64,000 bases of DNA, from contig NC_080561.1 in NCBI RefSeq assembly GCF_030253575.1, positions 4,455,001-4,519,000 of the forward strand, written 5' to 3'. This DNA comes from Rhododendron vialii (taxonomy: Eukaryota > Streptophyta > Magnoliopsida > Ericales > Ericaceae). The translations under genes were made by a program, and so were the position numbers. Positions within the stretch are counted from its first letter, which is position 1. The number at the start of each line of letters is the position of its first letter. The notes under the pieces are model-generated. The model worked only from the letters and a program-made list of their open reading frames with translations. It was not told the origin of the DNA and ran no database searches. This document shows positions 1 through 64,000 of the stretch, piece by piece.

Positions 1-75
1 CTGAATAATTTCGAGAGAGAGAAAGGGGCAGAGATTTTCGTTTTGACCGCATCGTTGGGAGGGGTTCCCACATCT
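1..75 (+). repeat. R repeat fragment (GA-rich flank of the cluster)
   Basis: The window opens inside a sequence that recurs at about 12,320-12,480, 19,600-19,830 and 34,500-34,710: a tract ending in a sequence like CTGAATAATTTC, a GAGAGAG run, then TTTTCGTTTTGACCGC and CGTTGGGAG. In the complete copies it lies upstream of MSL genes or where an MSL gene should be. It marks the left edge of the first block. No coding potential is seen. Confidence 0.6.
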
Positions 76-185
76 ATTTTTTGATCAGCAAAATTTAGTT
101 CTTTTTTTTTTTATTCGTCAATCATCTTGATTCACAAAAATCATCTCATATAGAATGCAATGCTTAGATAAGAGGTTAGTAAGGG

Positions 186-352
186 AGCGTAACAAAGAAA
201 TAAACACTCACAAAAGGGTGATTTTTCATCACATTGTAATATTTTATTTTTCATATAATAGAATCTCTCTTTCCCGTGGAGTAGACATCGGGGCCGAACC
301 ACATGAACTCTTGTGTGTCTCTTTTGTGAGCGTTTATTTCTTTGTTACGCTG
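186..352. mobile_element. Ty1/copia LTR remnant ending in a 30-bp inverted repeat
   Basis: A 30-bp sequence beginning GCGTAACAAAG at about 188 returns as a near-perfect reverse complement at about 322-351, with about 100 bp between. The right half (about 268-345), with CCCGTGGA, GGGCCGAACCACAT and TTGTGTGTCTCT, resembles the LTR found at 36,825-37,212. It is most simply an LTR 3' part inside a rearranged or foldback piece. No open frame of interest is present. Confidence 0.4.
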
Positions 353-509
353 CCATTGCGGGTGGGATCGAATTAATCCTAACATTTTCAAATTAATTAA
401 CCTCCTAATCATGTTCAGTTTAACTAACTTTCTCTGTTTATTTTTGTTGTCGACTAATTTTAATGATTTTATCCAAACGAATACACAATCCTCGTTTGAA
501 AACGCATCC

Positions 510-712
510 TCCTCATGAATAAACTAAATCACGAGAATTGTGGTGAATTAGTCTATTGATTATGAGGCTAAACCAATACATCTCGCCATCTTAGTATTAT
601 GGGCCACCAAATTTTATTTGAGGCTCGACATGAATGGAAGTTTTTGTTCTCGCATATATATAAATACACACAAACACGTACATAAAAAACTCAACTAGCT
701 CCTCCTAGCAAT
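510..712 (+). promoter_or_regulatory. F-box 5' flank with partial P foldback and TATA box
   Basis: This sequence is shared with the flanks of the other F-box copies at 15.0, 21.9, 26.2, 30.6 and 35.1 kb. It includes CACGAGAATTGTGGTGAATTA and GGGCCACCAAAT, and just before the start a TATA-like stretch TATATATAAATACACAC at about 654-670. In this copy the P foldback is reduced to roughly one arm. It is the probable core promoter of the F-box relic starting at 713. Confidence 0.5.
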
Positions 713-1040
713 ATGTTACAATTTGGGAGCTTGCCCTTAGAAATTGTGGTTGATATCCTTGCAAGACTATTAATCACATCGCTCGGGCGATGTAGGTGCG
801 TTTGCAAATCATGGCACTCCTTGATCGCCAATTCTTCCTTCATTAACAAACAACTCTGTGTCAATTGACACGGACATTCTATTGACGGTGATCTTAACCA
901 TTATTTCTTCATCGCCTATTCAATTCTATTTCAAAGGGATCGTGTAAATTACTCTTCCCTCCACGAGTATCACACATATTCTTGGCATTCTATGCAGTGC
1001 TCTGGAACCTTCGAAGAGCATAAGCGACTCCAAATTCAAG
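713..1040 (+). pseudogene. F-box protein pseudogene 1, N-terminal part
   Basis: The ATG at 713 opens a frame with a recognisable F-box motif: LPLEIVVDILARL, then RCRCVCKSWHSLIAN. F-box proteins of this type are substrate receptors of SCF ubiquitin ligases, binding SKP1 through this motif. The frame meets a TGA at 866-868 after 51 codons. Sequence related to the other copies continues, frame-shifted, to about 1,035 (FEEHKRLQ, matching FEERKRLQ in the copy at 15.7 kb) and then stops abruptly. The rest of the gene reappears at about 4,075, so the gene is split by an insertion of roughly 3 kb. It is inferred to be nonfunctional. Confidence 0.75.
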
Positions 1041-4000
1041 GATGGAACCAGGGGGTTTAGTGGCTGCGACTGCTACGATAAAAATTTTAGAAAATACAAT
1101 TATTATATGTGAAAAAATAATTATATTCCCAACTTATATAGTTTCGCCACTGCTAGGTTTTTTTTTCCTTATTTTTTATTATATACTAATCACAAATCTT
1201 CTATTTTTTTTCAAGAAAGAAGACCCAAAAAACTATTCCAAAACTAAATTCAATAAGCCAAAGTGAAATAATATAAATGATGATATGTAATTAAGGAAAA
1301 AAACTCCACACTCTAACCCTAAAATAACTTAACCTAAAAAATTAAGGGAATTTAATTATATTGCCACTCCCTAAATTTATAATGTCACTCTCAAAAAGGG
1401 AGTTCGGTTATCAATTTGAAAATTTTATATAGGGATCTGAAGAGTGACATTATAAATTTGGGAAGAATTGATGTCCAAAATTAAAGTTAGTCTTATTGCG
1501 TACTCCATGTGCAAAAAATATCATGCCGTAGAGGATATGGACATGGATCTGGCTATGCATCTAGTTCTACTGCGTAATAAACTGACAAGATGTAGATCAC
1601 GAACTAGAATTACTATAGTTTTTGTTATGTTATTTTTATTTTTTGTGGAGTTGATGACTATTAATATTGTAATGCATATTTTTATTTTTTAAATATTAGT
1701 GCTTGCCCGTGCCTACGGCACTAACCTCTCCGATTGGAATTAGAATTACCTTTTGAATCTTGATAGTGGCTCAAATTGCTAAAAATTAACCTAGTACAAA
1801 GAAGTCTGTTATCAAAATCGTATTTTTCAATTTACATGGAGAAAGCATTAACAAAGTACAAAACCACCAAATACAACCAAAGAACTCAACTTCAATATTC
1901 CAGATTCGTGACTTCCCCCTTAGACTACTACACTATTTGCTACAAAGCTAACCCAGCATTAAACACGACTACACTATTTGCTCCAGTACACTTTAAAATG
2001 ACCAAAAGAAAATACTAATCTCCAGGTGAAAACAGAAAAGGGAGACCAAAACAAACAACAAAGCAAGCCTGAGAAGAAGATCGAAATAGACACCGACAAT
2101 ACATGCAGTTCAATGAAAATAACACCTAGTCACCTGATTTCTGATCAAAAGGATAACTTATCCAAGTAAATACCGACCTGGTACCAACCTGCTATCAAAA
2201 CCATCTTTTCAATTTCCATCAAGAAGGCAATAACAAAGTACAAAACCACAAAAATCAGCTTCAATATTGCAAATGAAATGCTCCAGGAATTCTCTTCGAA
2301 ATAGAGATTTTTAGAATATCAAATGGGATATTTTTAGAAAGCCATGACTCCAAATTAAGCACATTCAATTTTCCTTTGAAATGGACATTCCAATTGGTAA
2401 CAATGAACTACAGTGGACATTCCAAAAAAAAGGCCAGAATTATTCTCGAATATTGGAAAGATCAAAATTAAAAAAGGTTAGGATAGTTAGGATAAAAGAG
2501 TTTTCACTGGAACACAAAGCCTAAAAAATTAGAAAAAACAAACTCATAGAGATGGGAACCTACAAAAAGTAAAGCAACATAATCTCTGTTCTCTAGCTCT
2601 CTCTTTTCCCAATTTCTCTAACAATAAATCCCACATATTGGGATAGATTATGAAAGTAGTGGCTAACTTTGTGGTGCAATTGGCCTTGGGTTTTCATTTT
2701 GTTGTGACAGACGATGCTTCAAGGGTTGAAGGATGCTAGCTCTAACCTAGTTGTGAAAAAAAAAAAACCTCTATGAATCCCACATTGCCGAAGCCCCCTA
2801 AAACTAAAACGTCCGCTGAAGTTCCCCTAAAACTAAAAAGTCCCCTTTCCCTTTATCTCCCTTTATAAAAGTCCCCCTTTTCCTTTTCATTCACGTGCAA
2901 TTTTAAATATTCCCAATTTTCACGTGCATGCCGAAACCTACAGAATTGCCCGTGCTTTATGGCACTACCAATGATGGTCCAAATCAATAAATACGAAGTT
3001 GCATTGATGGGATCCAAATTCAACTATAACACGACACATAAATTAAATTCTGAACAATACTATGATACATTTACAGGAGACAAGCCCAAAAATTACCTTA
3101 AAAAGACTAAATTACCTTAAAACCGTGCAATCCAAAGTCAAATAATACCACTACTATCACGAATAAGAAAACCAAACTGCGGACACAGTCATGGTTATAA
3201 TGCACCAATGCCCTAATGCTGGCATCAAACTCCTGATGTGAAGTACTTTTGTGTAGGAATAGAACCATGACTTGTGTGCTAAACAGATTACAATACAAAT
3301 TCATAACTAAGATTCCAACTCGACATCAGCATAAGAACAAACCCACGAAATCAAATCCTAACTATGGCCCAAATACTAATTAGCAGAAGCTGTAAGTATA
3401 CAATTTGGATGGAAGTAGTCAATTGAGATGGAAAAATGGCCAAATTTGAGACAACACCACCGAGGCTCTAATAATTTTCAAATTCAGATTCATGTCTAGA
3501 AAACAAAAACGAAGGGAGAAAAACTCTCAAGATAATGGTAATGCAAGACTAAGCTTTAATTGAAAACATGAAAAGAATCATAGAAAGGGCAAGTGAAAAC
3601 TCTTGGGAACCAATTTCACCCTGGAACCAAAAACTCTCAAAATGGTTTCTTTGTTAGACCCATTACCTTTGCTTTCACAAAGGTTTCTTGGCCCGGCTTT
3701 CTTCGACCAGCTTTGGACGAGACTTGATTTCTTCGTGGTATTCCGATGGTCGGAGTTGCCGGATGGAGTGAGATGTTGGGGGTTAGGGTTTAGAATGTTT
3801 GTATGAGAGAGAGAGAGAGAGAGGGTTTGAAACGTGGAAGGGAAAGACAAACTATAGTAAATGAGACATGTATGGCAGTTGTGTAATTTAGTTTAAAACT
3901 ATGGGCACTTTAATCAAATGAGGAGAATGGCTTTCAACCCTTGGATCAAACAAATCCAGACCATTCCAACAACTTATCCCCATACTTTTCTGTTTTATAA

Positions 4001-4060
4001 TATAGATACATTTCGCCACTACTAGGCAGTAATCCTGATTCTGTCCCAGATTCCAATTCC
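1041..4060. other. About 3-kb insertion splitting F-box pseudogene 1
   Basis: AT-rich DNA without a recognisable gene separates the two halves of the F-box relic. A motif TTTCGCCACTGCTAGG at about 1,143 and a similar one, TTTCGCCACTACTAGG, at about 4,011 lie near its two ends and may mark its limits. Inside are a small hairpin (arms at 1,369-1,394 and 1,438-1,462) and two diverged direct copies of about 80 bp (from about 1,806 and about 2,190, both with CAAAGTACAAAACCAC). Phrases like GCCCGTGC(C)TACGGCAC occur at about 1,703 and 2,947, and there is a (GA)n run at about 3,803-3,822. The nature of the insertion is unknown. Confidence 0.45.
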
Positions 4061-5190
4061 CGACAGACTCCAATTCCCGACAGACATCGGACACTTCAGC
4101 GTCAAGAATTCCCGACAGATCGACATCGGGCACTTCAGCGTCAAGAGTTCTTGTAATAGGGTACTGTGCCTCCTTTGTTGTCCCTATATAGGCTCTTTTT
4201 ATTATTCCTATGCTATAATTTTATGGAACCCTTCGATCAACAAATTCAAGATCCTCCCAAAACCCGGCGGCCAATTCCAAGCTTCGTCCCGTGTTGATGT
4301 GTCTGTCGGGATAGGATTTGTCCCTCAAACAAACGACTACAAAGTGGTGTGCCTTATAAATATGGAAACAAATTCGGACATTTTCTTTTCTCCGCGGATT
4401 GAGATGTATTCCTTGAGTACAGATTCTTGGACGACATGGACAGGTACTTATGATGTTCAATGGAGGTTATACGGTGAAACTACCGTCGCATCCATCAATG
4501 GAGCCGTCCATTGGACAGCAAGGAAGACTACTTTGTGTGATGATCATGACTTGCAATTGATCGTTTCGTTCCAGTTGACAGATGAGGTTCTGAGAGAAAT
4601 ATGTCTACCCAAATATCACTGTGCTGATCCATACGGCAAGTATGGGTTTATTTCAGTCATATATGGAAAACTTGCTTTTACCATTAATTCGCCAAGGAGA
4701 AAATTCGCATGAAAATGTCTGGGAAATGTGGCTATTGGAGGATTATGACAACGGGGAATCTTGGACGAAGTTTCATACCATAACTACGGTTCCTAGCTAC
4801 ATGTAGGCACATGGTACCTTTACAGTTTCTGAACAATGGTGAATTTGTCGTCCGTGGGAACCAGAGGTCGATCGTATTTGACCCGAAAACCCTACAAATT
4901 GTTGACAAATTGTTGATAAGCTACCGCATGGCTCGAGTTTTAAGGTGGTTAATTACACGCAGAGTCTTATTTTGGTTAAGGAAGGGATTGATGCCTCAAG
5001 TACTGAATTAATGTCAAGTTTCGCCAAGGAGCTAAAGGAGTTTGAGAATGAGAATAAAGAGGAGGAGAAGAAGAGGAAAAGGTTGGAATATGAGAAGAGA
5101 ATAAAAGAGGAGGAGAAAAAAAGGAAAGAAGAGAAGCAGTTGGCCCAGTTGGGTATGCCGCGACAACGACGACACGACGGAGGCTTCTAA
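4061..5190 (+). pseudogene. F-box protein pseudogene 1, C-terminal (F-box-associated domain) part
   Basis: The remainder of the split F-box gene. After a short scrambled junction (CAATTCCCGACAGAC occurs more than once), the frames read SVGIGFVPQTNDYKVVCL, then YSLSTDSWTTWTG, INGAVHW, ICLPKYHC and YGFISVIYGKLAF. This is the layout of the F-box-associated interaction domain of plant F-box proteins. The frame shifts near 4,690 and a stop falls near 4,804. It resumes with FLNNGEFVVRG and VVNYTQSLI, and ends in a Lys/Glu-rich tail (ELKEFENENKEEEKKRKR) followed by QLAQLGM before a stop at 5,190. The tail is shared with the copies at 17.0 kb and, detached, at 23.8, 28.1 and 32.9 kb. It is a pseudogene by frameshift and stop. 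Confidence 0.75.
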
Positions 5191-7288
5191 TGAAAACCAA
5201 AACCAATCCACAGAATGAGTTCTCCATAAAGAGACAGGAGATGAATGAATAGATGTCATGAACTAGTTTGGGTACGATTCAGGAGTCATTACGATGGAGG
5301 TTAATGTTTTCGTTTATTATTTTGAATTTAGTATTTTAGTAAGAGTCGTTTAGTTTTAGCGTAAATTATCTAGAATATTAGGTTTTGTTATTTAGGTTGA
5401 TTCTATTTTCTATTTATTATTTTCTTGTTCTTTAAGATTTAGATTTTTAGCTTTCCTTTTTAAAAAAATTTTAGGGATTTTTTAAAGTTGTTTTCTCTCA
5501 ACCTTTACAGGATCGGAGTATAATTTAACATGGTATTGAATCTATTGATAAGAAAAATCGAAAAGAAAAAAAGAAAAAGAAGAGACCAGAATTGAAAAAA
5601 ATCATATAAGATGACAAAAAATCCAAAAAGGAGGACTTTTAATTAGATCATCTTATATGAATTTTTTTTAACTTTGACACGTGGAATATCCCACCACATA
5701 TGAGAATTAGGAAAAAACATAAATAGAACAAATGGAACAATCTAATCAAGTATGGAAAACAAAACATCAATGAATTAGATCTGGATCTTCTGCGAGGATT
5801 TTCTTGTGAGGATTTCGATGAGAGGGTGCCACCTATTAATAAGAAGATCCAATGGTTCACAATAGGTACCCCAATTGGTTTGATCTTCTTCTTCTCCTCA
5901 ACCAACGCCCCTGTGTCTTCCTCTCTTTCAATTTCCATCGAGGTTCTGATTTTCATCCAATCAACACCCTCCATTTTTCTTTCAGTTATTGCCAAATTAA
6001 AATTATGGCTGTTTTTTTTTTTTGTCAACAATTACGGCTGTTGTTACTCCTTTTCTTGTTCACTTTTCACTCCAGCTACGAATCAAAAATTTCAAATCAT
6101 CTGACCAAATCAGAAGTGGAAACTAAAAACGAGGGGAAGACTGAGATTTTTTTGAATGTTTGGTAGATCTTCACAAGTTCCAAATCCTCACAGAGAATCC
6201 GGATCCCAAGCCAACGAGCTACAAAGAATATTTTGATGTACCCCATCTTTCTCATAAAGTTAGGTCTCTACGAATCTACATGCAATTTTCAAACTTAAAA
6301 ATAATATATTAACTAATGTAATTTTTTTTTTTTTGCACTGTTCAAAAGTTCTTATCAAGAGTTATTAAATAAGATCCATATTGCCCAAAAAATTATTTCA
6401 GTAAGTACATTATTTTTTAGCTTTAAAATTGCACGCAGTTTCGTATGAGACAAACTTTACAGGACGGAGAGGGAATAACATTTTTTTTTGGCCAAAATAG
6501 TAGGAGTTGTATTATATTAGAAAACAACCGAATACATCGAAGTTGGTTATTGTCCCAAAGAGGAGTAAATAAGCAAACAAGAGGCCTAGCTACCCGAGAT
6601 CACCCACTAGAGCCTCGCAACCAGGCTTTGCCAGCTAATCAACCATGACCGACCTCCAAATAGAGAGAGTAACACAAACCCTCAACTGCGATAAAGGCAA
6701 CCAAAAGAACACCAGAAACCCACACACGGGAGGGAAAACTACCATTAAAGGTAGAGAACCAAACCAACAAAATTCAAAACAAACGAAACCAAAAGGAGAC
6801 AGGAACAAAAAAAAAAAAGAAGAAAGTTGAGGACGTTGTCGCCGGAAGCCACCGCAGCGGATCCGTCGACTTATTCACCAGATGAGCAAAGCCAAGTCAT
6901 CCCATCTTCAAATCTTCACCATTTTAAACACACAAGAAATTACTAAATCTGGGCAAGTAATTAATCCATTGAATGGAATGATATGTCTTCATCGAAATAA
7001 GCACATCATAGCAAAAATAACTATATTAGGTACTAGCCATATGACAAAATCATATTGCCCTACGTCCAATAAATATAGAGTAACAAATTAGTCACTTTGG
7101 CACGATGGACTCTCTGTGCTGAAATTTTCTGTACTCCTGTGCCAAAATGCATTGCTAGTCGTTGAATCGATTTAAACTTTTGAAAAAAAAATATTCTCTA
7201 ATGACCCAAAATTCCTGGGTATAGAAGTACAGAGGATCACCCTTGTCACCTTGGGAAACTTCAAGCTCTAGTGAGTAGAAACGTAGGA
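5191..7288. repeat. Spacer S between F-box and MSL copies
   Basis: No gene is recognised. About 5,470-5,770 and about 6,190-7,250 are similar, in the same order, to 33,590-33,970 and 33,970-34,330. Shared marks include TTGTTTTCTCTCAACC, ACGAGCTACAAAGAA, AAGAAATTACTAAATC and AATAAGCACATCATAGCAAA. A hairpin (TCATATAAGATGA paired with TCATCTTATATGA) lies at about 5,602-5,660. The sharing shows that this spacer belongs to the duplicated block and is not unique intergenic DNA. Confidence 0.5.
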
Positions 7289-10200
7289 TCATGCCTCATC
7301 GCCCTCCATGGACAGACAAATTATCATGTAAACGCTCAACTTCTCCACTTGCATCTGCAATAATTTTAGGTACTGGTAGTTATAGATCGTTTTGAATACA
7401 ATTGATACTTCTGCATATGGTTGAATTAGATTAGATAATTGATTGGAGATCATGCCCAGAAATTTTGAGACCCCAAAACAAACAAGGCCTAAGTTGCACA
7501 TACAAACCTTTTTCCCGTCACTGATGCAAATTTCCCCGACATGGAGTGCATGGCGGAAAAAGATTCCAACTCCATCTCCATACATAGCCCATGCGACGTG
7601 AAAGACATAGGCAACCACCAGAGCTAGAAATAGTATCACCAAGTAAAGCTTCTGTCCCAATTCCTTGTTGTTTGGGAGGAGATATACGGTGTCTAGTATG
7701 ACGAGCCAAGCGAATGTAAGTATCGCCAAGACAACGACACCGACGGCGCGATGCAAATGTTGCAAGACACGGTGAGTGTCGTACAGTGATAACTCAAGCC
7801 CTCTGTGCCGCTGAAAAATGCGACTCTGTAAACACAGCGTAGATCAGATCGAGTGGTGTTCTCATTTGAAGTCATGGTACATGAAATGTGTGTGTGTACC
7901 AAACGACTGGTTGATGCAAGACTTTATTACATTTCGTGCCACGAGAAACCGAGAAAGCAGAAACTTGTGAGAGTGGCCTTACTATGGATTGCCCTAGGCC
8001 ATGCCTTGGAATTTTCACTAAGCTCTTGTGCTTGTTTTGGATACAGTTGACAAAAGATACATTCTACCCTATTATTGGGAATATATATGTAATCAGTGAC
8101 TAGGTTATTATTCATATTTTCTGTCTGGGTCTCAATCTTGATTCTCAGTCTTTGTATCTACTAGCTAGGCTCATGGCTTTTCTTGGTTTCTCTTGATTTT
8201 CACTCCTAGTTTCTCTTGGTTCTCGTCCTTAGTTTCCTAGCTCCTAACTTCTCTTGTTTTTTTTTTCTTCTCACTCATGAATATGTTAAACCGTGACTAG
8301 GTTATTATTCATATTTTTAGTCTGGGTCTCAATCTTAGTCTCTTTCATGATTCTCAGTCTTGGTTAATTTCTAGGCTCCAGGCTTTTTCTAGTTTTTCTT
8401 GGTTCTCGTTCTCAGTTTCCTAGCTCCTGACTTCTCCTGTTTTTTTAGTTTTCACTCATAATTTCTCTTGATTGATTGTTTCTCCGGACTACTTGTTTCT
8501 TCTTATCTTTAAACTCAAGTTGATAGACCTACTTAAGTTTTACGGTATATTAGCATATAATATTGTGATATTTGTGGGTTTAATTATTCTATGTTTTTTA
8601 TTTAGACTAGGTTATTACTATTTCGAACAACCAACATGTAGGTACAAAAAAATCTAAAGTAATTCTCACCGGGTACCGCCCAAATCATGAAATACACATG
8701 TATAGTAAGTCAATTTTTTATACAAAAATACTCCTCCACCACTAGTGTTGATTGTTAACCAACTATCGGCATTGGCCATTGACCATTGGCGTTTGACAGT
8801 TGAGAAACGTTCTCAAGAATGTTCTCGGCACACGTCTAGACTTATTGGTAATACTGGTAGCTCCGGGAACATTCTCAGCACACGCTGGCACTTAATGATA
8901 ATACTGATAGCTCTGGAAATTTCAGAACTGATAACGTTCTCAGCACATGCCTAGACTTAGTGGTAATTCGTTCTCAGATGTTCTCAGATGTTCTCAACGC
9001 ACGCCTAGATTTTGTGGTAATTAAAAAGTGAGTTACTCTTTAATGAGAATTAAGATACATTTTTCTCTACTTAATGGTAAAAAGCCCTATTATGTTTCTA
9101 GTGAGTATATGTGTGCTTGTTATGCATATTACTTAGTTCTAATAGTTTTATTGGTTAATAACTAGTTTTGTTGCCAACATAAAGACATGCTAGGATATGT
9201 ATCAGGGCTAGGTTCTTCACAATGCACTCTTATATCATGGTATTAAAGTTTATAAAATGAGAAATCAAAATCAAGGGCAACACCAAATCACTAATATTAA
9301 TATCAAACAGGTAAATAGACGATAGCTTGCAAGAAAAATAGATCTGCAAAAAACAAGTAGAAAAAAGAAAAAAGAAAAAGAGAGAGGTTAAGATTCTATT
9401 TTTGTAAAATGAGAAATCAAAATCAAATGGAGAAAAAACAGAGACACGACTGATCAAGTGGAAGACGATAGATATAGTGATAGGCCCACTATAGATATTT
9501 CATAAGTCCAAAAGTTTACCTAATAGTTTTGTAAAATCACAAGTCCACACAACCTAAACCATTGGGTATTATCCTATGAAAGTGCCAAAATCCTAAACCC
9601 TATGAAAGTGCCTAAACCACTAAAACCATATAAGGGGAAGTGCATCCTAAAACCCTAGGGTAACCTATGCTAGGGTAATCTATCCTACTTTAGGGTCCTA
9701 AAATAAAAAAATGCACACTAAAATCTTATGAAAGTGCCGAAACTCTAAGGTATCCTACCCTACTCTAGGGTACCCTAAAATGGACTTGAGACTTTACAAA
9801 ATTAATAGATGGACTTGTGGACTTATGAAGTTCGTATAATGGACACAAGACTAATTTTCTAATTTTCTTTTCATTAGTTTTGCTAATGCTTATGATCAAG
9901 AATGGGTTGCTAATCAAGAGAGAATTTACTCTTAGTTTACTTATGCTCTGATCTACAATCGTATTTTGAACCCTCTCAACCATCACTACAAGAAATTTTG
10001 TGTTCGGAGACAAATTAAATCGTCAAAAGATGCATTTTTTTATGGTCGCCAATAGAAAGGTTATCACCTATTAGTTGTCGCCAAAAGTCACCTAATAACG
10101 AAAATATTGTTGTTTTATCACCTATAGTAACTTTTGGGAACGAAAATATTGTTGTTTCATCACCTATAGTAACTTTTGGGAACGAAAATATAGTTGTTTC

Positions 10201-12134
10201 ATCACCTATAGTAACATTAAATTTCGTCACCACTTTTTTTGTCAACAAAAATACTTTTTCTTGTAGCGATATTTACTACTACTTTTTTTTTTTGGTTCAC
10301 AGTCAAGATGTCTGTAATAGTTAGATGCACCTCGACCATTTGATTTAGTACTTTGTTTACTTTTGTTATGTGCTCACCGTACCAATCACGTAACCATTTC
10401 TCAAACTTTTAAGAAACTTAAATAAGCAAAGAGTCAAATAAAAAATGGCATAACCCATAGACAAGAGAGAAGAATGCAAGAAAACTCTTAGAAATTGATT
10501 GATAACCATGAAGATGAAAATTTCTTACCACCCAAATGAAGAGCTCATCTATCCCAAACTTTCCTCGTTTGGCTCCGATCCGCTTCAACGCTTCCTTAGC
10601 AATCGCTTTCGGCATGCAGTACGACAGGTCTTCAAGACTAATTTCTCTATCATGGAAATAATATAGAGATTAAATTCTATACGCGTGCAGTGTAAACTCA
10701 CGCGTATCCAATTAACAATTGACACCTCATTAATTCATTAAAGATTTAAGAAATCTGTTATTGAGACCATTTTTAACCAAAACTGAAGTTTAATCCGATT
10801 GATTGAAGGCTCTGTTTGGTTCCGTGCGTGAATTCGTGATTTTGTTCTTACTTCTTAGTAACGATCCGATTCTCTCTCCGTTTCACTTTTATCCTATTTT
10901 TTGCCCGCTTCACGAGTGATACGCCCGGTTCAGGTGTTCTAACGACAAAAATAATAATAATTCACGGTAGTAACACCTGATTCCCCTTACGTATCATACG
11001 CTACTTCTGCCACTGCTACACCGTTACCGTTATTTAAAATCTTGTTCACCAGTAAAATCTAGGTGAATGTACAGAACATACAAATAATTGATACACAAAA
11101 CCTTCAATTGAACCATCAAAATGGTTAATCATCAAGAAAACTAAGTCACATATGTTATAACGCGTAAATTACCCGGATTCGTCTTTCGATACGTTCTTAA
11201 TTATATCTTCGGATACAGACATCGCTTTGTCATCCCATGTGTTGAGGTTAGGACGGGTAGAACAGCGATGGGGAAATAGCCATAACGTTTCGTCTAATGC
11301 ATTCGTGTTCTTCACAAGATTCACCATATTCCATACTTCCCAATCATTCGAGGTGTCTGCGCTCACGAGACGCCATTGACCGAAGGTCATCCGGCCCTGA
11401 AAAATCTTGTGTCCCCTTCGATTTTTCGGGGCATCATCGACGATAATCTCTCTCTCCTCTGTCATCTGATTTGGATCCTTCAATGGAGTTAACATGCTAC
11501 GTAAGATGTACAGAGCAAAGACGGCCTCTTTGATTTGATTCAAATAGTGTTTCCTGTGGAACGAAATCGACACGACCTTCCATACAACGATCTTGAAGCC
11601 CCAAATTATAATCGAGACAACAACGCAAGACAGTATCTTTGTCATGTTTTCAAGTGCAATATTCATTTTACCAAGCTTCTTGAGGGGAGTGTCTATCAAT
11701 AAAATCCAGGTTGTTAATAATGTGGCGAACGATAGAAGATACTCAAAGGTTCTCTTCGCGGCATACGCATGAGGGAGATTTCCCTTTAGCCTCGCATTAT
11801 TCACGTTTTCGATTACTTGAAGAACACGAGTGGTTATGGCGCGGGAGATAGAGTGTCCGTAAAAAGTAAAGAAGGCAACGAGTAGCCACCTCCACAACCC
11901 CAGTTGTCCGAGTTCCGAGGTCTGGAAACTTGGCACGGTTGTGGTGAAGAGAATCGAGAGAAGAATCATGGCGGAGAGAAGTTTAGCCAAATCAGGGGAT
12001 AACGAACATCGATTCCTTGGTGCGTCTACGTCTTCGAAATAGCGTTCTCTATCCTCATCGTCATCGCCTTTCTTGAAAAATGTCCCGGGAGGTACATGAA
12101 ACCTCGAGTGTTGTCTGATTCTCCAGTCCTCCAT
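7289..12134 (-). CDS. MscS-like (MSL) mechanosensitive channel gene, short form, four exons
   Basis: Reading on the minus strand, four exons join in frame with GT-AG borders: 12,134-11,173, 10,646-10,529, 7,825-7,508 and 7,354-7,289, giving 487 codons and a TGA. The protein resembles plasma-membrane plant MSL channels (the MSL4-10 group), which open under membrane tension. Exon 1 (residues 1-320) has an acidic N terminus (DDDEDRERYFEDVD), about four hydrophobic segments, and the family-like SFHRKHYLNQIKEAVFALY. Exon 2 gives ISLEDLSYCMPKAIAKEALKR. Exon 3 starts SRIFQRHRGLELSLYDTHR, continues LHRAVGVVVLAILTFAW and ends in a segment aligned to the pore-lining and first beta part (HVGEICISDGKK). 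Exon 4 (VEKLSVYMIICL) aligns with the family segment VEEMNILTTVFL, but a stop follows 21 codons in. The C-terminal beta domain, roughly the last 200 residues of the family, is missing. No internal stop or frameshift is seen, so it may still be expressed, or it may be a recent truncation pseudogene. The start is the only ATG before the acidic N terminus. Confidence 0.65.
8096..8490. repeat. Imperfect tandem duplication of about 200 bp in MSL intron 2
   Basis: Two adjacent copies share GACTAGGTTATTATTCATATTT, TCTGGGTCTCAATCTT and GTTTCCTAGCTCCT, at about 8,096-8,290 and 8,296-8,490. The sequence is T-rich and noncoding, inside the second intron of the short MSL gene. Confidence 0.6.
8745..9030. 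repeat. Tandem repeats with core GTTCTCAGCACACGC
   Basis: Four or so diverged units of about 60-70 bp each carry a version of GTTCTCAGCACACGC(C)TAGACTTA followed by GTGGTAAT. They lie in MSL intron 2. No protein is suggested. Confidence 0.55.
9478..9852 (-). mobile_element. T foldback element with CCCTAGGGTTTAGG-rich interior (intronic copy)
   Basis: The ends are inverted repeats of about 60 bp: GATATTTCATAAGTCC... at the left and ...GGACTTATGAAGTTC at the right. The interior is a string of diverged TAGGGTACCCTA, CCTAAACCC and ATGAAAGTGCC phrases. The same element occurs in the opposite orientation at 20.1, 24.4 and 28.7 kb. The size and long terminal repeats suggest a nonautonomous foldback transposon. 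It sits in intron 2 of the MSL gene. Confidence 0.6.
9984..10268. mobile_element. CACTA-type MITE with 42-bp internal tandem repeats
   Basis: The left end is CACTACAAGAAATTTTGTG and the right end TTTTTCTTGTAGCG, matching the CACTA superfamily terminus with one mismatch at the right tip. An AT dinucleotide flanks both ends and may be the target duplication. The interior holds about three copies of a 42-bp unit (GAACGAAAATATTGTTGTTTC then ATCACCTATAGTAAC), between about 10,095 and 10,215. It carries no transposase and lies in MSL intron 2. Confidence 0.7.
10862..10930 (-). repeat. Fragment of the palindrome-associated repeat
   Basis: CGATTCTCTCTCCGTTTCAC followed by TTTTTTGCCCGCTTCAC matches the sequence at both edges of the palindrome core (about 35,750-35,805 and 36,640-36,680). 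It is a stray end of the same repeat, inside MSL intron 1. Confidence 0.5.
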
Positions 12135-12480
12135 GGATTACCCAAATCAATGAAACTTTGAGGTTTTTGTTGCTTTTGGCTTTTTTTGCTCAGATTGCAG
12201 CTTCTTTGTGTTTCTGTTGTGGGTTTATAGAGATGAGAGATGGGGGTGAAACTATTTGGTGGTCCAAGAGCACCGCTAAGTGGTGTTCTACTCCACTCTC
12301 CAACCAAACATTCTCGTTAGACTCATGACTAAGTTTACAGACACCACATAAATATGCGGTTGTAGAGAGAAAGGGGGAGAGTTTGACTGCAGGTTTTACG
12401 TTCTAATATGCGAGTCGTTAGGAGAGGTTACCGGTAAGGTGGTTTTAGAGTACCAAATATAGGTAACGATTTTAGCATCC
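12135..12480 (-). repeat. MSL 5' leader and R repeat
   Basis: The stretch just upstream of the MSL start (12,135-12,310) is similar to that of the second MSL copy (19,431-19,560) and is probably 5' untranslated sequence (TTTGCTCAGATTGCAG). From about 12,320 comes the R repeat: CACATAAATATGCGGTTG, a GA-rich run, TTTGACTGCAGGTTTTACGTT, then GTGGTTTTAGAGTACCAAAT. It ends at a sharp junction with a tetraspanin fragment at 12,480. Confidence 0.5.
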
Positions 12481-12963
12481 GAGATAAGTGAGTAGCAGTC
12501 GCCTATTTTCCTTTACTGCTCCAACCATGGCCAAAATGGACATGAAAAACATAAATATTCCAAAGAGCAAACCTTTCATGGGGAGATCGGGATTGCATGG
12601 GTTAGGGCCGGTAGCAAGTCCGTATGAGGACATGAAGATGATGAGGATGGACCCATAAACGCAAGCACAATGTGGCTAATTCTCTCCTAGGTTGTTTGAT
12701 ATGGCCGGCTGCTTTCAATTTTAGACTGGTAAAGTTGATCAAATATCCGTGAAAGAAATCTGTGAAAGAAGAATAAACCACAAATTTAGAAGATTGAAAC
12801 CAGAGATATCTTTCAAGGAAATAGATGCCGAAATTAGAAGATAGAAACCAGAGAAATATGTCAAAGTAATAGACGCGCGTCAAAATTAGAAAATCTACGA
12901 ACAAGTTTGTAAAACCAGTTGGCATGACGAGGTTTTGGCTGTGCTGCGGAGATGACTAACTGT
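12481..12963 (-). pseudogene. Tetraspanin gene fragment, left arm of an inverted pair
   Basis: On the minus strand, about 12,660 to 12,481 reads YGSILIIFMSSYGLATGPNP, then LLFGIFMFFMSILAMVGAVKE, NRRLLLTYL. This has the order of tetraspanin TM1, the small extracellular loop, TM2 and the polar loop with a conserved Asn. Tetraspanins are four-pass membrane scaffold proteins. The fragment ends abruptly at the R repeat, lacks a start codon and has a deletion of about 19 bp relative to its partner. Sequence upstream on the minus strand (12,700-12,963) looks like promoter or leader and pairs with 13,795-14,060. Confidence 0.6.
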
Positions 12964-13194
12964 CTTTCAAATGCTATTGAAGTGTTATGTAGACGCTATC
13001 ATCCTTTTCAAATGCTATAGAAATTTTTCAAACCAGAGAAATCTCATTTCCAGGGGGAAAAAAATGAGATTTGGGGGCAAAGCACAGAGAAGGGCGAAAG
13101 GATTCCTGCCTCTTTTCCCCACATTTTCAAATGCTATAGAAGTGTTATGTAGACGCTATGATATGTTATTACAGCGTTCTCTATCATGTTACAG
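12964..13194. repeat. Inverted-pair spacer with short direct repeats
   Basis: TTTCAAATGCTAT(A/T)GAAGTG followed by TTATGTAGACGCTAT occurs at about 12,966 and again at about 13,126, with a partial copy at about 13,007. No gene is recognised. Confidence 0.5.
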
Positions 13195-13655
13195 TAGGCC
13201 TGTCAATGGACCGAATCTAATCCGGATCCGATCCGAAAAATTCGATCCGATCCGGATCCGATAAAGTCGATCCGATAATCCGAATTCGGTAATTCAATAC
13301 GGATCCGGATCGGATCGGATTAAATCCGTTATCAATACGAATCCGAACTTTATTTTTTAAATTTTTTTTAAATTTTTTGAAAAAAAAAATGTTTAAGAAG
13401 TTGTATTTTTATTTTTTTATTTTTAATTTTTTTTAATTTTTTTCCGAAAATATTTTTTTTTGAAAAAAAAAATTGTATTTTTTTGAAAAATATATATATA
13501 TTTTTTTGCTAAAATTTTTGAAATAAAAAAAGTTTCCGGATCGGATTCGGATTTTTCGGATCCGGATTACCACTATCGGATTTGAGTCTTATCGGATCCG
13601 GATCCGGATTCGGATCTGTCGAATTCGGATCGGATCCGGTCCATTGACAAGCCTA
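13195..13655. mobile_element. hAT-type MITE with 8-bp target duplication
   Basis: The ends are TAGGCCTGTCAATGGACCG and CGGTCCATTGACAAGCCTA, inverted repeats with one or two mismatches. Next to each end are GGATCCGGATCGGAT-like runs. TGTTACAG stands directly outside both ends (13,187-13,194 and 13,656-13,663), an 8-bp target duplication as made by hAT transposases. The middle is an A/T-rich tract without coding potential. Confidence 0.85.
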
Positions 13656-13794
13656 TGTTACAGCGTGGCCCTGGAAAACGCTATCATCCTTTTGATATTA
13701 AATGCTGAAAAAAAAAATAAAAAAAAAAAAGAAACAGACTATTATCCTTGTTGGGGTTAAACAGACTATTCGCTATTTTTTCTGGGAAAAACAG

Positions 13795-14400
13795 TTAGTC
13801 ATCTCCGCAGCACAGCCAAAACCTCGTCATGCCAACTGGTTTTACAAATTTGTTCATAAATTTTCTAATTTTGACACGCGTCTATTTCTTTGACATATTT
13901 CTCTAATTTCTATCTTCTCATTTCGGCATCTATTTCCTTGAAAGATTTTACTGGTTTTAATCTTCTAAATTAATTTGTGGTTTATTCTTCTTTCACAGAT
14001 TTCTTTCACGGATCTTTGATCAACTTTACCTGCCTAAAATTGAAAGCGGCCAGCCATATCAAACAACCTAGGAGAACCGTTACCTTCATACCCCAAGTGC
14101 TCTCTAAAATCAAGCGTGGAAGCACAAAGGCTATACCTGAAGAAACTTCTTTATACAGCAATGGAAAGAATTAGCCACATTGTGCTTGCGTTTTCGAATG
14201 CTGTCACGTTTTATGGGTCCATCCTCATCATCTTCATGTCCTCATATGGACTTGCTACCGGCCCTAACCCATGCGATCCCAATCTCCCCGTGAAAGGTTT
14301 GCTCTTTGGAATATTTTTGTTTTTCCGGTCCATTTGGGCCATGGTTGGAACAGTTAAGGAAAATAGTCGTTTGACTGCAGGTTTTACGTTCGGCGACTGA
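13795..14400 (+). pseudogene. Tetraspanin gene fragment, right arm of the inverted pair
   Basis: This is the plus-strand partner of 12,481-12,963. ATG at 14,161 opens MERISHIVLAFSNAVTFYGS, followed by ILIIFMSSYGLATGPNP, CDPNLPVKGLLFGIFLFFRS and MVGTVKEN. That is the first two membrane segments of a tetraspanin. It then runs into the R-like phrase GACTGCAGGTTTTACGTT and stops at 14,400. Only about 80 of roughly 270-290 family residues are present, so it is a fragment. It keeps about 100 bp of leader (14,060-14,160) that the left arm lost. Confidence 0.6.
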
Positions 14401-14955
14401 AAAAAATACAGTGTGCTTCTATGCCGAGTGTCTTCGGGCAGTTAGATTGTGTGATTTTCTTTTATGTTTTAAAATTTGTACGGACAAGATGCTACTTTGT
14501 AGACTAAACTAGCAAAAGAAAAATCTAGGATAATCTTTGTGGCCGAAGTGGATTCTATAGCCTTGGGGCTTTCTTCAAATGAATGTTCAATAGATTTATT
14601 TATGCTGATAAGTTCGTATATTATTAATCTCCTTTCTTTTATCGGAAAAATTTTTATTTTATTTTTGATTCGTCAATTATCTTGATTCACCAAAATCATT
14701 TATCATATGGAATGCAAGATAGACTTTTTCACGGAGGCTTCGTGAACAGGTTGTTCACAGAGCAACGCAATCTCAACCGTTCATTCGCGCAATCAATGGC
14801 AGAGATTCATTAATTGAAGAGGTTAGTAATGCGTTTTCAAATTAACCTCCTAATCATGTTGAGTTTAACTATTTTCTCTATGTTTGTTTTTTTTTGTCGA
14901 CTAATTTTAATGATTTTGGTCAAACGAATACGCAATTCTCGTTTGAAAACACAAC
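14401..14955. repeat. Half H element and AT-rich flank
   Basis: 14,400-14,460 is one arm of the H foldback (GTGTGCTTCTATGCCGAGTG). 14,655-14,720 resembles window positions 100-155 (TTCGTCAATTATCTTGATTCAC). No gene is present. Confidence 0.45.
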
Positions 14956-15410
14956 CTCCTAAGCAACTAATTCACGAGAATTGTGGTGAATTAGTCTATT
15001 TATTTCTTGCCTCAAATAGGTTTTGGTGGCCCACAATAAGGAGATGGGGAGATGTATCCATATGGCCTAACAATATTCAAGAGGATTGTAGCGAATTAAA
15101 AAGGTGCACATAAAATGTAATAGACAATCAATCTATGTCCAAAATCCTCATGAATAAACTAATTCACCATGATCCATGTAAATATTGTGAGGTGTGTGTG
15201 TATATATATATATATATAATAAACAAAGGAAATTCTAAAATCAGCTCATTGGGCTGACGATAATAGATGTGTGAATGTGTATTAAAAGATGTAGAAAGTG
15301 CACAGAAATACGTATTTTTCTTGTCTTTTAGTATGTTTATCGTCAGCCCAGTAGGCTGACAATAGCAAGACCGATAAACAAATACATGAACATTTTGACT
15401 AACTCCTCCT
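14956..15410 (+). promoter_or_regulatory. F-box 5' flank with P foldback, truncated right arm
   Basis: The left arm of P (TTCACGAGAATTGTGGTGAA, GTGGCCCACAATAAGGAGAT, GGCCTAACAATATTCAAGAG) is present. The right arm breaks off at about 15,178 in a TA microsatellite. A second small inverted repeat follows: CTCATTGGGCTGACGATAA at about 15,244 pairs with TTATCGTCAGCCCAGTAGGCTGAC at about 15,332. Confidence 0.5.
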
Positions 15411-17180
15411 AGCAAAATTTGGGAACTCGTCCTTAGAAACTGTGGTTGATATCCTTGCAAGACTATCAATCACATTGTTGGGGCGATGTAGGTGTGTTTG
15501 CAAATCATGGTGCTCCCTGATTGCCAATCTTTCTTCATCAACAAACAACTCTGTGTCAATCAACACCGGCATAATTTTATTGATGGTGATCATAACCATT
15601 ATTTCTTCCTTGTCTATTCAATTAAATTTAAGTGGGATGATTGCGGAAATTCCTCGTCCGGAGGTGAGTATTACAATTATTCTTGTCACTCTTTGCAGTG
15701 CTTTGAAACCTTTGAAGAGCGTAAGCGACTCCAATTCCTGACGAACATTGGGCATAGCGTCAAGAGTTCTTGTAACAAGGTATTGTGCCTCCGTCATTCT
15801 CACTTGAAGGTTCGCAGCCAGTTCCAAGCTCAGTTGCATGTTGGTGTGTCTCTCGGAATAGGATTTGTCCCTAAAACACACGACTACAAAGTGGTGTGCC
15901 TTATAAATACGACAACAAATTTAGACGTTTTCTTTTCTCTGCAGATTGAGATGTATTCGTTGAATACAGATTCTTGGACGACGTGGACAGCAGGTTATGA
16001 TGTCCAATGGGCACATCCATCAATGGATCCGCCCATTGGACAGTGTTAGGGTGCTTAGTTATATTTTGAATGAAATTGGACAAGAGAAGTAGGTTGTAAA
16101 GAAAGAAAGGGATGATTGATGCAATTAGTACAAAGGAGTCAAAGGCTTTAAGCTTACATTCATACCTGGAAAAGTACATCAATGCTCTATTTATAGAGCT
16201 ACTCCACCGACTTTTTTTTTCTCTAGAAAAGTCTAGTTAAGCACATGTGCTTAATTACATAAAAGATCTCTCATCTTCTAGAATTATCTAATTCTATCCA
16301 TGTGCATAAATACAAATATCTTCTAGTGTATTTATTACTTCTACACACTCCTAATTTATTTTTAACTTAGATATTTAAATATTTATTCTACATTATTCTA
16401 AAAGATTATAAATTACTTTTTCTAACAGACAACAGGATGTGATTTTCAATTGAGATTAGACAGGGAAACTACGGATGGATCCATCAATGGAGCCGTCCAT
16501 TGGATAGCAAGGAAGACTACTTCGTGGTGATGATGATGATGATGATGATGGGTCACAATTACTGATCGTTTCATTCCATTTGGCGGATGAGGTTATGAGA
16601 AAAATATGTTTGCCCAAATATCGCTGTGCTCATGATCATCCAAACCGAAAGTATGGGTTTATTTCAGTCATATGTGGAAAACTTACTTTTACCATTGATC
16701 ATGGAGACAAAGATACGTATGGAGGATTCTGGGAAATATGGCTATTGGAGGATTATAACAACGATGAATCTTGGACAAAGTTTCGTACTTTAGTTCTTTT
16801 CTGCTACAAGTACATGGTGCCTTTATAGTTTCTGAATAATGGTGAATTTGTCGTCCTCGTTTCACGGAACAACAGATTGATCATATTCAACACAAAAAAC
16901 CAAGTAGTTGTTGCTAAGGAACTCCATGGCTCAGGATTTGAGGTGGTTAATTACACACAAAGTCTTGTTTTGGTGAAGGAATTGATGCCTCAAGTACTGA
17001 AATGTCAAGTTTCGCTAAGGAGCTAAAGGAGTTTGAGAATGAGAAGAAGAAGAGGAGGGGGAGGAGGAGGAGTTGGCCCAGTTGGGTATAGCAAGAAGGT
17101 TCATTAAGGGAGTTGGGTATAGCAAGAAGGTTCATTAAGGGGGTAATGAAGTTTTTCAAAGAGAGATGAGATGAATGAAT
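15411..17180 (+). pseudogene. F-box protein pseudogene 2, interrupted by a solo LTR
   Basis: The sequence parallels pseudogene 1 over its full length: LETVVDILARLSIT, CRCVCKSWCSLI, FEERKRLQFL, SLGIGFVPKTHDYKVVCL, YSLNTDSWTTWTAGYDVQW, then after an insertion MRKICLPKYRC, YGFISVICGKLTF and the tail AKELKEFENEKKKRR. The start codon is lost: the bases corresponding to ATGTTACAATTT read AAAATTT. Several frameshifts separate these segments. A solo LTR lies at 16,044-16,427. A GAT/ATG microsatellite occurs at about 16,527-16,549. A short duplication of the CATCAATGGA...CCATTGGA region flanks the LTR. It is nonfunctional. Confidence 0.75.
16044..16427. mobile_element. Solo LTR in F-box pseudogene 2
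   Basis: The insert begins TGTTAGGGTGCTTAG and ends TTTTTCTAACA, so its termini are the inverted TGTTAG/CTAACA typical of Ty1/copia LTRs. The flanks are GACAG and GACAA, a 5-bp target duplication with one mismatch. At 384 bp with no internal region it is a solo LTR left by LTR-LTR recombination. It separates two coding pieces of the F-box relic. Confidence 0.8.
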
Positions 17181-17950
17181 TGATATGATGATCCAATTTT
17201 TTTCCCTCGGCGAAAGTTAGGCTCTGTTTGTTTCAAAGTAGTAAAATGTTTTCCGATATAAAAAATTTCTACATAAAATAATTTTGCAAGAAACAAAAGT
17301 TTCATTTTTATTTTTCCGTGTTTGGTAGATAGTTGGTTATAGTTGTAAAATGATGTGTGCATGAATGTATATACAAATTTTTTTCGTTTTGATGAGAAAA
17401 CAAAGGGCTAGGTAATATGTGGATGAGATTGGGGCTGTGGGGGAGCTCATGAAGTAATGCAATTATTCGTCGAGTAGTGAGACCAAGTTCGAAAAATGAC
17501 TTACCACTTTTTCAAGGAAAAAAATATTTTCAACTATATGAAGTACAATCTTTTACCAGGTAAAATATTTTCCTGCCTTTTGTATAACCAAACACCAAAT
17601 TTCTTTGAGAAAAAAATTTTCTTTCTGCACGGTTCTCAGTAATTTTTTCTATATATCTCTCTATTTATTACTATTCATTACATCAAAAATATGTTTCAAA
17701 ACTCAAAACCAAACAAAAGCTTTAGGTTTTTATCTTACCAAATTAGTCGAGTTGCAACTGGATGAGGAATTGAAAGTGAAGGGAGCTTTGGTATACAAGT
17801 AGATGGCGTGAATCAAAGAGTTTATGAATGCAGTTTTTTGTAATATTCTTTTCTTTTGTTCGTTATTCAATGACTAGTGGATACCCGTGCATTACAACAT
17901 AATAGGTAGTGGCGAAGTTAAGATTTTGAGAATGCCCATGCATGCTAAAG
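17181..17950. other. Gene-free stretch, probable nonautonomous transposon
   Basis: 17,219 (GGCTCTGTTTGTTTCAAAG) to about 17,725 (TCAAAACCAAACAAAAGC) has ends that are roughly inverted and an interior rich in AAAATATTTTCC-like pairs, suggesting a MITE. The phrase TGGATACCCGTGCATTAC follows at about 17,879. No reading frame is convincing. Confidence 0.3.
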
Positions 17951-19430
17951 TTCAACCCAACTATTTTATCATATTCCACACTCCCCAATCGTTCACCATA
18001 TTCCACACCCCCCATATGGGAATGACTATATTCACCATATTCCACACTCCCCAATCGTTCGAGGTGTCAGCGCTCATGAGACGCCACTGACAAAAGGTCA
18101 TCCGGCCCTGTATAAGCTTGTGCCCCCTTCGATTTTTTGGGGCAGCATCGACGACAACCTCTCTCTCCTCTGTCATCTGATTCGGATCCTTTAATGGAGT
18201 TAACATGCTATGCAAGATGTACATGTTAGGGGTGCAAACAACTTTCAGCAGTGGTTTAGTTCAGGGGTATGGGGGCGGAGCCCCACGGCACAAAGTGCCA
18301 CAGTTCTGGGTGCGACTTTAGAAACTGAAGTTGTGTTCAACTTCAGTTGGCCTTCATGCTTGAAAAAGATAATGGGGCTGGAGCCACACCAAGAGAGGTC
18401 AGAAGACTACATCCGCGTTGATTGAGATTAGTTGGGTTTGCAGTTGTTTGTTTGTTAATGCTTCGGTTATCTTCAAGTGGGAGATTGTTAGAGGTGCAGA
18501 CAACCTTCTACATAGGACCTGACCTATTTACATTGCAATTTATATGTAATTAAGTTAATGTATTTTTAGAGAAAAACAGAGAGAGGCGAGAGAAAACCTA
18601 GGTCTCAGAGAGATTGCGAGAAGACTTGTACTCTTAATTCGATTTCATAGTGGACTGGTGTGGCTTCCGTGGTTTTTTCTCGCGTTGAGGTTTTCCACGT
18701 ATATCTCGTGTTCCTTCTTTTCTTGTTCATTATGCACTATTTCTGTTTGCTTGTAATTTCTGTAATCCTAGTTTTCAAGATTCGTAGGGCGTTATGAGTT
18801 GAACAAGGAGTTAGATTCCTAAAAGTACAGGGAAAAGACAGCCTCTTTGATTTGTTCCAAATAGTTTCGCCTGCGGAAGGAAATCGACACGGCCTTCCAT
18901 ACAACGATCTTGAAGCCCCAAATTATAATCGAGACAATAACGCAAGACAGTATCTTTGTTATATTACCAAGCTTCTTGAGGGGAGTATCTATCAATAAAA
19001 TCCAGGTTGTTAATAATGTGGCGAACGATAAAAGATACTCAAAGGTTCTCTTCACGGCATACGCACGAGGGAGATTTCCCTTTAGCCTCGCATTGTTCAC
19101 GTTTTCGATTACTTGAAGAACGCGAGTGGTTATGGCGCAGGAGATAAAGCATCCGTAAAAAGTAAAGAAGGCAATGAGTTGCCACCTCCACAACCTCAAC
19201 TGTCCGAGTTCCAAGGTTTGGAAACTCGGCACGGTTGTAGTGAAGGGAATAGAGAGAAGAACCATGGCAAAGAGAAGTTTTGCCAAAGGAGGGAATGCGG
19301 AACATCGATACATTGGGGCATCTAAGTCTTCGAAGTAGCGTTTTCCATCCTCATCGTTGTCGGCTTTCTTGAAAAATATCCCGGGAGGTACGTGAAACCT
19401 CGAGTTGTCTCTGATTCTCCAGTCGTCCAT
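17951..19430 (-). pseudogene. MSL pseudogene 2 (exon 1 only), interrupted by a copia remnant
   Basis: The minus strand from ATG at 19,430 reads MDDWRIRDNSRFHVPPGIFF and follows exon 1 of the first MSL copy (IENVNNARLKGNLP, FEYLLSFATLLTTWILLID, RRRNYLEQIKEAVFSLYF). It is interrupted at 18,829 by a 601-bp insertion and resumes at 18,223 with LHSMLTPLKDPNQM, APKNRRGHK and GRMTFCQWRLMSADTSNDW. It lacks a 12-codon stretch present in copy 1 (after KKLG). Near 18,060-17,970 the phrase encoding WGVWNMVN is repeated three times, and similarity then ends. Exons 2-4 are absent, so the gene is dead. Confidence 0.8.
18224..18824. mobile_element. Internally deleted Ty1/copia element with 5-bp target duplication
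   Basis: The insert starts TGTTAGGGGTGCAAACAAC and ends ATTCCTAAAA (probably CTAACA with one change). GTACA flanks it on both sides (18,219-18,223 and 18,825-18,829). An internal TCAAGTGGGAGAT polypurine tract at about 18,473-18,485 precedes a 3' LTR (18,486-18,824) that begins TGTTAGAGGTGCAGACAAC. The 5' LTR is reduced to its first 20 or so bases, followed by about 240 bp of internal DNA. No gag or pol survives. Excising it restores the MSL reading frame. Confidence 0.8.
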
Positions 19431-19816
19431 GGATTACCCAAATCATTGAAACTTTGAGTTTTTTTGTTGCTTTTGGCCTTTATTTTGCTCAGATTGCAGG
19501 TTCTCTGTGTTTTGGGATATGGTTTCTGTTGTGGGTTTAGCGAGATGTTCATTGACTCATCAAAAAAATAAGAGAGAGAGAGAGAGAGGGCGGTGAACAG
19601 ACCGGCCCACATAAATATGTGGTTGCGGAGTGTTCCGAAGCACCAAGTGATTGTGCTTCCGGAATGTTGAATAAATTCAATGGAGAGAGAGAGGGAGAGA
19701 GATTTTCGTTTGAGCATAGGTTTTACGTTGTATGAGAGTCGTTAGGTTTTACGTTGTATGATAGTCGTTGGGAGAGGTTGCCACTGAGGTGGTTTTAGAG
19801 TACCAAATATGGGTAA
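19431..19816 (-). repeat. Leader of MSL copy 2 and R repeat
   Basis: 19,431-19,560 matches the leader of MSL copy 1. From about 19,600 the R repeat follows, with CACATAAATATGTGGTTGCG, TGTTCCGAAGCACCAAG, a GA-rich run, TTTTACGTTGTATGA twice, and GTGGTTTTAGAGTACCAAAT. It ends where the tandem array begins. Confidence 0.5.
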
Positions 19817-19831
19817 CGATTTTAGCACTTT

Positions 19832-19975
19832 TTGCCGGAAAAACGGAGTGCCTCTGTGTCGAGTGTATTTGGCCTGTTAGATTGTGTGAGTTTTTTTTTT
19901 TTTGTATGTTTCACAATTTGTGTGCGACCCAATAACCCAAATACACTCGGCACAGAAGTACACCATTTTCTGGCA
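19832..19975. mobile_element. H foldback MITE, copy in U1
   Basis: The arms of about 37 bp are inverted: GCCGGAAAAACGGAGTGCCT..GTGTATTTGGCC at the left, and CCAAATACACTCGGCACAGA..CACCATTTTCTGGC at the right. A T-run and CACAATTTGTGTGC lie between. It is a small stem-loop element without genes. Confidence 0.65.
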
Positions 19976-20091
19976 TAGACAATATTGGGTGTGATATAGT
20001 GAATCAATTAAATTTCATTTATCAATCTTGGCCGTCTCTCTGAATTCTGAAAAACATTTACCCAAATAAAAGTAGAAAATTAGTCTAAGGT

Positions 20092-20450
20092 CTATTATGT
20101 GAACTTCATAAGCCCACAAGTCTCCCTATTAATTTTGTAAGGTCTCAAGTCCATTTTAAGGTACAATAGGGTTTAGACATTTTCATAATATTTTAGGGTG
20201 CACTTTTTTATTATAGGACATGGTACTCTAGGGTAGGATAGATTATCCTAGCGTAGAGTACCCTAAGGTTTAGGTATCTTTATAGGGTTTTAGTGTGCAC
20301 TTTTCTATTATAGGAATTTAGTGGTTTAGATACTTTTAGACACTTTCATAGGGTACCCTAGGGTTTAGGTTGTGTGGACTTATGGCTTTACAAAACTATT
20401 AGGGGGACTTGTGGGCTTATGAAATATCTATAGTTGACATATCACTAAAT
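20092..20450 (+). mobile_element. T foldback element, copy in U1
   Basis: Left end GTGAACTTCATAAGCCCACA and right end TGTGGGCTTATGAAATATC are inverted. The interior has CCTAGGGTTTAGG, TACTCTAGGGTAGG and similar phrases. It is inverted relative to the MSL-intron copy. Confidence 0.6.
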
Positions 20451-21224
20451 CTCCCAACAAAAAGCTCTTTTTTTCTTAATCAACGTCAACGATGAAGAAA
20501 CTTTATGTTCATCTCAAGGCCAATTGGTAATTACTGGAGAGGTCACAAATGTTATTAAGTGGTCACTCATTCAACTCCCAAACAATGTGGGACTATATTT
20601 CCTTAAAAAATGATTCTCATTCAACAAGCTCAATTGCACCTACAAGGAATTACAACCAAAATGCAATAACGAGAACCTAATACAAACTCGGTACACAAAA
20701 GATAGTAAGGGAAGACCATCTCCAATCTTGACCCATTCTAATATCCAAATTCAAAATTTGGGCAAAAACTTCAAAAATCATATCCAATCATTTACCCAAA
20801 TCCTTCCTCATTTTGGGTTTTATCTATTTCTCTACTCAAATCTGGAACAATCCCAACCCTTTACCCATTTTTAGTTAAAGTACTTAGAATGACATTACTA
20901 AAATTTGACATTCAAAATGAGCGTGAGGATCGGAACACAACTTTAAAAAAATTCGGATACAGTTGTGTTCATAGCCGTACAACATGACCGAGTTCATGTA
21001 CACCAAACGCTTTCGAACACGATTATATCCAAAAGTTGTATTTCAAATTTGTGTTTGGCAAAAGATTGAGGCAAAGTTCTTTAACCGGATAAGAAAGTAT
21101 TATGGTTGTACCATTTGCCCTCTGATTAATCGAGTTCCCATTCATTCATTATGTTTAGGAAATATTGCACAACCACCCTGTTACTGTGTTTTATATGACT
21201 TTTAGAATCCGTGGAATTTGAGTC

Positions 21225-21352
21225 CTTGCCAACGGGCCTTTGGTCCAGCGGCATGGGAGGGAGTGGGGTCTCAAGTTCGAGTTCTACGGTCAACCGCATA
21301 TTATCTAACTATTACCAACTAAATAAAGCTACCTATGGCAGGAAAAAAAAAA
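21225..21352 (+). mobile_element. SINE-like element, copy in U1
   Basis: A tRNA-like RNA polymerase III promoter is visible: box A-like TGGTCCAGCGGCATGGG at about 21,240 and box B-like AAGTTCGAGTTCTACGG at about 21,272. An A-rich tail follows the phrase CTACCTATGGCAGG at about 21,340. This copy lacks about 25 bp present in U2 and U3 between the boxes. It is not a tRNA gene because no cloverleaf closes. Confidence 0.6.
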
Positions 21353-21837
21353 ATTCGAAGTGTTGCCGTGTTGCCCAATGGAGACTCTTTCTTTCCTTCT
21401 TGGTTCGACGGGTTACTGCCTCCTGGTTAGATTATCTTGTTGATGTTAGAGCATATATCTTCAACTCTTACTAATATTTTTTTTCTTCTAATCTGAGTAA
21501 AAACTACATTTAGTAAGGAACACTTCAATAGAGAATTGCAAATTTAAACACAAATTCAAGTAAAAACTTCATTAATAATGTTATCGTAAATTTGGGGAAA
21601 AAACAATCTCGCAAAATCTGAGTAAAAATTCGAGTTTTCCTTGATCTGAGTAGAACTTCGGCAAAACTCAATGTGGAATAAGTTTTAGCCAAAGAGTTTT
21701 ATCTCAAATTTTGAGTTTGGAAAAAAGAAGCAAGGACGAGAGATGCTCCAATCTATCAGCTCAAATTAAGAATCATTCAAAACGGTTGCACAACCTTTGC
21801 ATCACCGTCCAAGAAAGGATGACCCACCAAAAAAAAA

Positions 21838-22165
21838 AGCTAATTCACGAGGATTGTGGTGATTTAGTCTACTGATTTTGGTCAAACAAATACAATCCAT
21901 TCATTTCTTGGACAAATAGAATTCAGTGGCCCATAATACGGAGATGGGGAGATGTATATACTCGTTTGGCCTAACAATATTCAAGAGAATTATGGTGAAT
22001 TAAAAAGGTGCACCATAAAATATGGTAGAGAATTAATCTATGTCCGAAATCCTCGCAAATAAATTAATTCACCACAATCCTCGTGAATATTTTGAGGCTA
22101 AACGAATACATCTCTCCATCTCAGTATTATGGGCCACCAATCCTATTTGAGGCTAGAAATGAATG
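21838..22165. mobile_element. P foldback element in the F-box 5' flank, copy in U1
   Basis: The left arm (TTCACGAGGATTGTGGTGAT, GTGGCCCATAATACGGAGAT, GTTTGGCCTAACAATATTCA) and the right arm (TGAATATTTTGAGGCTAAAC, ATCTCAGTATTATGGGCCAC) are inverted copies over about 150 bp each, around GGTGCACCATAAAATATGG. A TATA-like TCTATAAATATACAC follows at about 22,188, as in front of the F-box copies. Confidence 0.65.
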
Positions 22166-22261
22166 AAAATTTATGTTCTCACATATCTATAAATATACAC
22201 AAACACGTACATAAAAAATTCAACTAGCTCCTAATCCTGGCAATATTTCACAATTTGGGAG

Positions 22262-22640
22262 CCTATGGAAAACCTATATTGCCACCAAAGAACTTCTGAA
22301 CGCTACATAACTATCGGATGTCCCGTGTAAGCATCTCATCGGCCCCTCGAGATCCTTGGGGAAGTTCTCACGGCTGGCAAAAATGGAGAACAATAATGAA
22401 CAGCCTCCCCAGAGGTGGTGGCGGAGAATATCGTTTCGGAACACTGCAGGCAATGATATTTAGCGTTCTCTTCACAGAGGTAACAAAATTGAGTATGGGG
22501 ATGGTAATGATCAAGAAGAGGAAAACATAGTCATGTTGGAGATTTTATTTATGTTCATGCTGGATGCTCTGGCTGTCATACCTCTGTATATGGAGCCAAA
22601 TGCGCATCCGTCACTGGAGGAAGTGGCATTGAATGCCATA
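22262..22640 (+). pseudogene. Unrecognised coding-like segment fused to the F-box flank, U1 copy
   Basis: Immediately after the F-box flank (ACAATTTGGGAGCC) the sequence diverges from F-box genes and reads a frame with MENNNEQPPQRWWRRISFR, NTAGND, interrupted here by TAG at about 22,460. It continues HRGNKIEYGDGNDQEEENIV and a hydrophobic run FMFMLDALAVIPLYM. The first part also forms both arms of the palindrome at 36 kb. I do not recognise the protein. Confidence 0.35.
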
Positions 22641-23084
22641 TAGCCTGATCAAGACCAGAATGTCTCTTCTTTTGGTCTTCTGAACTATTGAGTTTTCATG
22701 ACGAGTGACGAGAAAGCATTTGAGATTGTATCGTTTGGGACGAAAGCTTGTAATTCAAAATTACTTTGTAGTACCCATCTCAGATAACTTAAAAATGACG
22801 TATTATTTACTGCTCTTTTTGTCGCGATTTGATTATCCACTTTTGAGAATCTACAAAGAAAACATAGTCAATTATACTTTTGTAATAATCTCCGTTTTGT
22901 AAATGTCGTTGAGCGTTTATCAATACAATCTTCTCACTTAGTCAATTAGTTTGGCTTTGTCAAAATTCTTTGTAATGATCTCCGTTTTGTAAGTGTCGCT
23001 CGGCGTTTATCAATATAATCTTTTCACTTTTGACCAAAAAAAAAAAGACGCTACTAATAATCAAACTTATTGAGAATCAAGCGG

Positions 23085-23324
23085 TTACTTCTCTTGTTCT
23101 TCCTCATTCTTCTCCTGGCTCTGGGTGAGGTAGTTATTCTGGCAAACTGCTTCTTCGTGCACCTTGTCTTCAACTACCTTTGCCATGATCCAAACGTGTT
23201 TTGCTTGCTTCTTGACCATATGCCATGCGTCCTTAATGTATGTTTTCGACGAGTCGACTAGTCCTTTCGTTGCTTTAAGCCACGGGTATGTCATGATCCA
23301 ACCTGGTCGATCAATGGTGGCCAA
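23085..23324 (-). CDS. Small ORF of unknown function, U1 copy
   Basis: An open frame of 79 codons with charged, helical composition: [53 protein letters not shown], ending in a Gln/Glu/Lys-rich tail. It is kept open in U1 and U2. In U3, where it is more diverged, the same amino acids recur in two frames ([20 protein letters not shown]). I recognise no family. It may be a fragment of a host gene captured with its neighbours. Confidence 0.3.
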
Positions 23325-23348
23325 TTTGCTAAATTATGTTGTAAACAG

Positions 23349-23783
23349 AACCCAACGAGGCGGGTGCGGCTGTGGCTGGGGACGTACAAGACGGAGGAGG
23401 AGGCCGCGATTGTTTACAATAATGCCGCGCTCAAGCAGCGTGGACCAGATGCTCTGAGGCCGCCGGGTAGGGATAAAACGGAGATCAACGTGACGTCGGT
23501 CTCCGGTTATACGAATCGGGAGAGGAGTGTAATAACGTCATATCTTCTCCTACTTCGGTACTTCGGTTCAGGACTCTTTCCAATGATCGATGCCGAACCG
23601 GTTCGAGAGGCCACAGGCGAAAAGACGATACTAATAAGGATCATCAACCAGTACTTCAAACGAGGCAATGACTGCTGTGTACCGGTCGAGACGAAGACCG
23701 AACCAAGTGGTCAAACGGTTCAAGAAGTTGTTCAGTGTCGCGGTGAAACTAATCCATTACAAAATGAATGGCTAGGAAGCTAA
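23349..23783 (+). pseudogene. AP2/ERF (CRF-type) gene fragment, U1 copy
   Basis: The frame starts inside an AP2 DNA-binding domain: [35 protein letters not shown]. Downstream is a diverged [10 protein letters not shown], corresponding to the VSGYxSxEES...SSPTSVLRF region of cytokinin response factors. The N-terminal half of the AP2 domain and everything before it are absent. A frameshift follows VSGYTNRE; the alternative frame continues SPTSVL. AP2/ERF proteins bind GCC-box promoters, but this piece cannot. Confidence 0.7.
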
Positions 23784-23935
23784 AGGAGTTTGAGGAGGTG
23801 AGAAGAAGAAGAGGAGAAGGAGTTGGCCCTGTTGGGTATAGCAAGAAGGGTCATTAAGGGGGTAATGGAGTTTTTCAAAGAGATATAGGAGATGATTCAG
23901 ATTAATGAATTGAAGTCATGATCTAATTTTTGGAT
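23764..23935 (+). pseudogene. F-box 3' tail, U1 copy
   Basis: CTAAAGGAGTTTGAGGAGG, TTGGCCCTGTTGGGTATAGC and GGTAATGGAGTTTTTCAAAG are the end of the F-box copies at 5.0-5.2 and 17.0-17.2 kb. Here they are joined directly to the AP2/ERF fragment. This shows that the unit is an F-box gene whose middle has been replaced. Confidence 0.6.
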
Positions 23936-24135
23936 GAAAAATAATCCGATGGCTACAAAGTTAATAGAAAGTGATAGAATCCGTTGTAGAGGTTGTTCTC
24001 GTTTACATGCGCCTATATATTTTTAATAGAAATCGCTATGTTTTATAATATAGTTGATGTTAGATGTTTGGCCAAAACTCCTACTTCACCTTCTATGTTT
24101 TATAATATAGATGATTTTAGCACCAGAATCCTCTT

Positions 24136-24282
24136 TGCCGGAAAAACGGTGTGCCTCTGTGCTCAGTGTATTTGGCCTGTCAGATTGTGTGAGTTTTTTT
24201 TTTTTATGTTTCACAATTTGCGTGCAACCCAACAACCCAAATACGCTCGGCACAGAAGTGCACCATTTTTTCGGCATAGACG
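24136..24282. mobile_element. H foldback MITE, copy in U2
   Basis: The arms read GCCGGAAAAACGGTGTGCCT and CACCATTTTTTCGGC, slightly better paired than in U1 because of GTGTGCC at the left. Confidence 0.65.
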
Positions 24283-24387
24283 ATATCGGGTGTGATTTTG
24301 GTGAACCAATTAAAATTTCGTTTATCAATCTTGGCCGTCTCTCTGAATTCTGAAAAACATGTACGTAAATAAAAGTAGAAAATTAGT

Positions 24388-24738
24388 CTTAGGTCTATTA
24401 TGTAAACTTCATAAGCCCACAAGTCCACCTATTAATTTTGTAAGGTCTCAAGTCCATTTTAGGGTACCCTAGGGTTTAAACACTTTCATAATATTTTAGG
24501 GTGCACTTTTTTATTATAGGATAGGGTACCCTAGGGTTTAGGCACTTTTATATGGTTTTAGGTTCCACTTTCCTATTATAAAATTTTAGTAGTTTAGACA
24601 TTTTCATAGAGTTTAAGGTTTTAGACACTTTTATAGGGTATTCTAGGGTTTAGGTTGTGTTGCCTTGTGATTTTACAAAACTATTACGTGGATTTGTGGG
24701 CTTATGAAATGTCTATAATGGACTTGTAAATAAATCTC
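24388..24738 (+). mobile_element. T foldback element, copy in U2
   Basis: It has the same ends as the U1 copy (AACTTCATAAGCCCACAAGT and GTGGGCTTATGAAATGTC). The interior has GGGTACCCTAGGGTTTAGG. Confidence 0.6.
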
Positions 24739-25530
24739 CCAATAAAAAACTCTTTTTTCCCTCCTACGCCTTTTTTTTTTTCTTAATCAACGTCAATGAT
24801 GAAGAAACATTATATCCATATCAAGGCCAATTAGTAATGAGCGAAGATGTCTCAAATGTTATTAAGTGATCACCTATTCCACTCCCAAGCAATATTGGGA
24901 CTCTATTTCCTTAACAAATGATTCTCATTCAACAAGCTCAATCGCACCTACAAGGAATTACATCCAAAACGCAATAATGAGAACCAAATACACACTCGGT
25001 ACACAAAAGATAGCTAGGAAAGACCATCTCCAATCTTGACCCATATCAATATCCAAATTCAAATTTTTGGCAAAAACTTCAAAAAATCCCTATCCACTAA
25101 TTTACCCAAATCCTTCCTCATTTTGGATTTTATCTATTTCTATGCTCAAATCTGAAACAATCCCAACCCTTTACCCATTTTTAGTTAAAGTACTTAGAAT
25201 GATTACTAAAATTTGACATTCGGAATGAGCGTGAGGAACACAACTTTAAAAAAATTTGGATACAATTGTGTTCATAGTTGTACAACATGACCGATTACAT
25301 GTACACCAAACACTTTCGAACACAATTATATTCGAAAGTTGTATTTCAAATTTTTGTTTGGCAAAAGGTTGAGGCAAAGTTCTTTAACTGGAAAAGAAAG
25401 TATTATGGTTGTACCATTTGCCCTTTGATTAATCGAGTTCCCATTCATTCATTATGTTTAGGAAATATTGCACAACCACCCAGTTACTGTGTTTTATATG
25501 ACTTTTAGAATCCGTGAAATTTGAGTCCTT

Positions 25531-25682
25531 GCCAACGGGCCTTTGATCCAATGGCATGGGAGGGGGAACTACTTGTCTAGGACCAGAGAGTGGGGTCTCA
25601 GGTTGGAGTTCTACGGTCGACCGCATTACTATCTAACTATAACCAACTAAATAAAGCTACCTATGGCAGGGAAAAAAAAAAA
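25531..25682 (+). mobile_element. SINE-like element, copy in U2
   Basis: It is longer than the U1 copy. After the box A-like region (CCAATGGCATGGGAGGGGG) comes GAACTACTTGTCTAGGACC, missing in U1, then GGTTGGAGTTCTACGG and an A-rich tail. Confidence 0.55.
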
Positions 25683-26169
25683 TTTCGAAGTGTTGTCGTG
25701 TTGCCCAATGGAGAATCGTTCTTTCCTTTTTGGTTCGACGAGTTACTGCCTCCTGGTTAGATTATCATGTTGATGTTAGAGCATATATCTTCAAATCTTA
25801 CTAATATATTTTTTCTTCAAATCTGAGTAAAAACTACATTTAGTAAGGAACACTTCAATAGAGAATTGCAAATTTAAACACAAATTCAAGTAAAAACTTC
25901 ATTAATAATGTTATCGTAAATTTGGGGAAAAAACAATCTCGCAAAATCTGAGTAAAAATTCGAGTTTTCCTTGATCTGAGTAGAACTTCGGCAAAACTCA
26001 ATGTGGAATAAGTTTTAGCCAAAGAGTTTTATCTCAAATTTTGAGTTTGGAAAAAAGAAGCAAGGACGAGAGATGCTCCAATCTATCAGCTCAAATTAAG
26101 AATCATTCAAAACGGTTGCCCAACCTTTGCATCACCGTCCAAGAAAGGATGACCCACCAAAAAAAAAAA

Positions 26170-26495
26170 GCTAATTCACGAGGATTGTGGTGATTTAGTC
26201 TACTGATTTTGGCCAAACAAATACAATCCATTCATTTCTTGCGTCAAATAGAATTCAGTGGCCCATAATACGGAGATGGGGAGATGTATATACTCGTTTG
26301 GCCTAACAATATTCAAGAGAATTGTGGTGAATTAAAAAGGTGCACCATAAAATATGGTAGAGAATTAATCTATGTCCGAAATCCTCGCAAATAAATTAAT
26401 TCACCACAATCCTCGTGAATATTTTGAGGCTAAACGAATACATCTCTCCATCTCAGTATTATGGGCCACCAATCCTATTTGAGGCTAGAAATGAA
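26170..26495. mobile_element. P foldback element, copy in U2
   Basis: Nearly the same as the U1 copy, with the private change TTTTGGCCAAAC (TTTTGGTCAAAC in U1 and U3). Confidence 0.6.
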
Positions 26496-26687
26496 TGAAA
26501 ATTTATGTTCTCACATATCTATAAATATACACAAACACGTACATAAAAAATTCAACTAGCTCCTAATCCTGGCAATATTTCACAATTTGGGAGCCTATGG
26601 AAAACCTATATTGCCGCCAAAGAACTTCTGAACGCTACATAACTATCGGATGTCCCGTGTAAGCATCTCATCGGCCCCTCGAGATCC

Positions 26688-26975
26688 TTGGGGAAGTTCT
26701 CACGGCTGGCAAAAATGGAGAACAATAATGAACAGCCTCCCCAGTGGTGGTGGCGGAGAATATCGTTTCGGAACACTGCAGGCAATGATATTTATCGTTC
26801 TCTTCACAGAGGTAACAAAATTGAGTATGGGGATGGTAATGATCAAGAAGAGGAAAACATAGTCATGTTTGAGATTTTCTTTATGTTCATGCTGGATGCT
26901 CTGGCTGTCATACCTCTGTATATGGAGCCAAATGCGCATCCGTCACTGGAGGAAGTGGCATTGAATGCCATATAG
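26688..26975 (+). CDS. 95-codon open frame of unknown function, open only in U2
   Basis: The frame starts MGKFSRLAKMENNNEQPPQ, includes a basic WWWRRISFRN, an acidic YGDGNDQEEEN and a hydrophobic FFMFMLDALAVIPLYM, and stops after EEVALNAI. U1 and U3 have TAG where U2 has TAT (GATATTTATCG at about 26,788). This may be a chance loss of a stop in a relic. The N-terminal part also lies in the palindrome arms. The family is not recognised. Confidence 0.25.
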   Translation: MGKFSRLAKMENNNEQPPQWWWRRISFRNTAGNDIYRSLHRGNKIEYGDGNDQEEENIVMFEIFFMFMLDALAVIPLYMEPNAHPSLEEVALNAI

Positions 26976-27416
26976 CCTGATCAAGACCAGAATGTCTCTT
27001 CTTTTGGTCTTCTGAACTATTGAGTTTTCATGACGAGTGACGAGAAAGCATTTGAGATTGTATCGTTTGGGACGAAAGCTTGTAATTCAAAATTACTTTG
27101 TAGTACCCATCTCAGATAACTTAAAAATGACGTATTATTTACTGCTCTTTTTGTCGCGATTTGATTATCCACTTTTGAGAATCTACAAAGAAAACATAGT
27201 CAATTATACTTTTGTAATAATCTCCGTTTTGTAAATGTCGTTGAGCGTTTATTAATACAATCTTCTCACTTAGTCAATTAGTTTGGCTTTGTCAAAATTC
27301 TTTGTAATGATCTCTGTTTTGTAAGTGTCGCTCGGCGTTTATCAATATAATCTTTTCACTTTTGACCAAAAAAAAAAAGACGCTACTAATAATCAAACTT
27401 ATTGAGAATCAAGCGG

Positions 27417-27656
27417 TTACTTCTCTTGTTCTTCCTCATTCTTCTCCTGGCTCTGGGTGAGGTAGTTATTCTGGCAAACTGCTTCTTCGTGCACCTTGTC
27501 TTCAACTACCTTTGCCATGATCCAAACGTGTTTTGCTTGATTCTTGACCATATGCCATGCGTCCTTAATGTATGTTTTCGACGAGTCGACTAGTCCTTTC
27601 GTTGCTTTAAGCCACGGGTATGTCATGATCCAACCTGGTCGATCAATGGTGGCCAA
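27417..27656 (-). CDS. Small ORF of unknown function, U2 copy
   Basis: 79 codons, differing from the U1 copy by about one residue (MVKNQAKH versus MVKKQAKH). Confidence 0.3.
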   Translation of the reverse strand: MATIDRPGWIMTYPWLKATKGLVDSSKTYIKDAWHMVKNQAKHVWIMAKVVEDKVHEEAVCQNNYLTQSQEKNEEEQEK

Positions 27657-27684
27657 TTTGCTAAATTATGTTGTAAACAGAACC

Positions 27685-28129
27685 CATCAACCCAACGAGG
27701 CGGGTGCGGCTGTGGCTGGGGACGTACAAGACGGAGGAGGAGGCCACGATTGTTTACAATAATGCCGCGCTCAAGCTGCGTGGACCAGATGCTCTGAGGC
27801 CGCCGGGTAGGGATAAAACGGAGATCAACGTGACGTTGGTCTCCGGTTATACGAGTCGGGAGAGGAGTGTAATAACGTCATATCTTCTCCTACTTCGGTA
27901 CTGCGGTTCAGGACTCTTTCCAATGATCGATGCCGAACCGGTTCAAGAGGCCACAGGCGAAAAGACGCTACTAATAAGGATCATCAACCAGTACTTCAAA
28001 CGAGGCAATGACTGCTGTGTACCGGTCGAGACGAAGACCAAACCAAGTGGGCAAACGGTTCAAGAAGTTGTTCAGTGTCGCGGTGAAACTAATCCATGGC
28101 CATTACGAAATGAATGGCTAGGAAGCTAA
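27685..28129 (+). pseudogene. AP2/ERF (CRF-type) gene fragment, U2 copy
   Basis: It reads [20 protein letters not shown] and [10 protein letters not shown], then [10 protein letters not shown], closer to a functional AP2 domain than U1 at [10 protein letters not shown]. The first half of the domain is missing and the downstream frame is shifted. Confidence 0.65.
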
Positions 28130-28285
28130 AGGAGTTTGAGGAGGAGAGGAGAAGAAGAGGAGAAGGAGTTGGCCCAGTTGGGTATAGCAAGAAAGGTCAT
28201 TGAGGGGGTAATGGAGTTTTTCAAAGAGATATAGGAGATGATTCAGATTAATGAATTGAAGTCATGATCTAATTTTTGGAAGAAA
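28110..28285 (+). pseudogene. F-box 3' tail, U2 copy
   Basis: It has GCTAAAGGAGTTTGAGGAG, GTTGGCCCAGTTGGGTATAG and GGTAATGGAGTTTTTCAAAG, directly after the AP2/ERF piece. Confidence 0.55.
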
Positions 28286-28480
28286 AATAATTCGATGGCT
28301 ACAAAGTTAATAGAAAGTGATAGAATCCGTTGTAGAGGTTGTTCTCATTTACAGGCGCTTATATATTTTTAATAGAAATCACTATGTTTTATAATATAGT
28401 TGATGTTAGATGTTTGGCCAAAACTCCTACTTCACCTTCTATGTTTTATAATATAGATGATTTTAGCACCAGAATCCTCT

Positions 28481-28627
28481 TTGCCGGAAAAACGGTGTGC
28501 CTCTGTGCTCAGTGTATTTGGCCTGTCAGATTGTGTGAGTTTTTTTTTTTTATGTTTCACAATTTGCGTGCAACCCAACAACCCAAATACGCTCGGCACA
28601 GAAGTGCACCATTTTTTCGGCATAGAC
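28481..28627. mobile_element. H foldback MITE, copy in U3
   Basis: Practically the same as the U2 copy. Confidence 0.6.
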
Positions 28628-28733
28628 GATATCGGGTGTGATTTTGGTGAACCAATTAAAATTTCGTTTATCAATCTTGGCCGTCTCTCTGAATTCTGAA
28701 AAACATGTACGTAAATAAAAGTAGAAAATTAGT

Positions 28734-29084
28734 CTTAGATCTATTATGTAAACTTCATAAGCCCACAAGTCCACCTATTAATTTTGTAAGGTCTCAAGTC
28801 CATTTTAGGGTATCCTAGGGTTTAAACACTTTCATAATATTTTAGGGTGCACTTTTTTATTATAGGATAGGGTACCCTAGGGTTTAGGCACTTTTATATG
28901 GTTTTAGGTTCCACTTTCCTATTATAAAATTTTAGTAGTTTAGACATTTTCATAGAGTTTAAGGTTTTAGACACTTTTATAGGGTATTCTAGGGTTTAGG
29001 TTGTGTTGCCTTGTGATTTTACAAAACTATTATGTGGATTTGTGGGCTTATGAAATGTCTATAATGGACTTATAAATAAATCTC
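28734..29084 (+). mobile_element. T foldback element, copy in U3
   Basis: It differs from the U2 copy at a few bases (for example GGGTATCCTAGGG near its left side). Confidence 0.6.
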
Positions 29085-29875
29085 CCAATAAAAAGCTCTT
29101 TTTTCCCTCCTACGCCTTTTTTTTTTCTTAATCAACGTCAATGATGAAGAAACATTATATCCATATCAAGGCCAATTAGTAATGAGCGAAGATGTCTCAA
29201 ATGTTATTAAGTGATCACTTATTCCACTCCCAAGCAATATTGGGACTCTATTTCCTTAACAAATGATTCTCACTCAACAAGCTCAATCGCACCTACAAGG
29301 AATTACATCCAAAATGCAATAATGAGAACCAAATACACACTCGGTACACAAAAGATAGCTAGGAAAGACCATCTCCAATCTTGACCCATTTCAATATCCA
29401 AATTCAAATTTTTGGCAAAAACTTCAAAAAATCCCTATCCACTAATTTACCCAAATCCTTCCTCATTTTGGATTTTATCTATTTCTATGCTCAAATCTGA
29501 AACAATCCCAACCCTTTACCCATTTTTAGTTAAAGTACTTAGAATGATTACTAAAATTTGACATTCGGAATGAGCGTGAGGAACACAACTTTAAAAAAAT
29601 TTGGATACAATTGTGTTCATAGTTGTACAACATGACCGATTACATGTACACCAAACACTTTCGAACACAATTATATTCGAAAGTTGTATTTCAAATTTTT
29701 GTTTGGCAAAAGGTTGAGGCAAAGTTCTTTAACTGGAAAAGAAAGTATTATGGTTGTACCATTTGCCCTTTGATTAATCGAGTTCCCATTCATTCATTAT
29801 GTTTAGGAAATATTGCACAACCACCCAGTTACTGTGTTTTATATGACTTTTAGAATCCGTGAAATTTGAGTCCTT

Positions 29876-30028
29876 GCCAACGGGCCTTTGATCCAATGGC
29901 ATGGGAGGGGGAACTACTTGTCTAGGACCAGAGAGTGGGGTCTCAGGTTGGAGTTCTACGGTCGACCGCATTATTATCTAACTATAACCAACTAAATAAA
30001 GCTACCTATGGCAGGGAAAAAAAAAAAT
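29876..30028 (+). mobile_element. SINE-like element, copy in U3
   Basis: Same length and A-rich tail as in U2, supporting the recent common origin of these two left halves. Confidence 0.55.
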
Positions 30029-30518
30029 TTCGAAGTGTTGTCGTGTTGCCCAATGGAGAATCGTTCTTTCCTTTTTGGTTCGACGAGTTACTGCCTCCTG
30101 GTTAGATTATCATGTTGATGTTAGAGCATATATCTTCAAATCTTACTAATATATTTTTTCTTCAAATCTGAGTAAAAACTACATTTAGTAAGGAACACTT
30201 CAATAGAGAATTGCAAATTTAAACACAAATTCAAGTAAAAACTTCATTAATAATGTTATCGTAAATTTGGGGAAAAAACAATCTCGCAAAATCTGAGTAA
30301 AAATTCGAGTTTTCCTTGATCGATCTGAGTAGAACTTCAGCAAAACTCAATGTGGAATAAGTTTTAGCCAAAGAGTTTTATCTCAAATTTTGAATTTGGA
30401 AAAAAGAAGCAAGGACGAGAGATGCTCCAATCTATCAGCTCAAATTAAGAATCATTCAAAACGGTTGCACAACCTTTGCATCACCGTCCAAGAAAGGATG
30501 ACCCCAAAAAAAAAAAAG

Positions 30519-30843
30519 CTAATTCACGAGGATTGTGGTGATTTAGTCTACTGATTTTGGTCAAACAAATACAATCCATTCATTTCTTGCCTCAAATAGA
30601 ATTCGGTGGCCCATAATCCGGAGATGGGGAGATCTATATACTCGTTTGGCCTAACAATATTCAAGAGAATTGCGGTGAATTAAAAAGGTGCACCATAAAA
30701 TATGGTAGAGAATTAATCTATGTCCGAAATCCTCGCAAATAAATTAATTCACCACAATCCTCGTGAATATTTTGAGGCTAAACGAATACATCTCTCCATC
30801 TCAGTATTATGGGCCACCAATCCTATTTGAGGCTAGAAATGAA
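30519..30843. mobile_element. P foldback element, copy in U3
   Basis: Both arms are present. Private changes include GAATTCGGTGGCCCATAATC and GAGATCTATATAC. Confidence 0.6.
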
Positions 30844-30939
30844 TGGAAATATATGTTCTCGCATATCTATAAATATACACAAACACGTACAAAAAAAATT
30901 CAACTAGCTCCTGATCCTGGCAATATTTCACAATTTGGG

Positions 30940-31317
30940 AGCCTATGGAAAACCTATATTGCCGCCAAAGAACTTCTGAACGCTACATAACTATCGGATG
31001 TCCCGTGTAAGCATCTCATCGGCCCCTCGAGATCCTTGGGGAAGTTCTCACGGCTGGCAAAAATGGAGAACAATAATGAACAGCCTCCCCAGAGGTGGTG
31101 GCGGAGAATATCGTTTCGGAACACTGCAGGCAATGATATTTAGCGTTCTCTTCGCAGAGGTAACAAAATTGAGTATGGGGATGGTAATGATCAAGAAGAG
31201 GAAAACATAGTCATGTTGGAGATTTTCTTTATGTTCATGCTGGATGCTCTGGCTGTCATACCTCTTTATATGGAGCCAAATGCGCATCCGTCACTGGAGG
31301 AAGTGCTGATCAAGACC
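30940..31317 (+). pseudogene. Unrecognised coding-like segment, U3 copy
   Basis: The equivalent of 22,262-22,640, with the TAG at about 31,142. It lacks the GGCATTGAATGCCATATAGC phrase found in U1 and U2 just before the MITE insertion site. Confidence 0.35.
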
Positions 31318-31324
31318 AGAATGT

Positions 31325-31773
31325 CGAGTTCGGCTCCTCTTCAATTATTGGAGAGAATACTCTCTCCAATCTCAGCCCATAAAAAATTTTTACGATCTTA
31401 TGTCAATGATCGAAATAGTTCATTTTATTTTTCTCGTTGAGAACATGAAGTATGCCAAAAATCAAGTTTATTGGACATCATTAGATATGATTTTGAAACA
31501 CATTAGAACACATTATCTTGCAAAATATAAGATTGCAACATTAGAACAAAACCCCTTTCTAATTTTTTTCAATATAAATTTGTTTCGAAATCATATCAAA
31601 CGATAATTGATCAAAATAATTTTTGGCATGCTTGATGCTCTTAGTGCATTAAAAATTATGAACAATTCCGATCATTGAAGTGTGATTTAAAAAGTTTTTC
31701 CCTAGCCGGAATTGGAGAGAGTGTTCTCTCCAATCCCTTTCCATTTAAAGAGATTGGAGAGGAGCCGGGCTCG
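31325..31773. mobile_element. MITE inserted only in U3, with target duplication
   Basis: The ends are CGAGTTCGGCTCCTCT and AGAGGAGCCGGGCTCG, inverted. An inner pair GGAGAGAATACTCTCTCCAA / TTGGAGAGAGTGTTCTCTCC deepens the stem. AGAATGT stands on both sides (31,318-31,324 and 31,774-31,780). U1 and U2 carry the empty site AGACCAGAATGTCTCTTC once. The 7-8 bp duplication suggests a hAT-type element. Confidence 0.85.
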
Positions 31774-32112
31774 AGAATGTCTCTCCTTTTGGTCTTTTGA
31801 ACTATTGAGTTTTCAAAATAACTTGGTAGTATCCATATTAGATAACTTAAAAATAACGTATTATCTACTGCTCTTTTTGTTGCGATTTGATTATCCACTT
31901 TTGAGAATCTACGAAGAAAACATAGTCAATTATACTTCTGTAATAATCTCTGTATTGTAAGTGTCGTTGGGCGTTTATCAATACAATCTTCTTACTTAGT
32001 CAATTAGTTCGGCTTTGTCCAAATTCTTTGTAATGATCTTTGTTTTGTAAGTACCGTTGGACATTTATCAATACAATCTTCTCACTTTTGACCCCAAAAA
32101 AAAAAGACGCTA

Positions 32113-32425
32113 CTAATAATTAAACTTATTGAGAATCAAGAGATTACTTCTCTTGTTCTTCCTCGTCCTTCTCCACGTTCTGGGTGTGGTAGTTATTCTC
32201 TCAAATTGCTTTTTCGTGCACCTTGTCTTCAACTGCCTTAGCCATGATCCAAACGTGTTTTGCTTTCTTCTTGACCATATGCCACGCGTCCTTAATGCAT
32301 GTTTTCGACGAATTGACTCGTCCATTCGTAGCTTTAAGCCACGTGTATCTCTGAAATATAGCTAATTCAGCCAACTCATTGTTGCCACGTGTCATGATCA
32401 CACCAGATCGATCAACGGTGGCCAA
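32113..32425 (-). pseudogene. Small ORF of unknown function, U3 copy, frameshifted
   Basis: It has the start MATVDRSGVIMTRGNNELAE, a longer N-terminal part than U1 and U2 (which lost LAEFQRYT-like residues), and [20 protein letters not shown]. The frame then shifts. The longer version suggests that the ancestral protein was larger. Confidence 0.3.
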
Positions 32426-32448
32426 TTTGCTAAATTATGTTGTAAACA

Positions 32449-32900
32449 GAACCCGATGAGGCGGGTGCGGCTGTGGCTTTGGCTGGGGTCGTACGAGACG
32501 GGGAGGAGGAGGCCGCGATTGTTTACGATAACGCCGCGATCAAGCTGCGTGGACCTCATGCTCTGAGGCTGCCGGGTTGGGACTTGGGATAAAACGGAGA
32601 TCAACGTGATGTCGGTCTCCGGTTATACGAGTCGGGAGAGGAGTCTAATAACGTCATATCTTCTCCTACTTCGGTGCTGCGGTTCAGGACTCTTTCCAAT
32701 GATCGATGCCGAACTGGTTCGAGAGGCCACGGCGAAAAGACAATACGAATAAGGATCATCAACCAGTACTTCAACGAGGCAATGACTGCTGTGTACCGGT
32801 CGAGACAAAGACCGAACCGATCGAGTGGGCAAACGGTTCAAGAAGTTTGTTCAGTGTCGCGATGAAACTAATCCATTACGAAATGAATGGCTAGAAAGCT
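32449..32900 (+). pseudogene. AP2/ERF (CRF-type) gene fragment, U3 copy
   Basis: CGGGTGCGGCTGTGGC, then a small duplication (TTTGGCTGGGG) that breaks the frame. AAIKLRGPHAL is next, then in the following frames [10 protein letters not shown] and [12 protein letters not shown]. This copy shows the SSPTSVLRF motif of CRF proteins most clearly, and supports that assignment for all three. Confidence 0.65.
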
Positions 32901-33065
32901 AAAGGAGTTTGAGGAGGAGAAAAATGGAGAGAAGAAGAAGAGGAGAAGGAGTTAGCCCAGTTGGGTATAGCAAGAAGGGTCATTAAGGGGGTAATGGAGT
33001 TTTTCAAAGAGATATAGGAGATGATTCAGATTAATGAATTGATGTCATGATCTAATTTTTGGAAG
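32890..33065 (+). pseudogene. F-box 3' tail, U3 copy
   Basis: GCTAAAGGAGTTTGAGGAGG, AGTTAGCCCAGTTGGGTATA and TAATGGAGTTTTTCAAAGAG follow the AP2/ERF piece, as in the other units. Confidence 0.55.
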
Positions 33066-33222
33066 AGAAATAATTAGATGACTACAAAATTAATAAAAAG
33101 TGATCGAACCCATTGTAGAGGTTGTTCTTGTATACATGCGCCTAGATATTTTTAACAGAAATTGCTATGTTTATAATATAGATAATGTTAAATATTTGGC
33201 CAAAACTCCTACTTCACCTTCC

Positions 33223-34500
33223 AACGGAATTGGATATTATAGACGGAATATCCAATTTGATGAGCAACAAAGAACATTTTGATGCAACACTTAACACACT
33301 TGACGTTATTATAGACGGAATTGAATTTTATGTGTACAGTTCACAAACAACACACTTGACGTTATTATAGACGGAATTGGATTTTATGTGCACAGTTCAC
33401 AAACCACAAGGTTGCAAACTTTTGTACCATAAAGGATGTATCCGCACGTGACCTAAACCTCAGGAGGTCAAAGTAAACTTTGCCCTTATTTTTTCTTCTC
33501 CCTCTTTTTTTCACATCTCGTTCCTCGTAGGATTGCAGGGAGAAAAGCCTTGACTATGATTGAGTTTGGACAAACTTTTAAGGGACTTTTTCGCACGTTT
33601 TTTTCAGTTGTTTTCTCTCAACCGTTACTCAATTGGAGTATAAATTTTGCATGGTATTGATAAGTATAAAAACATAGACCAAAGTTTAAAAAATACATAT
33701 AAGATGACGAAAAGATTCAAAAAAATTCTAAAAAGACGGACTTTTGGGTCTTTGATTTCGTCTTATGTGAACTCTTTTAACTTTGGCATGATCCCACCAC
33801 TTATGAGAATTGGGGGGGTCTTTGATTTCGTCTTATATGAACTTTTTTAACTTTGGCATGATCCCACCACTTATGAGAATTCGGGGGGGGGGGCGGCCAA
33901 ACATAAATAAAAAAAATGGAACAGTACTAATCAAGTATGAAAAACAATAAACATCAAGGAATTCTAGTTTGAGCGAACGAGCTACAAAGAACATTTTCAT
34001 GTACCATTTAAACGTGTAAGAAATTACTAAATCAGGGCAAGTAATTAATCGATAGAACGGAATGATATTGACGTTCATTGAAATAAGCACATCATAGCAA
34101 AGATAAATAGATTAGATACGAGCCATACGACAAATTAAATCATATTGTTGTACGTGCAATAAATTAATTAATATAGAGTAACAAATTGTAGTCAATTTGG
34201 CACGGTGGATCCTCTGTACTGAAATTCTCTGTACTTCTGTACCAGAATACATTGCAAGACGTTGAATAGGGTAAAATTTTTGAAAAAAAAAATTCACACA
34301 CATTCTAATGACCCAACATGCATGGTTATAGAGGTGATAGGTGTGTAAATGTTAACATAAGCGCCTCCTAATTTATTCTTGCAAAGTCCATTTATATCGT
34401 TACATACTCAGAGTTTAATGCTTGATAAAAGTATTGTAGGTTTGGAAGCTTAATACGTTAAAACCTGTTAAATTTATTGTACGTGGCTAGAGTTGAGAGA
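33223..34500. repeat. Spacer S copy and MSL 3' flank, MSL gene deleted
   Basis: A small direct repeat (GACGTTATTATAGACGGAATTG) at about 33,302 and 33,359 comes first. From about 33,560 the spacer S follows in the order seen at 5.5-7.3 kb, with an internal duplication of GGTCTTTGATTTCGTCTTAT at about 33,747 and 33,817. It ends at about 34,330 with the sequence that flanks the 3' end of MSL copy 1 (CTGTACTTCTGTACCAGAAT). No MSL sequence follows; the R repeat starts about 170 bp later. Confidence 0.55.
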
Positions 34501-34712
34501 TTTATGACTAAGTGTACAAACCCCACATAAATATGTGATTGCGGAATGTTCCGAAGCACCAAGCGACGGTGCTCCTGAAATACTGAATAATTTCTTGAAA
34601 GAGAGAGGGGGGGAGAGTTTTTCGTTTGACCGCAGGTATTACGTTAGAGTCGTTGGGAGAGGCTGAGGTGGTTTTAGAGTACCAAATATAGCTAGGTAAC
34701 GATTTTAGCACC
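34501..34712. repeat. R repeat, fourth block
   Basis: It has CACATAAATATGTGATTGCG, TGTTCCGAAGCACCAAGCG, a GA-rich run, TTTTTCGTTTGACCGCAGGT and GTGGTTTTAGAGTACCAAAT, in the same order as upstream of both MSL copies. Confidence 0.6.
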
Positions 34713-34713
34713 G

Positions 34714-34866
34714 AATCCTCCGGGAAAAACGGTGTGCCTCTGTGCCGAGTGTATTTGGACTCGTCAGATATTTGTGTGAGTTTTTTTTTTATGTTTTAAA
34801 TTTATGTGCTATCCAACAGCCGAAATACACTAAGCATAGAGGCAAACCGTTCTTCAGACACAGGAT
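34714..34866. mobile_element. H foldback MITE, fourth-block copy
   Basis: Left arm GGAAAAACGGTGTGCCTCTG with GAGTGTATTTGG. The right arm CGAAATACACTAAGCATAGA is more decayed than in U1-U3. Confidence 0.5.
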
Positions 34867-35035
34867 CTCGAATGACCAATTAAATTTCATTTATTCCGAT
34901 CTCTGAATTCTGAAATAATGTTACCCAAATAAAAGCTCTTTCTCCCCTCTTAATCCTTATGTTTATCGTCAATTATCCTCATTAAACATGCCCAACTGCA
35001 CATAACAAGGAATTACATCCAAAATGCATCCTCCT

Positions 35036-35452
35036 GAATAAACTAATTCACGAGGATTGTGGTGAATAAGTCTACTGATTTTGGTCAAATGAATACAATC
35101 TATTCAATTCTTGCCTTAAATAGGATTTGGTGGCCCACAAACAGAGATTGGGGAGACGTATTCGTTTGGCCTAACAATATTCAAAAGAATTGTGGTGAAT
35201 TTAAAAGGTGCACCATAAAATGTGGTAGACAATTAATGTATGTCCAAAATCCTCGCGAGTAAACTAATTCGCCACTATCCTTGTGAATATTGAGAGGCCA
35301 AACGAATACTTCTCCCCATCTTAGTATTATGGGCCACCAAATCCTATTTGAGGCTAGAAATGAATGACAATTTTTGTTCTTGCGTATATATATAAATATA
35401 TACAAACACACAAACACGTACATAAAAAATTCAACTAACTCCTCTTGACAAT
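35036..35452 (+). promoter_or_regulatory. F-box 5' flank with complete P foldback and TATA box
   Basis: The two P arms (35,036-35,200 and 35,245-35,368) are followed by TATATATAAATATATAC at about 35,386. ATG follows at 35,453. It is the best preserved F-box promoter region of the cluster. Confidence 0.5.
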
Positions 35453-35750
35453 ATGTCACAATTTGGGAGCTTGCCCTTAGAAACTGTGGTTGATATCCTT
35501 GCAAGACTATCAATCGACACGGACATTCTATTGATGGTGATTATAGCCTTTATTTCTTCCTTGCCTATTCAATTGCATTCGAAAGAGATTGCAGAAATAT
35601 TTCCTGGTCTGCTTATTCTTGTCATTTTTTGCAGTGCTCTGAAACCTTTGAAGAGCTTAAGCGTCTCCAATTCCCGACGGACATTAGGTACTTCAGCGTC
35701 AAGACTTCTTGTAACGGGGTATTGTGCCTCCTTCGTTGTCACTATATAGG
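35453..35750 (+). pseudogene. F-box protein pseudogene 3, truncated by an inverted duplication
   Basis: ATG at 35,453 opens MSQFGSLPLETVVDILARLS, then the region of RCRCVCKSW through INKQL is missing and the frame continues DTDILLM. ALKPLKSLSVSNSRRTLG and SRLLVTGYCASFVV parallel the other copies (in shifted frames). The gene ends at the edge of the palindrome core at about 35,750. Its last 60 bp is also present, inverted, at about 36,680-36,741. Confidence 0.7.
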
Positions 35751-36741
35751 TCGTGAAGTGGGCAAAAAAAATGGATAAAAGTGAAACGGAGAGAGAATCG
35801 GCCGATATGGGTGTGAATTTTTTGTATCGCCGGTATAGTAGTACCGGAGGACCCAAAAACCCCTACGTAGCGGCCGATATGCTATGTAGCGGCCAATATT
35901 CAAATCGTTGTTATTGCAGGGGAATCTTTGTTATTGTCGAGGAATCATTGTTACAATGGTACGAACCTATGCATGACCTATATTGCTGCTAAATAACTTC
36001 TGAAAGCTACATAACTATCCGATGTCCCTCGTAAGCATCTCATCGGCCCCCTCAAGATCCTTGGGGAAGTTCACTCGTCTGGCAGAAATGGAGAATGCAA
36101 ATGAACAGCCTCCCTAGAGGTGGTGCCGGAGAATACCATTTCAGAAGATTGCAATGGTAATGATCGTTATCTTCATGGAGGTAGCGAAATTGGCAATGGC
36201 AATGGAGGCAACGATCATTACTGTCGCCATTGCCAACTTTGTTACCTCTAGGAAGAGAACAATCGTCACCATTGCAACCGAAACGGTATTCTCCGCCACC
36301 ACCTTTGGGGAGGCTGTTCATTAGCGTTCTCCATTTTTTCCAGACAAGTGAACTTCCCCAAGGATTCCGAGGGGGGGACGATGAGATGTTTACATGGGAC
36401 ATTCGATAGTTATGTAGCATTGAGAAGTTATTTGGCGGCAATATAAGTTATGCATAGGCTCATACCATTATAACATAGATTCCCTGACAATAACAAAGAT
36501 TCCCCGGCAATAACAAGAATTTAAATATCGATCACTACGTAGTGTATCGACTACTAACGTAGGGGCTTTTGGATCCTCCGGTACCGCTATACCCCATTTT
36601 ACCGGCGATACTAAAAATTCACACCCATATCGGCCGATTTCCTCTCTGTTTCACTTTTATCTTATTTTTTTGCCCGCTTCACAACCTATATAGTGACACT
36701 AGAGGCACAGTACCTCGTTACAAGAACTCTTAACGCTGAAC
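35690..36741. repeat. Imperfect palindrome of about 1 kb with F-box sequence in both arms
   Basis: The arms of about 515 bp meet near 36,210. Pairing marks from outside in: CTTCAGCGTCAAGACTTCTT with AAGAACTCTTAACGCTGAA; GTCACTATATAGG with CCTATATAGTGAC; GGCAAAAAAAATGGATAAAA with ATCTTATTTTTTTGCC; CGGCCGATATGGGTGTGAAT with CACCCATATCGGCCG; ATCCTTGGGGAAGTTCAC with GAACTTCCCCAAGGAT; and the ACAGCCTCCC region. The outer 60 bp is F-box gene, the next about 240 bp is the repeat with an end at 10.9 kb, and the inner part is the unknown segment found in U1-U3. Transcribed, it would fold into a long hairpin. Confidence 0.85.
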
Positions 36742-36824
36742 ACTTGGTGCAGACGAGCGAGCACGCATCTGCGCGTTTTTAGGGTTTGGGTGGGGGGGCT
36801 CCACAGCCCAATAAGGTTAGAAAT

Positions 36825-37212
36825 TGTTGGACAATTTGTTTTTGGGTATAAATACACTTGTTATGCCTCTTATTATGTGTGAGAGCAAATATTAGGTATT
36901 GGGGTAGGGTTTGAGAGATTTGCCTCTTTGTTTTGGCTTTTGGTAGAAGAGTTCTACGGACTATTCTTTGTTGCCCATTGTGCATTCGTATTTGTTTAGT
37001 GAAGGCGCCATCAATCGACTACCCGTGGACTACGCTTACATCCCAAAGTAAGGCCGAACCACGTATATTTGTGCGTGTCTCTCTCCTTTTGTTTGTTTTT
37101 TATTTCCTTCTCTCATGTTTGGTTTGATTAGTTTGGTTTGCTTCCCACATCTGTTTCATTCTCCGATTCGATATTCATAATCACCGTCTGTTTGTTCGGC
37201 TTCTGCACAACA
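36825..37212 (+). mobile_element. Ty1/copia LTR
   Basis: It begins TGTTGGACAATTTG and ends TTCTGCACAACA. Directly after it, at about 37,215, is TTGGTATAAGAGCAT, a primer-binding site complementary to initiator methionine tRNA with one change (usual TGGTATCAGAGC). Its GTGGACTACGCTTAC and GGCCGAACCACGTA phrases are typical of plant copia LTRs. A TATA-like GTATAAATACAC lies at about 36,846. Confidence 0.8.
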
Positions 37213-37530
37213 AATTGGTATAAGAGCATAGGTTTCTCAACTAGGCTTCGATTTGTTCTACTTGGTTGTTTGGATTTTTGGGTTTTAGAAAAATTGGGTT
37301 GAAGATGTCTGAGTAATCATCCAAGAAATCGGCAACAACTGGGTCCGGCACCGGTTACGTGGTGAGGTCTTTGGTTTCAAACACCAATTTGAAGTTAAAA
37401 AATTTGATGGGACAAACATCTTTGGTAGGTGGCAATGTGAAGTTTAGGATGTTTTGGTCCAACGGAGGTTGAATTTTGATTTGGATGACAAATCAGAGTC
37501 CATTGGTGTAAAAATTCCTTCAAAAGCATA
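37213..37530 (+). pseudogene. copia gag start, truncated
   Basis: Behind the primer-binding site there is a broken leader and then, at about 37,380-37,510, a frame with the gag-type signature KKFDGTNIFGRW followed by VQRRLNF. A stop (at KA*) and loss of similarity follow at about 37,530. No pol region or second LTR is present, so the element is a 5' remnant. Confidence 0.65.
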
Positions 37531-37589
37531 AAGAGTGTCGTCAGCGCATTTTAGCACATTTTTTTACCATTATATAAGTATGTTCACAT

Positions 37590-37970
37590 AGACTTTTAGC
37601 ACACGGACTTTTAGCACATAGATCGCGCAAAGATTCGTGTGTGGGGCTCACTCCAAATCCCACACAAATAATTCAAGCCGTTCATTAAATGTAAAGCATT
37701 TTTTCAAAGGCCCACGAGAAAAATCAGCTTAATCCAATACCTATAGATGCTCGATTCAATCATCTAACTTTTCATTATCCTGAAATCTGAATGAAAAGTT
37801 AGATGATTAAATCAAGCACCTATAGGTATCGAATTGAGCTGATTTTTCGCTAAGACCCTTGAAAAAATATTTTACATTTAATGAACGACTCGGATTATTT
37901 GTATGGGACCTATAGTGGGCCCCACATAACAATCTGTGTGCGATCTGTGTGGAATTTTCTATGTGGGTAG
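37590..37970. mobile_element. Foldback MITE (AAAATCAGCTTAAT family), copy 1
   Basis: Two arms of about 165 bp: CGTTCATTAAATGTAAAGCA with TTTTACATTTAATGAACG; AAAATCAGCTTAATCC with a diverged GAATTGAGCTGATTTTT; and TCAATCATCTAACTTTTCAT with ATGAAAAGTTAGATGATTA, around a loop of about 15 bp near 37,778-37,792. No gene is present. Confidence 0.75.
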
Positions 37971-38215
37971 CACAGTTGTTTTTTTACTGTTAATAAATGA
38001 TGATATGAAAAATCTTCATTTGGGAAGTGTTCTAAAATGCATCTTATTTATTGAGTTTTTAGACCAACTTTCTAGGTATTATTGCCACTCTCTTTTTTTG
38101 TCGTTCCTCTTTTTTTTTTTTTTAATCAAATTCAGTTTGATGAGAAGAATTTAAAAATATATATATAACTATGACCTGAAGCCCTAAAAAGTTCACTAAA
38201 AAATACTCCAAAATT

Positions 38216-38530
38216 TTTGAAAAGAGACCGACTATTGGTACCGAATAAAGGAAGTACCGAAAATGTACTATAGCTTTTGGGTCCCAACTTGAAAGATTGG
38301 ATCAATTACTTACACACATCTAATAAATCTGATTTTTTGCATGGCTGTTTGAAAAATTATTTTAAATGGATCAATCACTTACCCACATCCAATGTAGCTA
38401 ATTTTTTGAGTGGTAATTCAAAAAATTATTTTAAAATTAATGAATAGTTTGAATTACTTGTGTAGGACCCAAAAGTGGGTCCCGAAAGCCATTGTACATT
38501 TTGGGTATTTCCTTTATTCAGTACTCCTAA
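38216..38530. mobile_element. Foldback MITE between the copia remnant and MKK6
   Basis: GAATAAAGGAAGTACCGAAA with TTTGGGTATTTCCTTTATTC, and CTTTTGGGTCCCA with TGGGTCCCGAAAG, are inverted ends. The interior has a diverged direct pair around GAAAAATTATTTTAAA. Confidence 0.6.
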
Positions 38531-39172
38531 GATTTTCGGTTTGAAAAAGATAATTTCAACAGTATTTGTTTTCGCCTTCCATAGGCTTTTCCAACTTCAA
38601 TCCATAGTTTTACACATTTTAAATTTCACTCATCGAGACAAGTGATTAATTTGAATTTTTTTTGACGAAAACCTAAATAAATGATCACTATGAGGGTGTG
38701 TCTGCGATATCTTTGAAAATGTGAGGAGGTATCCCTATATTATTTTCACGAGAAAAACTTCTTTACGGAGCTTTCCGCAAAAAAGACGTTACGGAATCCA
38801 ATCACGCGCGTCCAAAGTGTTTATGGACGGTCTTGATTGAAAATCAATTGTGATCGGTCAAAATTGAAAATGAATCTCAATCATTAATTACACAAATAAA
38901 CAATTTTGATTGTGCCGCTCCATGAACAGCTCCGTGAATAAGTTTCAATCTATTTTTCAAACATAAGTTTCTCTATTTTCAAACATGGGGATTGCAACCC
39001 AAAACAAAAGGTGAGAGTATACTACTAGTAGTAGTTTATTTTCCCGGTCGTCCCCGTTTGAATTCATTAGCTTTTCCACCGACTCTTGTTGGCCTTTTCC
39101 ATCACCAAAAATCCCCATTTCTCTCTCACACCCAGTTCATCTCTCAGTCCAAAAACCCTAGAAAAATCAACC
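38531..39172 (+). promoter_or_regulatory. Upstream region and leader of MKK6
   Basis: 38,750-38,945 resembles 14,720-14,815 (an ...ACGGAG...TTCACGGAG... repeat). From about 39,040 the sequence becomes C/T-rich (CCACCGACTCTTGTTGG, CATTTCTCTCTCACACCC), typical of a plant 5' leader. I see no clear TATA box. Confidence 0.35.
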
Positions 39173-42100
39173 ATGAAGACCAAGACGCCATTGAAGCAGC
39201 TCAAGCTATCAGTCCCTAAGCAAGAAACCACCATCAACAGCTTCTTGTGAGTACCAATTTCTCTATATTTTTTTCCCCCACTAAATCTGATCAAGTACTT
39301 AAATTTATCACTGCATTATCATTATCATGTTCATCGTCGTTGTTTCGAGGATCGATTTGATGTTGGAATTCCTTATTCCCGCTTGGGTTTCGTGCCGAAT
39401 TCGTGTGTGTTTTAGGGTTTGTAATGTTGTTGATCGGGAAATGCAGGACTGCGAGTGGGACCTTTCACGATGGGGATTTGCTCTTGAACCGAAAGGGTTT
39501 GCGGCTGATATCCGAGGAGAACGAATCCCTTGTAAGTTTTGATCTTTATGCTTTATTTTGATAGATTCGGAGTTCAAATGTAGGGATTTGAGTATTATTT
39601 TTACTGACCCAATTTGTGTGAAAGCTTCATTTGATGTGAAGCACGCCAAAAGTCTGATGAACAAACACACATTTCACTTCAGAATCTGAGTATAAGCTTC
39701 AATATGACATAATGGTAAACTTAAAAGCCACAAAATGGTCGTGAAAACTTTGAGCAGAAAAAGAGTCTCCGTTTATTTAGGTAAAGATGATAAACCTTAT
39801 TGTGATATGGGTTTGGTTTTGGTTTAATGTCAAATCGTATGTAAGGTGCCATATTGAAGTTAATATTCAATATGAGTGATTTTAATCTTCCATGGATTTT
39901 TTCTTGTTCCTTGAACAGCCTTCGGAAAGCAAGGAGCTTGATCTCCAATTCTCGCTGGAAGACCTCGAGACCATGAAAGTCATTGGGAAGGGTAGTGGTG
40001 GACTGGTTCAACTTGTCCGTCATAAATGGGTTGGAACGTTATTTGCCTTGAAGGTATTTGTAGAAGCAACAATTTCAACTTCTGAGCTGTAGATTGTTCA
40101 AAATGCTTTTTTCCTGTTTTATACAGAAGGGGACTTGTAGGAAGAAGCTACGCAGTCATTAATTATGCTTCAGAGAATGATTCTGTATAAACATATCTGT
40201 TGGTTGCATTTACATTATGAATTGCCAAGTTATTCAGTAGAACTTGTTTATTTGAATAGTAATTTAGAATATTGGCTTCCTCATCTCTTTATTCTTTAAT
40301 ATGGTGTATGGTATTTTTCTATGTTAGATTGTGTATCTCAGAACCTTTGCCTTAAAATCGCTTTTAGTTGACATGCGCTCAAAGTTCAAACCAGTAACTA
40401 TGATGGTTCTATGTTTTTTGCTAAGCATGATGGTTCTCTTTCGTGTTTAGGGGGATATTGTCATGTTGATATCATCTTTGTAATCGAAGCAGATATATTT
40501 AGTATTTACATAACTTGGGGCTTCATTGGTCATATGTTGCAGGTTATCCAGATGACCATACAAGAGGAAATACGTAAACAAATTGTGCAGGAACTAAAAA
40601 TAAATCAAGGATCACAATGCCCCAATGTTGTAGTTTGCTATCATTCTTTCTATCATAACGGAGTTATTTCTCTTGTGTTAGAATACATGGATCGCGGGTC
40701 TTTGACAGATATAATTAGACAAGTTAAAACGATCCTCGAACCATACCTTGCAGTTGTCTGTAAGCAGGTTGGGGTTTTCTCCTGGTTCCATTGAAAGCTG
40801 AGATTTTGGTAATTTTTAACAGTTGAAGAAATCGATCATATTATCACAATATACATTGTATTCCATTCCAGGTTTTGCAGGGTCTTGTGTATTTGCACAA
40901 CGAAAGACATGTAATTCATAGGGACATTAAACCATCCAACCTGCTGGTTAACCACAAAGGGGAAGTAAAGATAACAGATTTTGGTGTGAGTGCAATGCTG
41001 GCCAATTCGATGGGTCAAAGGGATACATTTGTTGGTACTTACAATTACATGGCAGTAAGTGCAGCTAGTCCATTCATCCTTTATTGCTGCAGAACTCTAT
41101 TGGTGTACTTATTTTGTTGGTGGTCATTTGTATATTAAGAGTACTTTTGTTTTATAAACATTTCATGCAAACTAGTACGCAGTGCAGAATTTGAGGAACG
41201 TCACTAGTGACATCTTTTCTATGCCTTTTCTCAGCCTGAAAGAATCAGTGGAAGCACTTATGACTACAAGAGTGATATTTGGAGTTTGGGAATGGTAATT
41301 ATGGAGTGTGCTATAGGACGTTTTCCATACATCCAAACTGAAGAACATCAAGCTTGGCCAAGCTTTTACGAGCTTTTGGAGGCCATTGTGGGAAGCCCAC
41401 CACCTTCTGCTCCACCGGATCAGTTCTCCCCTGAGTTCTGCTCATTTGTATCATCCTGGTAATGACCACAATGTTGTGATGGTCTTTTACTGCTTATGAA
41501 CAACCTATGTTTACATCTTCTAGCTATTGCGGTTGGGTATTGTCTTTACTCTTGTTTTTACTGCTACCGAAACTAGTTGTCTGGTAATATCTTTCTGCTA
41601 TGCATGAGTTTCTCATCCACGGTACTTCTTGTTCAAATTGCTTGTTTTCCACTAACTATTGTGTAATATGTGTCCAGATATGAAACTTTCCCAGGTAGTC
41701 CCAACCAGCAACAATTTAAGAATCGATATCAATATTGTTTTCCATACCAAAGCCGCTTGTCAGTCAAACTCGGGTGTTGGATTTACATAGTAGATTGTAG
41801 AATAGGTTATCCGCTTCTACCACACATCAAGCAAAATCGGTGCCCAAAGGATTACTGACACAAAATTTCCCTTCCAAAGTGATCAAAGTCTAGCCCACAT
41901 CAAAGTGTTGAATCTTCTAAACCTGTTGGTCCAGCAAGGCCAGATGACCCCCAAGTAAGAAATAGTCAAGATAGGTCATTAGTCCCAAACTAGGAGATGG
42001 GATCAAGGGTTAGGATTATTGCTATAATTTGGCCAGGGGAACGAAATGTAAGTTCGATGGCCTTTTGATTTTGAACTTCTGCGAACTATGGTCAGTCAGT

Positions 42101-42740
42101 TCTACTGAATAGCTACGTTCGGGCTTTTGTCTTGAATTCCCTCTCTCTTGTCGAGTGGATGATGTCGAGTGCTAAATGCCATAAGATGAAAGAAAAACTT
42201 ATTTTCCTAGTTGTTTTCCTTAGAACCTTAACAAGTCTAGCTATCAATCAGTTTTATAAACTTGTTCTTGGGTAACCATCACTTTTGCATTTGGACCGAG
42301 ATGAATGCCTGTTATCTTGCAGCTAGACATGCTAATGTTCATTTGCAGTAATTAGCCATTAGACATTCATTTCGGCGGAAATTAACTGAATTCAGAAAAC
42401 ACCTTGACAATTTTAATTGGCTCTATTTATGTAATCCACAAACATTTTCGTGAATCGGTACATATATATAATGTGAATCACCACTCTTGACCACATTGTT
42501 GTATGCACTTGCAGCATCCAAAAGGACCCTCAAGATAGATTGCCAGCTCTGGACCTTCTGGTTAGTGTGTTGTTTAATAGTTCATGGACTTATCTACGTT
42601 TCATGTTTCAGTAAAACTTGACTTTTGGATCTCTTTCATGCATTCAGAATCACCCATTCATCAAGAAGTTTGAGGATAAGGACATTGATCTTGGGATTCT
42701 GGTTGGTAGCTTGGAACCTCCTGTAAATTTTCCCAGATAA
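39173..42740 (+). CDS. MKK6: MAP kinase kinase 6 (group A MAP2K), eight exons
   Basis: The joined exons 39,173-39,246, 39,447-39,531, 39,919-40,053, 40,543-40,767, 40,872-41,054, 41,235-41,458, 42,515-42,560 and 42,648-42,740 give 354 codons. All introns are GT-AG and the frame stays open. The protein is a dual-specificity kinase that phosphorylates a MAP kinase on its TEY loop. In the family, MKK6/NQK1 acts below a MAP3K in phragmoplast expansion at cytokinesis. Visible motifs are an N-terminal MAPK docking site (LKQLKLSVP, residues 8-16), a Gly loop GKGSGGLV (76-83), catalytic Lys98 in [13 protein letters not shown] (189-196), DFG (209-211), an activation loop with Ser219 and Thr225 in the plant S/T-x5-S/T spacing, and APE at 234-236. 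The length matches family members of about 355 aa. No defects are seen. The start is fixed by the docking motif directly after ATG. Confidence 0.95.
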
Positions 42741-42924
42741 TCTGTCTTGGAAAATCATGTATTGAGTGTAAAATGTTTCCCCCTTATATGTATCACTTGA
42801 CAGTTTACTATTAACATTACCTAAAGCTTATAGCTGAAAAATGAAGCAAATGTTGTAACTTGACCTAGTACTTCTCAGAGGGTACAAAACAAAATGAGGA
42901 AAACCTAGCTTTCCATTGTAGAAG

Positions 42925-42929
<5 letters not shown>

Positions 42930-42970
<41 letters not shown>
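42930..42970. repeat. (CT)n microsatellite downstream of MKK6
   Basis: About 19 CT units, 190 bp past the MKK6 stop, possibly in the 3' untranslated region. Confidence 0.9.
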
Positions 42971-42973
<3 letters not shown>

Positions 42974-43459
42974 GATTCATGCTTGGTGTTTATTTTCATT
43001 CTGGTATTTGTCTCAGCACACCACCCAACTGGATTGTTCCATTAGGTTGATATGGAAACCTAGTGCTGCACTAACTATGTTTCCACATCTATATCGATGT
43101 TCATCTGTTGTCATAAACTTTTAAATGTTAATCAAAATGGAGTTAAAGACTGCTAATCATGGTGAATAGTCATAAGTAGGCCAGTGGAATTAATTGACTT
43201 CTTGTTTCCCATTTTTATTGCTACTAGAGAGAGAGGTATGATGCAGGTGCAGAAACAAAAAACCAAACAGCCAGGTCCCAATACCCATGACTAGAGAGAG
43301 AATAGAAGCTAGGAATTGGTCGATCGAGAGAGAGATTAATTTTTTTTTAATAGAAGCTAGGAATTGGTCTGTTCTGTATTTTGCTTGAATTATCTTCTGT
43401 TGTGGGAGAAAGGGAGAGGGCTGAAATTGGCCGATTCTGTCATCAAGCCATATTATAGC

Positions 43460-44030
43460 ATCTCCAATGGTTATGGCCACATTTTTAGAGTCAAAGCCCT
43501 TTTTTGACTTGCTACAATATTACTTGGTAAAATTTTTTGATAAAAGTGCTCAAATAGTGTTAAAGTCTTTTTTTGGACTTGGATCACATCACATATCACA
43601 ACTATTGGGTTACTCTCAAGAGCCATTAGATCACAAACCTTGCAAGAAATGGCCAAGTCATTTTTTAGCTTCCAAAACGGCTCTCCAATGGAGAGAATTT
43701 TAATCTTGAAGCCAAAACATGACTTTGGCTCCCAAAATGGCTCCCCCACATCTCGAGTGGTTGGAGCCGATTTCTGGAAGCCAAATTTACTTTTTACTTG
43801 TTACAGTGTCATTTTGACAAAATTGCTCCAACAGTACCAAAGCCATCTTTTGGCCAGCTTGATTTGTAACCATGGGATCACACTCCCACATCACAACCAT
43901 AGGATCACTCCCAATCCCGGCCTTTCAGAAAAAAAAATGGCAAGGGCCATTTTCCCGACCAAATTCGGCCAAATAAATGGCCGAGCCTTTTTTTGGCTCG
44001 TGTTTTGGCCGGCCATTGGAGATGTGCAAA
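43460..44030. mobile_element. MITE with CATCTCCAATGG ends
   Basis: The outer ends GCATCTCCAATGGTTATGGCC and GGCCGGCCATTGGAGATG are inverted. Inside, phrases such as GGCTCCCAAAATGGC and CACATCACAACCAT(A/T)G recur in both halves. It carries no transposase. Confidence 0.6.
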
Positions 44031-44159
44031 ATGGCATTGAAGTCATTTTTTGGGATTCGGCCGGAGGTATGGCTTGCCGTCGGAGAGGCTCTCATAAAGT
44101 TAATTTCTCCTTTCTTTCTTTTGCCTTTTCAAAATCATCAACACAGCCTAACTTGTGGA

Positions 44160-44396
44160 TTCAGGGATGGTGCTGCATCTCAAAAGGGTAGCACCGTGCA
44201 GTGCTTAATCTTAACCGTTCAAAACTGTTTTAGATGGTCCGAATTTAAAAAAACTCTTTCAATGAAGAGTTAGATTTTTTCCTGGAAGAGTTCTTCTAAA
44301 ATGCGGACTATTAATTGCCGAGACGGACAGTCCAGATAAAGCACTTGGGGGACAGCACCCTGCACAGCACTTTCGGCCTAGCACCATCCCCGAGAT
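44160..44396. mobile_element. Small MITE with AGGGATGGTGCT ends
   Basis: AGGGATGGTGCTGC at the left and GCCTAGCACCATCCCC at the right are inverted. Inner pairs are GTAGCACCGTGCAGTGCTTA and GGACAGCACCCTGCACAGCAC. Confidence 0.6.
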
Positions 44397-44399
44397 ATG

Positions 44400-45197
44400 T
44401 ATTTATCATTTTGGTTCTGGAAATTGTGGTTCTCTCCTTTCTCTCTCTACTTCTCCAGTTAGGGTTTTCCTAGGGGGGGTTGGGCTGCTGCCCCTTGTCC
44501 CACCTCCTCCCCTCCTCCTTTGCTGGCCACCCCTCCTCACTTCGCTGCCCGTCGAATCCCTTACCAAACTAGATCCGATTTCTTTCTCGCCTCTTCATCT
44601 CCTCCTCCTCCGCCGCCACCGCCTTCTCCTCACCATCTCCTCTCCGCCGCCGTCACCCTCTAATTTGGTGTTTTGGGATAGCTCTGACAAAAAGATGAAG
44701 TAGAGTGGCTCGGCTCCCTCCAGCAATAAGTCTCCAGTGTACGGGGTGGCGTTTCGCTGGCGATAGATCCGTGGCCGGAGGTTCCAGTACAAGCTGTCTT
44801 TAGCTTGGTTTCTCCCAGCCGGTCTCCCCGGTCCGGTGACTGTACCGGTCTGATTTTCCAGATCCGGTGGGTGTGGTTGGTGGGCGAATAATTTTCAGTC
44901 TGTTTAGTTCGTTTTGTTCTGGTTTGGTGTTGATTTCATCTGTGCTTACAGCTACGGTTTGAGCTAGGTGTCCCTTTGAACTCTACTACTAAAATCGGAG
45001 ACGGGTTCATTGCCCTGCATTTATGTATGGTCTGCCTTCGGCAGTATGTGCTTAGGAGCCTCCTAGTGGATGTGCTTCGTGTCTAGGTTTTAGTATTTTG
45101 GTTCATTCCTGTATTTTTTTTAATGAAATCGTTGTAACCTTCGGGCTTTACCTTCGGGTATCATGAAATGAATTGATTGACTTATAAAAAAAAAACT
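44400..45197 (+). mobile_element. Probable retroposon with poly(A) tail
   Basis: A C/T-rich 5' part (GTCCCACCTCCTCCCCTCC, CCTCCGCCGCCACCGCC) is followed by GC-richer noncoding sequence. It ends TTGTAACCTTCGGGCTTTAC, CTTCGGGTATCATGAAATG and an A-run at about 45,186-45,195. This looks like the processed 3' end of a transcript or a short non-LTR element. I could not find target duplications, so the class is uncertain. Confidence 0.35.
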
Positions 45198-46365
45198 CTT
45201 GAGAATTGACAAGCTCCAAAACCTCTAGGCCAATGGACCAAAGGATAAGAAAGAATGGCCGGCCATAACTACATTCTAGAAAAGATGAGGTGACAATATT
45301 ATCATGATGTTTCATTTTATTTAATTTTATCATGTTACCAGTACCTTGGTCAACCTCCTTATCCTCATCCCCTGTTGTCAGCTCCTTCACAATCCAAGAC
45401 CAAAATTAATTACACTAAACATTTTGCCTTAATTTAAGGGTAAAACGTTAAAATCCATAACACTCCTCTAACTTCAAGAACTTTGTCCATCAAAATGTAA
45501 AGTTAGAAAGTAGGAGTACAACTTTTGACTGATTTCGACTTGTTAAATTTCTTCTTATTTAGCTTACAACATATTATTAGGGTGTGTTTGGTCTAATTTT
45601 TTGAGGGCTTTTTGGCACTGTCTTTTGCTTACTTTATCTTAATCTTTACAAAAACTGGGTCAAAATGTTATACCATATTTTTCGTCTTAGCGAGAGGAAT
45701 CGAAAAAGTTTAATATCATATACTACAGATGAAAAAAAATCATACAAGACGATGCAAAAGAGCTTCAAGGTCAAAAAAATCAATGTATGAAATACTAGAT
45801 TTGAATGTCTTGATCACTGTGGGCACTTTCATATTTGGTCATTTTTTTTGTTAAAAGTATATATTGTGTTAGCGTTATGAATAATTTTAGTGAGACTCCT
45901 TTCATTCTATTTATCATATTTTTCGAAACTCAATGCTTTCAGCCGAATTAGAAAAGTACACTCTCTTTTTTTTTTTTGTGTAGAATTTTGCGAAATTAAT
46001 TCACCAATCAATAGATCTCAATCAGTTATTCAGATCGATGCAAAAAGTTGATCAATAATTACTCCGTATTTTTTTTTGCACAAAATGTGCGTTTTTATCT
46101 GATACAAAAGCGATGGAGGAAGTGACTAATACTTCAATTTCGAAAGATAAAGATGTCAATGAACCAGGCATTCTGCTCTCCACAAATATCTAGTGGTGGC
46201 AATTCAATTTCTGACCAATATTAGTAGAACACTTGAAAGATAATCAAATCCTATGTCTAATCTGATCTCCCTAATAATAAAGGACCTCAAAAACCCACAT
46301 CTGTCATGGCTTTATGGGGCAAGGTTCCCTATAGAGCGTGACCCCTGTTTGCCTAAATTGAAAAT
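45198..46365. other. Intergenic, no gene seen
   Basis: AT-rich. About 45,590-45,780 (GGGTGTGTTTGGTC, then a diverged version of the spacer S phrases) resembles 33,560-33,740. A T-run lies at about 45,968. Confidence 0.4.
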
Positions 46366-46375
46366 GTGATGATTC

Positions 46376-46588
46376 AGCTCCAACGGTTAGTTCAATTGGT
46401 TAGTGGATTTCCTCCTCACGCAATTGATGAAGGTTCAATTTCTAGCGTCACATTATATAAAAATAATTTTTAATAAATTCTTTAGTCACGGTGTAAATGA
46501 TCTGCTTTTGATCGGACTGATGAGGAGATTCTTCAAAGTACACATAATTGGCCTAGACACTCTTGACCGCCAAAAAAAAAAGAAAAAA
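46376..46588 (+). mobile_element. SINE with target duplication
   Basis: A tRNA-like head has box A-like TTAGTTCAATTGGTTAGTGG at about 46,386 and box B-like AGGTTCAATTTC at about 46,430. The tail is A-rich (about 46,571-46,588). GTGATGATTC before it and GTGATGAGTC after it form a 10-bp target duplication with one mismatch. 213 bp. Confidence 0.75.
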
Positions 46589-46789
46589 GTGATGAGTCGG
46601 ACGAGGATATAACCAACCGAAATACAAATCTTATCCCATTTCCTAGTAGAGTGGGGAAGCTATAGAATTTCACATCAGGATAAATAAATAAAAAACCCTA
46701 TGATAGTGACAAATCCAAGGACAAAGCACCATAGGGAATAGGATTAGAACAACAGATGGTCTAGTCATCTCCCTCCATTGCTTCATTTT

Positions 46790-47030
46790 TAGCCATATAT
46801 ATACTACAAAAGAAGCATTAATAAATTCATTCCCCACCCTGTACCAAAAACAATACTAAAAAAAACTCACCACCAAGTCTGATCATTTCAAATATCATTT
46901 CTTTTTTGCTTCAAAGTTGTTAAAACCTTTACATATATATACATACTTACATATGCATTCTCCCCTCCAATTCCAGCAGGCTGGTTCTTCTTCTTCCTTG
47001 TTCTTGTTGCCTGGATTTGTAAACACTGCA
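46790..47030 (+). promoter_or_regulatory. Promoter and leader of the OXS3-like gene
   Basis: A TATA-like CCATATATATACTAC lies at about 46,794-46,808. The frame used for the protein is open upstream of 47,031 as far as ATG at 46,917, so longer starts (46,917 or 46,950) are possible. I chose 47,031 because the residues after it (MGTGADQEI) resemble the N termini of this family. Confidence 0.45.
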
Positions 47031-48040
47031 ATGGGTACTGGTGCAGATCAGGAAATTTGTCAAGAAAAAGCCTTGGAGAAACACAATGACAGCATGGCCC
47101 TTGCAAAACAATGGGTGATTATGGAAGGTGACAGTACTGAGTTATGTGATTCTGATTCCATTGATCAGTCTTCTTTTGAAGGTTCAAATGATTCTGGTGC
47201 ATCATCTTCTTCATCAGATATGATGGAGGATGCAACCTCTTCAACATCATCTTCATCTTCATCCACTTCTTGTGATGGTCCTTTGTATGAATTATCTGAG
47301 CTCATGGCCCAACTCCCCATCAAGTGAGTACTGTGTTTGGATATTGAATTTCTCCTAAAATAAACCATGAAAAGAAAAGGAAAATGGATTAAACTACAGG
47401 TTTTATTTGAATCTTGAATTTTGTGGAAGCAAAAGGAAAAGTAGTGGGCAAAGTTGTTTAAACGTATCCAGACTTTTGTATGTATTTCTCCTTATTATCC
47501 TTTTCCTCTGCATTTTTTCCCCACAAATGTAAGATCCAAATTCCAAACACAACCCAAAATTTTCCAAGTTTAGATTAGAGGGAATGAAGAGTGCCAATCA
47601 AGGCTTTAAATAAAAACCGTTACGTATTGTATTGGCCGTTACATACCAATACAGTCCAATATCTGTTGATACATGGCCGTATCACCGATACCGTTACGTT
47701 TCACAGATACCGCAATTTAAAACCCAGGTGATAAACTATACTTTATTTCTGTAGGAGGGGTCTTTCCAAGTTTTATCAAGGAAAGTCTCAGACTTTTGCA
47801 TCTTTGGAAAGTGTGAAGAGCCTTGAAGATCTTGCAAAGAGAGGGAAACCAAAAAGGAGGAGAATGATGGAGTCAAGTAAAAGCTACGGAGGTGGGTTAG
47901 ACAAACAGATCATATACAGTCCTAAGGCTGCTATACTAAAGAAGAGCTCAAGGGTATCTCTTGTATCTTCAATAGGAAGGAAAGGTACCTTGTACTTGAG
48001 TAGTTTTGGGACTTCCATTCCTGTACAGAAGAGCTTCTAA
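47031..48040 (+). CDS. OXS3-like stress protein, two exons
   Basis: Exons 47,031-47,323 and 47,755-48,040 join in frame (AA|G at the junction, GTGAGT donor, CTGTAG acceptor) to 192 codons. The protein belongs to the plant OXIDATIVE STRESS 3 family: a Ser-rich acidic stretch (about 49-83), then the conserved block LYELSELMAQLPIK and RGLSKFYQGKSQTFASL (about 85-115), and SLEDLAKRGKPKRRR (120-134), a probable nuclear signal. OXS3 proteins are nuclear or chromatin-associated and give tolerance to heavy metal and oxidative stress; their biochemical activity is not settled. The intron carries a repeat with GTTACGTATTGTATTGGCCG and GTATCACCGATACCGTTACG at about 47,618-47,712. There is no sign of damage. 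Confidence 0.85.
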
Positions 48041-48998
48041 AAAAGGCTTGGAAATCGCAAGGGTTCTGTTGCAATTCATGTTTCTTTATGATGATGGAGA
48101 CTTTCGCCGCTCAGCTCCGTAGTCGGACCCATTTAGGCCTCTCTTATTTGCTTCCACGCATCGTAATTTATCTTTTCAATGATAATGGAAACCTCCATTG
48201 TTTTTTCAAGTACGCAACGGCCTGCTAACATAAGGGGTTAAGTGTCAGAAAGGGAGGGAGGGGGATTGACCCTAAATCACATAATGCGCGTGCGCGTGAG
48301 GGTGTGAGACCGCAAGCGTGAAAGCGTTTTTCAAAAACATCTCAACTCACTACAATTCGCGAGTGCGATGATTGAGAGCGCGAGCACAGAGCAAAGATTG
48401 AAAGAGGGTTTGTTTTGGGCTTAATTGTATTGGGTTTCTCCAATTATCTGGGCAATTAGGCTTTTTAGGCGTTGGATCTTAATTGTTTGGGTTTGTTCCA
48501 TTTTATTTGGGCTTTTAGGCCTTTTCGGTGTTTGGGTTTGTCCCATTAGAGTTTTCTTTGATTGGTTGGTACCTTGCCAATCGAAGGTTTGGGTCTCGGA
48601 CTCGGCATATTTGTCGTTCTCTTTGTCCTGTTAATCTTTGTACCTTGTTCAAAGATCAATGAAATTTTTTCGCTGTTCAAAAAAAAAATTTTGAAAGCGG
48701 GTGCCAAGGCCATTTTGACGAATTATGTGACTATGGATCGACCAATACCAGGTTTCAATGATTATTCCTCCCTCTCCATATGAAAACGTAACCCACTTCT
48801 TTTCTTCATCTTTTTTTTGTTTTGGTTAGAAAACCTGGCATAGTATTAAACTAAAGGTACATTGTTCTGAGGTATGAAACCTTTAATTATCAGCCTAGAA
48901 TGTTGGGATTCTCCCATGTGCGTGAAGCACAGGATAATTTTCCCTGTACATGTCCACTGTTTTGTTTTTCTTTCTTCTGCCCATCTTGTAGAGTTGAG
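48041..48998. other. Intergenic, with a retroposon-like A-tail
   Basis: 48,290-48,690 has repeated GGGTTTGTTCCATTTTATTTGG-like phrases. It ends ATCTTTGTACCTTGTTC, AAAGATCAATGAAATTTTTT and an A-run at about 48,680, as in the 3' end of plant LINEs. No gene is present. Confidence 0.35.
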
Positions 48999-49205
48999 TT
49001 TTGTTCACCCTCGACTTAAGAGGGTGAACATTACCCTCCTTCTTATTGGTTGAAATGATGTGGATCCCATCACAAAGTGATGTCATGCTTACCAAAAAGT
49101 GTATTGCATGGTAAGCATGACATCACTTTGTGGTGGAGTCTACACCATTTCAACCAATAAGAGAGAGGGTAATGTTCACCCTTTTTTAAAGAGGGTGAAC
49201 AAAAT
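48999..49205. mobile_element. Foldback MITE with TTTTGTTCACCCTC ends
   Basis: The arms of about 95 bp: TTTTGTTCACCCTCGACTTA at the left and AAAGAGGGTGAACAAAA at the right. Inner pairs are CTTATTGGTTGAAATGATG with ACCATTTCAACCAATAAG, and CACAAAGTGATGTCATGCTT with AAGCATGACATCACTTTGTG. The loop is about 20 bp. It is the cleanest small hairpin in the window. Confidence 0.85.
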
Positions 49206-49878
49206 TGCACTCCATATTGTATTGAGGGAGCTGAGAGAGTGGGGCGTGCGGAGGGGGTGCCGGTTGTGGCTCCCCCGGACTGTGCCGCCGGAGTGGGAGT
49301 GCACAATGTGAGGGAGAGAGAGAGGAGAGTGCGGGGGCCGGTTGTGACTTCCCAGAGTGGAACCGGTTGTGGTTCCTGGAGAGTCTTTGTAGCTTGTATA
49401 TATGTGAGTTATATACATAGTAATTTTTTCTCTCAATCTATCCGTGTGTGTGTTTGTGTGCACAGTAGAGGTGTGGATTCGGGGTTGGGTCTCGACCCAT
49501 CATAAAATTTATTCAGTAGGCATAGGGTGTAAGAGATTCGAATAAGGACTTCCATCAACGCTGGGATTGCCATTGCAAGCCCCATCATTGTGTAACTCGA
49601 CTAATCGCTTTCTGTTTCTTGCAGTGCATTTTATGTCGCATGAATTTCCATTCTTCACCATGAGCTACGATGTATTTGGCTATAGAGGTGCTAATCAACC
49701 AAACAAGCCAAATACAGTATTGCTTGAGTTGGCTAGCTCAATAGTCAATTCCTTAGTACACGTGTTCAAGCTCGGCTCGAGCTTCAGAATTTTTGTGATC
49801 GTGATAAGTTTTACTTGTGATATATATGAGGTAATCTCGAGCTTTCAAGTCTTTGCTTAAGCTCGTGACATTCGAAAG
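49206..49878. other. Intergenic, no gene seen
   Basis: The first 250 bp is G-rich (GGAGGGGGTGCCGGTTGTGG and a second GCCGGTTGTGAC). The rest is mixed. A (GT)n-like run lies at about 49,443-49,460. No frame or repeat could be assigned. Confidence 0.35.
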
Positions 49879-49879
49879 C

Positions 49880-50290
49880 GGGGGGCTGCTGTCCCCAGGG
49901 GACACAGCGTGCTACTCTCTCGATTTCTTGGCTCACTCCGGTCTCGCTCCGATGATCGGAATTGTTCACTTTGTAGAGCTCGTCGAGTAGAACAACTATG
50001 CAAAAAATCAGCTTAATTGGATATTATTAAGTGCCTGATCGGAGTCCATATAACTCTCTGTCTATGGGTTACAGTGGATTTGATCCAGTGTTTCGGATCC
50101 ATTCTTTTCAAGATAAAAAGGTTCCAATCAAGCACTTAATGATAATCCAATTAAGCTGATTTTTTGCATAATTATTCTACTCAATGAGCTCTACAAAGTG
50201 AACGATTCCGATCATCGGAGCGAGACCGGAGTGGGCCCAGAAATCGGGCACAACAGCACGCTGCTGTCCCCAAGGGGACAGCGCACAAAC
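49880..50290. mobile_element. Foldback MITE (AAAATCAGCTTAAT family), copy 2
   Basis: GGCTGCTGTCCCCAGGGGAC pairs with GCTGCTGTCCCCAAGGGGAC at the ends (partly self-complementary). ACTCCGGTCTCGCTCCGATG pairs with CATCGGAGCGAGACCGGAGT. GCAAAAAATCAGCTTAATTG pairs with CCAATTAAGCTGATTTTTTGC. The loop covers about 50,040-50,108. The core AAAATCAGCTTAAT is shared with the element at 37.6 kb. A poly-C tract follows at 50,290-50,310. Confidence 0.8.
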
Positions 50291-50310
50291 CCCACCCCCC
50301 CCCCCCCGGG

Positions 50311-51490
50311 GTTCCGTGACATTCCATGGAAGATTTTTATAGGATTTGATCAAGCTCTAGATTTCTACATCTCACTTAAAATGTTTCCAATCTGGATACA
50401 AAAGTATTGAAAATACCGTTGTAATTGGTGAAAATATGTGAATGGAAGGAAAGATATTTATTGATTTATCCCTATCTTTGAAATATTTACAAAATGACCC
50501 ATGTTCACGAGCCTATCAAACCAAACACAATACTCAAACTTACTTGAATTTATAAACAAACAATAGAAAATGATTAAGCTTAGCTTATAATTTGTTTGAA
50601 CTAGTTCAAATGAGCCGAAAGACAAGTTGAGCTCAAGCTATTTGGTTCGTTCACCAGCCCTATGCAGCTAGATTTTGAGCAGGAGATGAGATTTGCAAAC
50701 CCACTCCTTTAACTTATTTATCCCCCTTATTGGTCTTAAACGAGTTTTACCGACTGCTCATAACTTATTTATCTCCCTTATTGGTCTTAAATGAGTTTTA
50801 CTTACACTGCTCATGCATCGTTATCAAGTAACTCAATTTTTTGTGGTCGGTCTAGAATACGTACAAGTTCATTCAACAATTTTGGTTTTATGTCGCCAGT
50901 ATTTCGATACATGTTTAACCTTAGCATAGCAAGCTAATCTCAAATGAACTTCCAATAACCTGACCACAATCTGGAGTAGCTTATTTTGGTTTCAGTTTCA
51001 GCTTCAAGATTCCAGACTTAAGAGGATCCATTTGGCCGAAATGCCATCCGAAAACCATAAACAAATACAAGAACTTATGGCCTCCTTTGCATATGGCAAC
51101 CAAATGGTGGGATTTTAGTGCGAATAATTCCTTCATCCGTCGAGTATGAACCAGACGAGGTAAATTCAAAGTTCTGTTAATGTGCCCAATTCATGGCTAA
51201 AGAAGTTACCTACTCCTTTGTGCAACCAGGTGATCGCAACTCAAATTTACAACTTGATCAGAACATGTTTCAAACCAAGTATCAGCCTTCAGCATAATTT
51301 GAATGAGAATTACATCATCGTAAATATGACCGATACTCGACCGTATGGGCACAATCTCACTTTTTTGCAATGCCTCGTACATTGTGCATAATACCTATGC
51401 TCTCCCTTTATATATTAGAATAGATAATTCTGTGCCCAAACATAATTGTCAAAATCCTTCTGTAAACGCGATGAATCTTCTCCGAGAATG
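50311..51490. other. Intergenic between the foldback and the ArgRS 3' end
   Basis: A direct duplication of about 50 bp (TAACTTATTTATC(C/T)CCCTTA, TTGGTCTTAAA(C/T)GAGTTTTAC) lies at about 50,708-50,810. The last 100-200 bp would include the 3' untranslated region of ArgRS. No other gene is seen. Confidence 0.4.
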
Positions 51491-61727
<10,237 letters not shown>

Positions 61728-62230
61728 TGTTCGACAAGGACGGACGCTCGATTTCAACATTGTGCGGGCGAAGATTAAATACTATTTTTTTAGCACATAC
61801 TTTTGATCAACCTAATACAACTATCAAAACATATACATATATAATTGCACACGCACACGCACACACAGACAGAGATAGGGGGAGAGGGGGGTGGGCTTAC
61901 AGGTTGCAGGGAGAGGTGGCGGGGGATGTAAGAGAGGGAGGCGACGGGAACTTAGAGAGAGAAATTGAGGAGGAGAGAGAGGGGGGAGGAGAAGAGACAA
62001 GGCGCCTTTAGTCATCAGTTGAACGTTAATGGAGTACTTTATTCGTGCTGTCGCACACAACCGCGTTAAACTTCCATTTCTGAGATACCACGGCATATTA
62101 GGGTTTTGGGGAGGTTCGGATAACCTGTGTGTTCGTTTTTTCCACCTCGTGTAATAGCCAATCAGATGTTGGCACGTCGTCAAGTTTTGAAGGATTTGAG
62201 CCGTCCGATTGTAACGGCGTTGAACATGTC
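61728..62230 (-). promoter_or_regulatory. ArgRS upstream region
   Basis: This lies upstream of the first ATG. It has a (CA)n run (about 61,848-61,868), a purine tract GAGAGGGGGGTGGG to GGGGGGAGGAGAAGAGAC (about 61,878-62,000), which is C/T-rich on the transcribed side, and GC-richer DNA to about 62,220. No definite TATA box is seen, which fits a housekeeping promoter. Confidence 0.35.
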
Positions 62231-63019
62231 CTAAACCATTTTTTTTTTATCATTAGCAGTAAATTTCATGACAATTTACATCAATTTGAATTTTTTTTTA
62301 AACAATGAGAAAATCCAATAATATATCTTTCATAAGCACGAAGAAGTCCAATTACTGTAAATAAAACCGATCATCTCGAAATTAACATGATCTTTAGCAA
62401 GATACTCCGTAAATATTCTCCGCTCAGTTAGAGGTCTAGATCTTCGAAAATAAATATAAGAATGACCGAAAACTAAGTTGAATTGAACTGTAGCTCTTTT
62501 TAGCAATTAAAATGATCTAAAGGTTTATTTGGCTTAATAATTTTGTAGGTTTATTTTCTTATCCCTATTCAAATTTATTCACATTTTTACTTTTATGTCA
62601 ATTTTTTTTTTTTTGTTGAATTATTGGGTCAACAAGATGAATAAAAAAAGTAAAATACTTGTATGGGTTAAATAAAATTTTTTTAACAAACACAAAATAA
62701 TTTAAAAAGTCTTTCTATTTTGAATTATTCTTCTTTTAAGGGAACTTTTTTAAAATTTTGTTTTTAATTTCTATATTTCTTAGATTTCCCTCATCAAGAT
62801 GTACCAATAATTCACAAAAACGATTGATACAAAACTTAGAAACATGAATATTTTTAAATAGAAACAAAACACAGTACTATAATACTCAACTAAGGAATTA
62901 TTTAAAATGAATTGATATTTACGTTTCTTTTTTGTTATTTATTTTTTTGTCTTTTAACAAAAAAAATATATACACTTTCAATACTAAATAAATAAATAAA
63001 TAAAGTATGAATATCAATT
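62231..63019. other. AT-rich intergenic, nothing recognised
   Basis: Very A/T-rich with T-runs at about 62,240, 62,605 and 62,940. Short frames there are of low complexity. Confidence 0.5.
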
Positions 63020-63250
63020 CCCTTAGGCCTCGTTTGATAACAGTGATAGATGGATGAAATTTATAAGGAGATGAGACTAGGATTGTGATTGGTAATGAGA
63101 ATGGATTGTTAATGAGAAGAGATTGATAATGAGTATGTTTATTTAGGATGTGATTAGATGATGAGATTATTAATATCATGTTTGTTTGAGAGGGGATTAG
63201 ATGATGAGATTGGATTAATAGAAGAAATGAATTTTTAAATATTCATCCTC
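63020..63250. mobile_element. Possible MITE with GGCCTCGTTTG end
   Basis: TTAGGCCTCGTTTGATAAC at about 63,023 is a common end of plant MITEs. GAGATTAGATGATGAGATT-like phrases recur in it at about 63,150, 63,190 and 63,200. The right end is not clear. Confidence 0.35.
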
Positions 63251-63564
63251 AAACCTCATCTCACGTAAGTATTCATCCAAATCATTTTGAACAGTTATAT
63301 TTTTATCATTTCAGACGGCGAATTACCTATCTTAACCTTTTAATAAGATATTCATATGTATATGTATATTGCCTCCCTAAATTAGTGGAATTCAACAATT
63401 TCCTAATTTGGAGGAATTTAACCATTTCCTAATTTAGTGGGATTCAATTCAATTAATTACAAGAGATGATTACAAAAGAATCATCCCAAAATTTTAAAAA
63501 TTTGTAATAACCAAATTCCACCAATTTTTTTTATTAATTTAAATTATGAAACATATATTTCGGA

Positions 63565-63780
63565 ATATGGTGGATAGTCAAATCGACCATGTTTTTATGA
63601 ATTTTTATGCGAAATCACCATGAAAACTGGGACTAAAATTAGAACATGACCTATTTCAAAAAATGGTGGATATATCAAAATCGACTATGTTTTTATGGAG
63701 ATATTCATGCGAAATCACCATGAAAATTGAGACTAAAATTAAAACATGATCTATTTAGAACACGACGTAATTTCAAACAA
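63565..63780. repeat. Tandem duplication with a period of about 96 bp
   Basis: Two copies of TGGTGGATA...TCAAA(A)TCGAC(C/T)ATG, TTTTTATG, GCGAAATCACCATGAAAA(C/T)TG and GACTAAAATTA(G/A)AACATG begin at about 63,569 and 63,665. A third degenerate part (CATGATTTAT, AACATGA) follows to about 63,930. Confidence 0.7.
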
Positions 63781-64000
63781 TGAACCTAACAACTATTCCA
63801 TTCTTGAACATGAAATCATGATTTATAGATCATGAAAATATGAACATCACCAATTTCGTGAAAACCCAATAAGTTGCCATGTTAAGGACATGACATATTT
63901 AGAACATGATTTCATGAAAACATGACTTCCCAATCTTATAACAAAAAAGAGGGATTTCTCACATCAATCTTCCACCACAATGCATCAAAGAAGGGAGATT

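Follow-up and report, generated by a model that had tools for sequence, protein, structure and literature searches.

Recent MIRNA loci and non-conserved local inverted duplications of protein-coding genes, as characterized in the passages of Fahlgren 2007 (PMC1790633) cited here, carry an inverted gene piece and a family promoter and accumulate mispairs by drift; drift and death are described there as perhaps the commonest fate of inverted-duplication loci. At the soybean I locus, a 27-kb CHS cluster, an inverted repeat of the family gives rise to measured siRNAs and possibly acts in trans on intact relatives (PMC3804491). In Teosinte Pollen Drive of maize, the long non-coding Tpd1 hairpin has a protein-coding target elsewhere, and both its 22-nt siRNAs and the cleavage of that target have been demonstrated (PMC11390486). 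The palindrome described here, P1, lies in an F-box cluster of Rhododendron vialii, in a window of 64,000 nucleotides (C5:4455001-4519000), and shares these structural traits: an inverted piece of a gene family, the promoter of that family, drifting mispairs and intact relatives on which it could act in trans. It differs from the loci of Fahlgren 2007 in having composite, mostly non-F-box arms and no miRNA-like island, from the soybean repeat in that F-box sequence makes up only ~59 bp of each arm and from Tpd1 in that its arms are ~86% alike; unlike all of these, P1 is known from sequence alone. Among the literature titles listed, none dealt with this locus.

P1 was recovered in a DNA search of the genome as an inverted repeat at 35692-36740 (E 1.3e-290), in which BLAST merges into a single inverted match the ladder of inverted pairs that a repeat search placed over the same interval. 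The initial annotation had described two arms of about 515 bp folding on each other around a tiny loop near 36,210. The arms are real and, in a global alignment, 85.7% identical when only ungapped positions are counted (436 matching, 73 mismatched and 31 gapped columns; 52 of the mismatches are transitions and 21 are transversions). The turn lies where it had been placed, but the structure is effectively loopless, the arms turning at GATC. A transcript would indeed form the long hairpin claimed, with a predicted minimum free energy (MFE) of -718 kcal/mol versus -257 to -284 kcal/mol in 10 mononucleotide shuffles. The arms are not too mismatched to pair: when 35420-36825 is folded in silico, the right arm pairs with 460 of the 521 bases of the left arm. 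The longest perfect duplex between the arms is 27 bp, within part X, and the arm alignment contains no perfectly paired 21-bp stretch of F-box sequence. P1 therefore has the long self-complementary arms of a hairpin-siRNA (hpRNA) locus, if imperfectly.

Each arm has three parts (Table 1): F-box coding sequence of ~59 bp at the outer end, then X, which is 212 to 223 bp long, and an inner part of ~250 bp. The segment of the F-box relics at 4.1 and 15.7 kb, said to be present at both outer ends, was found there with 76 to 92% identity: the 4.1-kb relic (4094-4192) matches 35656-35750 (82%) and, inverted, 36685-36740 (83%), and the 15.7-kb relic (15556-15804) matches 35510-35743 (76%) and, inverted, 36702-36737 (92%). 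The left-arm fragment is 90% identical to the intact gene A (C5:4395960-4396021). The description of P1 as a palindrome carrying F-box sequence is correct for both ends, but only for ~59 of the 523 bp of each arm, about 11%. X has matches at all eight other genomic places fetched (L056-L063), at seven of which the match begins at the same base ±1, and the inner ~250 bp matches three tandem units, all of them non-palindromic.

Table 1. Features of P1 and its surroundings (window positions)
Feature	Positions	Strand	Remarks
F-box-type promoter	35037..35470	+	TATA about 35385-35402; ATG 35453
Foldback within promoter	35102..35365	.	75%; unit promoters have it too
F-box 5' remnant	35453..35691	+	~85 bp absent relative to second palindrome locus
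Left arm of P1	35692..36214	+	F-box sense
F-box coding fragment, left arm	35692..35750	+	contains ..SVKTSCNGVLCL.., read by eye; relics and gene A match
X	35751..35962	+	opens with dispersed repeat of roughly 130-160 bp
Inner part, left arm	35963..36214	+	homologue of tandem-unit leader and first codons
Centre of P1, GATC	36213..36216	.	zero spacer; non-palindromic units have TGATCA here
Right arm of P1	36215..36740	-	inverted copy; antisense to F-box if transcript is rightward
Inner part, right arm	36215..36461	-	inverted
X, inverted copy	36462..36684	-	from arm alignment
F-box fragment, right arm	36685..36740	-	inverted copy
LTR-like stub	36829..37214	+	ends TGTTG..CAACA then TGGTATAAGAGC, by eye; common to second locus
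Non-palindromic inner-arm counterpart, unit 1	22259..22512	+	
Non-palindromic inner-arm counterpart, unit 2	26591..26844	+	
Non-palindromic inner-arm counterpart, unit 3	30939..31192	+	

The tandem unit is 4.3 kb long and present three times at 19.8-33.2 kb (19828-33221). In it, an F-box promoter is joined directly to the inner sequence, followed by a broken AP2-like stretch (AP2 E 0.0071, 17.1 bits, under the cut-off of 33.3). In units 1 to 3, the inner sequence is single and runs past TGATC into other sequence, and GGTAATGATCAAGAAG stands at the turning point of P1. P1 itself sits in a diverged fourth unit, of which 34522-34935 and 35037-35470 match the corresponding unit parts. A search with the inner part of unit 1 gave eight matches, all in units 1 to 3, P1 and a second palindrome, P2; an intact donor gene was therefore not found. 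Units 1 and 2 are ~99% alike over the 502 bp compared, and the tail of the units resembles, by eye, the C-terminus of F-box gene A. Elsewhere in the window, two open stretches on the minus strand (11169-12137 and 18819-19433; FHVPPGxFFKK..) are related, with DNA 86 to 90% alike, and may resemble a mechanosensitive-channel-type protein.

The F-box promoter that had been reported directly upstream, with a TATA and a foldback and reading into the palindrome, was found. It is 85 to 86% identical to the three tandem-unit copies and 87% identical to a stretch that starts upstream of gene B and runs into the gene. The TATA stretch and ATG context of genes A and B and of the 0.6-kb relic are retained in P1 and P2; unit 2 has ATT where the promoter ATG is expected. 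Neither AATAAA nor ATTAAA occurs on the plus strand of 35401-36900. The stub to the right of P1 is, we assume from its ends, LTR-like. At gathering score, Rfam gave 0 matches in 34.0-38.5 kb, which rules out a known Rfam RNA as the identity of P1.

In the genome searched (532.6 Mb, 13 contigs), P2 was the one further full-length match (C5:3849308-3850345, reverse strand, 89%), and among the at least 69 matches there was no full-length copy besides P1 and P2. When 29 kb around P2 was compared, homology extended from window position 34929 to 37804, a shared block of ~2.9 kb (promoter, F-box start, palindrome and LTR-like stub) whose two copies lie ~640 kb apart; ~85 bp present at the P2 locus is missing at P1, and there are smaller indels too. 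Since ~0.76 kb of flank on the left and ~1.06 kb on the right are common to both, the whole block was copied and not the palindrome alone, and transposition of the palindrome itself is ruled out. P2 shares the centre and the ends of P1. The K2P distance between the two loci is 0.093 in the left flank, 0.087 in the palindrome and 0.135 in the right flank.

Two palindromes make four arms available for comparison. Their alignment has 541 columns, and all counts are from the 490 ungapped ones, for two copies in one genome. Invariant columns numbered 378, 41 had the like-arm pattern and 58 a change in a single arm (P1 left, 10; P1 right, 15; P2 left, 19; P2 right, 14); the remainder were 6 crossed columns, 6 with three states and 1 in which the two arms of a single palindrome had changed jointly. 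Arm-to-arm gene conversion is ruled out by the 41 like-arm sites versus 1 within-palindrome site. For a rightward transcript, half of the 44 transitions after the duplication lead to a G-U pair and half (22) to a broken pair, and all 14 transversions break the pair; transitions between the P1 arms are split 26 versus 26. With 1 joint change versus 58 single-arm changes, the evolutionary sign of kept pairing that would support an hpRNA locus was not seen. Nor was the F-box segment conserved better than other arm parts (single-arm changes in 6 of 56 columns, compared with 17 of 190 in X and 35 of 244 in the inner part). The longest run invariant in all four arms was 18 nt, a length reached by 21.5% of 2,000 column shuffles, and no conserved 21-nt, miRNA-like island of the kind expected of a MIRNA was present across the four arms of these two copies from one genome. 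These tests give no sign of selection for hairpin pairing; they have little power where selection is weak or recent, and they do not bear on present transcription. Unconstrained arms do not prove that transcription or siRNAs are absent, and a hairpin locus that is young can be active in the absence of long-term selection.

In an unrooted tree of the inner region, left arms, right arms and units each grouped together (100, 86 and 100, respectively). In this tree (35963-36461 compared with P2), the stem of the left arms was longer than that of the right arms (0.083 versus 0.038), and the two arms may therefore have had different histories. Substitutions were also sorted by cytosine context. Between the P1 arms, transitions were most frequent at CG, with 27 of 96 CG, 8 of 60 CHG and 28 of 296 CHH C/G sites (21/96, 8/60 and 23/303 in a different alignment of these arms). 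Between P1 and P2, the corresponding values were 27/162, 6/108 and 31/610 in the palindrome, 9/49, 6/23 and 16/350 in the left flank and 30/121, 8/71 and 52/581 in the right flank. Because the palindrome is not clearly richer than its flanks in CHG or CHH change, no scar of RNA-directed methylation was seen in the P1/P2 substitutions.

It had been proposed that the hairpin could silence related F-box genes elsewhere and might explain why all local copies have decayed. Two intact F-box genes, however, persist in the cluster upstream of the window: A at a distance of ~59 kb (C5:4395620, 487 amino acids) and B at ~35 kb (C5:4419557, 428 amino acids). In Pfam, both exceed the cut-offs for F-box and for FBA_1. 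The two proteins agree at 322 of 426 aligned residues, with a dN/dS of 0.42. A DNA search with gene B gave at least 24 matches, on C5 near 3.85 and at 4.40-4.49 Mb (the family described here) and on C9 and C1; those on C9 (2.33-2.40 Mb) are a more distant set, and the one on C1 is 45 bp. The C9 region (L047-L054) is a second F-box cluster, in which two or more long open frames occur (435 and 426 amino acids). At L033 (C5:4406000-4411500), a broken F-box copy, C, is followed by a long open frame of 691 amino acids on the minus strand, with an apparent likeness to a copia-type polyprotein.

Candidate target sites were scored with a TargetFinder-like scheme written for this analysis (a penalty of 1 per mismatch and 0.5 per G-U pair, twice as high at positions 2 to 13). 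Of 508 21-mers of the P1 right arm, 21 scored ≤4 on gene A, the lowest at 0.5, and 12 on gene B, so that both genes carry the near-perfect 21-nt matches to the outer arm that had been sought; 16 did so on copy C, 17 on the 4-kb relic, 19 on the 15-kb relic and none on the 0.6-kb relic. On units 1 to 3, the numbers were 104, 116 and 116. The antisense of the P1 left arm gave 35 of 501 on A and 24 on B, and its counts for units 1 to 3 were 92, 87 and 95; in the sense control, none of 501 windows scored even ≤5. For P2, 22 of the 508 right-arm windows had a site on A and just 2 had one on B, and the left-arm antisense gave 31 and 20 of 487. In the six C9 loci tested, no target site was found for the F-box portions of the P1 arms. 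Intact genes with matching sites, as an hpRNA locus would have, are present in A and B; such sites are expected from shared descent. Judged from these scores, A and B could in theory be silenced, and the tandem units would be the larger target. The silencing claim holds as far as near-perfect sites exist, but pairing shows no maintenance. That the hairpin caused the local decay is not supported, since A and B, which bear target sites, are intact in the same cluster under a dN/dS of 0.42; that all local copies have decayed is false.

P1 might be a live hairpin-siRNA locus under an F-box promoter that lowers A and B through siRNAs from its outer 59 bp. The TATA/ATG promoter shared with the intact genes, the strong predicted fold, the right-arm sites on A and B with an empty sense control and the existence of two linked copies all speak for this. 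Shared descent alone yields complementarity, however; the F-box share of the arm is small, more 21-mers match units 1 to 3 than the genes, the right arm of P2 has hardly any sites on B, the C9 loci tested have none and pairing is not under visible selection. We therefore regard a live locus as unlikely. A more elaborate proposal makes the linked pair of palindromes RNAi modifiers that the cluster has itself produced: hairpins that arose from dead family members, stand under a family promoter and tune A, B and the units, with selection on pairing too recent or weak to show. The third palindrome (see below) would then be another outcome of the same inversion-prone family. This proposal seems to us quite improbable. 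A proto-MIRNA of inverted-duplication origin that drifts toward one processed miRNA would fit the cited passages of Fahlgren 2007 (PMC1790633) in its gene-family origin, promoter and accumulating mispairs. With the 21-nt island absent and Rfam empty over 34.0-38.5 kb, we give it only a very slim chance.

A third palindrome was found at C5:2172960-2174546 (L065:3961-5547; inner 1.6 kb, inverted repeat 82%), with outer arms at L065:3297-3971 and 5744-6400 (79%), the whole covering L065:3297-6400 (C5:2172296-2175399). It shares ~100 to 120 bp of the inner sequence at 72 to 76%, including the ATGGAGAA at its start, and the weak matches at C5:2173626-2173728 and 2173770-2173888 fall inside it. This relative of the inner part would suit a foldback transposon or large MITE, or an inversion-prone gene family of which P1 is one of several palindromes, as would the other inverted repeats of the window (31347-31734, 35102-35365, 37615-37951, 48991-49212 and 49888-50282). 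Apart from the promoter foldback at 35102-35365, these are MITE-like, 222 to 395 bp long and 67 to 81% complementary. However, P1 and P2 do not end in unrelated flanks, as a foldback element or MITE would: the arm end of P1 lies within continuous F-box sequence, and the flanks of P1 are shared with P2. There was no other full-length copy among the at least 69 matches, and the search with the inner part of unit 1 had no matches outside the units, P1 and P2. In the third palindrome, the turn lies on the opposite side of the inner sequence, which makes it a separate event; it may reflect a donor family prone to inversion or chance. Altogether, P1 is very unlikely to be such an element or one palindrome of an inversion-prone family. 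GATC is a common restriction site, and its position at the centre of P1 could point to an assembly or library artefact; the arms differ by ~14%, and a diverged copy with the same centre and ends exists elsewhere, which rules out misassembly and leaves the chance of any artefact negligible.

In our judgment, P1 is probably an old inverted duplication in a decayed member of the F-box/AP2-pseudogene cluster, drifting and at most an incidental source of siRNAs. A composite stretch, in which F-box scrap is followed by a dispersed repeat that had inserted there and by the beginning of the next unit, would have been copied head-to-head at the self-complementary TGATCA, through two broken ends or a switched template. 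F-box homology is unbroken across the left arm boundary, and P1 was therefore made in place and not inserted; since the units read TGATCA at the turn of P1, this site may have seeded the head-to-head junction. Later, the ~2.9-kb block that contains the palindrome together with its promoter and the LTR-like stub was evidently copied, in one direction or the other, so that two palindromes now lie 640 kb apart; since then, as the four arms show, changes have accumulated independently. If the promoter still works, a long imperfect hairpin RNA would be made, and some siRNAs could arise as a by-product and not as a maintained regulator. Against drift stand the lower divergence of the palindrome than of the right flank (0.087 versus 0.135), the promoter landmarks kept in both copies and the near-perfect target sites; the third palindrome, with its relative of the inner sequence, is not predicted by a one-off accident and also counts against this explanation. 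More than one order of events would fit the divergences, which are 0.17 to 0.22 between the arms in the inner part and 0.14 between the promoters of P1 and the units.

P1 is a worked case of how the decay of a tandem cluster yields hairpin-capable loci beside intact family members. Its duplicated copy, P2, lets evolution test the pairing, and the outcome is a drifting hairpin. The case also urges caution, in that a palindrome plus a promoter does not suffice to infer function.
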